From Thermomicrobiaceae bacterium (GTDB taxonomy: Bacteria > Chloroflexota > Chloroflexia > Thermomicrobiales > Thermomicrobiaceae): DNA of 58,582 bases. Position numbers and translations under genes: made by a program. Below, in pieces: positions 1 to 58,582 of this stretch. Where the stretch lies: contig JADBJL010000077.1 of assembly GCA_014874455.1 (NCBI GenBank), positions 1 to 58,582 of the forward strand. Reading direction: 5' to 3'. How positions within the stretch are numbered: the stretch's first letter is position 1; each line of letters opens with the position of its first letter. Under the pieces are notes generated by a model. The model did no database searches. It saw only the letters and a list, made by a program, of their open reading frames with translations, and was not told the origin of the DNA.

Positions 1-1108
1 TTCCGATCTCGAGCGTCTCCGCCGGGGTGGCCCGGGTGGCGGCGATGGGGGGAACGGCTTCCTGGAAGACGACGCCCTCGCGGGTGGTGGCGATGCCGGT
101 CTGCGCCAGCGCCTCCTCGGTGGCCCGGACGGCCTCCCACAGTGTGGGAGCCTGGACGATGCGCTGCGCCAGCTCGGCCGCGAGGCCGGCACCGCCGTAG
201 CGCCAGCGGTAGTAATGCTGGCCGACGTTGCCGGCCTCCACCTTCCAGCCGTCGGGGTTGTCCGGGGTGTAGGTCAGGACGCGCCGCTCGAAGACCTGCA
301 CCAGCACCCGCTTCGGTACGCCGCCGACCTTCACCGTCGTCCAGTAGGCTTCGGTCAGGGGAAAGCCGGTGGCATAGAACGGGTTCTCGAACAGCCGCCC
401 GTCGCGAACGCCGCCGCCCTCGTAGACCAGCCCGGAGCTGTTCATGAACGCCCAGAAGACCGAGGCCACGGTGTGGTTCGTTTCGGGCACATGGTAAGCG
501 GCCGTCACGCCGTAGCTCGCCAGCGACTCGTCCGCAGTGACCGCGCCGCTGGCGTCAACGGTCTGGATGATGACCGCTCCCTGGGAGAGGGGCTGGTAGC
601 CCATCAGCCCGCTGAAGGTGGCGTAGGTCGGCGCCGAGGGATCCGGGTCACCGGCGATGTACACGCGGGCCGGCTCGCGCTGCTCGAACTGGGTGTCTCC
701 GACCTGCATCTGGCCGGTGATCAGCTCCTTGGCCAGCAGGCCGTTGGTGACGTCCCAGGGCGCGCCGGCGCGGTAGGCGTTGTCCTCCATGCGCGTCTTG
801 TCGAAGTACTGCACGCTGCGCTGGCCGCCGGGCGCCTCCGCGTAGGGCTCGGTCAGCACCCCGGTGTTCGCCTCCGGCCCCCACATCCAGGTGCGGCTGA
901 GCCGGCCCTCGGCGACCGGCCGATCCGTGCGCGCCCAGGTCCGCTCGAACGCCGCAGTGCCGATCGGCGCCGCGCGCGCTGTGTACCCTGCCGGGCCTCC
1001 TGCCCCCACCGGGAAGCCGGCTAAAACCGGCGCGAAGAGGGCCAGGACGACGAGGAGCCGCCCTCGCCAGGGTCTGGCCCGCCTTGGTGCGTGCTGCTGG
1101 TTCGTCAT
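1..1108 (-). CDS. Secreted PETNH-type hypothetical protein (3' end outside window)
   Basis: Reads without a stop from ATG 1108 to the left window edge (369 complete codons), so the C-terminus is missing. A GGAGG lies 9 nt before the ATG. The N-terminus is a signal peptide: Arg-rich residues 9-16, then a hydrophobic stretch (LLVVLALFAPVLAG), then Ala/Gly-rich sequence. The mature part has an F-x-R-T-W start and the segment YHVPETNHTVASVFWAFMN followed by GFPLTEAYW and VQVFERRVLTY. These segments resemble a family of secreted proteins I associate with Chloroflexota (a YFPETGH...GYPITE...QYFERAVFEY pattern). Function is unknown; it is probably an extracellular or cell-wall protein. It is the last visible gene of a minus-strand run and lies 52 nt downstream of the collagen-like gene. 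Confidence 0.75.
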   Translation of the reverse strand, partial: MTNQQHAPRRARPWRGRLLVVLALFAPVLAGFPVGAGGPAGYTARAAPIGTAAFERTWARTDRPVAEGRLSRTWMWGPEANTGVLTEPYAEAPGGQRSVQYFDKTRMEDNAYRAGAPWDVTNGLLAKELITGQMQVGDTQFEQREPARVYIAGDPDPSAPTYATFSGLMGYQPLSQGAVIIQTVDASGAVTADESLASYGVTAAYHVPETNHTVASVFWAFMNSSGLVYEGGGVRDGRLFENPFYATGFPLTEAYWTTVKVGGVPKRVLVQVFERRVLTYTPDNPDGWKVEAGNVGQHYYRWRYGGAGLAAELAQRIVQAPTLWEAVRATEEALAQTGIATTREGVVFQEAVPPIAATRATPAETLEIG

Positions 1109-1160
1109 CGGGCACGTCCTCCGTTGTGTCGAGCCTCGCGCGGATCCGACGCCTCGACGC

Positions 1161-1925
1161 CTAGTTCACGGCGTCCACCTTGATGGCGGTGATGACCGTG
1201 TCGTACGCCATCACCCGGCTGTCGCCTGTGATCGTCGTGCTATACGCCCAGCACCGGACCTCGATCGTTGTCGGCTCAGTGAACTGGGCTACTCTCTGCA
1301 TCGCCAGATCTCCAATGTAGGCACCGTCACGGAAGCCATCGAGGGCTATACCGTACCAGGTGTCAAAAAGCTCACAGATGACGTTGCGAGAGCGGTCCTG
1401 TTCACTCGGGAGTAGGAAGAACGCGTGATTGACAAACACGGTTGTCACGAGGACAACATATTTCCCGGGTGGGACGCTCAAGCTACCGATCAGCGCCCCT
1501 GCATCACTGGGGTTGTTGGGGTCGCCCCACGGAATGGGGGTGCCGCTGCCAAAGCTTTGAAGACTGCTGCTGAGCAGTCCGGAGGTATAGACCTGGCTCA
1601 CACCGGACGGCCCCGCAGGCCCTTGCGGGCCTTGAGGCCCGGCCGGTCCCTGTGGCCCTGCCGGCCCAGGTGGGCCTTGTGGCCCTGGCGGCCCCATCGG
1701 GCCGGTCTGGTTCCAACTGACGAGTGTCTCTTGAGGACTGCAGGTTGGCGGTCCACTCGTCGTGACCAACCTCAGCATGCCACCCTGCGTGAGGCAGGCG
1801 TAGAAGGTGAGATGGTTGGTCGCCTGGGCCACGAAGGCTGCCCCTGCCACGAACCCCAGCACCAGCACAAGCGCCAGAACCAGTGGGCGCGACAGCCCAT
1901 GTCGGTAAGGAATTCCTAGCCTCAT
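1161..1925 (-). CDS. Collagen-like membrane-anchored surface protein
   Basis: 254 aa from ATG 1925, chosen because AAAGGAG and GGGAG lie just upstream and a signal-anchor helix follows at once (residues about 13-35, LVLALVLVLGFVAGAAFVAQ). Residues 75-108 are 11 uninterrupted Gly-X-Y triplets, mostly GPQ, GPA and GPP (nt about 1605-1703), as in bacterial collagen-like proteins that form triple helices. The C-terminal about 145 residues form a non-repetitive domain with scattered Cys, probably a beta-rich head or trimerisation domain. Likely exported and anchored by the N-terminal helix. A longer reading from codons upstream would add an Arg-rich segment before the anchor and has no ribosome binding site. 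Confidence 0.75.
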   Translation of the reverse strand: MRLGIPYRHGLSRPLVLALVLVLGFVAGAAFVAQATNHLTFYACLTQGGMLRLVTTSGPPTCSPQETLVSWNQTGPMGPPGPQGPPGPAGPQGPAGPQGPQGPAGPSGVSQVYTSGLLSSSLQSFGSGTPIPWGDPNNPSDAGALIGSLSVPPGKYVVLVTTVFVNHAFFLLPSEQDRSRNVICELFDTWYGIALDGFRDGAYIGDLAMQRVAQFTEPTTIEVRCWAYSTTITGDSRVMAYDTVITAIKVDAVN

Positions 1926-1977
1926 GACTCCCTTATCTCCTTTCTTGCCCATCGTGCGCCATGCTTCGCCGCTCGAA

Positions 1978-2253
1978 CTAGCGATCCAGCCTGGTCTCCC
2001 CTCCCTCGCTCCCCGGCGCGCCGTCGTGCTCGCCCCGGGCAACACTGCCAGCGCCTTCTGTCTCCGCTGGCGGTGGCGTACCCTGGCTGCGAGCCTGGAT
2101 CCACGCCAGCGCCTCCGCCACCGAGCCGACCAGCGCGCGCTCGCCGGACTGGACATGCTCGACTTCGACGCGGCTGCGCCCGCGCGCCAGTCGCCAGACG
2201 CGGAGCAAGAACGACTGGTGTCTCCCCATCGCCTCGCCTCGCTCGACGCTCAC
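1978..2253 (-). CDS. Small conserved hypothetical protein (FLLRVWR type)
   Basis: 91 aa from GTG 2253, or 83 aa from ATG 2229. The ATG has a GAGG-rich stretch about 5 nt upstream and starts MGRHQSFLLRVWR, so it is the likelier start. The core pattern FLLRVWR...VEHVQSGER...SVAEALAWI resembles short proteins I recall from Chloroflexota that often sit next to signal-transduction ATPases. No catalytic motif, membrane segment or Cys pair is visible. It lies 115 nt downstream of the large BTAD-LuxR regulator on the same strand, so it could be co-transcribed with it. The role is unknown. Confidence 0.55.
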   Translation of the reverse strand: MSVERGEAMGRHQSFLLRVWRLARGRSRVEVEHVQSGERALVGSVAEALAWIQARSQGTPPPAETEGAGSVARGEHDGAPGSEGGETRLDR

Positions 2254-2368
2254 TCCAGGTCTTCGCGTCCCAGCCTAGCGAGGCCGCGTCCATGGAGCGT
2301 TGGGGTGGATACGTGTACCGATGTACGTGCAGCAAGGAGAAGATCGAGGATGAGGGCTATGGGAGCGA

Positions 2369-5300
2369 CTACGCCGGTGGCTCGACCAGGCCCTGCTCGC
2401 GTGCCCAGGCGGCCACCGCCGCTCGTGACGGTACCCCGAGCTTGCCCAGAATGTGGCCCACGTGTGTGTCGACGGTGCGCTGGGCGATGCCGAGCTCGGT
2501 AGCGATTGCCCGGTTGGTCAGCCCGCGGGCGATGAGCGCCGCGATCTGCCGCTCGCGCCGGCTGAGCGAGGCCGTCGCTCTGCCGAGCCCTGGCTGATCC
2601 GCGGCTAGCCGCCCTGCCATCTGCTCGGCCGCGCCCACCGCCTCGGCGAGGGAGAGGGCGTGTCCGGCTGATTGCGCGTCCTCGAGCCGAACCGCGTCGA
2701 GCCGGCTGCGCAGCGAGGTGAGGAGTCGCTCTCGCTCCAGGCGCTCGATAGCGTCGAGCGACGCGCGCAGGCGCTCACGCTCGGCGCCCGCCGCGGCGTG
2801 GAGCCGCGCGGCCTCGTACGCCTTACCGGCCAGCGCGGCGGTCGCGGCCAGCCCCTCGATGCACATCACGATGCCGCGGGGGTGACCGAGCTCGCGGTGC
2901 AGCGCCAGGCTCTCTCCGAAGAGCCGCGCGGCGCCGCGAAGGTCTCCCCGGTGAAGCGCGACATAGCCGAGGTTGTGCAAGCGCAGGGCTTGCCCAGCGC
3001 GATGGCCGGTGACCCGGTCGAGCACGAGCGCCTCCTCATAGAGGGCGGCCGCACGCTCGTCGTCCCCACGCAGGCGGGCCTCGTCGCCCAGGCTGTTCAG
3101 CGCCCGTGCCAGCCCAGCCGGGTCATCTACCCGGCGGAAGAGCGCGACGCTCTCCTCCAGCGCGGCCAGTGCGGCCGCCTGGTCGCCGAAGGCGCCGGCG
3201 ATGTGTGCCCGGAAGACGAGCGCCCAGGCTGCTCCACCTTGGTCGCCGCTGCGCCGGTGGAGCGCCAGGCTGGTGTCGCAGCGAGCGAGCGCGTCGCGCA
3301 GGGCGCCCGCGCGCCAGAGCAAGACGGCCGCGCCGAGCAGCGCCTTCGCCAGCACGGGCGCCTCCGCCTCGCGCGCGCCTTCCGAGCGCGCGAGCGCTAG
3401 GAAGCGCGTGAGCCACTCGCTGCCCTCGCGGTAGTGCGCGTGCATGTACCAGAACCACCAGAGCGCCCCCGCCAGCCGCAGGCCCGCCCAGGCCTCCCGC
3501 CGCTCGAGGAACCAGGCCAGGGCCGCGCGGAGGTTGTGGTGCTCGCGCTCCAGCCGGGCGAACCAGACGCTCTGCTCCGGCCCGCGCAGCGCAGGCTCCG
3601 CCTCCTCGGCCAGGGCGAGGTAGCAGGTCGCATGCCGCGCGCGCAGCGCCTCGACCTCGCCGGCCTCCGCCAGCCGCTCGGCGGCGTACTGGCGCACCGT
3701 CTCCAACAGCCGGTAGCGCCCGTCCGGGTCGCTCGGGTCGGTGACGACGAGCGACTTCTCGACCAGTTGGAACAGGAGATCCCAGACTTGCTCGCGCGGG
3801 AGCTCCGAACCGGGCACGACCGACTCGATCGCGGCGAGCGTGCCGCCGCCAGCGAAGACCGCCAGCCGGCGCAGCAGCGCTCGCTCCGGCTCCGACAGGA
3901 GCGCGTAGCTCCAGTCCAGGGTCGCCCGCAGGGTGCGCTGCCGGGGGCTGGGCGTCCGGCTAGCGCCGGCCAGGAGCCGCAGCGGGTCACCGAGCGCCGC
4001 GGCCAGTTGCTCCAGCGTCAGTGCCGCGAGGCGCGCGGCGGCCAGCTCGATCGCCAGCGGTAACCCCTCCAGTCTCCGGCAGATCTCGGTGACCAGAGGC
4101 ACGCGCTGCTCGCTGAGGGTGAAGTCAGGCTGTACCAGCGCGGCGCGCTCGCAGAAGAGGCGCACCGCCTCGCTGCGATAGAGATCCTCGCTCGAGAGGA
4201 CGCGGTGCAGATCCGGCAACTCCAGCGGGGGCACCCGCCAGACCCGCTCTCCTGGTACGCGCAGCGGTTCGCGGCTGGTGGCCAGGATCTGCACGCCAGG
4301 GCAGCCGGCCAGCACGACCATCGCGAGCTGAGCGCACGCGTCGATCAGGTGCTCGCAGTTGTCGAGCAAGAGCAGTAGCCGTCGGCTGCGCAGCCCCTCG
4401 ACCAAGCTCGTCATCGATGACCGCCGGGGCTCGGGCTCGACGCCGAGCGTCGCTGCGACAGTCTCCGGGACGACGGCCGGGTCGGTGAGCGCGCCGAGCT
4501 CGATCAGCCACACGCCATCCGGGTAGACCGCCACCAGCTCCGACGCGACCGCGAGCGCGAGGCGGGTCTTGCCGCAGCCGCCGACCCCAGTCAGCGTGAG
4601 CAGACGAGCCGGCACGGGGTCGACCAGCAGCTCGGCGATTGCCTCCTTCTCCCGCTGCCTGCCGACGAAGCTGGTGAGCTGCACGGGCAAGTTGTCTCGC
4701 CGCGACGGCGCCGCCGGTTCCGGGGCGCTACTCGGCTCCGAGGGAGCCGGGAAAGTGCCCGACAGGATCGCGAGGTAGAGGCACTGCGTCGCCGGAGCCG
4801 GCGCGACGTCGAGTTCGCGCCGCAGCGTGTCGCGCAGCCGGCGATAGTGGCGCAGCGCCTGCTGGCGCCGGCCAGTGAGCGCGAAGAGACGCATCAGGCG
4901 GGCGTGGGCGTCCTCGAGCGCCGGCTCGAGCACGACCGCTCGCTCCAGCGCCGCGATCGCCGACGGGTACTCGCCGCCTCGCTCGTGCAGGTCGGCCAGT
5001 TCGAGGAGCAGCCCCAGGAACGTCTCGCGGAGCGACTCGCGCCGCGTGGTCGTCCAGTCCTCGTAGCGTTCCTCCGGGAGCAGGTCGCCGGCATAGAGGT
5101 CGATGGCCGCCTGGTAGGCCGCGACCTCGCCGGAGCGGCGAGCGGCTGCCGCGGCCGCTTCGAACGCCTCCACGTCGATCCAGAGCGGCCCCTCAGGGTA
5201 GAGCAGCAGGCGCTCGCCGCGAGTCTGGACGAGCGCCTGCGGGGGAGCCGGTAGCGCACGAAGCACGCGCCTGGCCGCGTGGAGCGCTGAGCGTAACCGG

Positions 5301-5668
5301 GCCGAGGCGGTCTCCGGGTCTTCGTCGGGCCAGAGGAGGTCGATGACCTCATCGCGATAGAGCGCGTGTGCTGGAGAGAGCGCGAGGAGCTTGAGCAGGG
5401 CAGCGGCCGCCCGCCCACGCCAGCTCGCGCTTCCCAGTGCCACCTCTCCTAGTGCCATCGAGAACCCGCCAAGGAGCCGGATGCGGAGCGTCGCCGGCTC
5501 GCTGGCCGGTCGCTGTGCAGGCTCGCTAGCTACCCTGGATGGGTCGGCGAGCCCGCGGCCAGAGCCGCCGCTGGAGCGCGAATCCCGATGGGCGGTCGCC
5601 TCCCCGGCCGAGCGCTCGATCACGACCGATATCCGCGTCCCGATGGAGCTTACCCCCAATGCTCGCAT
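2369..5668 (-). CDS. BTAD / NB-ARC / TPR / LuxR-type transcriptional regulator
   Basis: 1099 aa from ATG 5668, which has GGGAG 5 nt upstream. The open frame continues further upstream into the selA 3' end, but that extension has no family resemblance. Domains in order: a short winged-helix/BTAD region after LRIRLLGGFS (residues about 60-320: LLWPDEDPETASARLRSALH, then LEDAHARLMRLFALTGRRQQ), an NB-ARC/STAND ATPase with Walker A GVGGCGKT and LLLLDNCEHL, a TPR-like helical region, and a C-terminal LuxR HTH (LSRRERQIAALIARGLTNR). This is the architecture of AfsR/SARP-like signal-integrating activators with an added LuxR head, common in Chloroflexota and Actinomycetota. The inducer and targets cannot be read from the sequence. 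It begins 125 nt beyond the end of selA on the same strand. Confidence 0.9.
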   Translation of the reverse strand: MRALGVSSIGTRISVVIERSAGEATAHRDSRSSGGSGRGLADPSRVASEPAQRPASEPATLRIRLLGGFSMALGEVALGSASWRGRAAAALLKLLALSPAHALYRDEVIDLLWPDEDPETASARLRSALHAARRVLRALPAPPQALVQTRGERLLLYPEGPLWIDVEAFEAAAAAARRSGEVAAYQAAIDLYAGDLLPEERYEDWTTTRRESLRETFLGLLLELADLHERGGEYPSAIAALERAVVLEPALEDAHARLMRLFALTGRRQQALRHYRRLRDTLRRELDVAPAPATQCLYLAILSGTFPAPSEPSSAPEPAAPSRRDNLPVQLTSFVGRQREKEAIAELLVDPVPARLLTLTGVGGCGKTRLALAVASELVAVYPDGVWLIELGALTDPAVVPETVAATLGVEPEPRRSSMTSLVEGLRSRRLLLLLDNCEHLIDACAQLAMVVLAGCPGVQILATSREPLRVPGERVWRVPPLELPDLHRVLSSEDLYRSEAVRLFCERAALVQPDFTLSEQRVPLVTEICRRLEGLPLAIELAAARLAALTLEQLAAALGDPLRLLAGASRTPSPRQRTLRATLDWSYALLSEPERALLRRLAVFAGGGTLAAIESVVPGSELPREQVWDLLFQLVEKSLVVTDPSDPDGRYRLLETVRQYAAERLAEAGEVEALRARHATCYLALAEEAEPALRGPEQSVWFARLEREHHNLRAALAWFLERREAWAGLRLAGALWWFWYMHAHYREGSEWLTRFLALARSEGAREAEAPVLAKALLGAAVLLWRAGALRDALARCDTSLALHRRSGDQGGAAWALVFRAHIAGAFGDQAAALAALEESVALFRRVDDPAGLARALNSLGDEARLRGDDERAAALYEEALVLDRVTGHRAGQALRLHNLGYVALHRGDLRGAARLFGESLALHRELGHPRGIVMCIEGLAATAALAGKAYEAARLHAAAGAERERLRASLDAIERLERERLLTSLRSRLDAVRLEDAQSAGHALSLAEAVGAAEQMAGRLAADQPGLGRATASLSRRERQIAALIARGLTNRAIATELGIAQRTVDTHVGHILGKLGVPSRAAVAAWAREQGLVEPPA

Positions 5669-5792
5669 GATACTCCCAAGCGCGGCTTCGGCCAAGAGGA
5701 CGAGCGTACGCCTTCCGGGGCTCGGGCTGGGTGGAGCCAATGCGCGGGCAGCAGTGCCAGCAGGCGGCCAGGGGCTGGCGGAGCAGGTGATC

Positions 5793-7238
5793 CTACGCCC
5801 CGCCTCGCTCCAGCGCCTGCCGGAGCGCCTGGACGAGGTCGCCGTCCTGATCGGGCAGCACAGTACGGGCATCGATCAGCAGGCGCCCGCTCTCGACCCG
5901 AGGCACGACGGCCGGCCGGCCCGTGCGCAGGCGGTGGGCGAGCTGGTTGAGCGTCAGGCCATGCGCGCGGGCGACCGCCTCCGGGATCGCCAGCGCGCGG
6001 CTCGGGAGTGTCTCGCCGGGTAGCGAGCCGCCCCCGACCGTCGCCTGGCTCTCGACCACTGCCAGGCCAGGCAGGTGACCGAGCTGGGCCAGCCACGATC
6101 GGCACCGTGCCTCGAGCTGATCCAGCGGCGTGCTGATTATTCGCCAGACCGGCACCTTGGTCAACGCCTCGTTGTAGAGGTAGTGGCGCAGGGTCGCGGC
6201 GATGCCCGCGAGGGCTGTCTTGTCGGCCCGCACTGCCCGCGCCAGCGGGTGCGCGGCCACGCGGCTCACCAACTCCCACTTGCCGGAGATGATGCCGGCC
6301 TGCGGCCCGCCCAGCAGCTTGTCGCCGGAGAAGCAGACGATGTCGACTCCGGCCGAGAGCGCCTCCCCCACCGTCGGCTCGTGGGCCAGGCCGAAGGGTG
6401 CGGTGTCGAGCAGCGCCCCGCTACCCAGATCCTCGATCAAGAGAATGCCGTGCTGGTGGGCCAGCTCGGCCAGCTCGGCCAGCGCCGGCTGAGCGGTGAA
6501 GCCGACGATCCGGAAGTTGCTCCAGTGTACCGAGAGGATGGCCGCTGTCTCCGAAGTGATCGCGGCTGCGTAGTCGCGCGCGTAGGTGCGGTTGGTCGTT
6601 CCGACCTCGACCAGCCGGGCGCCGCTCTGTGCCAGCACCTCCGGGATCCGGAACCCCCCGCCGATCTCGATCGCCTGGCCACGCGAGACGATGACCTCGC
6701 GCCCGGCGCAGAGGGCGCTCAAAACGAGCAGCACGGCGGCGGCGTTGTTGTTGACGACCAGCGACGACTCGGCTCCGACGAGCAGGCGGAGCAGCCGGCT
6801 GATCTCGACCATGCGCCCACCCCGGCGCCCGCTGTCGAGCTCGAGCTCGAGGGGGGTGTAGCGCGAGGCGGCCAGGGCCATCGCCTCTGCCGTCTCCGCG
6901 CTGACAGGGGCGCGGCCCAGGTTCGTGTGGACGATCACGCCGGTTCCGTTGATGAGCGGTGTCAGGCGTGAGCGTTCCAGTTGGTCGAGCTCTCGCCGGA
7001 CTGCCTGGATGATCTGGTCAGGATCGACCTCTGTCGTGCCGCTCAGGATCGCCGCGCGGACGCGGCCGACGACCTGCTGCGCGACCTGCGTGACGACCTC
7101 CTTGGGGAACCGCTCCTGGTAGCGGTCGAGCTCGGGGTAGGCCAGGATTGCGCTGATGGAGGGGATCTGTCGGAGGCGCTGTTGTCGCTCCTGGTCTGTT
7201 CCTGCCTGCGGCGATGGTGCTGGGACACCTTCGGCCAT
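5793..7238 (-). CDS. selA: L-seryl-tRNA(Sec) selenium transferase
   Basis: 481 aa, full length for SelA. It converts Ser-tRNA(Sec) to Sec-tRNA(Sec) with selenophosphate, using PLP. Seen: the N-terminal tRNA-binding part (RLRQIPSISAIL...RFPKEVVT), the INGTGVIVHTNLGRAP motif, NNNAAAVLL, and the PLP lysine K307 in VCFSGDKLLGGPQAG. ATG 7238 has AAGGGG about 9 nt upstream. The gene starts 135 nt beyond a tRNA-Pro gene on the same strand. The other selenocysteine genes (selB, selC, selD) are not in this window, and no selenoprotein with an in-frame TGA and SECIS is evident here, so its partners must lie elsewhere if selenocysteine is used. Confidence 0.93.
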   Translation of the reverse strand: MAEGVPAPSPQAGTDQERQQRLRQIPSISAILAYPELDRYQERFPKEVVTQVAQQVVGRVRAAILSGTTEVDPDQIIQAVRRELDQLERSRLTPLINGTGVIVHTNLGRAPVSAETAEAMALAASRYTPLELELDSGRRGGRMVEISRLLRLLVGAESSLVVNNNAAAVLLVLSALCAGREVIVSRGQAIEIGGGFRIPEVLAQSGARLVEVGTTNRTYARDYAAAITSETAAILSVHWSNFRIVGFTAQPALAELAELAHQHGILLIEDLGSGALLDTAPFGLAHEPTVGEALSAGVDIVCFSGDKLLGGPQAGIISGKWELVSRVAAHPLARAVRADKTALAGIAATLRHYLYNEALTKVPVWRIISTPLDQLEARCRSWLAQLGHLPGLAVVESQATVGGGSLPGETLPSRALAIPEAVARAHGLTLNQLAHRLRTGRPAVVPRVESGRLLIDARTVLPDQDGDLVQALRQALERGGA

Positions 7239-7346
7239 GCCGGATCGCCCCTTCCGTCACTGCCCGCCTCGGCGAGGGAGCGTGCCCACGCTCGCCTGGC
7301 CGGCATACGGTTCTCGACCAGATAGCGTACCAGGACAGAAAGCAAC

Positions 7347-7370
7347 GGAGGACGGTGCTTGCCGTCCTCC
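7347..7370 (-). terminator. Rho-independent terminator after tRNA-Pro
   Basis: A perfect 9-bp stem (GGAGGACGG and CCGTCCTCC) closes a 6-nt loop. On the minus strand it begins 4 nt after the mature 3' end of tRNA-Pro and is followed by the T-rich TTGCTTTCT. Its position suggests it ends the tRNA transcript before selA. Confidence 0.7.
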
Positions 7371-7371
7371 C

Positions 7372-7448
<77 letters not shown>

Positions 7449-7569
7449 TCGACGCAACAGTATACCACGAATTCCCTGGGCTGGACAACGAGCGCGATGG
7501 CAGGCCAGCAGCCCAAGGCGCGGGTGCGTCGGCGTCCTCGCTGTTCGCGCGCCCGCTGGCCAGGACAGG

Positions 7570-9564
7570 CTAGAGGTGCTCGGCGAACCAGCGCACGATA
7601 TGCTGCAGCCGCTCGACCCGGTGCTTGGGCTTGCCCGACCGCGAGAGGCCGTGGCTCTCGTCCGGGAAGCGGACGAACTCCACCGTGCGGCCCAGCTTCT
7701 TGAGCCAGACGAAGAGCTGCTCGGCCTGCTCGATAGGGCAGCGGTAGTCCTGCTCGCTGTGCAGGATCAGGAGCGGCGTCTTCATCTGCGGCGCGTAGGT
7801 CAGCGGCGAGAGCCGCCGGTAGAGCTCCGCCTGCTCCCACGGCGTGCCGCCGATCTCGTACTCGCCGAAGTGGAAGCCGATGTCGCTGGTACCGTAGAAG
7901 CTGGCCAGGTTGGAGACGCAACGCTGGGTGACCGCTGCCTTGAACCGGTCGGTGTGGCCGATCACCCAGTTGGTCATGAAGCCGCCGTAGGAGCCGCCAG
8001 TGACGCCGAGCCGGTTGGAGTCGACGTAGCCGCGCTCGATCACCGCGTCGACCGCGCCCATCAGGTCGGGCATGTCGGCCTCCCCCCAGGCGCCGCGCGT
8101 GCAGGAGAGGAATTGCTGCCCGTAGCCCTGGCTCCCGCGCGGATTGGTATAGAGGACGACGTACCCTAGCGCGGCCAGGAGTTGGAACTCGTGGAAGTAG
8201 ACGTTACCGTACATCGCGTGCGGCCCGCCGTGGATTTCCAGCACCAGCGGGTAGCGCACGCCCTCGCGGAAGCCGATCGGCTTCATGATCCAGGCATGGA
8301 TCGGCCGCCGGTCTTCGCTCGCGCTCGGCAGCCAGACCTCCTCCGGCTCCGAGAGCTCGACGGTCGCGAAGAACTCCTCGTTCACTCGCGTCAGGCGGCG
8401 CTCGTCCGAGCCATCAGCCGAGCAGACGATCACGTCGCAGGGGTTCAGCGGCTCGGAGACGGTGCAGGCGATGCGCGAGCCGTCGGCGCTGAGGCTGAAG
8501 TCGAGCACCCGGCGCCGGCCACCGACGACGAGCTGCGGCTCGCCCCCGCCCGTCGGGATCCGGTAGAGATGGACATTGCCCTGATCGCTCACCTGGACAT
8601 AGATCCACCGTCCATCCGGCGACCAGACCAGGCCAGGGTTCGAACTCCTCGCGGTGTCGGTTAGCGCCGCGTCCTCGACCGAGCGGTCGAGCGCGGCGGT
8701 GAGGCTCGCTGGCTCCCCGCCGCCGGCGGCGACCGTCCAGAGCTGGTGGTTGCGAGACGAGCCAGCGAAGGGCTCGCGGTGCCCGGTGAAGGCCACGGCG
8801 GTGCCGTCGGGCGACCACACCGGCTTGAAGAAGTAGGCGGCGTCGCCGGTCGCCAGCGGGCGCGGCTCGCCGCCGCTCGCCCGCACCGCCCAGATCTCGC
8901 TCACCGTGTTGTACTCGCGGTCTGGCGTCCGGTTGGAGACGAAGGCAATCTCGTGGCCGCCCGGCGACCAGGCCGGCCAGCTCTCGTCGAAGTCGCCGGA
9001 GGTGACCTGCCAGGGGCGACCGCCGTCCACCGGGACGCACCAGATGTGCGAGCGCTTGTCGTCGAGGAAGCCGGGGGTGCCATCGGAGCGGTAACGGATG
9101 CGGGTGATGTGGACGACGTCGGTCTCGGGCTCCGGTGCCTTCTCCGGTGGCTCGGCGGTCTCCGCCTTCGTCACCACGGCGAGGGTCGTGCTGTCGGGCG
9201 ACCAGGCGAAGTAGGTGACTGGCTCGGGGAAGCGGGTGAGCTGCTCGGCCTCGCCGCCGACCAAGCTGATCAGCCACACCTGATCCTTGCCTGAGCGGTT
9301 GGAGAGAAACGCCAGCCGGTCGCCACGGGGCGACCAGCGCGGGAAGCTGTCGCGGGCGTCGGCGGTCGTGAAGCGAACCGGCTCGCCGCCGGCCACGTCG
9401 ACGAGCCAGATCGAGGAACGGTAGTCGTTGCGTTCCCGGTCGAGCACCGTGCGGACGTAGGCGACGCGCTGCCCATCCGGCGAGACCTGCGCGTCGCTCA
9501 CCAGCGCGATCTCGTAGATGTCTTCGGGCGTCAGCCGCCGCTTGCCAGTGCGCTCTTCGGCCAT
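7570..9564 (-). CDS. S9 family prolyl oligopeptidase / acylaminoacyl-peptidase
   Basis: 664 aa, the usual length for the S9C-type family. The N-terminal about 400 residues are a TolB-like beta-propeller with repeated SPDG/SPRG blades (PRWSPRGDRLAFLSN, YFAWSPDSTTLAVV, PVWSPDGTAVAFTG). The C-terminal alpha/beta hydrolase carries the catalytic triad: Ser525 in GGSYGGF, Asp606 in SEQDYRC and His638 in ESHGLS. A typical oxyanion motif HGGPHAMYG is present. No signal peptide, so it is likely a cytoplasmic peptidase clearing short or N-acylated peptides. It stands alone between tRNA-Pro and a secreted-protein gene on the same strand. Confidence 0.93.
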   Translation of the reverse strand: MAEERTGKRRLTPEDIYEIALVSDAQVSPDGQRVAYVRTVLDRERNDYRSSIWLVDVAGGEPVRFTTADARDSFPRWSPRGDRLAFLSNRSGKDQVWLISLVGGEAEQLTRFPEPVTYFAWSPDSTTLAVVTKAETAEPPEKAPEPETDVVHITRIRYRSDGTPGFLDDKRSHIWCVPVDGGRPWQVTSGDFDESWPAWSPGGHEIAFVSNRTPDREYNTVSEIWAVRASGGEPRPLATGDAAYFFKPVWSPDGTAVAFTGHREPFAGSSRNHQLWTVAAGGGEPASLTAALDRSVEDAALTDTARSSNPGLVWSPDGRWIYVQVSDQGNVHLYRIPTGGGEPQLVVGGRRRVLDFSLSADGSRIACTVSEPLNPCDVIVCSADGSDERRLTRVNEEFFATVELSEPEEVWLPSASEDRRPIHAWIMKPIGFREGVRYPLVLEIHGGPHAMYGNVYFHEFQLLAALGYVVLYTNPRGSQGYGQQFLSCTRGAWGEADMPDLMGAVDAVIERGYVDSNRLGVTGGSYGGFMTNWVIGHTDRFKAAVTQRCVSNLASFYGTSDIGFHFGEYEIGGTPWEQAELYRRLSPLTYAPQMKTPLLILHSEQDYRCPIEQAEQLFVWLKKLGRTVEFVRFPDESHGLSRSGKPKHRVERLQHIVRWFAEHL

Positions 9565-9720
9565 CGCCTTCCCTCCCTCACCCGCTCGCCGTCACCGACA
9601 TACTACCATGGAGGGCGTCCCGATCGGCCCGCGAGGGCGCACCGACACCGGGTGCTTCCGTCTCCGGCGCAGCGATGCCGTGAGCAATCCCCGGCTCGAA
9701 GCGACGGCGACTCGGTCGGG

Positions 9721-10938
9721 TCAGCGAATTGCCTCGTCCAGCCCGCGCTGGCGCAGGACGAGCGCGCGCAGCCGGCCCAGGAGTTCCTCGCGCTGGGCCT
9801 GGTAGCTCTCCTCGTCGATCTCCCCGGCCGCCCGCTGCTCGTCCAGCCGGTTGAGCGCCGCTGCAAGCTCCAACCGCTCGTCTCCCGGCTCCGGCTCACC
9901 GGCGGGCGAGCCCTCTTCCGGCTCCACGCCGGCCTCTCCCGGCACCGGCTCAGCCGAAGCACGCCGCTGCTTCACGATCTGATAGGTAAGCACGCTGGCG
10001 ACGATCAGGCCTATCCCGGCCACGACGGCAGCGAGGAGCGGGCCGAGCGGCAGGTCGAGCAGCCCGCCGCCAGCGCGCGGCAGCTTCGAGACCTGCACTG
10101 TCATCCGGTCTCCGACCACTGGCCCATCGATCGAGAAGACGCGGTACGAGACGCCGCTTACCTCGACCGTCCCGCTGTCGAGCAGCGAGCGCGAGCTGAG
10201 CTCGTACGTCCCCTCCCGCACCAGCACGCGGAGCGTGCCCGTGGGCATCGCGGTACCGATCGTCAGCGTGGCGCGCGTGCCGGAGTAGGGCACGCTGTAG
10301 CCCAGCACGACGTTGTGCGTCCCTGGCGGCAACGGCCCGGTCGTCACCAGGGTGCCGTCCGCCTCGAGCCGCGGCAGGCCGTAGTCGAAGCCGGGCTGCG
10401 GGCTGATTTCCAGCGCGCCTTCCGGCAGCGGCAGCCGCAGCACCACGCCGTCCGGCCCACCCAGGTAGGTGCGGTCGCTCTGGTTGTTGACGATCACGAT
10501 GTCCATGATGTCGATCGTCTTCAGCTCCGGCGCCGCGCCCGCGACGACCAGCGAGCGCGAGCCGATGTTGACGACGCCGGGGTCGGTGGTGGTCTCGTAG
10601 ACGGCCACCTCGGTCTCGGCGTTCGGGTTCTGGGTGAGCTGGATCATCGAGCTGGAGTACTCGACACCCTGGTAGGTGACGAACGCCAGGTACGCCTCGC
10701 CTTCGGCGATCGGGAGATCCGCGAACGTGAAGCGGCCGTCGGCCCCGACGGTCGTGGTGTACTCCTGGGCCAGCTCCATCCCGCGGAAGCGCCGCAGCGT
10801 CACGGTCAGGCCCTCCACGCTCCCGCCGCCTGCGGTGCCGTTGTGCACCACACCGCTGATCGTCCCGGTCTCGGCCGCGGCGACCGGCCAGGGCAGCAGG
10901 CTGAGAGCGAGCAGGAAGAGGACGAGTATCCGACGCAT
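9721..10938 (-). CDS. Secreted, membrane-anchored protein with carboxypeptidase-regulatory-like domain
   Basis: 405 aa. Signal peptide at residues 1-22 (RRILVLFLLALSLLPWPVAAA). The next about 100 residues (TISGVVHNGT...EGLTVTLRR...ADGRFTFADLP) are a transthyretin/carboxypeptidase-regulatory-like beta-sandwich. Further beta-rich extracytoplasmic sequence leads to one transmembrane helix (about 318-341, LGPLLAAVVAGIGLIVASVL) and an acidic cytoplasmic tail. The last about 50 residues (LNRLDEQRAAGEIDEESYQ) are a short helical hairpin like those in SHOCT-type tails. Type I membrane topology follows. The role is unknown; it may be a surface sensor or a cytochrome-biogenesis accessory protein. Confidence 0.7.
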   Translation of the reverse strand: MRRILVLFLLALSLLPWPVAAAETGTISGVVHNGTAGGGSVEGLTVTLRRFRGMELAQEYTTTVGADGRFTFADLPIAEGEAYLAFVTYQGVEYSSSMIQLTQNPNAETEVAVYETTTDPGVVNIGSRSLVVAGAAPELKTIDIMDIVIVNNQSDRTYLGGPDGVVLRLPLPEGALEISPQPGFDYGLPRLEADGTLVTTGPLPPGTHNVVLGYSVPYSGTRATLTIGTAMPTGTLRVLVREGTYELSSRSLLDSGTVEVSGVSYRVFSIDGPVVGDRMTVQVSKLPRAGGGLLDLPLGPLLAAVVAGIGLIVASVLTYQIVKQRRASAEPVPGEAGVEPEEGSPAGEPEPGDERLELAAALNRLDEQRAAGEIDEESYQAQREELLGRLRALVLRQRGLDEAIR

Positions 10939-11103
10939 CGACGAGCCGTGTCTCCCTCACGCGACACCGCGGCGCTTCCGGCCGCGCCGACCCCCAGTAG
11001 TGTAGCAGGGTCGCGCGGGATCGATCCCCGTGCCAGCGCCGCGAGCGTGTTCCGCCTCGACGGCTCGCCTCGAGGGTCAGAACCGGCTGCGTTAGGAGCG
11101 TCT

Positions 11104-11796
11104 CTACCCGCCGCCTCGCGTCGAGCGCTCCGCCAGCCACTGGTCGAGTGGCGGCACCCGGGGGTCGACCTGCCGGAGGTCGTAGTAGGGGATCGCCGGC
11201 CGGTAGATCTCGAAGATCCGCCGTAGTTCACCGACCGGCTCCTCGTGCAGGTCGACGCGCAGGTCGACCCGGGCAAAGTCCTTCCGGTCGTAGACGACCA
11301 GCGCCGCCGAGCGCTGCCCTTCGGGCTGCCCGCCGGCATCGCGCCCCGCCTCGATACTCCTGAGCAGCCGCTCCTCGAGGTCGAGCTCGGGATCGGCCAG
11401 GTAAGCCCGCTCCATCGCGTCGATCACCTGCTCGCCAGCGATCGCGTTACCCAGCACGACGTACCCGTCGCCGACGCGGTGGCCGCACCAGGGGCGGTTC
11501 ATGGCGCCGGTGCGCGCCGCGGCGAAGCCGTCGTCGTCGACGACCCCGAGCTGGCGATACTCGTGGTAGGGGTCGGCCCGCACCAGCTCCTCGACGACGG
11601 CAGGCGCCTTGTAGCCGATCTCGAGGAACCTGAGCGCGATGTGGCCGAGCCGCTGGTCGGCGACCGCCATGATAGCGACGGCTCCCAGCCGCGCGCGCAC
11701 GAACGGCACGCGCACCCCGACGGCGTAGGAGTGGGTCGCGGTGGCGATCCCGAGCATTCCGGTACGGGCACACCGGCCGATAACAGTGAACGTCAT
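11104..11796 (-). CDS. DUF1028 family protein (Ntn-hydrolase-like)
   Basis: 230 aa starting MTFTVIGRCARTGMLGIAT, then TATHSYAVGVRVPFVRA and VADQRLGH. The N-terminal TFTVIGRD/C...LGIA...S pattern and the later GNAIAGEQVIDAME and RSAALVVY segments are characteristic of DUF1028. The family is predicted to adopt an Ntn-hydrolase-like fold, but its substrate is not established. No signal peptide or membrane helix is seen. It is transcribed on the minus strand, with 337 nt of apparently non-coding sequence upstream and 165 nt before the next gene, so it may be monocistronic. Confidence 0.85.
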   Translation of the reverse strand: MTFTVIGRCARTGMLGIATATHSYAVGVRVPFVRARLGAVAIMAVADQRLGHIALRFLEIGYKAPAVVEELVRADPYHEYRQLGVVDDDGFAAARTGAMNRPWCGHRVGDGYVVLGNAIAGEQVIDAMERAYLADPELDLEERLLRSIEAGRDAGGQPEGQRSAALVVYDRKDFARVDLRVDLHEEPVGELRRIFEIYRPAIPYYDLRQVDPRVPPLDQWLAERSTRGGG

Positions 11797-12133
11797 GGAT
11801 GCCTCCTTCGGCTATGGGCTGTACTGGACGACATCGTAAGACAACGAGCCGATGCAGGCGAGACGGAAGCGCAGCCGCGAGATTTCTGTCGGGCTGTGGA
11901 GGCGGCGAGGGCACCTCGCCCGGTGGGAGCCCGTGGGCAGCTTTGCCGCCGGGGCGGGGTCAGGCCTGCTGACCGCGTCTCTCTTCTCGGGATTCTGGTG
12001 GTGGGCTGTCGGAGCCGAGCTGGAAAGCCCGAACTCGCTCGGCGCACGCTCGATGGTGGCGGCCGGGCGAGATCTCGGAGCCGAGATCGGTGCCGAGCGC
12101 AAACGGTGCCGGGTCGCCTGCTCGCGTCGCCCG
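11797..12133. other. Intergenic region with an 18-bp palindrome
   Basis: No convincing gene. It holds a perfect inverted repeat GATCTCGG-AG-CCGAGATC at 12071-12088, just beyond the end of glcF. There is no T-tract on either side, so it is not a standard intrinsic terminator; it could be a protein site or a Rho-related 3' hairpin. Confidence 0.4.
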
Positions 12134-13480
12134 TCAGTCCGCGGCGAGGGCCTCGGCCGGGCGGGTCGCTGGGGCAGCGGCGTAGGCGCGGTCGAGCACC
12201 TCGATCAGGTGCAGCACCGGGACGCGCTCCCCGCGGGCGCGCAGCCCGGCCTGGAGCTGCAGCATGCAGCCGGGGTTGGCCGAGACGATCGCCTCGGCGC
12301 CGGTCGCCAGCGCGTTGTCCAGCTTGCGCTCGAGGAGCGTGGAGGCCATCTCCGGGCGCAGCAGGTTGTAGATCCCCGCGCTGCCGCAGCAGAGGGCTGA
12401 CTCGGCCATCTCGACCAGCCTCAGCTCGGGGATCGCCTCCAGCAGCGCGCGCGGCTGCCGGGTGATGCGCTGGGCGTGCGCCAGGTGGCAGGGCTCCTGA
12501 TAGGTCACCGTCATCGGCAGCGGGCCGGGCTGGGCCGAGAGGCCGCGCTCGACCAGGAACTCGATGACGTCGCGGACTTTGGCCGAGAATGCCCGCGCCC
12601 GCTCGGCGTAGTCGTGGTCGTCGCGCAGCAGGTGCGGGTACTCCTTGAGCACCGCGCTGCAGCCAGCGGCGTTGACGATGACCGCATCGATGTAAGGGCT
12701 GTCGAGCGCGTCGATGTTACGCCGTGCCAGCCGGCGCCCGCTCTCGGGGTCGCCGCTGTGGACGTGGAGCGCGCCGCAGCAGCCCTGCCCGTCGATCAGC
12801 GCCACATCGAATCCGTTGCGCGTCAGCACGCGGATCGTCGCCTCGTGGACATGGGCGTAGGAGGTGCCCATCACGCAGCCGACAAAGAGCGCCACCCGGC
12901 CACGGCGCTCGCCGGTAGCCGGGTAGAAACTCCCGTCGGCGACCACGAACCGGTCGTTGATCTCCGGCATCAGCCGGTCAGCGTGCTCCATGCCGAGCAG
13001 GCGCAGCAACCCGCTCCGGCGGGCCAGGGCTCGGAGGCCGCTCCGCTGGTAGAGCCGGAGCAAGCGGTTCGCGGCCCGGAAGCGCCGCAGGTCGCCAAGC
13101 AGCACCTGAAAGCCCAGGAAGCGGAGGAAACGTTCCTTGACCGTCTGCGGGCGGTGCTGGACGAGCTGGGCCCGCGACGCCTCCAGGATCTCACCGTAGC
13201 GCACGCCTGAGGGGCAGACCGCTTCGCAGGCCCGGCAGTCGAGGCAGAGTGTCATCTCCTCTTCGAAGAGCGGGTCGAAGAGATCCAGCCGGCCCTCGGC
13301 GATGGACTTCATCAGCCAGATACGGCCGCGTGGCGAGGAGCGTTCTCGCCCGGTCACCCGGTAGGTGGGACAGACGGGCAGGCAGAAGCCGCAGTGGACG
13401 CAGGAGCGGATCACATCGAAGTCGGGGATCTCCTGTCCCCGGAACCCGTGAAGGACGGGACGCACCTCGGCAACAGCCAT
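12134..13480 (-). CDS. glcF: Glycolate oxidase iron-sulfur subunit
   Basis: 448 aa, the normal GlcF length. Two [4Fe-4S] motifs: C27, C30, C33, C37 (SCVHCGFCLPVCP) and C79, C82, C85, C89 (CLDCRACEAVCP). Two CCG domains follow, with GQGCCGALHVHSGD and, after YQEPCHLAHAQR, the SALCCGSAGIYN motif and SANPGCMLQ. The protein passes electrons from the GlcD/GlcE flavin subunits to the quinone pool. It is the third gene of a glcDEF operon, 33 nt beyond the end of glcE. Confidence 0.93.
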   Translation of the reverse strand: MAVAEVRPVLHGFRGQEIPDFDVIRSCVHCGFCLPVCPTYRVTGRERSSPRGRIWLMKSIAEGRLDLFDPLFEEEMTLCLDCRACEAVCPSGVRYGEILEASRAQLVQHRPQTVKERFLRFLGFQVLLGDLRRFRAANRLLRLYQRSGLRALARRSGLLRLLGMEHADRLMPEINDRFVVADGSFYPATGERRGRVALFVGCVMGTSYAHVHEATIRVLTRNGFDVALIDGQGCCGALHVHSGDPESGRRLARRNIDALDSPYIDAVIVNAAGCSAVLKEYPHLLRDDHDYAERARAFSAKVRDVIEFLVERGLSAQPGPLPMTVTYQEPCHLAHAQRITRQPRALLEAIPELRLVEMAESALCCGSAGIYNLLRPEMASTLLERKLDNALATGAEAIVSANPGCMLQLQAGLRARGERVPVLHLIEVLDRAYAAAPATRPAEALAAD

Positions 13481-13513
13481 GCTCTTCGCCTCTCGATCCA
13501 GAGCGAATGTGGC

Positions 13514-14815
13514 CTACAGCCAGCCCACGAACCGGCCCGGGTTTAAGATCCCGGTGGGATCGAACGTCTCCTTGAGCGCGCGCATCACGGCCAACCCGGC
13601 CGGCTCCCGGCCGAACACGTCCGTGTCGACTTTGACTGCCGGTGGAGCGCTCAGGAGCGTCGCGTGGAGTCCCAGCCTGGCCAGCCGTTCCCACGCCAAA
13701 CGGAGGTCGGCCTCGCGCTCGGAGGCGAGCGCCGTGTAGCAGAGCCCGGAGCCGATGTCCAGCCAGCGCGATCTCTCCACGGCCAGGCCGGTGCACGCCC
13801 GGTCGATCTCCTCGGCGAGCTGTGGGAGTTCGGACGGATTCTGGCCGATGCGGACGCGGATGGCCCGGTCGAGCGGTGCTGCCGCGATCGCTCCGCTGAT
13901 CTCCGCCCACAGCCGCTCGCTGGCGCCACCCTCCAGGACATCGAGTCGTTCGGCTGCGGGCCGCACCGCCTCGCCGATCCGATCAGCTTGGCGCTGGACT
14001 GCCACGGGTGGCCCCTCGCAGCGCAGGGCGGCGACCCAGCCCTGCAGGTTCAGCCCGACCACTCGCGCCGCCCGGCCATCCAGCAGGACGATCGCCGTCG
14101 GCACGAGTTGCGAGAAACGGATGCGCAGAGCGCCTTCGGCGGCGTCCGCCAGCCGGCGATAGGCGGCGACCACAGTGCGCTCCGACCGGGGCTTCGGGAT
14201 CACCTTGAAGTTGAGCTGCACGATCACGCCCAGCGATCCCAGCGCCGCGTAGTGCAACCGCATCATGTCGTAGCCGGAAACGTTCTTGACGACCATCCCC
14301 CCACCGCGCGAGAGCTGCCCGTTCGGCAGGACGACCGAGATCCCGATCAACAGGTCGCGCAGCGCGCCGTACCCGTAGCGGCGCGGGCCACTCAGCCCGG
14401 TCGCCACGAGGCCCCCGATGGTCGTCCGGTCGGGCGTCGGGCAGTCGACCGGCAGCATCTGGCCGTGCGCGCCGAGCTTCGCGCTCAGCTCGCCCAGCGT
14501 GCAGCCGGCCTGCACCGCGACCGTCAGGTCGTCCGGCTCGTACTGGACGATGGAATTGAGCTTCCGCAGGTCGAGCGCCAGGTCGAATGCCCGTGGCAGG
14601 TTCCCCAACCCCATCTGTGTGCCGCCGCCCCAGGGCACCGTGGCCAGGCCAGCCTGGCTGGCCACCGCCACGATCTCCTGAAGCGCTGCCACCGAGGGCG
14701 GGGCGACCGCGAGCTGTGGCCTCCGGCCGTCGAGTTCGTACCTGGCGGGCTCCCGCTGTTCGCCCAGCCTTGCGATGTGCTCGAGAGCCTGCTGAAAGAC
14801 GGCTTGCTCAGACAA
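13514..14815 (-). CDS. glcE: Glycolate oxidase FAD-binding subunit GlcE
   Basis: 433 aa. An FAD_binding_4-type N-terminal half carries VPWGGGTQMGLGN and a CPTPDRTTIGGLVATGLSGPR motif. The C-terminal half is less conserved and ends DPTGILNPGRFVGWL, as GlcD/GlcE proteins do. It forms the glycolate dehydrogenase complex with GlcD and GlcF. Its start overlaps the end of glcD by 8 nt, so translation is likely coupled. Confidence 0.9.
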   Translation of the reverse strand: MSEQAVFQQALEHIARLGEQREPARYELDGRRPQLAVAPPSVAALQEIVAVASQAGLATVPWGGGTQMGLGNLPRAFDLALDLRKLNSIVQYEPDDLTVAVQAGCTLGELSAKLGAHGQMLPVDCPTPDRTTIGGLVATGLSGPRRYGYGALRDLLIGISVVLPNGQLSRGGGMVVKNVSGYDMMRLHYAALGSLGVIVQLNFKVIPKPRSERTVVAAYRRLADAAEGALRIRFSQLVPTAIVLLDGRAARVVGLNLQGWVAALRCEGPPVAVQRQADRIGEAVRPAAERLDVLEGGASERLWAEISGAIAAAPLDRAIRVRIGQNPSELPQLAEEIDRACTGLAVERSRWLDIGSGLCYTALASEREADLRLAWERLARLGLHATLLSAPPAVKVDTDVFGREPAGLAVMRALKETFDPTGILNPGRFVGWL

Positions 14816-16268
14816 ACTCGATCCCCAACCGTTGCGCCAGCGCCTGCTGGCGGAGAGCGTTCACCTCACCACAGGAGAAGCCGGACGGGAAGACCTTGTC
14901 CGGGTTGAAGAGCTCACGCGGGTCGAAGCTGCGCTTGAGCCCGGCCATGGCGCACAGGTCGTCGGTCGTGAAGATCAGCGTCATGTAGTCGCGCTTCTCG
15001 AACCCGATACCGTGCTCACCGGAGAGCGTGCCACCCACGTCCACGCAGTATTGCAGGATGTCGGTCGTACAGCGCAGCACGCGCTCGATCTCACCCGGCA
15101 CCAGGCGATCGAAGAGGATCAGCGGGTGCAGGTTGCCGTCGCCCGCATGGAAGACGTTGGCGATACGCAGCCGGTACTCGCGGCTGAGCTCCTCGACCGT
15201 GCGCATGGTCGGCGGGAGCTTGGTGCGCGGCACGGTGGTATCTACCAGGTAGTAGTTGGGCGAGAGCCGTCCCATCGCACCGAATGCCGACTTCCGGCCG
15301 AGCCAGAGTAGCTCGCGCTCCCGCGGTGTGCGCGCCACGCGCACCTCAGTCGCGCCGCACTGGCGGCATAGTTCAGCCACCCGCTCGGCGCTCTCAGCCA
15401 CGATCTCCGCGAGGCCGTCGAGCTCGATGAGCAAGACTGCACCGGCATCTTCCGGATAGCCGGCGTGGAACGCCGCCTCGACCGCCTTGATGGTGAGCTG
15501 ATCCATCATCTCCAGCGCAGCCGGCAGAATCCCGGCCGCGATGATGGCCGACGTGGCCTGAGACGCCGACTCGAGATCGGGGAACGCGGCCAAGAGCACG
15601 TTGACCGCCTCCGGGAGCCGGGTCAAGCGCACCATCACCTTCGTCACGATCCCGAGCGTCCCCTCGGAGCCGACGAGCACCCCGGTGAGATCGACGCCTG
15701 GCGACTCCGGCGCCGGGCCGCCAGTCCAGATCCGCTCGCCGCTCGGCAACACCACCTCCAGGCCGAGGATGTGGTTGGAGGTGACGCCGTACTTGAGGCA
15801 GTGCGGCCCGCCGGAGTTGTTGGCGACGTTGCCGCCGATCGTGCAGGCTCGCTGCGAGGCCGGGTCAGGTGCGAAGAAGTACCCGCGCGGCTGGGTCAAC
15901 TGGCTCAGCTCCAGGTTGATCACGCCTGGCTCGACGATGGCGTACCCGTCCCGCTCGTTGATTTCGAGCACCCGGTTCATCCGGGTCATGACGAGGAGGA
16001 TACCGCCCCGAACGGCCAGCGCAGCCCCGGCAAGTCCGGTGCCGGCCCCGCGGGGGGTGACGGGGATGCCGAACTCGTTGGCCAGGTTGACGATCTCCTG
16101 CACCTGCTCGGCAGTACGCGGCAGGACAGTGATGTCCGGGCGGTGGTGGCCGGCGAAGACCTCGTCAGACGCGTCGTACTCGTACACCAGTAGCTCGTCC
16201 GGATCGTCGATGATGCCGTCGGGGCCGACGATCCGGAGCAGCCGTTCGCGGAGGGCCTGGCGATCCAT
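14808..16268 (-). CDS. glcD: Glycolate oxidase subunit GlcD (FAD-linked oxidase)
   Basis: 486 aa from ATG 16268, which has GGGGAG 6 nt upstream; a GTG at 16271 is an alternative. The PCMH FAD-binding domain shows PRGAGTGLAGAAL and the flavin-contacting RACTIGGNVANNSGGPHCLKYG. The C-terminal FAD-oxidase domain carries HAGDGNLHPLILFD and LSGEHGIGFEKRDYM. It oxidises glycolate (or D-lactate) to glyoxylate (or pyruvate) together with GlcE and GlcF. First gene of the operon glcD-glcE-glcF; about 320 nt upstream with a tandem repeat at 16444-16481 could hold the control region. Confidence 0.94.
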   Translation of the reverse strand: MDRQALRERLLRIVGPDGIIDDPDELLVYEYDASDEVFAGHHRPDITVLPRTAEQVQEIVNLANEFGIPVTPRGAGTGLAGAALAVRGGILLVMTRMNRVLEINERDGYAIVEPGVINLELSQLTQPRGYFFAPDPASQRACTIGGNVANNSGGPHCLKYGVTSNHILGLEVVLPSGERIWTGGPAPESPGVDLTGVLVGSEGTLGIVTKVMVRLTRLPEAVNVLLAAFPDLESASQATSAIIAAGILPAALEMMDQLTIKAVEAAFHAGYPEDAGAVLLIELDGLAEIVAESAERVAELCRQCGATEVRVARTPRERELLWLGRKSAFGAMGRLSPNYYLVDTTVPRTKLPPTMRTVEELSREYRLRIANVFHAGDGNLHPLILFDRLVPGEIERVLRCTTDILQYCVDVGGTLSGEHGIGFEKRDYMTLIFTTDDLCAMAGLKRSFDPRELFNPDKVFPSGFSCGEVNALRQQALAQRLGIEFV

Positions 16269-16443
16269 CACGTGCTCCCCTCGAAGCGGTGGCGCTCGCT
16301 CAAAGTATGCGCCAGCAGCCTGACAATGGCAATCGATGCCTGGACATGCCTATACCGGGGTTCGGCTGCCCATTCCGCCAGGAGGCCGGGCTTTGTTTGC
16401 CGGCTCGGAGAGTATCACGCCGTTCTCCCGATCGAAATGCCCC

Positions 16444-16481
16444 ATACTTGGGTGACTTCTGATATACTTGGGCGACTTCTG
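16444..16481. repeat. Tandem 18-bp direct repeat, 20-bp period
   Basis: ATACTTGGGTGACTTCTG at 16444-16461 and ATACTTGGGCGACTTCTG at 16464-16481 differ at one base and are 20 bp apart, close to two helical turns. They lie in the divergent region between glcD (start 16268) and the plus-strand membrane-protein gene (start 16591). The spacing suggests adjacent regulator sites. Confidence 0.5.
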
Positions 16482-16590
16482 GTCGGAGTGGGCAACCGAT
16501 TGGGGTGTCTATGCTGCGTTGCTGCTCGCCGGTTCGGAGGCCAGCTGCGCCAGTCAGCGTGCGCACAGAGCAGTGAGAGGAACGGGGGAC

Positions 16591-16980
16591 ATGGCTGTGA
16601 CGAGGGCGCGCAGGATCACGCAATGGCTCAAGACGATCGCTCTTGTCTTACTGCTCATCCCGGCCGCGAATATCGGCGTCATCAGTGTCGCCGAGATGGT
16701 CGAGGGCCGGATCAGCGGCCTCCTGGAGCTGCTGCTCGTCGTGCCGCTCGTAGTCCTCGCCGTCGTGGGATGGAGAAGGCCGCGCTTGGGAGGGCAGATC
16801 CTTTTGGCGGCCGGAATTGTGGTAGCGCTGGTCTACGCCGTCTGGATGTGGGGCAGAGCCGATAGCCTTCCGGTGTTTCTCCTCCTGTTGCTACTCGTTC
16901 CCATCCCGCCGATCGTTGCCGGCATTCTGTTCCTCATGGCCAGCCGGTATGAGCCTCGACCGGGTGAGACCTCGGCGTAG
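16591..16980 (+). CDS. Small four-helix membrane protein
   Basis: 129 aa from ATG 16591, preceded by GGAAC and GGGGG. Four hydrophobic segments: about 12-36 (WLKTIALVLLLIPAANIGVI), 43-63 (LLELLLVVPLVVLAVVGW), 70-90 (ILLAAGIVVALVYAVWMW) and 94-118 (LPVFLLLLLLVPIPPIVAG). Short charged ends suggest a simple integral membrane protein of the inner membrane. No catalytic or transport signature is visible. It is divergent from the glc operon and is the last gene before the accessory region. Confidence 0.65.
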   Translation: MAVTRARRITQWLKTIALVLLLIPAANIGVISVAEMVEGRISGLLELLLVVPLVVLAVVGWRRPRLGGQILLAAGIVVALVYAVWMWGRADSLPVFLLLLLLVPIPPIVAGILFLMASRYEPRPGETSA

Positions 16981-17283
16981 GGGCGATAGATCCAGCGCAG
17001 GGAGCGGGCACGAAAGCTGCGGAGTCTCACTGCTTTGCTCGAGCGCAATCGTGGGGACGCTGACCGAAGCCGAGGCGGCACTCGCTGCTTTGGCCGCGTC
17101 GGTGGCCCCGAGGCCGTTGGCCCCTAGCGCATCGCTGAGAAGCGAGGGCGCTCGACCGCGCTGCTGAGGCATCTGCAGAATGCCGCGTACGTATGCATTC
17201 CTCTCCTGGACACAAGATGCTCGCCTGGGGCATACTCCTGGCCAGGAGACGTACGCCTGAACGCCGGGGAAGGAGCTGCACCG
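16981..17283. other. Intergenic region, no gene seen
   Basis: About 300 nt with no convincing coding frame, tRNA or strong promoter on either strand. It may contain the left boundary of the accessory region, but I found no att-like direct repeat matching sequence near 45.9 kb. Confidence 0.4.
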
Positions 17284-17721
17284 ATGGCGGAGCGGGGATA
17301 CTGGATCGTCGTCGGCTCGCGGGAGAACTTCGAGGCCACCCGGCAGCACGGTTTCACCGTGCAGGGGTTCAAGAGCCGGCACCGCAAGAAGGCCGAGCAG
17401 ATGAGGCCGGGCGACAAGCTGGTCTACTACCTGACCGGCGAGAAGGGCTTCGCCGCCATCGCCACGGTGACGTCGACCTTCTTCGAGGATCACGCAGTGA
17501 TCTGGCGGAGCAAGGATCCGAAGAAACAGGCGGAAGATTACCCATGGCGAGTGAAGATCGAGCCGGACATCGTGCTACCGGAAGGCCACGCTGTCCCGGC
17601 CGAGCCGCTCGCCCTCCAGATGCAGTACACCCGCAAATGGCCGCCCAGCCACTGGACGCAATCCTCCACACAAAACGAGCGTATCCTGGTGCGCGTGCCG
17701 ATCCACGAGCACGCAGCGTGA
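17284..17721 (+). CDS. EVE (PUA-like) domain protein
   Basis: 145 aa from ATG 17284, with GGAG about 9 nt upstream. It reads GYWIVVGSRENFEATR at the start, then MRPGDKLVYYLTGEKGFAAIATVTS and ends with QSSTQNERILVRVPIHEH. This is the EVE fold of the PUA superfamily, thought to bind modified bases in DNA or RNA. EVE domains are often found in modification-dependent restriction systems and toxin-antitoxin loci, which fits the accessory neighbourhood. No nuclease domain is fused to it. It is followed 10 nt later by a 39-aa gene. Confidence 0.8.
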   Translation: MAERGYWIVVGSRENFEATRQHGFTVQGFKSRHRKKAEQMRPGDKLVYYLTGEKGFAAIATVTSTFFEDHAVIWRSKDPKKQAEDYPWRVKIEPDIVLPEGHAVPAEPLALQMQYTRKWPPSHWTQSSTQNERILVRVPIHEHAA

Positions 17722-17731
17722 GGAGCGCGAC

Positions 17732-17851
17732 ATGACGGAGCTGACCATCGAGACGCCGCTCCCAACGCGGATCGACGACCGCAATCGAAAGCATTGCTGT
17801 TTGCAAAAAGAGCTACGTGTCCGGATGTCCGTGTCGCCGGGGGAGCGATGA
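17732..17851 (+). CDS. 39-aa small protein between EVE gene and a Cys-containing gene
   Basis: ATG 17732 lies 10 nt after the EVE stop and has GGAG 6 nt upstream. The product starts MTELTIETPLPTRIDD and has a Cys pair (KHCC). It ends TGA 11 nt before the next start. Size, spacing and ribosome binding site support a real gene in a three-gene cluster. The function is unknown; it may be a small partner or antitoxin-like protein. Confidence 0.4.
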   Translation: MTELTIETPLPTRIDDRNRKHCCLQKELRVRMSVSPGER

Positions 17852-17861
17852 GGAGGCGTCC

Positions 17862-18302
17862 ATGCGCTACGCACACGTGTGCCGAGACGGCTACCGGGTG
17901 CTCTGCAGCGTCAAGGGGTGCGGCGAGCAGCTCGGCCGCATCGTCGATCACCCCGAGTACGGCGGGCGCGCCTTCGAGTTCGTCGAGTGGATGGTCTTCG
18001 ACGAGGCGCAAGGAGTCTGGCGGCCGACTCGCTCCTACCAGCGCCGCGGCATCCCGTTCCGGCGAGCGCCGGCATGGTCCCGCGTGTCAAGGATCCCGCG
18101 CTTGGGATACGACCCGCGCGAGAACCGGCTGGACGTCCCCTTGCCGCGACGCGCACAACGGTCGCAGCCGCTGCCGGCGCTCGCCTTCTGCGCCCGCGGG
18201 CACCTCTCTGAGATCGACCCCGCGCATCTTCCGATCGACGTCTGGTTCGAGCACGACGGCAGGCTGCGCCGAAAAGCCCCCCAGCGCGAGACGGGGACTT
18301 GA
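17862..18302 (+). CDS. Hypothetical protein with two Cys clusters
   Basis: 146 aa from ATG 17862, with AGGAGG 6 nt upstream. Cys at CRDGYRVLCSVKGCGEQLG and CARGHLSE could form a zinc site or two half-sites. It also has a long basic middle region (PRRAQRSQPLPALAF). No known family is recognised. Gene order EVE, 39-aa gene, this gene, with tight spacing, suggests an operon; all three could belong to the mobile element. Confidence 0.55.
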   Translation: MRYAHVCRDGYRVLCSVKGCGEQLGRIVDHPEYGGRAFEFVEWMVFDEAQGVWRPTRSYQRRGIPFRRAPAWSRVSRIPRLGYDPRENRLDVPLPRRAQRSQPLPALAFCARGHLSEIDPAHLPIDVWFEHDGRLRRKAPQRETGT

Positions 18303-18440
18303 CATCCGTGCGCCGTGCACGTACACTTCGCAGTGAAGCCGCGATGAGCGGCAGCGGGTCGGTACAAGGTAAATAACCGGGTGAAGCGGCGATCCAGCCG
18401 GGGCGACAGGTTCGCTGACCGGTCGGGTCGCTGTTTCGCT

Positions 18441-18683
18441 ATGGGTCAGGGAACCGCGTCCACCCCTCAGCTTGTTGAGGCCCGTCGGCGCGCGGCCCGC
18501 GCCTCGGCACGGGCGCGCCGGCAGGCCGCGCAGGAAGCCCTCCTCGTCACTGTGCGCATCCAGCCAGCGCACGAGCTCTCCCTGGCGCAGCTCGCGGCGT
18601 GGCGATCCTTTTGGCGAGCGCTGCTCGCCGCGGAGCCGGAGCTGCCCGTCTCCGCCGGAGAGGAGGCCGCCGATGGCCGGTAG
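18441..18683 (+). CDS. Small basic helical hypothetical protein
   Basis: 80 aa from ATG 18441; a longer version starts at GTG 18381. Neither start has a strong ribosome binding site. The N-terminal half is rich in Arg and Ala (VEARRRAARASARARRQAAQ) and probably a basic helix. Its end overlaps the start of the primase-like gene by 11 nt, which supports translation coupling and membership of the replication operon. The role is unknown. Confidence 0.45.
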   Translation: MGQGTASTPQLVEARRRAARASARARRQAAQEALLVTVRIQPAHELSLAQLAAWRSFWRALLAAEPELPVSAGEEAADGR

Positions 18684-19338
18684 AGATGCCGCGCCCCGGC
18701 GGGGCACCGGGGCGGCAGCGGCCAGTTGCGGGGCTCGGGGATCACAACTTAACGATACAGGAATCCCCGTCCTGCACACAACTATCAACCCCTGGCGCAC
18801 CGTCGCGGCCCAGATGGACGACAGTGCGCTGGTTGTCTGGCTGGCCGACCTTAAGATCATTGAGACCGACGCCGACGGTGACGACCAGATATCACCGAAC
18901 ACGCGCGCAGTCGCTTCGTTGATGCGTGAGGCGGCCGAGCGCGAGCTGGCTCTCCGCCGCCGGGCCCGCGCCCGCAAACCGGGGCCGACCGGCGGCCTGC
19001 CGCGCGAGCACCACCAGCGGTTGCGCGAGGAGATCGCCCGCCGTCTCGACCTGGTCGCGCTGATCCGCGAGGGCGTGCCGGATCTGCGTCGCAGCGGTGC
19101 GAGCTGGCGCGGCCGCTGCCCGCTGCACGATGACCGAGAGCCGTCGCTGGTGGTCTGGCCCGAGCGCGGGCGCTGGCGGTGCTTCGGATGCGGCGTCGGC
19201 GGTGACGCCGTCGCCTGGCTCCTCGCGACCCGCCGCGAGCTCGACTACCGCGCTGCGGTGACCTACGCCGCGCTGCGCGCTGGCCTGCCAGCGGCGGCCG
19301 TCGTGGCCTGGCCGTCCCGGAAAGGAGGCCGGCCATGA
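18673..19338 (+). CDS. CHC2 zinc-finger primase-like protein
   Basis: 221 aa from ATG 18673, with AGGAGG 7 nt upstream; it overlaps the end of the preceding gene. The C-terminal half is a DnaG-type CHC2 zinc finger: C149-P-L-H152 ... C170-F-G-C173, with CPLHDDREPSLVVWPE and WRCFGCGVGGDAVAWL. There is no TOPRIM polymerase domain, so this is a zinc-binding half, like split primases of phages and plasmids. It overlaps the next gene (ATPase) by 4 nt (ATGA). The N-terminal about 100 residues are unlike anything I recognise. Confidence 0.8.
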   Translation: MAGRDAAPRRGTGAAAASCGARGSQLNDTGIPVLHTTINPWRTVAAQMDDSALVVWLADLKIIETDADGDDQISPNTRAVASLMREAAERELALRRRARARKPGPTGGLPREHHQRLREEIARRLDLVALIREGVPDLRRSGASWRGRCPLHDDREPSLVVWPERGRWRCFGCGVGGDAVAWLLATRRELDYRAAVTYAALRAGLPAAAVVAWPSRKGGRP

Positions 19339-21431
19339 CGCTGCGGTGTCCAGGATGTGGCGCCGAGCTCGTTGAGCTCGGCCCAGACGGCGCGCTCTGT
19401 ACTGGCGGCCACTGGTTCGAGCGTGACCCGCAGACCGGGGAGCTGCGGCCGTTGGAGCAGCCGACCGACCAGGGAGTACCCCGCGCCGAGGCCGAGACCC
19501 AGTCGCGCGAGTCGCAGGCCACCCGGCTGGTGAGGCTCGGCCGCGCAGCGGAGCTGTGGCATACACCCGACGGCGAGGGCTGGGCGACGATCGACGCCGG
19601 CGAGCACCGCGAGCACTGGCCGCTCCGGGCGCGTGGCTTCCGGGAGTGGCTCGCTCGCCGCTACTATGAGGCACACGGGCAAGCGCCGACCAGCCAGGCG
19701 ATGCAGGATGCGCTCGCCGTGCTCGAAGGCGACGCCAAGTACGCCGGGCCGGAGCACCCGGTGCATGTCCGCGTGGCCGAGCACGACGGCGCGATCTACC
19801 TCGACCTGGCCGATCCCCAGTGGCGCGCCGTCGAGATCGCGCCGGACGGCTGGCGTGTGGTGACCGACCCACCGGTGCGGTTCAGGCGGGCGCGGGGGAT
19901 GCAGCCGCTACCGGAGCCGCAACGTGGCGGGAGCCTCGATCTCCTCTGGCGGTACGTCAACGTCACTGAGGCCGACCGGCCGCTCGTGGCGGGGTGGTTG
20001 GCGATGACGCTCGCGCCGCGCGGGCCCTATCCGGTGCTCGCGCTCGGCGGCGAGCAGGGAAGTGGCAAGAGCACGACCGCGCGCGTCCTACGGCGGCTGG
20101 TCGACCCCAACGAGGCCGACCTGCGCTCGGAGCCGCGCGAGGTGCGCGACCTCGCCATCGCCGCCCGCAACGGCTGGGTCGTCGCCATCGACAACGCCAG
20201 CCACCTGCCCCAGTGGCTCAGCGACGCGCTCTGCCGGCTGAGCACTGGCGCCGGATTTGCCACTCGGGAGCTGTATACCGACACCGACGAGGTGATCATC
20301 CAGGCCCAGCGGCCCGTGATCATCACCTCGATCACTGACGTGGTGACGGCGCCTGACCTCCTGGATCGCGCGCTCGTGGTCTCGTGCCCGACCCTGCCGG
20401 ATGAGGCGCGCGAGCCAGAGGACGTGTTCTGGCGTCGTTTTGAGGCCGATCGTCCGCTGATCCTGGGGGCGCTGTGCGACCTCGTGAGCCGGGCGCTCTG
20501 CGAGCTGCCGCAGGTGCGGCTCGAGCGCTACCCGCGCATGGCCGACTTCGCCCGCTGGGCCGTCGCCGCGCTGGGGACGGAGAGCGGCGTGCTCGACCGC
20601 TACGCTGACAACCGGCGTACCGCGATCAGCACCGCGATCGAGGCCTCGCCGGTCGCTGAGGCCGTCTTGGCGTACATGGCTGGACGCGAGAGCTGGGAGG
20701 GGACAGCGAGCGAGCTGTTGGCCGAGCTGGACGCCGCGGCCGATGACGAGACCCGGCGCCGGCGCGAGCGAATGAAGGCCTGGCCCAAGACGGCCCGCGG
20801 GCTCGCGGGTGAGCTCCGGCGGCTGGCGCCGGCGCTGCGTGCCCTGGGGATCGACATGTCGTTTGCGCGATTGGGTCACAAGCGGGATCGCACCATCCAG
20901 TTCGAGCGAGTGCGCGCCAGACCGTCCGCACCGTCCGCATCGTCCGCGTGGGCACATGATGCCGATCACGATGCGGATTTCGTTGCGGACGGTCTTCGCT
21001 CGGTTGCGGACGGTGCGGACGTACTCGTCGGGACTGACCGTCCGCATGATAAGCCGCATGCCGACGCGGGAACAGAGATGACGCGGGCGGGTGCGGACGA
21101 TGCAGACGGTCGCATGCGCCGTCATTCTGATGGCGTCGATCACCGGCTGCAGGTGTCGTTTGGTCGTCACCACAGCGGCACCCGGCTAACCCCACGCGAT
21201 TGGGTGGGGGCACGACCGTCACCACCGTCATCGTCGGCCCAAGGTGCCGATGTGGACACGGATTTTCAGGGTGACGGTCGGAGGTCTAAAACCCCATGCT
21301 GTCCGGCCTGCCACCAGCCGTATGAGCTCAGGGAGACCGACCGCGAGGGCTGGCTTCAGCTTCGCTGCCGCTGCCGCAACGGCGAGTGGCGGTGGGTGCG
21401 GAAGAGCGACCCCGCGCTCGTAAAGGGGTGA
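19335..21431 (+). CDS. Replication ATPase/helicase of a mobile element with two zinc ribbons
   Basis: 698 aa. The N-terminal CPGCGAELVELGPDG...CTGGHWFE is a zinc ribbon. Walker A is GEQGSGKST (G239-S246), then WVVAIDNASHLPQWL as a Walker B-like motif, and RPVIITSITDVVT as sensor 1. This is the pattern of phage/plasmid primase-helicase ATPases, often with a C-terminal winged helix (about 480-540, WPKTARGLAGELRRLAPAL). Residues about 530-640 are a low-complexity linker encoded by the iteron-like DNA at 20924-21098. The end holds a second zinc ribbon (CPACHQPYELRE...CRCRNGEWRW). It starts inside the end of the CHC2 gene (ATGA), so the two act together. Family assignment beyond ATPase is by pattern only. 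Confidence 0.7.
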   Translation: MTLRCPGCGAELVELGPDGALCTGGHWFERDPQTGELRPLEQPTDQGVPRAEAETQSRESQATRLVRLGRAAELWHTPDGEGWATIDAGEHREHWPLRARGFREWLARRYYEAHGQAPTSQAMQDALAVLEGDAKYAGPEHPVHVRVAEHDGAIYLDLADPQWRAVEIAPDGWRVVTDPPVRFRRARGMQPLPEPQRGGSLDLLWRYVNVTEADRPLVAGWLAMTLAPRGPYPVLALGGEQGSGKSTTARVLRRLVDPNEADLRSEPREVRDLAIAARNGWVVAIDNASHLPQWLSDALCRLSTGAGFATRELYTDTDEVIIQAQRPVIITSITDVVTAPDLLDRALVVSCPTLPDEAREPEDVFWRRFEADRPLILGALCDLVSRALCELPQVRLERYPRMADFARWAVAALGTESGVLDRYADNRRTAISTAIEASPVAEAVLAYMAGRESWEGTASELLAELDAAADDETRRRRERMKAWPKTARGLAGELRRLAPALRALGIDMSFARLGHKRDRTIQFERVRARPSAPSASSAWAHDADHDADFVADGLRSVADGADVLVGTDRPHDKPHADAGTEMTRAGADDADGRMRRHSDGVDHRLQVSFGRHHSGTRLTPRDWVGARPSPPSSSAQGADVDTDFQGDGRRSKTPCCPACHQPYELRETDREGWLQLRCRCRNGEWRWVRKSDPALVKG
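20924..21098. repeat. Cluster of eight GTCCGC motifs, four per orientation (iteron-like)
   Basis: GTCCGC occurs at 20924, 20933, 20942 and 21040. Its complement TGCGGAC occurs at 20984, 21005, 21014 and 21092. The first three are in tandem with 9-bp spacing. The cluster lies inside the 3' part of the replication ATPase gene. It could be an iteron-type origin or just a repetitive linker. Confidence 0.45.
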
Positions 21432-21579
21432 TCGGCTTGCCATTGGTATGCGATGCGCTTGCGAGATGGATGCAAAGAGCTTGCGAATGAACGGCTGCAG
21501 CGGCAGGAACGAGGGGCGATTTCGGCGTCAGGATGCCGAAACTGGCGTTGCGCCACGCCGAAATTGCATGGCGTGCCGT

Positions 21580-21607
21580 GTAATGGGTTTCCGAGTTCGC
21601 CCATTAC
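21580..21607. repeat. 8-bp inverted repeat
   Basis: GTAATGGG and CCCATTAC, separated by 12 nt, lie in a lower-GC gap between the ATPase gene and the next reading frame. No T-tract follows, so it is more likely a protein-binding site than a terminator. Confidence 0.35.
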
Positions 21608-21694
21608 GCCCATTTCCAGCTTTACAGCGATATGCGCGATGACGACGAGCGACGGGCAGATCGCGAAGGGGCGCATCGGGCAAGGAGGTACGAC

Positions 21695-22129
21695 GTGAGG
21701 GGGACGCCGACATCGCGACCGGATGCTCGCTGGGCCTACGCTCCCGGCGTGACGCAGCTCGATCCAGCGACCGCAGGCTTCTGGCGCTCGATCCTGCGCG
21801 CGTCGTACGCCGGGTGCGTCTGGGCGAAGGTCGAGGCCGCGATCCGCGCGGGCTGGCTCGCCCCAGCGGCGCGCCTCTCGGCGTCGCGTGACGGGCGGCG
21901 GTACGAACTCCGCGTCTACGTCCGCGACGTGCGCGAGGAGGCGGCGCTACGGCGGGTGCGGGCGCTCATGCGTCGCGAGCTCGGCTTCGTGCGCCCGCTC
22001 GCCTGCTACGACTGGGGCGGGCGCAAGCGCTGGTGCGATCCCAGCGTCGAGACGACGACGCCAGCGCCCCTGCGCCGCCGACATCGCACAAGCGACCGAA
22101 GCGCGCGAGGCGAGCGGGGAGGCGCGTGA
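21695..22129 (+). CDS. Hypothetical element-borne protein
   Basis: 144 aa from GTG 21695, chosen for the AAGGAGG 6 nt upstream. It includes LDPATAGFWRSILRASYAG, GWLAPAARLSASRDGRRYE and LRRVRALMRRELGF. A compact alpha/beta region with many Arg is likely DNA- or RNA-associated. No family is recognised. The frame runs into a Cys/Trp-rich C-terminus (CYDWGGRKRWCDP). The preceding 260 nt after the ATPase gene contain no convincing gene. Confidence 0.5.
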   Translation: MRGTPTSRPDARWAYAPGVTQLDPATAGFWRSILRASYAGCVWAKVEAAIRAGWLAPAARLSASRDGRRYELRVYVRDVREEAALRRVRALMRRELGFVRPLACYDWGGRKRWCDPSVETTTPAPLRRRHRTSDRSARGERGGA

Positions 22130-22132
22130 TAG

Positions 22133-22372
22133 ATGCGATGCGCGCCCCGCTCCTGGACGCGAGCGCTCCGGAGGCGGTGCCGCCTGCCGGAGCGCATCGT
22201 GTCGGTGCTCGAGCGGCTTGCCATCGAGGCGCGGGACGACCAGCTCCCGATGGTGCCGGTCGAGGACGCGGGGAACGCCTTCGTCGTCCTGCGCGAGCGC
22301 GGCTTCCGCGACTGGTTCCGCGAGGTCGCGCAAGCGCGTGGTGTGCGTGAGGGGGCGGGCGAGCGATGGTGA
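22133..22372 (+). CDS. Possible small element-borne protein
   Basis: 79 aa from ATG 22133. The C-terminal half (ERLAIEARDDQLPMVP, GNAFVVLRERGFRDWF) is protein-like, with a mix of acid and hydrophobic residues. Its end overlaps the next start by 7 nt. There is no ribosome binding site better than average and no known family. Confidence 0.35.
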   Translation: MRCAPRSWTRALRRRCRLPERIVSVLERLAIEARDDQLPMVPVEDAGNAFVVLRERGFRDWFREVAQARGVREGAGERW

Positions 22373-22572
22373 CCGGAGTGTCCCACGATGCCGTCGCGCA
22401 GCCGGCCAACCCGGACGACCTGGTCGACCTCGCGGGCGACGGCGCGCTCGCCTTCGTCGCCTGCCTCGTGCACGACGCCGTCGTCGAGGCGGCGCGCGGG
22501 GATGCGACGCCCGGCTATGGCTGGAGTGCTGCGCTGGTGGCTGGCTGCGTCCGATCTGGACGGCCAGGCTGA
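22366..22572 (+). CDS. Possible small element-borne protein
   Basis: 68 aa from ATG 22366, overlapping the end of the previous frame. It reads NPDDLVDLAGDGALAFVACLVHDAVVEAA, an acidic helical segment. The overlap with its neighbour suggests a coupled pair, but the frames are short in high-GC DNA and could be chance. Confidence 0.3.
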   Translation: MVTGVSHDAVAQPANPDDLVDLAGDGALAFVACLVHDAVVEAARGDATPGYGWSAALVAGCVRSGRPG

Positions 22573-22883
22573 CGGCCGCCGTCGAGCGGCTGCTCGCAGC
22601 GCTGCCACCAGCCGCAGGCGCGAAATCAGCTAGCCCCGGCCTCGCTTCCGCTTTGGGGCAAGACCGACGGAGCGGGCATGGTGCCAACGGGGCACGCTTC
22701 TGTGGCGCAGTAGCGCGCCACACGGATCACCACGGAGGATGGGTGGTCGGAGGTAATTTACCCCCGGTCGTTCATCATGGAGGGAAGTGTGACGTCATGA
22801 GACGCCAACGGTTATCGATCACAAAAGAGCGCGATCGCACGAGTGCCCTGGTCACTTCCGGTTTCTAATGAGAAAGCGTACCG
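22573..22883. other. Gap with an 8-bp inverted repeat
   Basis: No gene is supported. It contains TGTGGCGC and GCGCCACA at 22701-22708 and 22715-22722, spacer 6. A 23-codon frame starts at ATG 22797 after a GGAGG-like stretch; it is too short to call. Confidence 0.3.
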
Positions 22884-23120
22884 GTGGGTGTACAACGCGC
22901 GACGGTAGCTGGGCGTTGCGCTTCGGCGGCAGCGGCTGGCCGACCTGCTCGCCGCCTTGGGACGCTCGGTCTTCGACGGGGGAAGGTGCGCTGGCTCGCG
23001 GCGGAGCTGGGCGTCAGTCGTCGAACGGTCAGCCGTGACCTCGCTGCACTCTACGGCTCCCGGGCGGAACGTGAGATGAGACGCTGCCCTCTGTGTGGCG
23101 GGCGCGGGGTCATGCCGTGA
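22884..23120 (+). pseudogene. HTH protein, probably frameshifted remnant
   Basis: The open frame from GTG 22884 (78 aa) ends with a DeoR/MerR-like HTH (KVRWLAAELGVSRRTVSRD) and a Cys pair (CPLCGGRG). In a second frame over 22918-22980 the sequence RRQRLADLLAALGRSVFDGG looks like the natural N-terminal helix, so a frameshift near 22975 is likely. That second frame has no start after a TAG at 22906. The piece may be a decayed regulator of the element. Confidence 0.4.
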
Positions 23121-23613
23121 AAGACGGGCCCGAATGATTGGCGTAGACGATGCAGCTAGGCGACTAGAGGCAGCCGGTCGCCGCCGTGATGCGCGCCGAA
23201 TCCGAAGGAGATCCGAGTCGAAAACGCCTGGAATGCGTGCCGTCTGTACGGACGTGCTGCGGTGGTCGCCTCGGCCGTAGGCTGAGGGGAGGACGGCACG
23301 CAGGTCGGCGTGTCGGTTGTACCGCGCGAAGATCGAGCACCTAGCGGAGCACACCTCATCTGCCATGCTGAGTCTCCACCTCCCCGTTGTGGTGCCCTAT
23401 ACGACTGACCAGCGAACCAAAATTCGTGTCACCGACCACTGACGATCAGCCAGGTAGGGGCTTGACGACACGACGCCAATCCGTTATACGTCCCGCAGGA
23501 GATGGCAGGCGGAAATCCAGCGTGAGCCGAGCCACGCGCCTGCGGGCTGTGGCGCGGAAGAGGCCGTACTGCTCCGCATGCGCGCCAGCGCGCCTCGAAG
23601 TGGGCGGGACGTG
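23121..23613. other. Upstream region of the defence operon
   Basis: About 490 nt without a convincing gene. It ends with the strong promoter at 23462-23490 and a short leader of 123 nt to the helicase start. Confidence 0.4.
23462..23490 (+). promoter_or_regulatory. Sigma70-type promoter for the helicase-methyltransferase operon
   Basis: -35 TTGACG (23462-23467), spacer of exactly 17 nt, and -10 TATACG (23485-23490). It lies 123 nt before ATG 23614 in the same direction. It is the best consensus match I saw before the defence genes. Confidence 0.6.
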
Positions 23614-26484
23614 ATGCAACCGGGGGCTGTCGTCACCTACCGCGAGCGCGAGTGGATCGTCCTCCCAGCTCCGGACGATGAGGTTCTTCTGCTGCGGCCG
23701 CTCACCGGCACCAGCGATGATGCGGTCGCCGTCCATCGCCGGCTGTCGGAGCTCATCGCCTACTCGCTCGAGTGGGAGCGCGTGGCGCCGGCCCAGTTCC
23801 CACTGCCATCACCCGACGAGGTAGGCTCGGCGCGCGACGTGCGCCTCCTCTGGCAGGCGGCTCGCCTGCTCCTCCGCGAGGGAGCTGCCCCGTTCCGCAG
23901 TCTCGGCCGGGTCTCCATCCGCCCGCGCGCCTACCAGCTCGTGCCGCTCCTCATGGCTCTCCGGCTCGACCCGGTGCGGCTGCTCATCGCCGACGACGTC
24001 GGGGTGGGCAAGACGATCGAAGCTGGGCTCATCGCCCGCGAACTCTGGGAGCGCGGGGAGATCCGTCGCCTGGCCGTCCTCTGCCCGCCCTACCTCTGCG
24101 ACCAGTGGCAGGGGGAGCTGAACGAGAAGTTGGGGTTCGACGCCGTCGTCATCGGTCCACAGACGCTGCGCGCGCTCGAGCGCGAGACGCCACCCGGCCG
24201 GAGCGTGTACGAGCACTTCCCCGTCCAGGTGCTCAGCATCGACTGGGTCAAGCTCGAGCGGAATCGCCACCAGTTCCTCGTCCACCGGCCCGATCTGGTC
24301 ATCGTCGACGAGGCCCACGGCGTGACCCCTAGCGGCGGGCGGGAGCGCCATCTGCGCTATCAGCTCGTCCGCGAGCTGGCAAGCGACGTACAGCGGCACC
24401 TCATTCTGCTCACCGCCACGCCGCACAGCGGGATCCGGGCCTCGTTCGGCCAGCTCCTGGGGCTGCTCGATGAGCGCTTCAGTACCTGGGAAATCGACCG
24501 TCTCACCGAGGAGCAGCGCGCGACCCTGGCGCGTCACCTCGTCCAGCGCACTCGGGCCGACCTCCGCCACCGGTGGGGCGATGCCGATGTCTTCCCGACC
24601 CGTGAGCCACAGGACGCGACCTATACCCTCTCTCCTGCCTACCGTGCGCTCTTCGAGGCTGTCCACGGCTTCTGCACCGAGATCGTGCGCAGCGGTGAGG
24701 CACTCCAGGAGCATCGCCGCCGGATGCGCTGGTGGAGCGCGCTGGTGCTGCTGCGCTGCGTCATGTCCAGCCCGCGCGCAGCCGTCCTGGCGCTCGAGCG
24801 CCGGCGCAAGGACGAACCGCCCGACTCGGAGGACGAGAGCGTGCTTCTGGGGCCGGACGGGCAAGTACCGGTCGTCGAGCCGAGCGACGCCATCCACCTC
24901 GACGAAATCCCTACCCCGGTGCTCGACCGCGCTGTGGCCGACCTGGCCGACTCGGACCGCCGGCGCCTGGCCGCGCTCCACAAGCAGGCTGCCGCCATCG
25001 GCCCTGAGCACGATACGAAGCTCCAGCGGTGTGTCGAGACCACCCGCCGGCTACTGGACGAGGGCTTCCACCCGGTGATCTGGTGCACCTATGTCGATAC
25101 GGCCGAGTACGTGGCCGAGCACCTGCGTGCCGAACTGGCGGACGACTATCCCGGCCTCCAGGTCGAATGCCTGACTGGCCGGGTGGGTGAGGAAGAGCGT
25201 CGACAGCGCGTCGCCGGGCTGCTCGATGCCCCGCGCCGACTCCTCGTCGCCACCGACTGCCTCAGTGAGGGCATCAACCTGCAAGAGGGGTTCGACGCCG
25301 TCCTCCACTACGACCTGCCCTGGAACCCCAACCGGCTGGAGCAGCGCGAGGGACGCGTCGACCGCTACGGCCAGCCGCGTGACCGGGTGCGGGCCATCCG
25401 CTTCTACGGCCAGGACAACCCAGTCGATGGAGCCGTCATCTCCGTCTTGCTCGACAAGGCGCGCGAGATCCGCCGCACGCTCGGCATCTACGTGCCGGTG
25501 CCGGAGGACGAGCGCACGCTGGCCGAGGTGCTCGTCCACCGCCTCTTCCTGCGCGGCGCCTCGGCCGCCCAGCTCGCGTTGCCGCTGGGCCCAGACCCGG
25601 TCGGGGAGCTCCATCACCGCTGGGACATCGACGTCGAACGGGAGAAGGTCAGCCGCACCGTCTTCGCCCAGCGCGCGCTCGACCCGGGCGTAGTGGCCCG
25701 CGAGCTGGAAGCCTGCGATGCCGTGCTGGGCGATCCGGACGCAGTACGCCGGTTCCTGCTCGACGCGGCCCAGGCGATCGGGCTGCTCGTCGCCCCCGAC
25801 CCACGCCAGCGCGACGTCTGGACGGTGCGCACCGACGATGCCACGCTCGACGGGGTGCCCGACGATGTCCGCGCCGCGCTCCCCCGGCCGAAGGGCGGCC
25901 GCTGGCAGGTCACCTTCACCAGCCCTGGGCCGACCGGGGTGACCTATCTCGGGCGGAACCATCCGGCCGTGACCGCGCTGGCCCGGCACCTGTTCGAGCG
26001 CGCCTTCGCTCGCGTGCTGGGCCCTTCGCCAGCCCAGCGGATCGGCGTGCTGCGCACCCGCCGGGTGGAGCGACTGACCACGCTGGTGCTCCTGCGCGCC
26101 CGCTACCACCTGGCGCAGCCGGGCCGCCCGGTGGGACTGAGCGAAGAAGTGCTCGTCACTGGCTGGCGCGGGCAACCGGCCCAGCTCCTGGCGCCCGGCG
26201 AGGCGCTGGATCTCCTCGAGCGCGTCGAGCCTGACGACGAAGTGCCCCGCGGCGAGCAGCGCGAGCTGGTCGAGCACGCCTTGCAGCGCCTCCAGCTCCT
26301 GCTCGACGACCCGGAGACGTCGCCGTTCGCCCGGCTCCTCTCCGAGCGGGCGGACGAGCTGCTGGCGGCCCACCGGCGGGTGCGGCAGGAAGTGGGCGAG
26401 CGGGTGCGCGGGCTACGTGTGCACCCCTACTGGCCGCCGGACGTGCTGGCGCTCCTCGTGCTCCAGCCCGTGGTGTCTCGATGA
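23614..26484 (+). CDS. SNF2/RapA-type helicase (DrmD-like)
   Basis: 956 aa from ATG 23614 (the GTG 3 nt earlier is an alternative). SF2 motifs: I D128-V-G-V-G-K-T134, II D232-E-A-H235, III TATPHSG (267-273), and VI QREGRVDRYGQ starting at about residue 577. The DVGVGKTIEAGLI signature is of the SNF2/RapA group. Length and context (ATGA overlap with an Eco57I-type adenine methyltransferase) match DrmD of class 1 DISARM; this comes from pattern and gene order, not a search. The C-terminal 300 residues are Arg-rich helical. It likely translocates on dsDNA and cooperates with the methyltransferase in antiphage defence. Confidence 0.8.
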   Translation: MQPGAVVTYREREWIVLPAPDDEVLLLRPLTGTSDDAVAVHRRLSELIAYSLEWERVAPAQFPLPSPDEVGSARDVRLLWQAARLLLREGAAPFRSLGRVSIRPRAYQLVPLLMALRLDPVRLLIADDVGVGKTIEAGLIARELWERGEIRRLAVLCPPYLCDQWQGELNEKLGFDAVVIGPQTLRALERETPPGRSVYEHFPVQVLSIDWVKLERNRHQFLVHRPDLVIVDEAHGVTPSGGRERHLRYQLVRELASDVQRHLILLTATPHSGIRASFGQLLGLLDERFSTWEIDRLTEEQRATLARHLVQRTRADLRHRWGDADVFPTREPQDATYTLSPAYRALFEAVHGFCTEIVRSGEALQEHRRRMRWWSALVLLRCVMSSPRAAVLALERRRKDEPPDSEDESVLLGPDGQVPVVEPSDAIHLDEIPTPVLDRAVADLADSDRRRLAALHKQAAAIGPEHDTKLQRCVETTRRLLDEGFHPVIWCTYVDTAEYVAEHLRAELADDYPGLQVECLTGRVGEEERRQRVAGLLDAPRRLLVATDCLSEGINLQEGFDAVLHYDLPWNPNRLEQREGRVDRYGQPRDRVRAIRFYGQDNPVDGAVISVLLDKAREIRRTLGIYVPVPEDERTLAEVLVHRLFLRGASAAQLALPLGPDPVGELHHRWDIDVEREKVSRTVFAQRALDPGVVARELEACDAVLGDPDAVRRFLLDAAQAIGLLVAPDPRQRDVWTVRTDDATLDGVPDDVRAALPRPKGGRWQVTFTSPGPTGVTYLGRNHPAVTALARHLFERAFARVLGPSPAQRIGVLRTRRVERLTTLVLLRARYHLAQPGRPVGLSEEVLVTGWRGQPAQLLAPGEALDLLERVEPDDEVPRGEQRELVEHALQRLQLLLDDPETSPFARLLSERADELLAAHRRVRQEVGERVRGLRVHPYWPPDVLALLVLQPVVSR

Positions 26485-29400
26485 CCCCCTGGGTCCGGGA
26501 GGAGGGAGCGGTGGTAGCGACGGTACTGGAAGCGGAAGCGCGAGCGACCATCGAGCGCCGCCAGGCCGTCCGCCTGGAAGGCAACCTCTTCAGCCCTGAC
26601 CTGATCGAGCAGCTCCGGCGCGGTGAGGGCGACGGCCAGCGGCCTGGCGACTTCAACCTACCGCGCGGCCACTCGCTGCTCGACGAGATCGCCGCGGCCT
26701 ACCGCGACGCGCTCGGCTGGTGGGACGTCTTTCGCCGCCGGCTCGAGGCGCTGCCGGAGAGCGACCGCGGGACGAGTCTCACCCGCGAAGAGTGGATCCG
26801 CCCGCTGCTCCACCGGCTTGGGTACGAGCTGGCCCGTAACCCGACCGCCTATCGCCTCGGCAACCAGACCTACTTCATCTCGCACCGCGCCGGGCGGAGC
26901 GATCGCGACGACGCCCCCGAGGACGCCCCGCCTGTCCACGTCGCCGGGGCGCGGCAGGAGCTGGGGCGAGTCGACCCGTCCGGCGTGCCGCGCCTTTCGC
27001 CCCACGCGCTGGTGCAGGAGTACCTGAACCGCTCCGACCACCTCTGGGGCCTGGTCACCAACGGCCTGGTGCTGCGCGTGCTGCGCGCCTCGCCAGCGCT
27101 CCGCCGCCAAGCCTACCTCGAGTTCGACCTGGAGGCGCTCTTCGAAGGCGAGCGCTTCGACGACTTCGCGCTCCTCTACCGGCTGCTCCACCGCTCGCGC
27201 CTGCCCGACGGCCTGGTCGACGCCGAGCGCTGCTGGCTGGAGCGCTACTACCAGCGCTCGCTCGAGGAGGGCTCCCGCGCTCGCGACCGCCTGCGCGACG
27301 GGGTCGAGCGCTGCCTGCTGGCGCTCGGCAACGGCTTCCTCAACCACCCGAAGAACGGCGAGTTGCGGCAGGCGCTCGAAGGCAACAACTTCTCCCCGGA
27401 TAAGCTCTACGCCGAGCTGCTCCGGCTGGTCTACCGCCTGCTCTTCCTCCTCGTGGTCGAGGAGCGCGGCCTGCTCGGGGGCAACGACCTCTACCGCCGG
27501 CACTACAGCGTCAGCCGGCTGCGCGCGCTCGTCGATCGCCGCGTGGCGGCCACGGAAGATGACGACCTCTGGCTGAGCCTGCTGACCCTCTGGCAGCTCC
27601 TGCGCGACTCCGCGCTGCAGGTGGACGGCCGGCCCGCCGCCGCGCTGCTCGGCCTTCATGTGCTCGACGGCGGGCTCTTCGCCCCGGCGGCCTTCGAGTC
27701 CTGGCGGCTCACCAACCGCGACCTGCTCGAGGCCGTCCGCTGGCTGGTGACGATGGAGGGTGACGGCGGCCGCTACCCGGTCAACTACGCGGCGCTCGAC
27801 GTGGAGGAACTCGGCTCCGTCTACGAGAGCCTGCTCGAGAACCAGGCCGAGGTCAAGCAGTCGGGCGGCAGGCTGCTCTTCGAGTTCGCCGAGGGCACCG
27901 AGAAGAAGCTGACCGGCTCTTACTACACGCCGCACGAGCTGGTGAGCGAGCTGGTGCGCTCAGCGCTGGTGCCGGTCGTCGAGGAACGGCTGCGCGCCGC
28001 CCGGACGCGGGAGGAGCAGGAGCGGGCGATCCTGGGGCTGCGCGTCTGCGACCCCGCTGTTGGCTCCGGGCATTTCCTGCTCGCCGCCGCCCGGGAGCTA
28101 GCCAAGCGGCTAGCCCAGGTGCGCACCGGCGAGGAGGAGCCGGCGCCTGAGCGCCTGCGCGAGGCGCTGCGCGACGTCGTGCGCCACTGCCTCTACGCGG
28201 TCGACAAGAACCCGCTCGCCGTCGAGCTCTGCAAGCTGGCGCTCTGGATCGAGGGGCACGCCCCCGGCCTGCCGCTCACCTTCCTCGACCACCACGTCCG
28301 CTGTGGCGATAGCCTGGTCGGCGTGTTCGACCTCGACGTGCTGGTTGCTGGCATCCCCGACGACGCATACGAGCGTGAGGATCGCGGAGAGCGGCAGAAC
28401 GCTCAGCCGCTCCGGGCGCGCAACCGCAAGGAGCGTACCCAGCGAGCGATCGGCCTGGACGACGTCGACCCGGAGGAGTCGTTGCTCGAGCTGGGCGTCA
28501 TGTTCGAGGACCTGGCCCGGCGGCCCGACCGGGATGTCTTGCAGGTGCACGCGCTGGCGGCCGACTACGAGCGCCTGCGCGCCGACCCTCGGTACCGGCG
28601 CCTGCGCGAGGCCTGCGACCTCTGGACGGCGGCCTTCTTCGCCGATCTGCGCCAGCCGGGCCTGGTGCCGACGACCGCCGACGTCCACCGGGCGCTGGCC
28701 GGTCGCCCGCTCGACGACCCGCAGCGGGGGGCGAGCGCCGAGGAACTCGCGGCGAAGTTGCGATTCTTCCACTGGCCGCTCGAGTTCCCCGACGTCTTCG
28801 CTGGCGGCGGCTTCGACGTCGTCCTGGCCAACCCGCCCTGGGAGCAGCTCCAACCCGAGGAAGTCAAATTCTTCACCGCGATAGGCGCCACCGACATCGC
28901 GCAGCTAAGTGGCGACCAACGCAAACAAGTCATACGAGCACTGGGTCGTACAAATCCCGCCCTCGCGACTGCATGGAAACGGTACCAGCGCACCATCCAT
29001 CTAACCGCCAATTTCGTTAGTAGTTCCGGCCGCCTTCCGGAAGCGGGTAGAGGAAAGATCAACACCTACGCCGTCTTCGCCGAGCTGGCCTGGCGGCTGC
29101 TCAGCCCGCGGGGCCGCGCCGGGCTGGTGGTGCCGACCGGCATCGCCACCGACGATACCACCAAGCACCTCTTCGGCGCGCTCGTCGCCGAACGCGCGCT
29201 GGTCAGCCTGTTCGACTTCGAGAACCGGCTGGGCCTCTTCCCCGGCGTGCACCGTAGCTACAAGTTCTGCCTGCTGACGCTGGCGGCCGGCGGCCACCCC
29301 GAGCCGGCCCGCTTCGCTTTCTTCCTCCACCGGGCCGACGACCTCCGCGACCGCGAGCGGGCCTTCACCCTGACGCCGGAGGACTTCGCCCTCATCAACC

Positions 29401-30671
29401 CCAACACCCGCACCTGCCCGGTCTTCCGCCGCCAGCGTGACGCCGAGTTGACCCGCGCCGTCTACCGCCGCGTGCCGGTGCTCCTGCGCGAGCAGCCCGA
29501 GGAGAACCCCTGGGGCGTCAGCTTGCGTCAGGGGCTCTTCAACATGACCTCTGACTCGGGTCTGTTCCGCACGCGGGCGCAGCTCGAGGCCGCCGGCTAT
29601 CGTCTTGTCGGCAACGTCTTCGTCCGGGGGGAGGCCCTCACCCCCGGCCCCTCTCCCCGTGGGAGAGGGGAGCACAGCCGGGGGGACGAGGGCCCCTCTG
29701 TCTACCTCCCCCTCTACGAGGCCAAGCTGGCCCACCAGTTCGACCACCGCTGGGCCAGCTACGGCGGCCCCGGCCGCTGGGACGGCCCGCCGGAGCCGGG
29801 CGGCCCGCCCTGGCTGGCCAAGCGACCCCAAAAGCCCGACGACGCCGTCGAGCTGGCTGCCGCGGCCAAGGCCGACCCCGCGCTGGTGGTGCTGCCGCGC
29901 TACTGGGTAGCCGAGGCCGAGGTCGAGGCCCGGCTGGCCGGGCGCTGGGGGCGCGGCTGGCTGCTCGGCTGGCGAAACATCACTAACGCCACCAACGAGC
30001 GCACGGTCGTCGCGACGGTTATCCCCCGGGCGGCGGTGGGGCACAGTTTCCTGCTCATGCTGCCCGACCTGGAGAAGACCGGAAGCCCGTGGTGCCTGCT
30101 GGCGAACCTGAACGCCCTCGCCGTCGATTACGTGGCGCGGCAAAAGCTAGGCGGCACAAATCTGACCTTCACCATCATGAAGCAGCTCCCCGTCCTGGCG
30201 CCCGCGGCCTACGCCCGGCCCTGCCCGTGGCACCCGGGCCTGACGCTCGCCGAGTGGATCCGCCCGCGGGCGCTCGAGCTGCTCTACACCGCCTACGACC
30301 TCGCTCCCTTCGCCCGCGACCTCGGCTATCACGGTCCGCCCTTCCGCTGGGACGAGGAGCGCCGCTTCCTGCTCCGCTGCGAGCTGGACGCCGCCTACTT
30401 CCACCTCTACGGCCTCTCCCGCGACGACACCGCCTACGTCCTCGGCACCTTCCCGCTGGTTGCGGAGCGCGACCGCGCCCGCTACGGCGAGGAGCGCACC
30501 GCGCGGGTGACCCTGGAGCTGTACGACGCGCTCGAGCGCGCCATGCAGAGCGGCCTCCCCTACCGCACCCCCCTCGACCCGCCGCCCGCCGACCCCCGCG
30601 CCGCTCACCCGCTCAGCACTGTTCCACAACCGGTTGTGCTGGAATCCGGTTCACGCGATCACGAGGAGTGA
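26481..30671 (+). CDS. Eco57I-type N6-adenine DNA methyltransferase (DrmMI/PglX-like)
   Basis: 1396 aa. ATG 26481 overlaps the helicase stop by 4 nt; GTG 26511 after GGAGGAGGGAG is an alternative start. SAM-binding motif I is CDPAVGSGHFLLA (D524), and the catalytic motif IV NPPW is at 784-787 (ANPPWEQLQ). The N-terminal about 500 residues resemble the helical parts of large type II/BREX-type methylases; the C-terminal part is a target-recognition region. It probably methylates adenine in host DNA so that the system spares self. An in-frame palindromic repeat (about residues 1052-1073, TPGPSPRGRGEHSRGDEGP) is inserted in the recognition region. No endonuclease motif is evident. Confidence 0.85.
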   Translation: MTPWVREEGAVVATVLEAEARATIERRQAVRLEGNLFSPDLIEQLRRGEGDGQRPGDFNLPRGHSLLDEIAAAYRDALGWWDVFRRRLEALPESDRGTSLTREEWIRPLLHRLGYELARNPTAYRLGNQTYFISHRAGRSDRDDAPEDAPPVHVAGARQELGRVDPSGVPRLSPHALVQEYLNRSDHLWGLVTNGLVLRVLRASPALRRQAYLEFDLEALFEGERFDDFALLYRLLHRSRLPDGLVDAERCWLERYYQRSLEEGSRARDRLRDGVERCLLALGNGFLNHPKNGELRQALEGNNFSPDKLYAELLRLVYRLLFLLVVEERGLLGGNDLYRRHYSVSRLRALVDRRVAATEDDDLWLSLLTLWQLLRDSALQVDGRPAAALLGLHVLDGGLFAPAAFESWRLTNRDLLEAVRWLVTMEGDGGRYPVNYAALDVEELGSVYESLLENQAEVKQSGGRLLFEFAEGTEKKLTGSYYTPHELVSELVRSALVPVVEERLRAARTREEQERAILGLRVCDPAVGSGHFLLAAARELAKRLAQVRTGEEEPAPERLREALRDVVRHCLYAVDKNPLAVELCKLALWIEGHAPGLPLTFLDHHVRCGDSLVGVFDLDVLVAGIPDDAYEREDRGERQNAQPLRARNRKERTQRAIGLDDVDPEESLLELGVMFEDLARRPDRDVLQVHALAADYERLRADPRYRRLREACDLWTAAFFADLRQPGLVPTTADVHRALAGRPLDDPQRGASAEELAAKLRFFHWPLEFPDVFAGGGFDVVLANPPWEQLQPEEVKFFTAIGATDIAQLSGDQRKQVIRALGRTNPALATAWKRYQRTIHLTANFVSSSGRLPEAGRGKINTYAVFAELAWRLLSPRGRAGLVVPTGIATDDTTKHLFGALVAERALVSLFDFENRLGLFPGVHRSYKFCLLTLAAGGHPEPARFAFFLHRADDLRDRERAFTLTPEDFALINPNTRTCPVFRRQRDAELTRAVYRRVPVLLREQPEENPWGVSLRQGLFNMTSDSGLFRTRAQLEAAGYRLVGNVFVRGEALTPGPSPRGRGEHSRGDEGPSVYLPLYEAKLAHQFDHRWASYGGPGRWDGPPEPGGPPWLAKRPQKPDDAVELAAAAKADPALVVLPRYWVAEAEVEARLAGRWGRGWLLGWRNITNATNERTVVATVIPRAAVGHSFLLMLPDLEKTGSPWCLLANLNALAVDYVARQKLGGTNLTFTIMKQLPVLAPAAYARPCPWHPGLTLAEWIRPRALELLYTAYDLAPFARDLGYHGPPFRWDEERRFLLRCELDAAYFHLYGLSRDDTAYVLGTFPLVAERDRARYGEERTARVTLELYDALERAMQSGLPYRTPLDPPPADPRAAHPLSTVPQPVVLESGSRDHEE
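29648..29670. repeat. Palindromic repeat unit inserted in frame in the methyltransferase gene
   Basis: A 10-bp perfect stem (CCCCTCTCCC / GGGAGAGGGG) with a 3-nt loop, inside the wider segment CTCACCCCCGGCCCCTCTCC that encodes LTPGPSPRGRG. This is a known type of interspersed repeat found inside proteins and between genes of many high-GC bacteria. Confidence 0.7.
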
Positions 30672-30676
30672 GCACT

Positions 30677-32440
30677 ATGGGTCGAGTGAAACGACTGATC
30701 ATCGAGGGGTACCGATCGATCGACTCACCAATCGAGATCGAGTTTCCCGAGGATGTACCGCTGGTGCTCATCGGTGAGAACAACGCCGGAAAGTCCAACA
30801 TCGTGCGTGCGCTAGACCTTGTTCTCGGGGAAAGGTGGCCAGGTAGCTATGACCCCGATGACCACGACTTCTTTGGGCGGAGAAGCGAGAATCGCCGGAT
30901 TGAGATCGCTGTCGAGGTCGAGGGGGTGACCAGGTCAAATAGAGTACCGGTCAGAAGGTTCGTGTGGAAATTTCCGACCGTCGATCAGAGACCCTACCGA
31001 GTAGTGTTCAATGATGGAACAGAGTCAATATATGTCAGCAATGAAATGCGCGAACAGTGTGCTTGTATTCTCGTGAGTGCGGATAGAAGACTTGCGCAAC
31101 ACCTAAGCTACTCGACGAAGTATACGCTTTTGTCAAAGCTTACGAGGAAGTTCCACAAGGCACTTATTTCAGATGAGAATCGGGTGTCTAATCTGCAGAA
31201 ACAGTTCAATCTACTTTCTGAAATATTTCGCGGGGTACCAGAGTTTACAGCCTTTGCGAAGGAGTTCCAAAGGCAGGTTGAAGAGTTCTCGGGTACAATC
31301 GAATACGCCCTGGGCATGGACTTCTCTGCATTCGACCCGTCCAACTACTTTCGATCCCTTCGCGTTCAGCCTGTCGAAAACGAGGAACCTCGGACGTTCG
31401 AGGAGCTCGGCACCGGTCAAGAGCAGATCCTCGCCATCTGTCTTACATACGCGTATGCGTCTACCTTCTATGGGACAGATGGGTTGCTCCTCGTCATCGA
31501 GGAACCAGAGGCCCATCTTCACCCTCTCGCTCAGCGTTGGGTAGCGCAGAAACTTAGAGAACTCGCCCAAACAGGGGTGCAGGTAGTCATCACGACCCAT
31601 AGTCCCGCGTTCCTCGATGTCACGGGACTCCCGGGATGGGTTCGCGTATACAAACGCGACGGAGCGACAAAGGTCATCCAGCTTACAGCAGAGAAGCTAG
31701 CCGAGTACTGTCGATCGACCGGCGGGACGAGAGCGACTTCGGAGAACATCCTCTCGTTCTATGCGGCCGGCGCAACCGAAGACATATTGGCCGGCATGTT
31801 CGCGCGTAAGGTTTTTCTCGTCGAGGGGCCATCGGAAGCCCTAGCCTTGCCCGTTTACCTATCCAGGGTAGACCTCAACCCTACGCAGGCCGGCATTGCT
31901 GTTATCTCGGTGGGTGGCAAGGGAAGTTTGGCTAAATGGTGGAGGCTGTTTTCCGCGTACGGTATACCCACCTACATCAGCTTTGATAATGACCGTGAGG
32001 ACGACGATAGTGGAAAGAAGCGTGAGGATGTGCTGTACGCAATCGGATTTCGAGAGGAAGCTGAACGCGTTCTCCAGACCGAGGAATTAGAAGTAGAAGG
32101 TGCGTTCGCAGTTTTCGGCAAGGATTTCGAGTCGTGTATGCAAAGATATTTTGGTGATGAGTATATGCGCCTCATGAAAGAAGCGCAAGAAGTCCATGGG
32201 TTGACTGCTAGAACAAGCAAGCCATTGGTGGCACGCTATGTTGCGGAGAGGCTCGAATACTCGGAAGAAGCGGAAGGCTGGCGAAGGCTCAAAGAGCTAG
32301 CTGATCGCATTCAAGCCTTGAAGACACCGGCGGTAGCGCCGACTGCCACTGACGATTCGCCGCTTAGTGTCGCTCCACAGTCTTTGGTAGAAGATGTGGA
32401 GTCGGAGCAGGAAAACGAGTTTGACGACATCCCATTCTAG
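30677..32440 (+). CDS. OLD-family ATPase-TOPRIM nuclease
   Basis: 587 aa from ATG 30677, with GAGGAG 9 nt upstream, 6 nt after the methyltransferase stop. N-terminal SMC/ABC-type ATPase: Walker A GENNAGKS (33-40), Walker B IEEPEAHLHP (274-283), H-loop TTHSP (306-310). C-terminal TOPRIM: E383-G-P-S-E387 and D437-N-D439. Such proteins cut DNA and are found alone as OLD nucleases or as GajA of Gabija. Base composition is visibly lower in GC than the genes on both sides, and codon use differs, so it probably arrived separately. It could restrict phage DNA together with the methyltransferase pair. Confidence 0.85.
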   Translation: MGRVKRLIIEGYRSIDSPIEIEFPEDVPLVLIGENNAGKSNIVRALDLVLGERWPGSYDPDDHDFFGRRSENRRIEIAVEVEGVTRSNRVPVRRFVWKFPTVDQRPYRVVFNDGTESIYVSNEMREQCACILVSADRRLAQHLSYSTKYTLLSKLTRKFHKALISDENRVSNLQKQFNLLSEIFRGVPEFTAFAKEFQRQVEEFSGTIEYALGMDFSAFDPSNYFRSLRVQPVENEEPRTFEELGTGQEQILAICLTYAYASTFYGTDGLLLVIEEPEAHLHPLAQRWVAQKLRELAQTGVQVVITTHSPAFLDVTGLPGWVRVYKRDGATKVIQLTAEKLAEYCRSTGGTRATSENILSFYAAGATEDILAGMFARKVFLVEGPSEALALPVYLSRVDLNPTQAGIAVISVGGKGSLAKWWRLFSAYGIPTYISFDNDREDDDSGKKREDVLYAIGFREEAERVLQTEELEVEGAFAVFGKDFESCMQRYFGDEYMRLMKEAQEVHGLTARTSKPLVARYVAERLEYSEEAEGWRRLKELADRIQALKTPAVAPTATDDSPLSVAPQSLVEDVESEQENEFDDIPF

Positions 32441-32446
32441 CCTCCA

Positions 32447-32599
32447 TTGTGTAGGGCGTACGCCGAGAAGTCTCAGGGCGGGCGGTGCGCCGGGGAGGAG
32501 GCGGCGAGCCGGGCTGGGTACCGCTGCTTCACCTCGGTGGAGGAGTTCCAGGAGTACCCAATGCGCGGCGCTCTCGCCCTCGAGCCAGCGGAGGCCTGA
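32447..32599 (+). CDS. Possible short gene remnant before the nuclease gene
   Basis: A frame of 50 aa from TTG 32447. The end GYRCFTSVEEFQEYPMRG is protein-like. There is no ribosome binding site, and the frame may be a degenerate gene end. It lies 6 nt after the ATPase-TOPRIM stop. Confidence 0.2.
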   Translation: MCRAYAEKSQGGRCAGEEAASRAGYRCFTSVEEFQEYPMRGALALEPAEA

Positions 32600-32640
32600 G
32601 CGCGCGGGCCAGGCGCCGAGGGGAAAGGAGGGCCGGGAGG

Positions 32641-33837
32641 ATGCTCCTAGTGAGAAAGCGCGGTGAAGGCACGTGGCGCGCGCCGAAGGTGACTTCCTAT
32701 GCAGATGAGCCAGCCTTCCGGAGGTTGCTCCGGCAGTCGCCGGAGCTACTTCCCTGGCCGGAGACAGGGCCGATGGCTGTCGTCGATGAGTTCACGATCC
32801 CCTCGGATTACGCTGCCGATCTTGTCGGCGTCGACGTAAACGGCAACATCATGATCGTCGAGTGCAAGCTAGCGAGCAACCCGGAGTCGCACGCGGCGGT
32901 CGTAGGGCAGATTCTGGGCTACGCCGCTTGGCTCGAAGGAATGTCGTACGAACAGTTCGACAGCCGGTTCAGAAGCCGCAGCGGCTGTTCGCTTGAGGAG
33001 CACTTGACTACGAAGGCGCCGGAGGGCTGGGACGTGGAGTCCTTCCGGACATGGGTGGCTGAGAATCTCGCAGCCGGGCGGTTCCGGCTCGTCATTGCGG
33101 TCGACGCGCTTCCGGACGAGTTGGCGAAGACGTTACGCTTCCTATACCGGTACACGACGAACGATCTCGATATGAACGTTCTCGAGTTGCCATATTACGC
33201 TGACGATGACTTCGAGATTGTCTTGCCGCAGGTCTACGATCGAGCAGCGCTCCAAGAAGAACCAAAAGGGCGGCTTCGCTGGGACGAAGCATCGTTCTTC
33301 ATGGAACTGGAAAAGCTCGGTGCATCCAGGGAAAGCGTGGATGCGGCGCGCGACTTGTTCAACCGCCTCAAGGCAAAGGGGCTCAAGGAGCGCTGGGGCT
33401 CTGGTCGCTCGGCGTCAGTCAACTTTGACCTCCATTTTCAGGGTAAGAAAGCGAACGTACTAGGAATGTTCGCGTGGCCGGGGTCGAAAGGGCAACTCAC
33501 CGTCCAGTTTCGCTTTATGCGCCAGCAAGATATTCCGCTCGATGTCCTCCGACGCATGGCGTTGCAACTTGAAGACGTTTCCGATTCCAAATTCCAGGCG
33601 GACTTGCGTAACGTTGTAGGCACAGGCTTCGACGGGGAGCCGAGCATGAAGATCGATCCGCATCTGACAGAGCCCGGGGTAATTGACGCCATTCTGCGCG
33701 CAGTCGACGAACTCATCGCGTGGCGAACTGGCACCTGGCAGTCTGGAGAGGTCGAGGATGGGAGTGATGAGCCCGCCTGTACAAAGAACGGCGGTGGGCT
33801 CATCGAGGAAACGGCTGTACACCATCCGGAAGACTGA
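32641..33837 (+). CDS. PD-(D/E)XK (DUF91/RecB-like) nuclease
   Basis: 398 aa from ATG 32641, with AAAGGAGG 9 nt upstream; the open frame goes further up but without homology. The N-terminal nuclease core shows D60 in AADLVGVD, E74-C-K76 in MIVECKLAS, and Q90 in VVGQILGYAAWLEG: the full D-ExK-QxxxY set. The C-terminal about 170 residues (SVNFDLHFQGKKANVLGMF, IPLDVLRRMALQL) form a separate domain, duplicated in a decayed copy at 34126-34631. It is likely a restriction-type DNA-cutting component. It is followed 38 nt later by a dead AbrB gene. Confidence 0.75.
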   Translation: MLLVRKRGEGTWRAPKVTSYADEPAFRRLLRQSPELLPWPETGPMAVVDEFTIPSDYAADLVGVDVNGNIMIVECKLASNPESHAAVVGQILGYAAWLEGMSYEQFDSRFRSRSGCSLEEHLTTKAPEGWDVESFRTWVAENLAAGRFRLVIAVDALPDELAKTLRFLYRYTTNDLDMNVLELPYYADDDFEIVLPQVYDRAALQEEPKGRLRWDEASFFMELEKLGASRESVDAARDLFNRLKAKGLKERWGSGRSASVNFDLHFQGKKANVLGMFAWPGSKGQLTVQFRFMRQQDIPLDVLRRMALQLEDVSDSKFQADLRNVVGTGFDGEPSMKIDPHLTEPGVIDAILRAVDELIAWRTGTWQSGEVEDGSDEPACTKNGGGLIEETAVHHPED

Positions 33838-33875
33838 GGGACGTGCATAGAGGCTGCGAGCGCGAGGGATTGCGC

Positions 33876-34006
33876 ATAGAGGCGAGCAAGGTCGGCAAGC
33901 GGGGAGCAGTGGTGATCCCGGCCGCGCTGCGCCGGCGCTTCGAGATCGAGGCAACTCGCTGGTAGTGGTCGAGGGCCTCAACGAGCGCATTCTGAGCCGA
34001 CGGTGA
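33876..34006 (+). pseudogene. Decayed AbrB-type antitoxin gene
   Basis: The DNA matches the intact gene at 34761 closely (SKVGKRG[AT]VVIPAALRRRF). Three changes kill it: the start ATG is ATA (33876), a one-base deletion after IEI shifts the frame, and the premature stop TAG follows. In the shifted frame, NSLVVVEG resumes the family sequence (SLVVAEAT). Length is 131 nt, one short of a multiple of three. Confidence 0.8.
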
Positions 34007-34125
34007 GTCAGGTAGGGAACCACTCGCTCGGGAGGGTCACGGGCGGGGCGCGGAGTACTCTGCGGGAGGTCAGGAAGGAGGGTTAGCGGTCGACTGGCTC
34101 GAGGAGGATGAAGAGGAGGTAGACG

Positions 34126-34631
34126 ATGACCATGTCCTGGCGCCCCCCTCGAAAGTTCACGGAGACAGATCTTCTCAATGGTCTACGAGAGGCGTGCTCG
34201 CCGGAATGCTACCGGGCGCTGTTGCCACTCTACAACTGGCTCAAACGACGCGCGCTCACGTACTGGTTCGGCGGAAACGAGATACCTACGGTCAACTTCA
34301 TCTTCCGGATCCAAGAGAAGCAGGTCAGAGTGCTGAACCTGAGTCCGTGGGAGAGTAGAAAGGGAACAAAACGCCCCTGCTCGAGGTGAACTTCCTGAAC
34401 CTCGCCGAGGCTGGCGTCTCGCACGATGTCTTGCGGCAGTTCGCTGAGCGGCTCGCCGCGATCCCCGACCCGGAATTCCGGAAGCGGCTCAGCGAGCTGG
34501 AGGGAGCCAAGTTCCGTAAGGAGCCGAGCATCTGGCTCAACACGGCGCTGCCGCAGCCCGGGGTGGTCGAGACGATCCAGAACGCGCTCGACGAGCTCAT
34601 CTCGTCGCCGGCCGGCACGACGCGGGCTTGA
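34126..34631 (+). pseudogene. Frameshifted copy of the nuclease C-terminal domain
   Basis: The first frame starts MTMSWRPPRKFTETDLLN and breaks at TGA 34387-34389; the second frame runs from about 34350 to TGA 34629-34631. Joined, PTVNFIFRIQEKQVRVLNL and LLEVNFLNLAEAGVSHDVLRQFAERL mirror the C-terminal domain of the nuclease at 32641-33837 (SVNFDLHFQGKKANVLGMF ... IPLDVLRRMALQLEDV), and both end PG-V-[IV]-[DE]-x-I-x-x-A-x-DEL. So this is a paralogue fragment with a single frameshift. Confidence 0.7.
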
Positions 34632-34760
34632 GCTGGCCGGCCTGGAGGGGGAGGGTGCTGGCTGCACCGGAACAGGGTAGGCTAGCGCCGAGACGCTGTG
34701 CTACAATGACCTCGGTGCCCGAATGCCCGACATTCAGGCAAAAAGCGAGAGGACGCGCGC

Positions 34761-35054
34761 ATGGAGACGAGCAAGGTCGGCAAGCGGGGCACGGTGGTGA
34801 TCCCGGCCGCGCTGCGTCGGCGCTTCGGGATCGAGGAGGGCTCGCTGGTGGTGGCTGAGGCTACCGACGAGGGCATCCTGATCCGCCCAGCGGTGGTCAT
34901 GCCGCTGGAGGTCTACACGCCGGAGCGCAAGGCGCGTTTCCTCCTCGAGAACGCTACCGACGCCGAGGACTACGCGCGGGCCGCCAGGGTGGTGCGCGAC
35001 GAGCTCGGCCTGGATCCCGATACCCTGGGCGTCGAGCCGCCCGCGCGCCGCTGA
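34761..35054 (+). CDS. AbrB/MazE-type antitoxin
   Basis: 97 aa. The N-terminal SpoVT-AbrB swapped-hairpin fold shows SKVGKRGTVVIPAALRRRF and GSLVVAEATDEGILIRP. The C-terminal tail binds the toxin. The stop lies 1 nt before the GTG start of the PIN gene. The upstream stretch has a TACAAT (34702-34707) as a possible -10, and GAATG-CCCGA-CATTC (34721-34735) as a possible operator, suggesting autoregulation. Confidence 0.85.
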   Translation: METSKVGKRGTVVIPAALRRRFGIEEGSLVVAEATDEGILIRPAVVMPLEVYTPERKARFLLENATDAEDYARAARVVRDELGLDPDTLGVEPPARR

Positions 35055-35055
35055 C

Positions 35056-35484
35056 GTGCACCGGCTGTTCCTAGACGCTAACGTGCTCTTCTCGGCAGCC
35101 TACCGCAGGGACGCCGGGGTGCGCGCGCTGTGGGGTCTTCCGGGGGTGGAGCTGGTGGCGTCAGCGTACGCCGTGGAGGAGGCGAGGCGGAACCTGAGCG
35201 CTCCGGAGCAGCGAGTAGGCCTCAACGAGCTGCTCGCGACGGTACGCATCTCCGACAGGCTTGCGGATCTGGCGGCGCACCCCGAGATCGCGGCGTCAGG
35301 GCTGCCGGAGAAGGATCTGCCGATCCTGCGCGCCGCGGTGGCGGCCGGGTGCACCCACCTCGTGACCGGCGACCGCCAGCACTTCGGCCACCTCTTCGGC
35401 CGGAGGGTCGCCGGTGTGCTGGTGCTCCGCCCGGCGGACTACCTGGCAGCAAGAGGCCCCTGTCGTTGCCCGGAGCCCGGTTAA
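35056..35484 (+). CDS. PIN-domain toxin (VapC-like)
   Basis: 142 aa from GTG 35056. PIN acidic residues: D7 in FLDANVLFSA, E in YAVEEARRNL, D in EKDLPILRAA and D in VTGDRQHFGHL. It is a probable RNase neutralised by the AbrB-type protein just upstream. The pair sits within the defence cluster and may serve as an addiction module for the island. Confidence 0.85.
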   Translation: MHRLFLDANVLFSAAYRRDAGVRALWGLPGVELVASAYAVEEARRNLSAPEQRVGLNELLATVRISDRLADLAAHPEIAASGLPEKDLPILRAAVAAGCTHLVTGDRQHFGHLFGRRVAGVLVLRPADYLAARGPCRCPEPG

Positions 35485-35510
35485 CCCTTACCCAGTCTAT
35501 CTCGAGGCAC

Positions 35511-35615
35511 GTGACGGCCTGGCTGTCCGACGAGGAGCAGGACTCGCAGCCTTGCACGATAGTAGACACGTTGTCCGAGACCCCAGGAGCGTCGGGGTTC
35601 CCAGTAGAAGGGTAG
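35511..35615 (+). CDS. Possible 34-aa ORF before the NERD-UvrD gene
   Basis: GTG 35511 has GAGG 4 nt upstream and the frame ends 4 nt before ATG 35620. The peptide (MTAWLSDEEQDSQPCTIVDT) is acidic. It may be a leader peptide, but chance is possible. Confidence 0.2.
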   Translation: MTAWLSDEEQDSQPCTIVDTLSETPGASGFPVEG

Positions 35616-35619
35616 AGAG

Positions 35620-37983
35620 ATGGCGCGTGTTGTTCCTGAGCGTGGGAGACAGGAGTTCCGGTCAACCGCGGAGTGGCACTTCTACGAGGCGTGTCGTCGG
35701 CAGCTCCCAGACCACATCGTCGTGCTGCACGGCGGGCGTTACCTGCTCCGCGACCCCGAGCGCTGGGACGACGACGGCGAGATCGATTTCCTGATCATCG
35801 ACCCCAATCGCGGCTACCTGGTCGTGGAGGTCAAGGGCGGGGGCATCGTCATCGAGAGAGAAGATTGGACCTCGATCGACCGCTACGGCCGGCGACACCG
35901 GCTGAAAGAGAGCCCCTTGAAGCAGGCGATGACGCGCAAGCACGGGCTGATCGACAAGCTCAAGAAAGCCGGCGTGAACACGAGGCGGCCACGCTTCTGC
36001 TACGCTGTCTGCTTCCCAGACTGTCGGGTGGAGGCCGATCTCTCGTTCGAGGCGCCGCGCGACGCGATCATCGACTCGGAAGACCTCGATAACCTCCCCG
36101 CAGCGGTGGAGCGTTGCTTCGGCGGCCCACAGGCACGGGGCTACGTGAAGCCTGAGGAGATCGACCGGGTCATCGAGCTGTTCTACCCCTCAGTTGAGGT
36201 GCCGCGTGCACGGCTCGGGGTGCTGATCCGTCGCGGCGAGCGAGAGATGGCCCGTCTCACCAGGGAACAGGTACGGGTGCTCGACTACTTCAGCAGGAAC
36301 CATCGGGTGCTGGTGACCGGCTGCGCTGGCTCGGGCAAGACGTTTCTAGCGTTGGAGCAGGCGCGCCGGCTAGCTCGTGCTGGGTACCACGTCCTCTTCA
36401 CGTGCCAGCGTCCTGAGCTGGCGGAGTGGATCGAGTCGCATTTCAGTCGGAACGCTGGACTGAGCCGCGAGCAGAGAGAACGCATTCTGGCTATCGACGT
36501 GTACTCGTTCGTGACGCGCTGGGGCGAGACCGAAGGCATCTTGGAAATCGGGACTCCGACGGGGTCAGACGAGGTCTGTGTGTGCTACGTGCCAGAGCTG
36601 ATACTCGGCCCATGTTACGAGCGCGCTGTTCGCTCGTTCGAGTTCACGCGCTCATTTGCAGAGAGCAATGCGCACATCTACGGGGTGACGAACGTGCCCT
36701 CGGATATCCACGATCCGATCCCTCTCCACGGTGGGGCTTGGGCTGGAGAGGAGTTCTTTGCCGATGCACTCCATCATATCCTGCAGCGATCGACTCACCG
36801 ATTCGATGCGCTGATCGTGGACGAGGCACAGAGCATACCGACGCTGATGTGGGAGGGGCTCTTACAATCCCTGCAGAACCCTTCTCGCAGTCCCGTCTGG
36901 GTCTTCGCCGACGACAATGATCTCGTTGCTTGTGAGCCGATGCCGTTTGCCGAGGCGGCCGAGGTCGAGGCACAGCAAGGGAATGTGAGCGATCCAGCGT
37001 GGGCTGCCTGGCTAGAACAATGCGGTGGTCCGTTTGTCCGGGTCCGACTCTCGGAATGCCTACGTAACGCGTTGCCAATCCAAGAGTACGCACTACGCTA
37101 CTACCTCGGAGGCGGGCCAGTGCGGCGGGCTGGATTGCCCGGGCCGGAGCCGGAGGTAGTCCAACTGCCCGAGGGGCAGGACTTGCGGGAGACGGTCGAC
37201 CGGATCGTGCATCGGCTGGTGCACGAAGAACGGATAGAACCTCGCGACATCGTCGTCCTCTCGCCAGCTCCGGTTGAAGGTAGCGAGTTCCCCGCCTCTT
37301 GGCGTGGCCCAGTCTCCGGCCTCACCTACCGACGTGAAGTGAGTCCAAACGAGCATAAGCGAAATGTGATCCGTGTCGAAACGGTCGCCGGCTTCCGCGG
37401 ACTGGAAAGCCCGGTGGTTGTTTTCGTCGAACCCGACGGTCTCAGCCATGGGGTAGATGACGACCTCGACGAGCTCGAGCTGATGTACATTGCCCTGACG
37501 CGCGCGACCCAACACCTCGTCATCGTTCGCCAGGGCTTACCGGCCCAGGTGGGGCTTGAGGATCTCGTAGCAGCGCTGGAACAGCGCCTTCGGGACCCGC
37601 TCGGCTTTCCACGAGACGTGCGGCCACGCGCGGAGGCGCTACTGGACCAGGCGAAATCCGCCATGCGTGAGGCCGACAAGCTGACTACGGACATAATCCG
37701 ATCCAAAGCGGTGGACCAATACAACTCGGTACTCGCAGAGTTCAGTATCCGTCTGGCTGGTCGGCCTCCTGTCACTCTGGTGATACGCAATCCGAAGGCT
37801 CTTCCTCCGCAGGCGGCGGCGCAGCCCGTCTCCGCTGAGACGTGGTCGCTCGAGGTCGATAGGCCTGAACCGCTCTACATCGACCCCGGGCTCGTCCGGG
37901 CTTTGCTTCGGCAGCTTGACGACTATACCGAAGCGATCCGAACGCTGCTGCTCTCGAGCGAGCACAGCTTCACGGAAAGCTGA
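35620..37983 (+). CDS. NERD-domain nuclease / UvrD-like helicase
   Basis: 787 aa. N-terminal NERD nuclease: E18, D56 in GEIDFLII and E70-V-K72 in LVVEVKGG. Then a SF1 helicase: Walker A G234-C-A-G-S-G-K-T241, Walker B D401-E-A-Q404 in LIVDEAQSIPT, and YIALTRATQHLVIV near the C-terminus. It probably unwinds and cuts DNA. UvrD helicases pair with OLD-type nucleases in Gabija, but here the two are 3.2 kb apart. The C-terminal about 120 residues are of unknown fold. It is preceded by a small ORF and followed by 119 nt to the next. Confidence 0.85.
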   Translation: MARVVPERGRQEFRSTAEWHFYEACRRQLPDHIVVLHGGRYLLRDPERWDDDGEIDFLIIDPNRGYLVVEVKGGGIVIEREDWTSIDRYGRRHRLKESPLKQAMTRKHGLIDKLKKAGVNTRRPRFCYAVCFPDCRVEADLSFEAPRDAIIDSEDLDNLPAAVERCFGGPQARGYVKPEEIDRVIELFYPSVEVPRARLGVLIRRGEREMARLTREQVRVLDYFSRNHRVLVTGCAGSGKTFLALEQARRLARAGYHVLFTCQRPELAEWIESHFSRNAGLSREQRERILAIDVYSFVTRWGETEGILEIGTPTGSDEVCVCYVPELILGPCYERAVRSFEFTRSFAESNAHIYGVTNVPSDIHDPIPLHGGAWAGEEFFADALHHILQRSTHRFDALIVDEAQSIPTLMWEGLLQSLQNPSRSPVWVFADDNDLVACEPMPFAEAAEVEAQQGNVSDPAWAAWLEQCGGPFVRVRLSECLRNALPIQEYALRYYLGGGPVRRAGLPGPEPEVVQLPEGQDLRETVDRIVHRLVHEERIEPRDIVVLSPAPVEGSEFPASWRGPVSGLTYRREVSPNEHKRNVIRVETVAGFRGLESPVVVFVEPDGLSHGVDDDLDELELMYIALTRATQHLVIVRQGLPAQVGLEDLVAALEQRLRDPLGFPRDVRPRAEALLDQAKSAMREADKLTTDIIRSKAVDQYNSVLAEFSIRLAGRPPVTLVIRNPKALPPQAAAQPVSAETWSLEVDRPEPLYIDPGLVRALLRQLDDYTEAIRTLLLSSEHSFTES

Positions 37984-38102
37984 GCCGAGAGAACTTCCAA
38001 GGAGGGCAGTGAGAAGGAGCAAGGACTCGAGCTGCGATGACATTCGATAACGAGCGGCTGTGAACACTAGTCATCGTACGCTTCTGCCGATTTGCGGAGG
38101 GA

Positions 38103-38270
38103 GTGCCCCGTGAAAGGACGGTCTGGGAACCCCAGACTTCCGAGTTCGGTGCCACTAAGGATAGTGTAGATATCTTGGATGAGTGGCTCGACCCATCAGG
38201 AAACACGTCGTCGCTCGCGCGAGACGTGCGCCTGAATGCATCGATGAGGGTCAGCCGGTGCCGGAGGTGA
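38103..38270 (+). CDS. Possible 55-aa protein upstream of the giant helicase
   Basis: GTG 38103 follows GGAGG with a 2-nt gap. The product includes TVWEPQTSEFGATKDSVDIL and DEWLDPSGNTSSLAR, with an amino-acid mix unlike chance in high-GC DNA. Its TGA overlaps the GGAGGTGA ribosome binding site of the next gene, and the gap to GTG 38275 is 4 nt, so the two would be coupled. The function is unknown. Confidence 0.4.
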   Translation: MPRERTVWEPQTSEFGATKDSVDILDEWLDPSGNTSSLARDVRLNASMRVSRCRR

Positions 38271-38274
38271 ACCC

Positions 38275-41200
38275 GTGAGCATCTTCGCGCTCCATCAGGC
38301 CGTCCTGGAAGACTACCGCAGCTTCGTCCACGCCTTCGTCCGCGTGGCTGACGAGCGCATGAGCCGCTTCGTCGATGAGGTGCTGCTGGAGCACGACCAC
38401 TTCTGGCCGGAGCCGCTGCTCCAGCTCTCCCCCGCCTACCGGGTCGAGGCCGACGTCGACGAGCTCGCGCGCTCCGGGCTGCTCCATCCGGAGACCGCAC
38501 AGGTCTTCCGGCGCGCCGAAGACGACAGCCCGTACCGGCTCTTCGCTCACCAGGTGACGGCACTCCGGGCCGCCGCCGAAGGCCGCAGTTACATCGTGAC
38601 CAGCGGCACCGGCTCCGGCAAGTCGTTCTGCTACTTCATCCCGATCTTCGACGCGGTGGTGCGCGCGCCGGGCGAGCCCGGCCCGGTGGCACTGGTGGTC
38701 TACCCGATGAACGCGCTCGTCAACTCGCAGCTTCAGGCCCTGCGCGAGCTGCGCGAGGCCTACGAGCGGCGCACCGGCCGCGCCTTCCCGCTCCGCTTCG
38801 CCCGCTATACCGGAGAGACGCCCGACGAGGAGCGCGAGGAGATCCGGCGCGACCCGCCGCACCTGCTGCTGACCAACTACGTCATGGCCGAGTTGCTGCT
38901 GGTGCGCCCGGAGGATCGGCCGCTGGTCAGGCCGCGTCCAGACGCCCGGCTGCCGTTCTTCCTCGTCTTCGACGAGCTGCACATGTACCGTGGCCGCCAG
39001 GGGGCCGACGTGGCAATGCTGGTCCGCCGGCTCAAGGCTCGGCTGCAGCGCCCCCGGATGGTCCACGTCGGCACCAGCGCGACGCTGGTGGCCCGGCCAG
39101 GCGCGGGGCCCGAGGAGCGCCGGCAGGCGGTCGCCGAGTTTGCCGGCCGCTTCTTCGGCCACGCCTTCGGCCCTGGCGATGTCATCGAGGAGACGTTGGA
39201 ACCGGCGACGCGCGGCGGCCCACCGTCCCGCGCTGAGCTGCTGGCCGCCCTCTCGTTGCCACTCCCCGGCGAGAGGGAGGGATTTCTGGCACACCCGCTC
39301 GTCCGCTGGCTGGAGTTGGCGCTCGGGCTCGAGGTCGAGTCCGACGGCACGCTGCGCCGCCGTCGGCCGCGGGCGCTCTCGGAGCTGGCTGCCGAGCTCG
39401 CCGGCTTGACCGGCGCGCCGGTCGAACAGTGCCGGGAACGCATCGAGGCGGCGCTGACGCACGGGGCTCGGCTCCGAGCGCTGGCCTTCAAATTGCACCA
39501 GCTCATCGCGCAGACCGACCCGGTCTACGCTACCCTCGCGCCGCCAGCCGAGCGCGAGCTCGGCCTGGAGGTAAGCTACGGCGATCCGCCGCGCTACCCG
39601 GTCTGCTTCTGCCGTGTCTGCGGGCAGGAGTACTACCGCGTGGTCTGGCGTGAAGACCGGCTGGAGCCGTACCCGGTCGGGATCGAGCTCGAGGACGTGG
39701 ACGCCGTGGCCGGTTACCTGGCGCTGGCCGATTCCGTGCCGGAATGGTCGCCGGAGATGCTGCCGCCCGAATGGTACGACAGCCGGGGACGCCTGGCGCC
39801 GACTTGGCGTGACCGGGTGCCGCGTGAGGTGTGGGTCAGCAGCGACGGGCACGTGCTGGGCGGCGAGGCGGAAGGCGCGCTGCGGGCGTGGTGGCAGGCG
39901 AAGCGCTTCTGGCTGTGCCTCCGCTGTGGCGAGTGGTATACGGGCCAGGACGGCGAGTTCGTCAAGGTGAGTTTCCTCTCCGGCGAGGGGCGCTCATCGG
40001 CGACGACGGTACTGGCCACGGCGTTGCTCCGCTATGCGCCGGAGAACGGCGCGCGGGACAAGCTGCTGACCTTTACCGACAGCCGCCAGGACGCCGCGCT
40101 CCAGGCCGGGCATTTCAACGACTTCGTCCAGGTCGCGGTGCTCCGCTCGGCCCTCTATGCCGCCTTGCGCGAGGAAAGCGAGCTACGCTTCGACCGGCTG
40201 GCGGATGCGGTGGTGGCTCGCATGGGACTCGAGCTACACGACATCGCGGCGAACCCGCAGCTCTTCCCCGGCTCACCCGCGGCGCGCGAGGTGTGGCGTG
40301 CCTTCCGTGACCTCACCGAGTATAGGCTCTACGAGGACTTGCGGCGGGGCGGCCGGGTGGTCCAGCCGAACCTGGAAGACACCGGCCTGCTACGCGTCGA
40401 TTACGCTGGGCTGGCGGAGCTGGCAGCCGAGGAGGAGCTCTGGGGCGAGCTGCCGGAGATGGCGGCACTCACGCCTGCAAGGCGCGAGTGGTTGCTGCGC
40501 ACGCTGCTCGATCACCTGCGCAAGCGGCTGGCGATCTACGCGGAGCCGCTCCAGGAGTCGTACCAGAGCCAGTTGCTGAGCCGTGCCCGGCAGCACCTGA
40601 ACGAGTTCTGGGGTGTGGATCCCGACCATGCGAGCCTGCGCCGGGCAACCCTGGCGGTCTGGTCGGAGCAGGGCGATGCCGCCGAGTGGGGCACCGTGCG
40701 GCTGACCGCTCGCTCCCGGCTCGGGCGCTTTCTCTGCCGCGAGCTGGGGTTGGACGCTGGCGCCTACCAGGCGCTGATGCCGCGTCTGCTCGAGCGTCTG
40801 ATCGGCTACGGGCTGCTGCGCGACGTGCCCACGGCCTGGGGCGGGCGAGCCTATCAGGTGGACGCCGCGTGCCTCTGCTGGCAATGTGGCGATGGCACGC
40901 CACCTCCGCCTGATCCGATCCTGACGCGGGGCCAGCCGGATGCCCACCAGGCGGCGGCGAACCGCTTCTTCCAGCGCTTCTACCAGGAGGCAGCTCGGGA
41001 GCTAGGCGCGCTCGAGGCGCGGGAGCACACGGCGCAGGTCGTGACGCCGGGGGAGCGTGAGCGCCGGGAGCGGCGTTTCCGCTGGACGCCAGAGGACGCG
41101 CGCGACCCCAGCCTTGGCCGGCGACTGCCGTACCTGGTCTGCTCCCCGACGATGGAGCTGGGGATCGACATTGCCGACCTCGACCTCGTCCACCTCCGAA

Positions 41201-43299
41201 ACGTGCCGCCCACGCCGGCCAACTACGCTCAGCGCAGCGGCCGCGCTGGCCGCCAGGGGCAGGCCGGTCTGATCCTCACCTTCTGCGGCCGCACCAGCAG
41301 CCACGACCGCTACTTCTTCCGCAACCGCACCGATCTGGTGGCCGGCGCCGTGCGCGCGCCGCGGCTGGAGTTGGCGAACCCGGCGCTCCTGGAGGCGCAT
41401 GTGCACGCGGAGTGGCTGGCCGAGGTGGGGCTGCCCCTGCGCTCCTCGATCGAGGAGGTGATCGACACCGACCAAGACGAGCTGCCGCTCCGGGAGACGG
41501 CCCGTGCCCAGCTCGAGCTCCATCCTCAGCGTCGTGCAGCCCTCCTCCAACGCTTGCAACGGGTCTTCGAGCATGACCGAACGCTGTCCGAGGTCGCTCG
41601 CTGGTTCGGCGAGCGCTGGCTGGAGCGCGTCGTCGATGAGGCACCGCGAGCCTTCGATCGCGCGTTCGACCGCTGGCGCGAGTTGTGGCGGATTACCGAG
41701 GCACGGCTGGAGGAAGCCAATCGGCTGGCCAAGCGTGCCCGGAGTGGCGAGGACCAACGCCAGGCGCGCCAGCTCATGGAGGAGGCCATGCGCCAGCGGA
41801 GCCTGCTCCTGCAGCACGACGTGGCCCGGGAGGAAGGTGACTTCTACCCCTACCGCTACCTGGCCTCCGAAGGCTTCTTGCCCGGCTACAACTTCCCAGC
41901 CCTGCCGGTGCGCGCCTGGGTGCCGCGCGGAGGTGGCGAGTACATTGCTCGACCCCGCTTCCTGGCGATCCGCGAGTTCGCGCCGGAGAACGTCGTCTAC
42001 CACGAGGGCGCCAAGTGGCGGGTCACCCGCCTGCAGGCGCCGGTGGGCGGGCTGGCCGAGCGGGTGCGATTGCTCCGGCTGTGCCGGCTCTGCGGCGCCT
42101 TCGCCGAGGCCGACCGTGACCTGTGTCCGGTCTGTCAGGCTGTACTCGGCGGAGAGAATAGCGACCTCGTCTCGCTCCTCGAGATGCCTAACGTCCGGCT
42201 CAGCCGCTGGGAGCGGATCACCTGCAACGAGGAGGAGCGGCGCGCCCGCGGCTACAAAGTGACGCCGCACGTCCGCTTTGCGCCGGCTGAGCACGGTCAC
42301 CGGGTACTCGTCAGCCAGGTGGTCGTCGACGGTCGGCCGCTGTTCGAGCTGCGCTACGCGCCAGCGGCCACGCTGCTCTTGGTCAACCACGGCTGGGCGG
42401 TTGACCCGCGCGGTTTCCGGGTCGACGTTGCCAGCGGTGAGCTGCTGGGCGAGGAGAACAACACGCCGCAGCGGCGGTCTCTCCAGGCCGAGGTGCGGAG
42501 GGTCGTTATCGGGGTCCAGGATACCCGAAACGTGCTGCTGGTGAAGCCACTCGAAGAGGGACTGCTGGACGACCGGGTAGTCGAGACCTCGCTCTGCTGG
42601 GCGCTGGTGCGCGGAATCGAGCAGGCTTTCCAGCTCGAGCCCGGCGAGCTACGCGCGGATGTGCTCGGCGAGGGATCGCACCGGGCCATCCTGCTCTACG
42701 AGGCGTCTGAGGGCGGGCTTGGTGTCCTGGAGCGCCTAGCTGCCGAGACCGACGCGCTGCAGCAGGTGACAACAGAGGCGTTGCGCCTTTGCCACTTCCT
42801 GGACGGCGAAGAAGGCGCTGGCTGCGAGCGCGCGTGTTACGCCTGTTTGCTCAGCTATGACAACCAGCGTGAGGCGCGCCTGCTCGACCGCTGGGCGGTG
42901 CGCGAGCTCTTGAGCTCGCTGGCCGAGAGCCGCGTCGAGCCGCAGGTCGGGCCGCGCTCGCGTGAGGAGCATCTCGCCTACCTGCGCGAGCGGGCCGGCT
43001 CGAGCCTCGAGCGAGAACTACTCGACCTGCTCGAACAGGGCGGTTATCGCCTGCCCGACGATGGGCAGAAGTCGCTCAGCGAGCCGCGCTGCATCGCCGA
43101 CTTCTTCTATGAGCCGAACGTGCTCGTCTTCTGCAACGGCCCGCACCACGACACGCCCGATCAGCGGCGGGTCGACGAGCGGCTGCGGGAGGAGCTGCGC
43201 GAGCGCGGTTATCGCGTGGTGGTGCTGCGCTGGGATGTGCCGCTGGAGGAGCAGATCCGCCGTTACCCCGAGGTCTTCGGCTTCAGCGCGCCAGCCTGA
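38275..43299 (+). CDS. Giant SF2 helicase with DUF1998-type Cys region and Vsr/DUF559-like nuclease end
   Basis: 1674 aa from GTG 38275, with a perfect GGAGGTGA site 4 nt upstream. Helicase motifs: Walker A GTGSGKS (111-117), box II D233-E-L-H236 in VFDELHMYRG, then GIDIADLDLVHLRN and QRSGRAGRQGQ (about 985-996). Near the C-terminus, four Cys (C1506, C1517, C1521, C1524; ACYACLLSYDNQ) are the MrfA/DUF1998-type zinc region. The last 80 residues resemble a Vsr/DUF559 nuclease: D1609 in IADFFYEP, then VFCNGPHHDTPDQRRVDERL and RGYRVVVLRWD. Families with this plan include DruE of Druantia and, split over genes, DrmA/DrmB of DISARM; which applies cannot be settled here. It likely scans and destroys foreign DNA. 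Confidence 0.8.
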   Translation: MSIFALHQAVLEDYRSFVHAFVRVADERMSRFVDEVLLEHDHFWPEPLLQLSPAYRVEADVDELARSGLLHPETAQVFRRAEDDSPYRLFAHQVTALRAAAEGRSYIVTSGTGSGKSFCYFIPIFDAVVRAPGEPGPVALVVYPMNALVNSQLQALRELREAYERRTGRAFPLRFARYTGETPDEEREEIRRDPPHLLLTNYVMAELLLVRPEDRPLVRPRPDARLPFFLVFDELHMYRGRQGADVAMLVRRLKARLQRPRMVHVGTSATLVARPGAGPEERRQAVAEFAGRFFGHAFGPGDVIEETLEPATRGGPPSRAELLAALSLPLPGEREGFLAHPLVRWLELALGLEVESDGTLRRRRPRALSELAAELAGLTGAPVEQCRERIEAALTHGARLRALAFKLHQLIAQTDPVYATLAPPAERELGLEVSYGDPPRYPVCFCRVCGQEYYRVVWREDRLEPYPVGIELEDVDAVAGYLALADSVPEWSPEMLPPEWYDSRGRLAPTWRDRVPREVWVSSDGHVLGGEAEGALRAWWQAKRFWLCLRCGEWYTGQDGEFVKVSFLSGEGRSSATTVLATALLRYAPENGARDKLLTFTDSRQDAALQAGHFNDFVQVAVLRSALYAALREESELRFDRLADAVVARMGLELHDIAANPQLFPGSPAAREVWRAFRDLTEYRLYEDLRRGGRVVQPNLEDTGLLRVDYAGLAELAAEEELWGELPEMAALTPARREWLLRTLLDHLRKRLAIYAEPLQESYQSQLLSRARQHLNEFWGVDPDHASLRRATLAVWSEQGDAAEWGTVRLTARSRLGRFLCRELGLDAGAYQALMPRLLERLIGYGLLRDVPTAWGGRAYQVDAACLCWQCGDGTPPPPDPILTRGQPDAHQAAANRFFQRFYQEAARELGALEAREHTAQVVTPGERERRERRFRWTPEDARDPSLGRRLPYLVCSPTMELGIDIADLDLVHLRNVPPTPANYAQRSGRAGRQGQAGLILTFCGRTSSHDRYFFRNRTDLVAGAVRAPRLELANPALLEAHVHAEWLAEVGLPLRSSIEEVIDTDQDELPLRETARAQLELHPQRRAALLQRLQRVFEHDRTLSEVARWFGERWLERVVDEAPRAFDRAFDRWRELWRITEARLEEANRLAKRARSGEDQRQARQLMEEAMRQRSLLLQHDVAREEGDFYPYRYLASEGFLPGYNFPALPVRAWVPRGGGEYIARPRFLAIREFAPENVVYHEGAKWRVTRLQAPVGGLAERVRLLRLCRLCGAFAEADRDLCPVCQAVLGGENSDLVSLLEMPNVRLSRWERITCNEEERRARGYKVTPHVRFAPAEHGHRVLVSQVVVDGRPLFELRYAPAATLLLVNHGWAVDPRGFRVDVASGELLGEENNTPQRRSLQAEVRRVVIGVQDTRNVLLVKPLEEGLLDDRVVETSLCWALVRGIEQAFQLEPGELRADVLGEGSHRAILLYEASEGGLGVLERLAAETDALQQVTTEALRLCHFLDGEEGAGCERACYACLLSYDNQREARLLDRWAVRELLSSLAESRVEPQVGPRSREEHLAYLRERAGSSLERELLDLLEQGGYRLPDDGQKSLSEPRCIADFFYEPNVLVFCNGPHHDTPDQRRVDERLREELRERGYRVVVLRWDVPLEEQIRRYPEVFGFSAPA

Positions 43300-43789
43300 T
43301 GGTGCGTGAGACGAGAATGGGTGGAGTCAGCGGATGCCATCGGGGTACGTCGCTAGCTCTCGATAACGCATCGGCCCTAGACGGTCAGAGATCTGACGCA
43401 GTTCCTGGCAAAAGAGGATGGTTGCTCCTGAAAGGGGCCGGGCTAAGGTGGGACATCCTCGGCTCTCGGAGAATCCCGGTGGGGGGCTCGGGGCTGCCGC
43501 TTTGCCCGCGCTTGAGCACAACACCCGACCAAAAGCAAGTCCTTGAGGGATCCGGCATATTGACCCTGATAAGGTCGGCCAACCGCGGAGCAAGTCACTG
43601 AGCCCGCCGAGCCACCGAGCGAGGTCGTTCGCATCGTCCAACCACATCGCCTGGTTGGCGCGCTCAGTCAGGACGGGGACGTGCGCCTCAAGCCCTTGGG
43701 TGGCCCTTCCCCTGGCTTCACGTCGCGATGTGTCAGCTTCTAGCGGGGTTCCTCAGGCCAGCGAGTGAGACAACGTGTCCCCCTCAAGG
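43300..43789. other. Intergenic region, no gene seen
   Basis: About 490 nt between the giant helicase and the XRE promoter. Short frames exist, but none looks like a protein or has a ribosome binding site. No clear terminator follows the helicase stop. Confidence 0.4.
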
Positions 43790-43818
43790 TTGCCAAAGAA
43801 CGGGTGGTGCAATATACT
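43790..43818 (+). promoter_or_regulatory. Sigma70-type promoter of the XRE gene
   Basis: -35 TTGCCA (43790-43795), 17-nt spacer, -10 TATACT (43813-43818). It lies about 70 nt before the regulator gene, and the operator repeat overlaps its -10 and start site. Confidence 0.7.
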
Positions 43819-43843
43819 AGCGCTAGAACAGTAACGCTAGTAT
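43814..43843. promoter_or_regulatory. Operator-like inverted repeat overlapping the promoter
   Basis: ATACTAGCG (43814-43822) and CGCTAGTAT (43835-43843) form perfect 9-bp arms with a 12-nt spacer. The left arm also lies in a 10-bp palindrome CTAGCGCTAG (43817-43826), giving three CGCTAG half-sites. Covering the -10 box, it is well placed for autorepression by the XRE protein. Confidence 0.6.
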
Positions 43844-43889
43844 TGTGTGCTCGCGTTCTTGCGCCGGAGCGCTACATTGGTGGATGACG

Positions 43890-44144
43890 ATGACGATACA
43901 CCGGGTAGGGAGCGTAGGGTTGCCGACGATCCGAGAGCTGAGAGAACAGGCGGGACTCTCACAGATGCAACTCGCCGTGAAGGTGGGGGTTTCGCTGGGC
44001 GCCGTCCGGTTATGGGAGGCGGGAAAGGCGGAGCCGAAGGGCCGCAACCTCGTGAGGCTAGCCGAAGTGCTCGGCGTGCACCCGCGAGAGATCGAGTTCG
44101 GAAAACCAAAGACGGCCAAACCGCAGGAAGGCGATGAGCGGTGA
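43890..44144 (+). CDS. XRE-family HTH regulator
   Basis: 84 aa from ATG 43890, with GGTGG 6 nt upstream; ATG 43884 is also possible. The Cro/C1-type HTH is clear: TIRELREQAGLSQMQLAVKV, GVSLGAVRLWEAGKAEP and NLVRLAEVLGV. It lies 67 nt before the serine recombinase gene in the same direction and behind a promoter-operator, so it probably controls the recombinase and itself. It fits a phage-like or integrative-element switch. Confidence 0.85.
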   Translation: MTIHRVGSVGLPTIRELREQAGLSQMQLAVKVGVSLGAVRLWEAGKAEPKGRNLVRLAEVLGVHPREIEFGKPKTAKPQEGDER

Positions 44145-44211
44145 AGCGTTGGGCCCCGCACGGGGAAAGCGGTACGCGGGGCCTCATCAGAAAGGAGGTT
44201 CGCGAGTCACA

Positions 44212-45846
44212 ATGAGTCTACCACGCGCCGCGATCTACACCCGCGTCAGTAGCGACCTGCAAGAGGACAACTACTCGCTCCCCACACAGGAAGCCGCCTG
44301 CCGCGCCTACTGCGCCGAGCATGGCTACCAACTCGCCGGCGTCTTCAGCGACGTGCACACTGGCGCGCAATACCGCGAGCGGCCGGGGCTCTCCCAGCTC
44401 CGCGAGCTGGTGCGCCAGAAGGCCATCGACGTGGTCGTCTGCTATGCTGTCGACCGGCTCAGCCGCAACCAGGCCCACCTCTACATCCTGGTGGAGGAGT
44501 TCGCCGAGCACGGCTGCCGGCTGGAGTTCGTCACCGAGAAGTTCGAGGACACGGCGGTCGGGCGCTTCATCCTGGCAGCCAAGTCGTTCGCGGCGGAGAT
44601 CGAGCGGGAGAAGATCATCGAGCGCACCACGCGGGGCACGCACGCCCGCGTCCGCTCCGGCAAGCCCAAGCCCACGGGCCGCCCGCCGTACGGCTACCGC
44701 TGGGCCGATGAGGAGAAGACGCGCTTCGAACCACACCCAGACGAGGCCCCGGTCGTGCAGCGCATCTTCGCGATGCTGGCCGATGGCGCGACACTCCGGG
44801 GGACAGCGAACGAGCTCCAGGCGGCCGGTATCCCCACGCCCCTCAAGTGCCGCGTCTGGGATCCCAAGACGATCCAGGTGATCGCTCGCAACCCGGCCTA
44901 CAAGGGCCAGTACTATGGGCTCCGCACGCGCACCGTTCGCGTCAACGGCCGCCAGCGGGTGCAGAAGCTCGACCCGTCCGAGTGGGTACTGCTCCCGGAT
45001 GTCGCCCCTCCACTGGTGTCTGAGGAGATATGGGAACGAGTGCAGCAGCGACTCGCCAATAACAAGCAGGACGCCAGCCGGAACCTCAAGTACGCGCCGT
45101 ACGCCCTCTTGCGCGGCGGCTTCGTCAAGTGCGGAACGTGCGGCCGCACGATGGTCGTGCGGACGGCCCGGAGCGGCGTACCACGCTACGCCTGCAACGG
45201 CGAGCCAGACCATCGGTGCCCTGAGCCAGCTACCACCACCGTCAAGCGGCTCGATGAGCTGGTGCGCGACTGGGTCGCCAACACGCTCACCAAGCGTGAG
45301 GTGTTGTTGGCAGCAGCACACCTCCTGGATGATGACCCAGCACTGCAGCAGATCGAAGGCGAGATTGAGGCCCTCACCCGCCGCGCTGAGGAGCTTCGAC
45401 GCCGACGGCAGAACTACCTGGACGCCGTCGGCGAGACGACCGACGCCGATATCCGCCGAGACCTGCTCGGCCTCGCGGCCAACCTTGGCCGGCAAATCGA
45501 GCAGGTGGAGGCCGAGCTCGCCCGTGTCCGCACGGCCCGCGCGGGCTGGGAACGGCGGCGCACGGCCATCCTGGCCTTTGCCGACCAGGCGGCGGAGCTG
45601 GCGCGGCGCTTCAGCTCGCTGCCGCTCCCGCTCCAGCGCGACGCGCTGCGGGCGATGGGGCTGTCGGTGCGCGTGTACCGCTCGGGCCGCCAGGGCAAGC
45701 GATCTCGGGTAGAGATCGAGATCTTCGCTCCAATTTGTGTGGACGATTACCCGCTCGCGTTCCAAGGTAATCTGCACCGGATCGAGGAGGCCGACTTCGA
45801 ACTGATCCACCAGGCGCTCCTCGAGGCCCACGCGACGGTCGCCTAG
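44212..45846 (+). CDS. Large serine recombinase / integrase
   Basis: 544 aa from ATG 44212, with AAAGGAGGT about 11 nt upstream. Resolvase domain: catalytic Ser13 in YTRVSSD, VCYAVDRLSRNQAHLY and FAAEIEREKIIERT. Then the recombinase domain (PPYGYRWADEE, ATLRGTANELQAAGIPTP) and a zinc ribbon with C307, C310, C328 and C336 (KCGTCGRTM, YACNGEPDHRC), then a long coiled coil (QQIEGEIEALTRRAEELRRR). This is the large serine integrase architecture, which moves integrative elements and prophages. No excision partner is seen nearby. Its attachment sites could not be identified by eye. Confidence 0.92.
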   Translation: MSLPRAAIYTRVSSDLQEDNYSLPTQEAACRAYCAEHGYQLAGVFSDVHTGAQYRERPGLSQLRELVRQKAIDVVVCYAVDRLSRNQAHLYILVEEFAEHGCRLEFVTEKFEDTAVGRFILAAKSFAAEIEREKIIERTTRGTHARVRSGKPKPTGRPPYGYRWADEEKTRFEPHPDEAPVVQRIFAMLADGATLRGTANELQAAGIPTPLKCRVWDPKTIQVIARNPAYKGQYYGLRTRTVRVNGRQRVQKLDPSEWVLLPDVAPPLVSEEIWERVQQRLANNKQDASRNLKYAPYALLRGGFVKCGTCGRTMVVRTARSGVPRYACNGEPDHRCPEPATTTVKRLDELVRDWVANTLTKREVLLAAAHLLDDDPALQQIEGEIEALTRRAEELRRRRQNYLDAVGETTDADIRRDLLGLAANLGRQIEQVEAELARVRTARAGWERRRTAILAFADQAAELARRFSSLPLPLQRDALRAMGLSVRVYRSGRQGKRSRVEIEIFAPICVDDYPLAFQGNLHRIEEADFELIHQALLEAHATVA

Positions 45847-46407
45847 CAGCGAGTGCGCAAAGCTTCTCGCCACCGGCATGCCGACTTGCGGAGAGCCACA
45901 ATCGGCGGCCGCCAGCGCGCTCGTCCGGGCACCCGATGCCTCCCTGTGGACGACGCGTCACCCGGTATCACTTGCTGCTCGCTCGTTCGTGCTGAGATCC
46001 CTGCTCGACGAAGCCGTCCTCCATGAGAGGCACCGCGCGTGATCCGCTCGAGTGCCCGGGGCAGCGCTGGCCCGGTGGCCTGGAGCTCGTGCCAGTGGAA
46101 GGCCGAGAGCTCGCCGAGTGCCCGCTTGCCCTGATCCGTGAGCCGGACATAGACCTGGCGACGGTCGCGTTCCCCGCGCTCGCGCCGGACGAGACCCCAG
46201 TACTCCAGGCGATCGACCAGCTCGCCCGCGCTATGATGCTGGATCTCGAGCCACTTCGCCAGCTCGCCGACCGTCAGCTCCCGATCAGGCGGCAGTCCGC
46301 GCAGCGCCAGCAGCAACCGGTGCTGCTGCGGCTCGTGGCCGACGGCGCGCTGCCTCCTCGCTGCGCCGCAAGAACACCCTGAGCTGGTACCGGAACGCGG
46401 CCAGCAC
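45843..46407 (-). pseudogene. MarR-family regulator with a frameshift
   Basis: On the minus strand the frame from GTG 46407 reads VLAAFRYQLRVFLRRSEEAAR, then continues correctly only in another frame as VGHEPQQHRLLLALRGLPPD and QHHSAGELVDRLEYWGLVRR. One missing base near 46343 explains this. The C-terminal part of the family (after ALERI) is replaced by unrelated residues running to a stop at 45843-45845, overlapping the recombinase stop. The insertion of the recombinase element could have changed the gene end. A sequencing error at the frameshift cannot be excluded. Confidence 0.6.
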
Positions 46408-46529
46408 CTGGTAGTGCTCGTCACGGGGGTCTGCCCCACGCTCGCCTCCCGGCGAGGTATATCGCCGTACGATATGCTTCAGCGCGGTCAGGCTGTTGGC
46501 CTGCTGGCGGTGTGCCGTTGGAGGTGACC

Positions 46530-46910
46530 ATGAGTGAGACGTCGCCGTCAGGGATTCGCCCGCTGCGCATCGCGGAGGGGATCGTGCTCTGCGGCTTCGT
46601 CTGCCTGCTTTCGTTGCTGCCGCCGGGCCTCCATTTCGTCACCGGGCCGCTCGGCCCGATCATCGGCGGCTTCGCGGCCGGGGCGGCGCTCCGCCTGCGG
46701 GCAATCGAGGTCTTTTCCCTCGGCATCGTCCTCGCGCTCGCCATCGGGCTGCCAGCTCCGTTCCTGCTGGTCGAGCTCGGCATCCTTCCTCACCTGGCGA
46801 TGGCCGCGCTGGTCTTCTTCTCGCTGCTTGCCGCCGTCTACATCGGGGTGTTCAGCATGGCCGGCGCCTACCTCGGCTCGCAGAGCGGGCGAGAGCGCCC
46901 AACCGCCTAG
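46530..46910 (+). CDS. Small hydrophobic membrane protein
   Basis: 126 aa from ATG 46530, with a GGAGGTGA site 2 nt upstream. Hydrophobic segments: about 15-40 (GIVLCGFVCLLSLLPPGLHF), 43-60 (LGPIIGGFAAGAALRL), 66-88 (VFSLGIVLALAIGLPAPFLL) and 93-118 (LAMAALVFFSLLAAVYIGVF). It is likely a 4-TM protein of unknown role. It lies divergent from the broken MarR gene, which may once have controlled it. Confidence 0.55.
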   Translation: MSETSPSGIRPLRIAEGIVLCGFVCLLSLLPPGLHFVTGPLGPIIGGFAAGAALRLRAIEVFSLGIVLALAIGLPAPFLLVELGILPHLAMAALVFFSLLAAVYIGVFSMAGAYLGSQSGRERPTA

Positions 46911-47068
46911 CAGCCCGGCGCTCTGGCTCTCACCGGCGAATACCCATCGAGCAGATCTCGTGCGCCGCAGCCGGATCGGTCTCAGGCCAGTCCGCATCGG
47001 CGCGTGGCCTGGCTGCGACCTCGGCTGCGCGGTGCCCGCTCTCCACCCACCACGGCCCGGCGCGGCGA

Positions 47069-47419
47069 CTAGCCGAGCGCCATGCGCAGCCGGTTGCCGC
47101 CGAGCAGATGGAAGTGCAGGTGGTAGACGCTCTGCCCCGCGTCCGGCCCGACGTTCGTCAACACCCGGTAGCCGCTCTCCGCGATTCCAGCCTCGCGCGC
47201 TACTCGCGCTGCCACCTGCAGGCAGCGGCCGAGCAGCACGGGATCCGTCTCCTCGGCTTCGCGCAGCGAAGTAAGATGTTGATTGGGGATGACCAGGATG
47301 TGCACGCGCGCTTGCGGGTGGATGTCCCAGAAGGCGGTCACGAGGTCGTCCTGATAGACGATTCGCGCCGGTTGCCGGCCAGACGCGATCTCGCAGAACA
47401 CGCACCTGGTCTCCCTCAT
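47069..47419 (-). CDS. HIT family nucleotide hydrolase
   Basis: 116 aa. Signature H100-L-H102-F-H104 in YHLHFHLLGG. N-terminal CVFCEIASGRQPARIVYQDD and QARVHILVIPNQHL are typical HINT/HIT sequences. It hydrolyses purine nucleoside phosphoramidates or dinucleotides. It is divergent from mutM, with 41 nt between the starts. Confidence 0.9.
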   Translation of the reverse strand: MRETRCVFCEIASGRQPARIVYQDDLVTAFWDIHPQARVHILVIPNQHLTSLREAEETDPVLLGRCLQVAARVAREAGIAESGYRVLTNVGPDAGQSVYHLHFHLLGGNRLRMALG

Positions 47420-47460
47420 GACACTCCCTTCCTCGCTCGCGTGACGCTCTGGAGCAGCCG

Positions 47461-48348
47461 ATGCCGGAGTTGCCTGAAGTCGAAGTCGTCCGCCGCTCGC
47501 TAGAGCCGCTGCTCCGCGGCTCCAGAATCATACGCATCCTCGTCGGCCAGCACCCAGCCGATATCCTGGCGCTGCCGCTGGAGGAGTTCGCCCGCGAAGT
47601 CGAGTGGCGGCGGATTACCGGGCTCGGGCGGCGCGGGAAGACGCTGCTGATCGACCTCGACTCGGGCGCGACAGTGACCGTCCACCTGGGGATGACCGGC
47701 GAGCTGTCCCTGGCCCGGCCGGGCGAGCCGTACCCCTCGCACCACCACCTCACCTTCGTGCTCGAGCAGGGGGCGGAGCTCCGTTACCGGGATATCCGCC
47801 GCTTCGGGCGCATCGGGCTCCTGCGGCCTGGCGAGCGGAACCGGCTGGAGGCGCGCCTCGGGCCGGAGCCGCTCTCGCCCGAGCTGACGCCGGAGCGGCT
47901 GCGCGAGCGCCTCGCCCGGCACCGGCGAGCTATCAAGGCGCTGCTCCTCGAGCAGTCGTTCCTCGCTGGCGTGGGCAACATCTACGCCGACGAGGCGTTG
48001 TTCCGCGCGGGCATCAACCCGCTGCGCCCGGCGCACTCGCTGGATCTCGAAGAGACGCGTCGGCTGCTGGCCGCCCTGCGCGAGGTACTGCAGGAGGCAA
48101 TCGCCCGCCGGGGAACGACGATCCGCAACTACCGGGATGGGCTCGGTCAGCCAGGCGAGAACCAGGCCCGCCTCCAGATCTATGGCCGGCCGCCGGGAAG
48201 CCCCTGCCCGGTCTGCGGCACGCCGGTCGAGCGCGTGGTGGTGGCACAGCGCGGCACGACCTTCTGCCCGCGCTGTCAGCCGTTTCTGCCGACGACAGCC
48301 GCCAGCCGCTCGGGCAATGCCGGATCGTCGGGATCGAGCACCGGATAA
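47461..48348 (+). CDS. mutM: Formamidopyrimidine-DNA glycosylase
   Basis: 295 aa. Catalytic N-terminus PELPEVEVVRRSLEP (P2, E3), the H2TH-type segment EQSFLAGVGNIYADEALF, and a zinc finger with C249, C252, C269, C272 (CPVCGTPVE...FCPRCQ). It removes 8-oxoguanine and fapy lesions. The C-terminus runs about 20 residues past the finger (FLPTTAASRSGNAGSS), so the gene overlaps the convergent thrC-like gene by 73 nt. The upstream neighbour is the divergent HIT gene. Confidence 0.95.
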   Translation: MPELPEVEVVRRSLEPLLRGSRIIRILVGQHPADILALPLEEFAREVEWRRITGLGRRGKTLLIDLDSGATVTVHLGMTGELSLARPGEPYPSHHHLTFVLEQGAELRYRDIRRFGRIGLLRPGERNRLEARLGPEPLSPELTPERLRERLARHRRAIKALLLEQSFLAGVGNIYADEALFRAGINPLRPAHSLDLEETRRLLAALREVLQEAIARRGTTIRNYRDGLGQPGENQARLQIYGRPPGSPCPVCGTPVERVVVAQRGTTFCPRCQPFLPTTAASRSGNAGSSGSSTG

Positions 48349-49535
48349 TCGCCCTCGACCAGCTCCGGGTGCTTGAGCCCGCTCCCGGTGAGGAACAGGA
48401 CGACCTCGTCGTCCCGCCCGAGCTCGCCTCGCTCGCGCAGCCGCCGGGCGGCGGCGACGGTCGCGCCGGCCTCCGGCGAGACGAACAGCCCCTCCAGCCG
48501 GGCCAGCAGGCGCACCCCTTCCAGCATCTCCTCGTCGCCGACTGCCAGCGCCGTGCCGCCGCTCGCGCGCACGGCGTCGAGGATCAGGTAGTCGCCGATA
48601 GCGACCGGCACCCGGATCCCGGGCGCGATGGTGCGCGCGTCGGCCCAGGGCTCGGCGTGGCGAGCGCCGGCCTGGAAGGCCCGCACGATCGGTGCGCAGC
48701 CCTCGGCCTGAACCACGACCATCCGGGAGCGATGCGGACCGATCAGGCCCAAGCGCTCCAACTCGTCGAACGCCTTCCACATACCGACGATCCCGGTGCC
48801 GCCGCCGGTCGGGTAGACGATGGCGTCGGGCAACCGCCAGCCGAGCTGCTCGGCCAGCTCCATCCCCATCGTCTTCTTCCCCTCGGCACGGTACGGCTCT
48901 TTGAGGGTGGAGACATCCATCCAGCCGAACCGCTCCGCCCCGGCCCGGACGACGCGGCCGCAGTCGTTGATCAGCCCGCGGACGAGGAAGACGTGGGCGC
49001 CGTAGGCCCGGCACTCGGCAGGCATCGCCGCGGGGGTGTCCGCCGGCATGAAGACGTAGGCAGGCAAGCCAGCGCGGGCCGCGTAGGCGCTCATGGCCGC
49101 GGCCGCATTGCCGGCTGAGGGGATGGCGACCGCCCTGGCGCCGAGCTCTTTCGCGCGGGAGACAGCCGCCGCCAGCCCGCGCGCCTTGAAGCTCCCGGTC
49201 GGGTTCTGGCTCTCGTCTTTGACCCAGAGCCGCGAGAGGCCGAGCGCCTGGCCCAACCGCTCGGCGCGCAGCAGAGGAGTGCCGCCTTCGCCGAGCGTCA
49301 GCCGGTTGGCCGGATCCCGCACCGGCATCAGCTCGTGGTAGCGCCAGAGCGTCCAGGGGCGCGAGCGCAGCGCCTCGGGCGTCAGGGTGCGGGCGGCTTG
49401 CTCCAGGTCGTAGTCGGCGAAGAGGACCTTGCCGCATGCCGGGCAGGTGGCGTGGATCTCGTCGGCTGGATACACTGCGCCGCAGCTCGTGCAGCGCAAG
49501 CTCGCGAGACAGCTCGCCGAAACGACCTGCTCCAT
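48276..49535 (-). CDS. thrC: Threonine synthase-like PLP enzyme with N-terminal zinc ribbon
   Basis: 419 aa from ATG 49535, after GAGG 3 nt upstream; the frame continues upstream without homology. N-terminal ribbon C15, C18, C31, C34 (CTSCGAVYP...CPACG). Fold type II PLP enzyme: lysine K117 in NPTGSFKARG, then IPSAGNAAAAMSAYAARAG, PTGGGTGIVGMWKAFDELE and the C-terminal TGSGLKHPE. The zinc-ribbon form is common in archaea and deep-branching bacteria. It converts O-phosphohomoserine to threonine, though a paralogue with another substrate cannot be excluded. Its end overlaps the 3' end of mutM. Confidence 0.8.
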   Translation of the reverse strand: MEQVVSASCLASLRCTSCGAVYPADEIHATCPACGKVLFADYDLEQAARTLTPEALRSRPWTLWRYHELMPVRDPANRLTLGEGGTPLLRAERLGQALGLSRLWVKDESQNPTGSFKARGLAAAVSRAKELGARAVAIPSAGNAAAAMSAYAARAGLPAYVFMPADTPAAMPAECRAYGAHVFLVRGLINDCGRVVRAGAERFGWMDVSTLKEPYRAEGKKTMGMELAEQLGWRLPDAIVYPTGGGTGIVGMWKAFDELERLGLIGPHRSRMVVVQAEGCAPIVRAFQAGARHAEPWADARTIAPGIRVPVAIGDYLILDAVRASGGTALAVGDEEMLEGVRLLARLEGLFVSPEAGATVAAARRLRERGELGRDDEVVLFLTGSGLKHPELVEGDYPVLDPDDPALPERLAAVVGRNG

Positions 49536-49712
49536 GTACCTCGTGCTCCCTTCGCTCTCGATCGCCAGGCGCATCGCCGCGCCGGCCACCAGTGTACGGC
49601 AGTTCGCCGTGCCGGGCGCCGCTGCGGCGCGCTGTCGCGGATAGATCGCGAGGCCGCTGCCGGGGTAAGATTCCGGGCGAGCCCCAACGATCGACTGGCC
49701 CGCGCGTAGCGG

Positions 49713-50075
49713 TCGCTCGCACGGCGAGAGGATCGGATCGGCGGAGCGACAGGTCGGCCGCCCAGGGCAGCGGGTGTCGATCCCTTTGCCCGGAGCCCGC
49801 TCGGCAACGTCGTGGTGATCCGCCGTGCGGAGAGCGAGTACGGCCTGCTGGCGTACGTGCAGCGAGGCAGCGTGTGCGCGCGGCCCGGCCAGCCGGTCGA
49901 AGCTGGGCAGATGGTGGGGCGATGCGGGAATTCGGGGCACTCGACCGAGCCGCACCTGCACCTCCAGGTGCAGGATTTCCCCTCGCTTTCTCCTGGCCGC
50001 TTCGCTGCCGGTGCAGTTCGACGGCTGGTGGCGTCCCGGCAGCGATAGCAGTGCGGAGCACGTCTCCAGCGGCTA
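49713..50075 (+). pseudogene. M23 peptidase remnant
   Basis: The frame over 49713-49980 reads NVVVIRRAESEYGLLAYVQR, then GQMVGRCGNSGHSTEPHLHLQVQD, the M23 lysostaphin-type C-terminal HxHxQ motif. A frameshift near 49985 moves the continuation (AASLPVQFDGWWRPG) to another frame. A TAG at 49707 cuts off the N-terminal part, so the first metal-binding His/Asp pair is missing. The piece lies between the thrC-like gene and tRNA-Gly. Confidence 0.65.
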
Positions 50076-50248
50076 TCTCCGCCGTGGTGACCGCGCGAGC
50101 GACTGCCTGAGCGCCGAGGTGACCGAGGGTACCGGCATGGCCGACGGCTCGCGAGGCCCGACCGGAGGAGCTGGAAACGACTGTTGTGCGAGGCCGATGA
50201 CACCCGGGAGAAAACGAGACCGCCCTCAGTTCGAGGGCAGTGTACCGG

Positions 50249-50321
50249 AGCGGGAGACGGGATTCGAACCCGCGACAACCGGCTTGGGAAGCCGGCACTC
50301 TGCCAACTGAGTTACTCCCGC
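50249..50321 (-). tRNA. tRNA-Gly (anticodon CCC)
   Basis: 73 nt including the discriminator T. The acceptor GCGGGAG pairs with CTCCCGC. The anticodon stem CCGGC/GCCGG closes TTCCCAA, giving anticodon CCC (glycine). The T arm GCGGG-TTCGAAT-CCCGT is intact. Confidence 0.95.
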
Positions 50322-50392
50322 ATCGTTTGTCGTCATAGAGTATAGCGCGACCTGCCCCAGCTTGTCCAGTGGCGAGGTACCGGAGCCACGCC

Positions 50393-51688
50393 CTACTGCT
50401 CGGCAGCCGTCGAGCGCGTTGCCGGCTGAACGCATGCCTGGTCGCCCCGCCGCCAGCCGGCGCGCAGTGCGACAGCCAGCGCCAGCAGGTTGCCGAGGGA
50501 GAGGAGGAAGAAGCCGAGCGCGAGGCCGGTCGGCGATCCCTGCGCGAGCTGGCCGATCGCGAGGCCGAACAGGTTGGCGAGCACGGTACTGGTGAAGCCG
50601 ATGACACTGCTGGCGAAGCCAGCGATGTCGCCGAGCGGTTCCAGCGCCGCGCTGTTGGCGTTGGAGAAGATCAACGCGATACTGAAGAAGGCAGCGTTCA
50701 GCAGCAACCAGTATCCCAGTGGCCCGGCACCGAGCGGTGCGGCGACGACCAGCAGCGCGCAGGCCAAGCTCAAGCCGACGACGGCTGGCGGGAGGACTCG
50801 CCGCAGGCCGAGTCGCGTGACCCCCAAGCCGTTCGTCACGGTACCCGCGATCTGGAAGAGACCGGTGCCGGCGAACGCCAGGGCGAACTGGGTATTGGAG
50901 AGCCCGAAGTGCTGTTTGTAGAGCTGCGCGGAGCTGGCCAAATACGCGTAGAGCATCCCGTAGGTGCAGGCGAGGATAAGCGTAAACGCCAGGCTGGGTG
51001 GGGTCTGGAGCAGCCGCTCCCAGGCTCGCCGCAGGTGGTCGACCTGCAGCGGTCGTCGCCGCTCCGGAGGCAGGCTCTCGGGCAGGCGCAGTGCCAGCCA
51101 GATGACCAGGACAGCAGCGATGGTGGCGATCAGAGCGAACGGCGCGCGCCATCCCCAGCGCAGGAGGAGCACCCCGAGCGACGGCGCGATGAGCGGGGCG
51201 ACGAGCAAGACCATCATCGCGAAAGAGAGCACGCGCGCCATCGCCTCGCCCCGGTAGAAGTCGCGCACCAGCGCCGTACCGACGACCCGCATCGCCGCCC
51301 CGAACATGCCCTGGAGGAACCGAACCGCAAGGATGAACCCGAACGATGGCGCGAAGACCAGCGCGAGAGCGCAGAGGAAGAATCCGGTGGCAGCCACCCC
51401 GAGCACCGGCCGCCGACCGAACCGGTCGCTCAGTGGCCCGAAGTACACCTGCCCGAGAGCGAAACCGAGGAAATAGAGATTGACGACCAGTTGCGCGCGG
51501 GTGTCGCCGGTCTGGAAAGCGAGCGCGAGGTCGTGCAGCGCCGGGAGCATCGCGTCGATGCTGAAGGCGCTGAGCGCCATCAGGAAGCCGAGGAGCGCGG
51601 TCATCTCGGCCGCCGGGATCGGGAGTCCGGTGCGCACCCGTGCGGTACCGGCGTCTTTCCAGGTCGGCCACTTCTGGTGCATCGTCAT
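50393..51688 (-). CDS. MFS multidrug exporter (Bcr/CflA type)
   Basis: 431 aa with about 12 hydrophobic helices. DHA1 signature: LMALSAFSIDAMLPALHDLA in TM1, GQVYFGPLSDRFGRRPVLG (loop 2-3, GPxSDRxGRR), and FLQGMFGAAMRVVGTALVRD. This fits Bcr/CflA family drug exporters using the proton gradient in the inner membrane. It is divergent from the MoxR operon, with 296 nt between. Confidence 0.88.
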   Translation of the reverse strand: MTMHQKWPTWKDAGTARVRTGLPIPAAEMTALLGFLMALSAFSIDAMLPALHDLALAFQTGDTRAQLVVNLYFLGFALGQVYFGPLSDRFGRRPVLGVAATGFFLCALALVFAPSFGFILAVRFLQGMFGAAMRVVGTALVRDFYRGEAMARVLSFAMMVLLVAPLIAPSLGVLLLRWGWRAPFALIATIAAVLVIWLALRLPESLPPERRRPLQVDHLRRAWERLLQTPPSLAFTLILACTYGMLYAYLASSAQLYKQHFGLSNTQFALAFAGTGLFQIAGTVTNGLGVTRLGLRRVLPPAVVGLSLACALLVVAAPLGAGPLGYWLLLNAAFFSIALIFSNANSAALEPLGDIAGFASSVIGFTSTVLANLFGLAIGQLAQGSPTGLALGFFLLSLGNLLALAVALRAGWRRGDQACVQPATRSTAAEQ

Positions 51689-51984
51689 CTCGGTGCCGCT
51701 CTCGCGTTGTCCGCATCACCTCGCTCGCCGCCCTCAGTGGAGTTTAAAGCCGGTCACGGAGGCGGCGACGATCGCCTGATGATAGCAGAGGGGGCACTCC
51801 CTCAATGGTCTCCTGCCCGGCGCTCTCGGGGGATAAAGAACACGTGGCGAACCTGTCATAGGTCGAGCGCTCGATCCGCGACGCTCCCAGATGGCCGGGA
51901 ACCCCTGTCTTCCCACCCACCGCTGTACAGTGGAGCCCCTATCTGCCGATCGGGACGTCGTCGGAAGGAGCGCGGTGTCCAAAA

Positions 51985-53088
51985 ATGTTCGCGACGCACC
52001 ATCAGGTTCTCGCCTGCGCCATCGCGACGCACACGCCGGTTCTCCTGTGGGGCCCACCGGGGATCGGGAAGACGGCGACGATCCGCGCGCTCGCCGAGGC
52101 GATGAAGCTGCCGCTGGAGGTCGTCATCGCGGCGATCCACGAGCCGGCCGACTTCAGCGGCCTGCCGTCGCCGCAGGGTGACCGGGTGTGCTATCTCCCG
52201 CCCGAATGGGCGGTTCGCCTGGCGAGCGCGGGACACGGGATCCTGTTCCTCGACGAGATCAGCACCGCGCCGCCCGCAGTGCAGGCAGCGCTGCTCCGGG
52301 TCGTGCTCGAGCGGCGTGTCGGCCAGCTCGCACTGCCGGACGACGTGGTGGTGATCGCAGCAGCCAACCCGCCCGATGAGACGGCCGGGGGGTGGGAACT
52401 CGGCCCGCCGCTCGCCAACCGCTTCTGTCACCTGGACTGGCCGGTTCCCAGCGCCTCGGACTGGAGCACCGGCCTCACGACCGGCTGGGCCGCGCTTCAT
52501 CCACCAGCGGAGCTCCAGGAGTGGCGCAGCGCGCTACCGACAGCTCGGGGCCTCGTCGCCGGCTTTCTCGCCAGCGCGCCTCACCACCTGTTCAACCTAC
52601 CGGAGGATCCGGCACAGCGCGGCCGCGCCTGGCCGAGCCCGCGGACATGGGAGATGGCAAGCCGAATGCTCGCTGCTGCGCTGGCGCTCGGGCCGTCGGA
52701 AGAGCTCCTGGTGGCAGCCGTCGGCGGCTGCGTCGGGATGGGAGTCGCCTACGAGTTCGCAGCGCTGGTGAGCGGCGACCGGCTGCTCGACCCGTACGCA
52801 GTGCTCGCCGATCCGGAGCACAGTCCCTTGCCCACTCGCCCGGACAAGCTGATCGCCCTGCTGATGGCGGCCGCAGCGGTAGCGAGCCAGGATCCCGACC
52901 AGTACTGGGCGGCCGCCTGGACGGTCATCGCTCGAGTGGCAGCCCAGCGACGGGACATCGCCGCCGTGGCGGCCCGGCCACTCGCGCGGGTGTACCAGGA
53001 GCGGCTCCGGCACGGGAAGCTGCTGCCGATGCCGACGGAGGCGGTGGGGCCGCTCCGCGAGCTGCTGCAGGCTGCGGGCATCCTGTAG
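51985..53088 (+). CDS. MoxR-type AAA+ ATPase
   Basis: 367 aa from ATG 51985. Walker A GPPGIGKT (23-30), Walker B LFLDE (87-91) in GILFLDEISTAPPAVQAALL, and sensor 1 IAAANPPDETAGG. This is the MoxR/AAA_5 group that usually works with VWA proteins as a chaperone or metal-insertion machine. First gene of a five-gene run to 55965, with short gaps and overlaps. Ribosome binding site GGAAGGAG is 13 nt from the start, somewhat long. Confidence 0.9.
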   Translation: MFATHHQVLACAIATHTPVLLWGPPGIGKTATIRALAEAMKLPLEVVIAAIHEPADFSGLPSPQGDRVCYLPPEWAVRLASAGHGILFLDEISTAPPAVQAALLRVVLERRVGQLALPDDVVVIAAANPPDETAGGWELGPPLANRFCHLDWPVPSASDWSTGLTTGWAALHPPAELQEWRSALPTARGLVAGFLASAPHHLFNLPEDPAQRGRAWPSPRTWEMASRMLAAALALGPSEELLVAAVGGCVGMGVAYEFAALVSGDRLLDPYAVLADPEHSPLPTRPDKLIALLMAAAAVASQDPDQYWAAAWTVIARVAAQRRDIAAVAARPLARVYQERLRHGKLLPMPTEAVGPLRELLQAAGIL

Positions 53089-53097
53089 GAGGTGGCC

Positions 53098-53571
53098 ATG
53101 ATCGACGCGTTGGAAGAGCGTTGCATGAGCGAGCAGACGTGGGAGGCTGTGCGCCAGGCACTGGTCGAACAGTTCAGTGATACGCGCGAGGCGATGACGC
53201 TCGCCGCGCGGCTGCGTCTCGACCTCCAGGCGGTCACCGCGAGTGGGAGCTGCGGGCCCTGGGCAGCCGACGTCAAGGTCACGTATGAAGACAGCCCTGG
53301 AGTTCCGAAGGTGGAAGTCCTCCTCTCGGCCGGCAATTACAAGGTCGAAGAGAAGTGGTTCGCCCCCGCCTTTAGGCAACAGTTCCTCAAATCGAACCTA
53401 CAAGATCCCCGCGCCGCGGCAGCGCTTGTCCGCGCCGTGCAGGCGCTCTTGAGGGAGATCGAACGGTTGGTCGACGAGCGCCTCCAGGCGCTGGAGCAGG
53501 ATCCCGACTACCGCGAGGCCCGGAACTTGGTGGACGCGATCGCGGTCTCGCACTCGCTGGACACCGAGTGA
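53098..53571 (+). CDS. Hypothetical helical protein in the MoxR-VWA operon
   Basis: 157 aa from ATG 53098, with TAGGAGGTG 4 nt upstream; MSEQTW (53128) is a shorter alternative. The middle shows YEDSPGVPKVEVLLSAGNYK and KVEEKWFAPAFRQQF; the end is a long helix (LVRAVQALLREIERLVDER). No family is recognised. It lies 9 nt after the MoxR stop and 11 nt before the next gene, so it is in the operon and may be an accessory subunit. Confidence 0.6.
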   Translation: MIDALEERCMSEQTWEAVRQALVEQFSDTREAMTLAARLRLDLQAVTASGSCGPWAADVKVTYEDSPGVPKVEVLLSAGNYKVEEKWFAPAFRQQFLKSNLQDPRAAAALVRAVQALLREIERLVDERLQALEQDPDYREARNLVDAIAVSHSLDTE

Positions 53572-53582
53572 GGAGGCTGAGC

Positions 53583-54149
53583 ATGGAGGAGTGGTTCGAC
53601 TCGTCACAGTGGGCGCACCTGGCGGAACTCGCCCTGGTGTGGGAGATGGAGGAAGAGGTGACGGAACTGGAGAATCGGCTGCACGAGATGGTTCGCGAGC
53701 TGGCTTTCTACGGCCGTCCCCCGCTGGTGGCGGAGTCGTCGGCCACTGCAGGCCCGCTCGAGAGTCGCTGGTGGGTGCGCATCGGCCCGCCAGCGATCTG
53801 GCACTGCGCCTACCGGGCGAAAGGCCACACCGTGCTCAATACGAGTGAGCCAGCGCTGCAGCAGCTCGTCCGGAGCCTGGAGAGGGTGCCTGGGTTGCAG
53901 AACCCGCTGGCCTTCGCGGCCACGCTCCGCTGTCTGGCTGAGTTACGCCTCGAGGTCTCGTCACTCCCGGCCCGGGCGAACGAAGCGCTACAGTCGATCC
54001 CCGGATGGCTCGAGTCGGTCCAGATCGTCGAGAGCTTCATGGTCGCCCAGGGGCTCGCCGAAGGGAGGTATCTCCCTGCGGCCGGACGAGGCGAAGAGGA
54101 CGAGGGCAGCGGCGAGAGGAGAGAGGAGCTCGACGATGTCCCTTTCTGA
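53583..54149 (+). CDS. Hypothetical acidic helical protein in the MoxR-VWA operon
   Basis: 188 aa from ATG 53583, with GAGG upstream. The N-terminus is a helix with many Glu (LVWEMEEEVTELENRLHEMV). It ends with an acidic low-complexity tail (GEEDEGSGERREELDDVPF). There is a Trp-rich middle (SRWWVRIGPPAIWHCAYRAK). No known family. The operon position and size suggest an adaptor or a substrate-binding subunit. Confidence 0.6.
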   Translation: MEEWFDSSQWAHLAELALVWEMEEEVTELENRLHEMVRELAFYGRPPLVAESSATAGPLESRWWVRIGPPAIWHCAYRAKGHTVLNTSEPALQQLVRSLERVPGLQNPLAFAATLRCLAELRLEVSSLPARANEALQSIPGWLESVQIVESFMVAQGLAEGRYLPAAGRGEEDEGSGERREELDDVPF

Positions 54150-54205
54150 CGCGTACCGGCTCGTTGCCGCGTTTCGCGTACCCGCGTCGCGAGGGGCACG
54201 ACGTG

Positions 54206-54769
54206 ATGAGAGAAGGTATCCCGCTCGGTCGACCGGACTGGCTCAGCATTCCGAGGCTGGATCAGCCGGAAGTGCTCCGGGCCCTGCGCGACTGGTGTCG
54301 CCGGCAGATCGACGAGCCGATGCGGCCGATGGGTACGCAGGCTGATGTCGCCATCGTGCGCTGGTACGGTACCGTGCTTGGGTGGGCCTGGACGAGTGGA
54401 CGGTTTCCGGCACACCGGATATGGGTGCTCAAGTTAGACCGGCCTGTGGAACCAATGGGCCACTCTGCTTGGTGGTCTCTCGTCTCAGATCGGATACTTA
54501 TCTATCTTGCGAGGTTGAAGGCCCATGAGGTCATGCAGTATTTCTTCGCCCTCTCGCTCCTGCCGTACGGGGATTTAGTACTTACTCAAGTCCATGGGAT
54601 CGCAGCCGAAGCTCTCGGGGAAGTATGCGACCGCATTCGCAGCCGTCCTTCGCTGCGGATCGAGCCGATCACGCTGGCCGGGCTGATCCTGCTCAGCCAG
54701 ACGGTCGCCCGGCAGGTGCAGGCGGCCGGCGAAATCGGCCACAAAGGCTGGGAGGAGGCCAGCCGATGA
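54206..54769 (+). CDS. Hypothetical protein in the MoxR-VWA operon
   Basis: 187 aa from ATG 54206, with GAGGGG 9 nt upstream. Segments: PEVLRALRDWCRRQIDEPMR, MGTQADVAIVRWYGTVLGWA and HGIAAEALGEVCDRIRSRP. It seems a globular alpha-helical protein with no clear catalytic motif. Its TGA overlaps the ATG of the VWA gene (ATGA), so coupled translation is likely. DNA from about 54440 to 54600 is lower in GC than its surroundings. Confidence 0.55.
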   Translation: MREGIPLGRPDWLSIPRLDQPEVLRALRDWCRRQIDEPMRPMGTQADVAIVRWYGTVLGWAWTSGRFPAHRIWVLKLDRPVEPMGHSAWWSLVSDRILIYLARLKAHEVMQYFFALSLLPYGDLVLTQVHGIAAEALGEVCDRIRSRPSLRIEPITLAGLILLSQTVARQVQAAGEIGHKGWEEASR

Positions 54770-55965
54770 GGGCGCAGCGCGTGCTCGAAGCGGCACGGTT
54801 CCGGCTCTGCATGCGCTACCCGTTCATCGCGCGCGCCGTCTTCGCGATGGTGCCCGTCTTCGCCGACGACATCCCCGCGGCGATGGGGGTCGATCGGCAC
54901 TGGCGGCTGTTCGTGAACCCGGAACTGATCGACGGTTGGTCGGTTGAGCAGGCTGAGACGATTCTCTACCACGAAGTCCTGCACTTGATCCTCGATCACG
55001 CTGGGCGGGCCGAGGCCCTCGGCGTCGAGCCCTACAACGCGCCGGCCTGGAACGTCGCTGCTGACGCGGAGATCAACGACGACATCCGGGACGAGGGGTT
55101 CACGTTTCCGCCGGTACCCTGGCGGATGCCGGATGGGCAGGTCGTCTACGGCCAGCCAGTGTTCCCGGAGGCGCTGGGTCAACCGCCTGGCTTGCTGGCC
55201 GAGGAATACTACCAAGCTTTGCCGACCGTGCCGGTCTCCTTCCCTGCCCTCGGCCAGGAAGGATCGGGCGTCACCAGCTCCCCGGCCGACTGGGAGCGGG
55301 CCGTCGACACCAGTGAGACACCGGCCGGCCTCCCGCGCTCCTCGGCCGAGGTCGTCCGCCGGGCGGTCGCCGAGGAGGTGAGGCGGGCGGTAGGCAAGAT
55401 CCCCGGCAGCCTGGAGCGCTGGGGGACCGCGTACCTGGCGCCGCGCATCGACTGGCGCCGGGCCCTGCGCGTCGCCATCCGGCTGGCCGTCGCGACGGGC
55501 CAGGGCCAGGTCGATTACCGGTACGACCGGCCATCGCGCCGCCAGGCGGTCACCGACGTCATTCTCCCTCGCCTGCGCGCGCCGATCCCCAGGGTGCTGC
55601 TCGTGTTCGACACCTCGGGTTCGATCGACGACGAAACGTTGGCCAGCGCGCTCGCCGAGATCGAGGCGGTGGTACGCGCGCTGGGCGCGGCGGTCGATGT
55701 CGCTACCGGGGACGCTGCGCTGCAGACGTTCCAGCGCGGCCTCTTCCGCGCCGACCGCGTGCACGCGCGGGGCGGTGGCGGGACGAACCTGGGCGCTGTG
55801 CTCCAGGCGCTGCGGCGGCTGGGCCGCTGGGACGTCGCGGTGGTCTTCACCGACGGCGAAACGCCCTGGCCTGCGCGCTGCCCGCTGCCGTGTCCTGTCC
55901 TCGTCGTGTTGCCCGAGGAGGGCCGTCGGCCGCCGGGGTGGGCGCGAGTCATCCGCATCCCATAG
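54766..55965 (+). CDS. VWA-domain protein with metallopeptidase-like N-terminus (DUF2201 type)
   Basis: 399 aa from ATG 54766. The N-terminal domain has H69-E-V-L-H73 in ETILYHEVLHLILDHAGR, a zincin-type HExxH, then NAPAWNVAADAEINDDI. The C-terminal VWA-like domain has the MIDAS start D282-T-S-G-S286 (VLLVFDTSGSIDDE) and VVFTDGETPW. This plan is the DUF2201 partner of MoxR-type ATPases. It probably binds a metal and a substrate that the ATPase remodels. Final gene of the five-gene operon. Confidence 0.85.
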   Translation: MRAQRVLEAARFRLCMRYPFIARAVFAMVPVFADDIPAAMGVDRHWRLFVNPELIDGWSVEQAETILYHEVLHLILDHAGRAEALGVEPYNAPAWNVAADAEINDDIRDEGFTFPPVPWRMPDGQVVYGQPVFPEALGQPPGLLAEEYYQALPTVPVSFPALGQEGSGVTSSPADWERAVDTSETPAGLPRSSAEVVRRAVAEEVRRAVGKIPGSLERWGTAYLAPRIDWRRALRVAIRLAVATGQGQVDYRYDRPSRRQAVTDVILPRLRAPIPRVLLVFDTSGSIDDETLASALAEIEAVVRALGAAVDVATGDAALQTFQRGLFRADRVHARGGGGTNLGAVLQALRRLGRWDVAVVFTDGETPWPARCPLPCPVLVVLPEEGRRPPGWARVIRIP

Positions 55966-56002
55966 GAACGGGCTGGCTCGGGATACCCTAGCCGGGGCGG
56001 AA

Positions 56003-57472
56003 TCAGGGGAGCGGGTCGAGCGGCCAGATCGGGCGGCGGATCCTTCGGAACGGCAGGCGGGTCAGATCGCTCCCGGTGATCCCCGGGCCCTCGACCAGGA
56101 CGACTCGCTCGGCGATCGGCTCGAAAGCGGCGCGGAAGTGCCCTTTCCCTTTCAGGGCGATCACCCGCCGCTCGGTCGGCTCGATGCCGTGCGACCGAAA
56201 GACATTGAGGTCGATCGGCGACTCGGCGCGCTCGGTCACCAGCACCTCGACACCGTCGCAGACGAGGACGGCAGTGCGGCCGAGGTCGACGACGATCCCC
56301 GCGTGCATCGGCCCGCGGTTGCGGTAGCGGCCATCGGAGAGGAGGCGCACGTAGCCTCGTACCGGCAGCGGCGGCCCGTGCAGCCGGTCGGTCTTGCCGC
56401 CCAGCTCGAGCTCGACGCGCTGGCCCACCCCGGCCGCGAGGCAAGCGGCGACCGCCTCCGGATCCCGGATCAGCGCCAGCGCGGCTTCCCGGACGCCGTT
56501 CGTAAGCAGGAAGCGCAGTAGCTCAGCGCTGTCGCCGGGGCCACCCGTCCAGGGGTTGTCGGCGATGTCGACCAGAACCAGCGGCCCGGAGCGGATTTCG
56601 CGGATCGCCTGGGCTGCCTCCTCCCAGGAGGAGACGCCACCCAAGAAGCCCTCACGTCGCTCCCAGGCCAGCCGCGCCAGCTCCTCGGCCAGCGCCTGCG
56701 CCAGGCCCGGGTCGCCGTCGGTCGTCACCAGGACGCTCAGCCCGGCTTCGGGCACGTCCGCTGGCGGGAAGCCGCCGGCCACGGTCACGTTCAGCACGCC
56801 GGGCAGCGCTTCGAACTCGTGCGCCCGTGCGATCAGCGCCCGCATCGGGTCGCGGTCGGTGGTCATGTTCTGCGAGGTCGGCAGCATGGGCGGCTTGACC
56901 AGCGCCTTCGCCGGCCGGATCTCACGCTGGATGAGGCGAACCAGAAGCTCACCCGCCTCGCGCCCGCGCTCCCGCTGGTCGACGTGAGGGTACGTGTCGT
57001 AGCCGAGCAGCAGATCGGCCGCCTCCACCATGGTCGCGCTGATGTTGGCATGCAGGTCGAGCACCGCGACGACGGGCGTATCCGGCCCGACCACCGCGCG
57101 GACTCGCCGCAGGAGCTCGCCGTCCGCGTCGAGCGCGTGCTCGGCGACCATCGCTCCGTGGAGCGAGAGCAGCACGCCGTCGAGTGGGGCCATCCGCTCG
57201 AGGGTTGCCACGAGCTCCCCGACCAGCACCTCGAACGCCTCACGGGTGACCATCCCGGAAGGAGTGGCCCAGACGGCGAAGACGGGCAGCACGGTAAAGC
57301 CCTGGCGCTCGGCGGCATCGAGGAACCCGGCGATCGTCGTCGCGGTGCCCCGCAGGGCTTCGACGACCTCGGTGCCCCGGTAGATGCCGGAACGCTCGAA
57401 TGCCGCCAGGTCGGTCGGCACGCTGCTGAAGACGTTCGTCTCGTGCGACAGCTCGGCGATGGCGACTCGCAC
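56003..57472 (-). CDS. M81 family metallopeptidase (MlrC-like)
   Basis: 489 aa from GTG 57472. N-terminal RVAIAELSHETNVFS with H10 and E11 (zinc ligands), LSLHGAMVAEHALDADGEL, and VLDLHANISATMVEAADLLLG. M81 proteins include the linear microcystin peptidase MlrC; the general substrate is unknown. It follows the BKACE gene by 4 nt with GGAGGTG at the end of that gene, so the two are coupled. Could act in opening cyclic or amide substrates. Confidence 0.85.
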   Translation of the reverse strand: MRVAIAELSHETNVFSSVPTDLAAFERSGIYRGTEVVEALRGTATTIAGFLDAAERQGFTVLPVFAVWATPSGMVTREAFEVLVGELVATLERMAPLDGVLLSLHGAMVAEHALDADGELLRRVRAVVGPDTPVVAVLDLHANISATMVEAADLLLGYDTYPHVDQRERGREAGELLVRLIQREIRPAKALVKPPMLPTSQNMTTDRDPMRALIARAHEFEALPGVLNVTVAGGFPPADVPEAGLSVLVTTDGDPGLAQALAEELARLAWERREGFLGGVSSWEEAAQAIREIRSGPLVLVDIADNPWTGGPGDSAELLRFLLTNGVREAALALIRDPEAVAACLAAGVGQRVELELGGKTDRLHGPPLPVRGYVRLLSDGRYRNRGPMHAGIVVDLGRTAVLVCDGVEVLVTERAESPIDLNVFRSHGIEPTERRVIALKGKGHFRAAFEPIAERVVLVEGPGITGSDLTRLPFRRIRRPIWPLDPLP

Positions 57473-57476
57473 GCGC

Positions 57477-58310
57477 CTACACCTCCGGCTTCTCGGGCAA
57501 GCCGAGCATCTGGCGTGCCTCCGCCGGGGTGGCCACCTCGCGCCCGAGCTCGCGCGCGATCCTGACCAGCCGGGCGACCAGCGGGGCGTTCCCCTCGGCC
57601 AGCACGCGGTACGAGTAGTAGATGTTGTCCTCCAGCCCGGTGCGGACGTGCCCGCCCATCACCATGGCGGCCACGTTCATCGGGAGCTGGTGCCGGCCGA
57701 TAGCGCAGACCGACCAGAGGGAATTGGGTGGGAGCTGGCGCACCATGTGGGCGAGTTGATCGACGGTCGCTGGCGCGCCGCCGCGCACGCCGAGCACCAT
57801 CTGGAACCAGTACGGCGGCTGGAAGAGGCCGCGCTCGATGAAGCGGCGTGCGTTCTCGATGAAGCCGCTCTCGAAGCACTCGATCTCCGGCTTGACCCCG
57901 TACGTGTGCATCTCCTCGGCCAGGGCGTCCAGGAACTGGGGCGAGTTGACGAAGACGCGCTCGCCGAAGTTGACCGACCCGGCATCGAAAGAGGCGATCT
58001 CCGGACGCAGCCGCACCGGAGCGATCCGGTCGTCGTCGGGCACCTGGCCTGCCCCACCACCGGTCGACATGTTGATGACGATGTCGCAGCCCTGGGCACG
58101 GATCAGCTCACGTACGCGCGCGTAGCGGGCTGGGTCGCAGGTGGGACGCCCCTGCTCGTCGCGGACGTGGATGTGGACGATGGCGGCGCCCTCGCGCCAG
58201 CACTGCACGGCCTGCTCGGCGATCTCCTCTTCGGTGATCGGCACGTACGGCGTCTGCTGTCGAGTCGTCCAGCTCCCGGTCGTGGCCACCGAGATGATCA
58301 GTTTGTCCAT
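57477..58310 (-). CDS. BKACE / beta-keto acid cleavage enzyme (DUF849)
   Basis: 277 aa from ATG 58310, with GGAG 6 nt upstream. Zinc-binding H46-x-H48 in IVHIHVRDEQGRPT, plus NMSTGGGAGQ, PEIASFDAGSVNF and ECFESGFIENARRF. DUF849 enzymes, such as Kce of lysine fermentation, condense or cleave a beta-keto acid with acetyl-CoA. The particular substrate cannot be read. First gene of a two-gene operon with the M81 gene downstream. Confidence 0.88.
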   Translation of the reverse strand: MDKLIISVATTGSWTTRQQTPYVPITEEEIAEQAVQCWREGAAIVHIHVRDEQGRPTCDPARYARVRELIRAQGCDIVINMSTGGGAGQVPDDDRIAPVRLRPEIASFDAGSVNFGERVFVNSPQFLDALAEEMHTYGVKPEIECFESGFIENARRFIERGLFQPPYWFQMVLGVRGGAPATVDQLAHMVRQLPPNSLWSVCAIGRHQLPMNVAAMVMGGHVRTGLEDNIYYSYRVLAEGNAPLVARLVRIARELGREVATPAEARQMLGLPEKPEV

Positions 58311-58504
58311 GACACGCTCCACACGCCTCTTCAAAGGACGGTACCCTCTGGCCGCAGTGTACTGGTCGGGCGCGAGGGGCGAAAGAGGATGGCCCGGCGA
58401 TCGCGGCGACCGGTGGGTCGCTCCTCGACGCCGCGGCGGTGAGGGCACTCCAGACGACAAGCGGTGGCAACCCGTGTGTCGGGCGAGCCCCGGCCAGCGA
58501 GTAC

Positions 58505-58533
58505 TTGCAGGTATCGCGATATTGTGATATCTT
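58505..58533 (+). promoter_or_regulatory. Rightward promoter with palindromic operator at the right edge
   Basis: -35 TTGCAG (58505-58510), 17-nt spacer, -10 TATCTT (58528-58533). The spacer holds the palindrome TATCGCGATA (58512-58521) and a second GATATC (58526-58531). It is divergent from the BKACE operon and would drive a gene beginning beyond the window. The palindrome suggests local repression by a regulator such as a GntR- or TetR-type protein. Confidence 0.5.
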
Positions 58534-58582
58534 GATGGCGCGACAGTGAGAGTCGTGCCGGAGTAGCCCGGACGACGAGGAG

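Follow-up and report, generated by a model that had tools for sequence, protein, structure and literature searches.

A probable Type I-like ARMADA locus, carried by a mobile element of a Thermomicrobiaceae bacterium, with a private active-site change in its ArmC helicase-nuclease

A long gene on a 58,582-nucleotide contig of a Thermomicrobiaceae bacterium (the whole contig is called the window here) encodes a helicase, a DUF1998 region and a nuclease-like end in one chain, which raises the question of which defense system it belongs to and whether its nuclease still works. The original prediction suggested a DrmA-DrmB-nuclease fusion, as if DISARM genes had been joined, with a nuclease that may be altered or inactive. 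What we find is a known kind of protein in a known kind of system, both well supported, whose unusual trait is one private change in the active site. The open reading frame (38275-43299, forward strand) runs for 1674 amino acids with zero internal stops, from a GTG start that agrees with the starts in relatives, and its product is a YprA-family SF2 helicase with an MZB/DUF1998 region and a C-terminal Vsr-fold nuclease. Pfam places DEAD at residues 92-271, Helicase_C at 925-995 and MZB/DUF1998 at 1442-1525. Walker A (TSGTGSGKS, 109-117), box II (DELH, 233-236) and motif VI (QRSGRAGR, from 986) are all present, with key helicase residues invariant or near-invariant in alignments of 55-57 relatives. 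The four predicted cysteines do lie in the MZB region, with C1521 and C1524 invariant and C1506 and C1517 mostly conserved among 55 relatives. The intact frame, Pfam domains, motifs and predicted fold together bear out the single chain that was proposed. Because dN/dS against an 84% identical relative is low, both for the whole gene (0.16) and for the nuclease region (0.185), codon comparison indicates that armC is under purifying selection and is not decaying.

The gene product is very probably the ArmC protein of ARMADA, the anti-phage system described by Bell et al. 2025, in which ArmC bears a C-terminal Vsr nuclease and of which Type II defends E. coli from phages (PMC12458937). It shares with Type I ArmC the single-chain YprA helicase, the MZB and the Vsr end, and it has the same BrxHII-like ArmA and PglX-like ArmB partners (PMC12458937). 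Both partner genes lie upstream on the same strand: armA (23578-26484, +) encodes a BrxHII/DrmD/DpdE-like SNF2-type helicase of 968 amino acids, and armB (26481-30671, +) a PglX/DrmMI-like DNA methylase of 1396 amino acids with NPPW at residue 784. Their assignment draws on domain and PADLOC matches and on homology to E. coli ArmA and ArmB, and their ATPase and methylase motifs are intact, so that the BrxHII/RapA-like helicase and NPPW-bearing PglX-like methylase of the ARMADA gene set are both present. Across the locus, PADLOC matches are to DruE, DrmD, DrmMI and DpdE. Identity to the ARMADA proteins of E. coli ATCC 8739 is 27% for ArmA (E 5e-43), 26-33% for ArmB (E 2e-27) and 24-32% for ArmC (E 2e-32). 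Within ArmC, RecA1, RecA2 and MZB/DUF1998 share one chain as in ARMADA's YprA-family helicase. ARMADA also has a zinc-binding barrel inserted in RecA2 with at least two CxxC; two such pairs, 446/449 and 548/551, do not vary across 57 relatives and may belong to such a barrel, although structural comparison did not confirm its fold. The helical region after RecA1 is predicted to fold, with PqqD as its top structural match (Z 6.0) followed by wHTH proteins; BrxA, the domain looked for there, was not among the matches in this structural comparison.

Kinship with DruE and with DISARM, also part of the original prediction, is supported, and each system offers an alternative. The protein could be a Vsr-ended DruE working alongside Druantia partners, given that its best PADLOC models are DruE1 and DruE3, that Vsr ends are reported on some Druantia III-like proteins (PMC12458937), and that DruE is likewise a YprA-family helicase with MZB. 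However, the list of the 2023 PADLOC release holds no ARMADA model, and DruE is therefore merely the nearest model on offer. The neighbors are ArmA- and ArmB-like, and among the eight scanned with PADLOC none is best matched by DruH or any other Dru gene. E. coli DruE is similar just locally and lacks the C-terminus of ArmC, and the C-terminal domains of Type III DruE are of PLD type, against a Vsr fold in ArmC here. On partner genes and C-terminus we reject Druantia membership, which we regard as very unlikely.

Less probable still is a fused DISARM, with DrmA, DrmB and a nuclease in one chain and DrmD and DrmMI adjoining. Its appeal lies in the DrmD-like and DrmMI-like neighbors and the YprA-type helicase, all of which DISARM (DrmD, DrmMI, DrmA, DrmB, DrmC) shares with this locus. 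Yet the DrmA models score weakly in PADLOC (2.8e-13) against DruE (1.7e-88), and DISARM keeps its helicase and DUF1998 module in separate genes with a PLD-type nuclease, DrmC, whereas here one chain ends in a Vsr fold; separate drmA, drmB and PLD-type drmC genes were not found among the scanned genes. A single chain is moreover general across the ARMADA-Druantia lineage and usual in the YprA family, DISARM being the branch that split the architecture (PMC12458937). PADLOC scores and the tree thus lead us to reject a gene fusion, and the ArmA and ArmB genes upstream leave the protein as ArmC of ARMADA.

As to type, tree position together with gene order and content makes it probable that the locus is Type I-like. 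In a tree of 39 proteins, for which the program warned of long branches, this ArmC groups with C-A-B and A-B-C loci, and the Type II E. coli ArmC falls outside. The C-A-B loci are from Deinococcus, Nocardioides, Rhodococcus and Roseomonas, and ArmC is 39% identical over its full length to the Deinococcus protein. Type II of E. coli ATCC 8739 (NC_010468) has the same A-B-C order and homologous ArmA, ArmB and ArmC, but its ArmC is similar just locally, at the 24-32% given above, and is longer (2113 amino acids against 1674) with extra C-terminal domains. The E. coli locus also ends with ArmD, a GajB-like helicase with a RelE-like domain, which is absent downstream of ArmC here, where HTH and serine recombinase genes stand instead. 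The NERD-helicase encoded between armB and armC was considered as an ArmD equivalent and rejected, the similarity (33% over 78 amino acids) being confined to ATPase motifs. The usual Type I order is C-A-B, whereas here several defense-type genes sit between ArmB and ArmC in an A-B-[slot]-C arrangement. We found 65 related loci in many phyla, often from hot habitats judging by genome names, and the A-B-C order recurs in about 20 relatives.

The nuclease end (residues 1535-1674; 42877-43296, +) contains E1579, D1609, N1621 (Asp in relatives) and H1625. Structure prediction and comparison, proposed as a check, gave a Vsr-type fold: the AlphaFold2 model from 47 sequences has a pLDDT of 92.4, and its top match is I-Bth0305I (3r3p; Z 9.0, rmsd 3.0 over 90 residues). 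E. coli Vsr follows at Z 7.9 (1cw0) and 7.1 (1vsr), and two mitoribosomal proteins, each with Z 8.4, rank between the two nucleases; by the tool's own warning, a Z below 8 may reflect a mere common arrangement. Pfam found no credible match in the nuclease end of this copy alone, relatives give weak matches to DUF559 (34 of 47) and MTES_1575 (30 of 47), and a PDB sequence search returned a weak match to 3r3p alone (E 0.056). Predicted structure, conserved residues and the weak DUF559/MTES_1575 matches in most relatives together identify the ArmC C-terminus as a Vsr-type nuclease fold. The fusion idea had been exposed on two sides, to the lack of a nuclease fold and to membership of a known DruE clade with the same end; the fold is there, and the family does largely prove to be a known DruE-like clade ending in this way. 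The active site of E. coli Vsr consists of E25, D51, H64, H69 and D97 (PMC12907096); the conserved E1579, D1609 and H1625 of ArmC match E25, D51 and H69 of that set in their order and spacing. Unlike Vsr and I-Bth0305I, which are stand-alone repair or homing enzymes, the ArmC end is a tethered domain; it has the same predicted fold and order of active-site residues but carries Asn at the H64/Asp position.

That position is N1621, in the FCNG motif (1619-1622) that was correctly read from the sequence along with the retained D1609. Residue 1621 corresponds to H64 of E. coli Vsr, a position at which Caulobacter VsrA and functional Vsr proteins of Neisseria have Asp (PMC12907096). Asp also stands there in all 53 alignable relatives, the nearest (84% identical) included. 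The family motif is therefore F-C-D-G and not the expected E-x-D-G, with FLDG in the Type II ArmC of E. coli. Compared with ARMADA Type I, N1621 replaces the family Asp by a one-base difference, the codon at 43135-43137 (+) reading AAC here and GAC in the 84% identical relative. In the alignments N1621 is private to this ArmC copy. Key acids had been suspected of replacement, which applies to D1621, a single acid changed in this copy alone. Since E1579, D1609 and H1625 are retained, D1621 alone is lost and purifying selection acts on the gene, the nuclease of this copy may be weakened, and we lean towards its being impaired. Cutting is probably reduced or altered, with helicase action kept; the original prediction of a changed nuclease site is supported. 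As a natural single-residue Vsr variant, this copy offers a handle on the role of the ArmC nuclease. A degenerate Vsr end occurs in the ArmC relative of a Chlorohelix plasmid (L080, 11001-16073), which has FCID and misses the conserved His region.

Two other explanations of N1621 deserve consideration. Because the 99% identical armC copy of a same-genus genome (L003) stops before codon 1621, and a search for a second copy confirming Asn1621 found none, we assign a minority but appreciable probability to an error of sequencing or assembly, or to a variant that is minor in the population; the true protein would then carry Asp, and its Vsr nuclease would be ordinary and active. The single-base distance from the relative's codon and the 114 contigs of the source genome are in keeping with such an error, whereas armC is otherwise undamaged and the contig matches relatives coherently on either flank. 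It is rather unlikely that the domain is a pseudo-nuclease retained for DNA binding, like the predicted-inactive Vsr ends reported for Druantia I/II (PMC12458937). Continued constraint on the region (dN/dS 0.185) agrees with that idea, but this is one recent change, the nearest relative has Asp, and E1579, D1609 and H1625 are still in place.

DruE helicase-nuclease biochemistry (PMC13192584) and ARMADA point mutants (PMC12458937), both obtained on other proteins, suggest how ArmC may act, and we slightly favor a translocate-and-nick mechanism. By analogy with published YprA-family work, ArmC would be an ATP-driven DNA translocase that loads onto DNA with single-stranded stretches, its OB-CON-MZB canopy would grip a DNA strand, and the tethered Vsr domain would nick or cut a strand of phage DNA. 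ArmB methylation probably marks host DNA as self, and the probable role of ArmA is to translocate on DNA or to remodel it.

The locus is carried on a 28.1-kb mobile element (17658-45753), bounded in this way because its flanks are contiguous at the empty sites of G003 (contig C5, L116; 55710/55712) and G001 (contig C12, L117; 96039/96041), two genomes of the same genus. At the empty site lies an EVE-domain gene, split here by the element, with its 5′ part at 17284-17657 (+). Besides the ARMADA genes, the element holds a DnaG-type zinc-ribbon protein (18472-19338) and an ATPase of unclear family (19335-21431) at its left end, an HTH protein, and a large serine recombinase (44134-45846, +) whose last ~31 codons lie within the split EVE-domain gene. 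The zinc-ribbon protein and ATPase (18472-21431) are possibly the element's replication module. There is good reason to regard the protein as ArmC of a Type I-like ArmA-ArmB-ArmC system riding as cargo on a serine-integrase element. Known ARMADA loci thereby gain a Type I-like one from a heat-loving, Thermomicrobium-like host, borne by a mobile element whose empty sites are clear.

Between ArmB and ArmC lies a slot (30672-38274) with, all on the forward strand, an OLD/GajA-like ATPase-TOPRIM protein (30677-32440), a PDC-S11-like protein (32641-33837, start inferred), a MazE/AbrB-type antitoxin (34761-35054), a PIN-domain toxin candidate (35056-35484) and a protein with a NERD nuclease-related domain and a UvrD-like helicase (35620-37983). 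Among A-B-C ARMADA loci, which are related to one another, the B-C gap exceeds 300 bp in 16 of 22 and the A-B gap in 1 of 24 (Fisher p 1.2e-6), the A-B junction being nearly always contiguous. Relatives with a slot (L015, L016, L022, L027, L032, L039, L048, L060, L064, L066, L100) carry GmrSD/HEC-05, HEC-01A, SoFic, AAA/OLD-like, IetS, DUF3644/PDC-S19, PDC-M56A and RmrA-like genes. The ArmB-ArmC junction of A-B-C loci is thus a variable slot, often with other defense genes; this is an interesting pattern whose function is unproven, because the loci are related, the gap ORFs were called with no gene finder, and such genes abound in defense islands. If general, the slot is a place to seek unrecognized defense genes. 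Papers on accessory genes lying inside operons of this type were also sought, with no decisive result. It seems improbable that A-B-C ARMADA is a modular platform with exchangeable defense cassettes, in which cutting here is delegated to the OLD-TOPRIM protein and NERD-helicase since the ArmC nuclease is without a key acid. The slot genes were also considered as fixed parts of ARMADA, which we reject: the OLD and NERD-helicase genes are without B-C relatives in the loci searched, where the S11 and MazE-PIN genes recur in one same-genus genome (G003) only. That genome (L100; G003:C33, 1-8845) keeps S11, MazE-PIN and the C-terminal part of ArmB (81% amino acid identity), and its slot contains a GmrSD-like gene. 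Its ArmC is 47% identical to the one described here and belongs to a different subclade, an apparent exchange of ArmC. In the present slot, two short ORFs (34126-34631) resemble, by eye, pieces of the C-terminal half of the S11-like protein, like a broken second copy.
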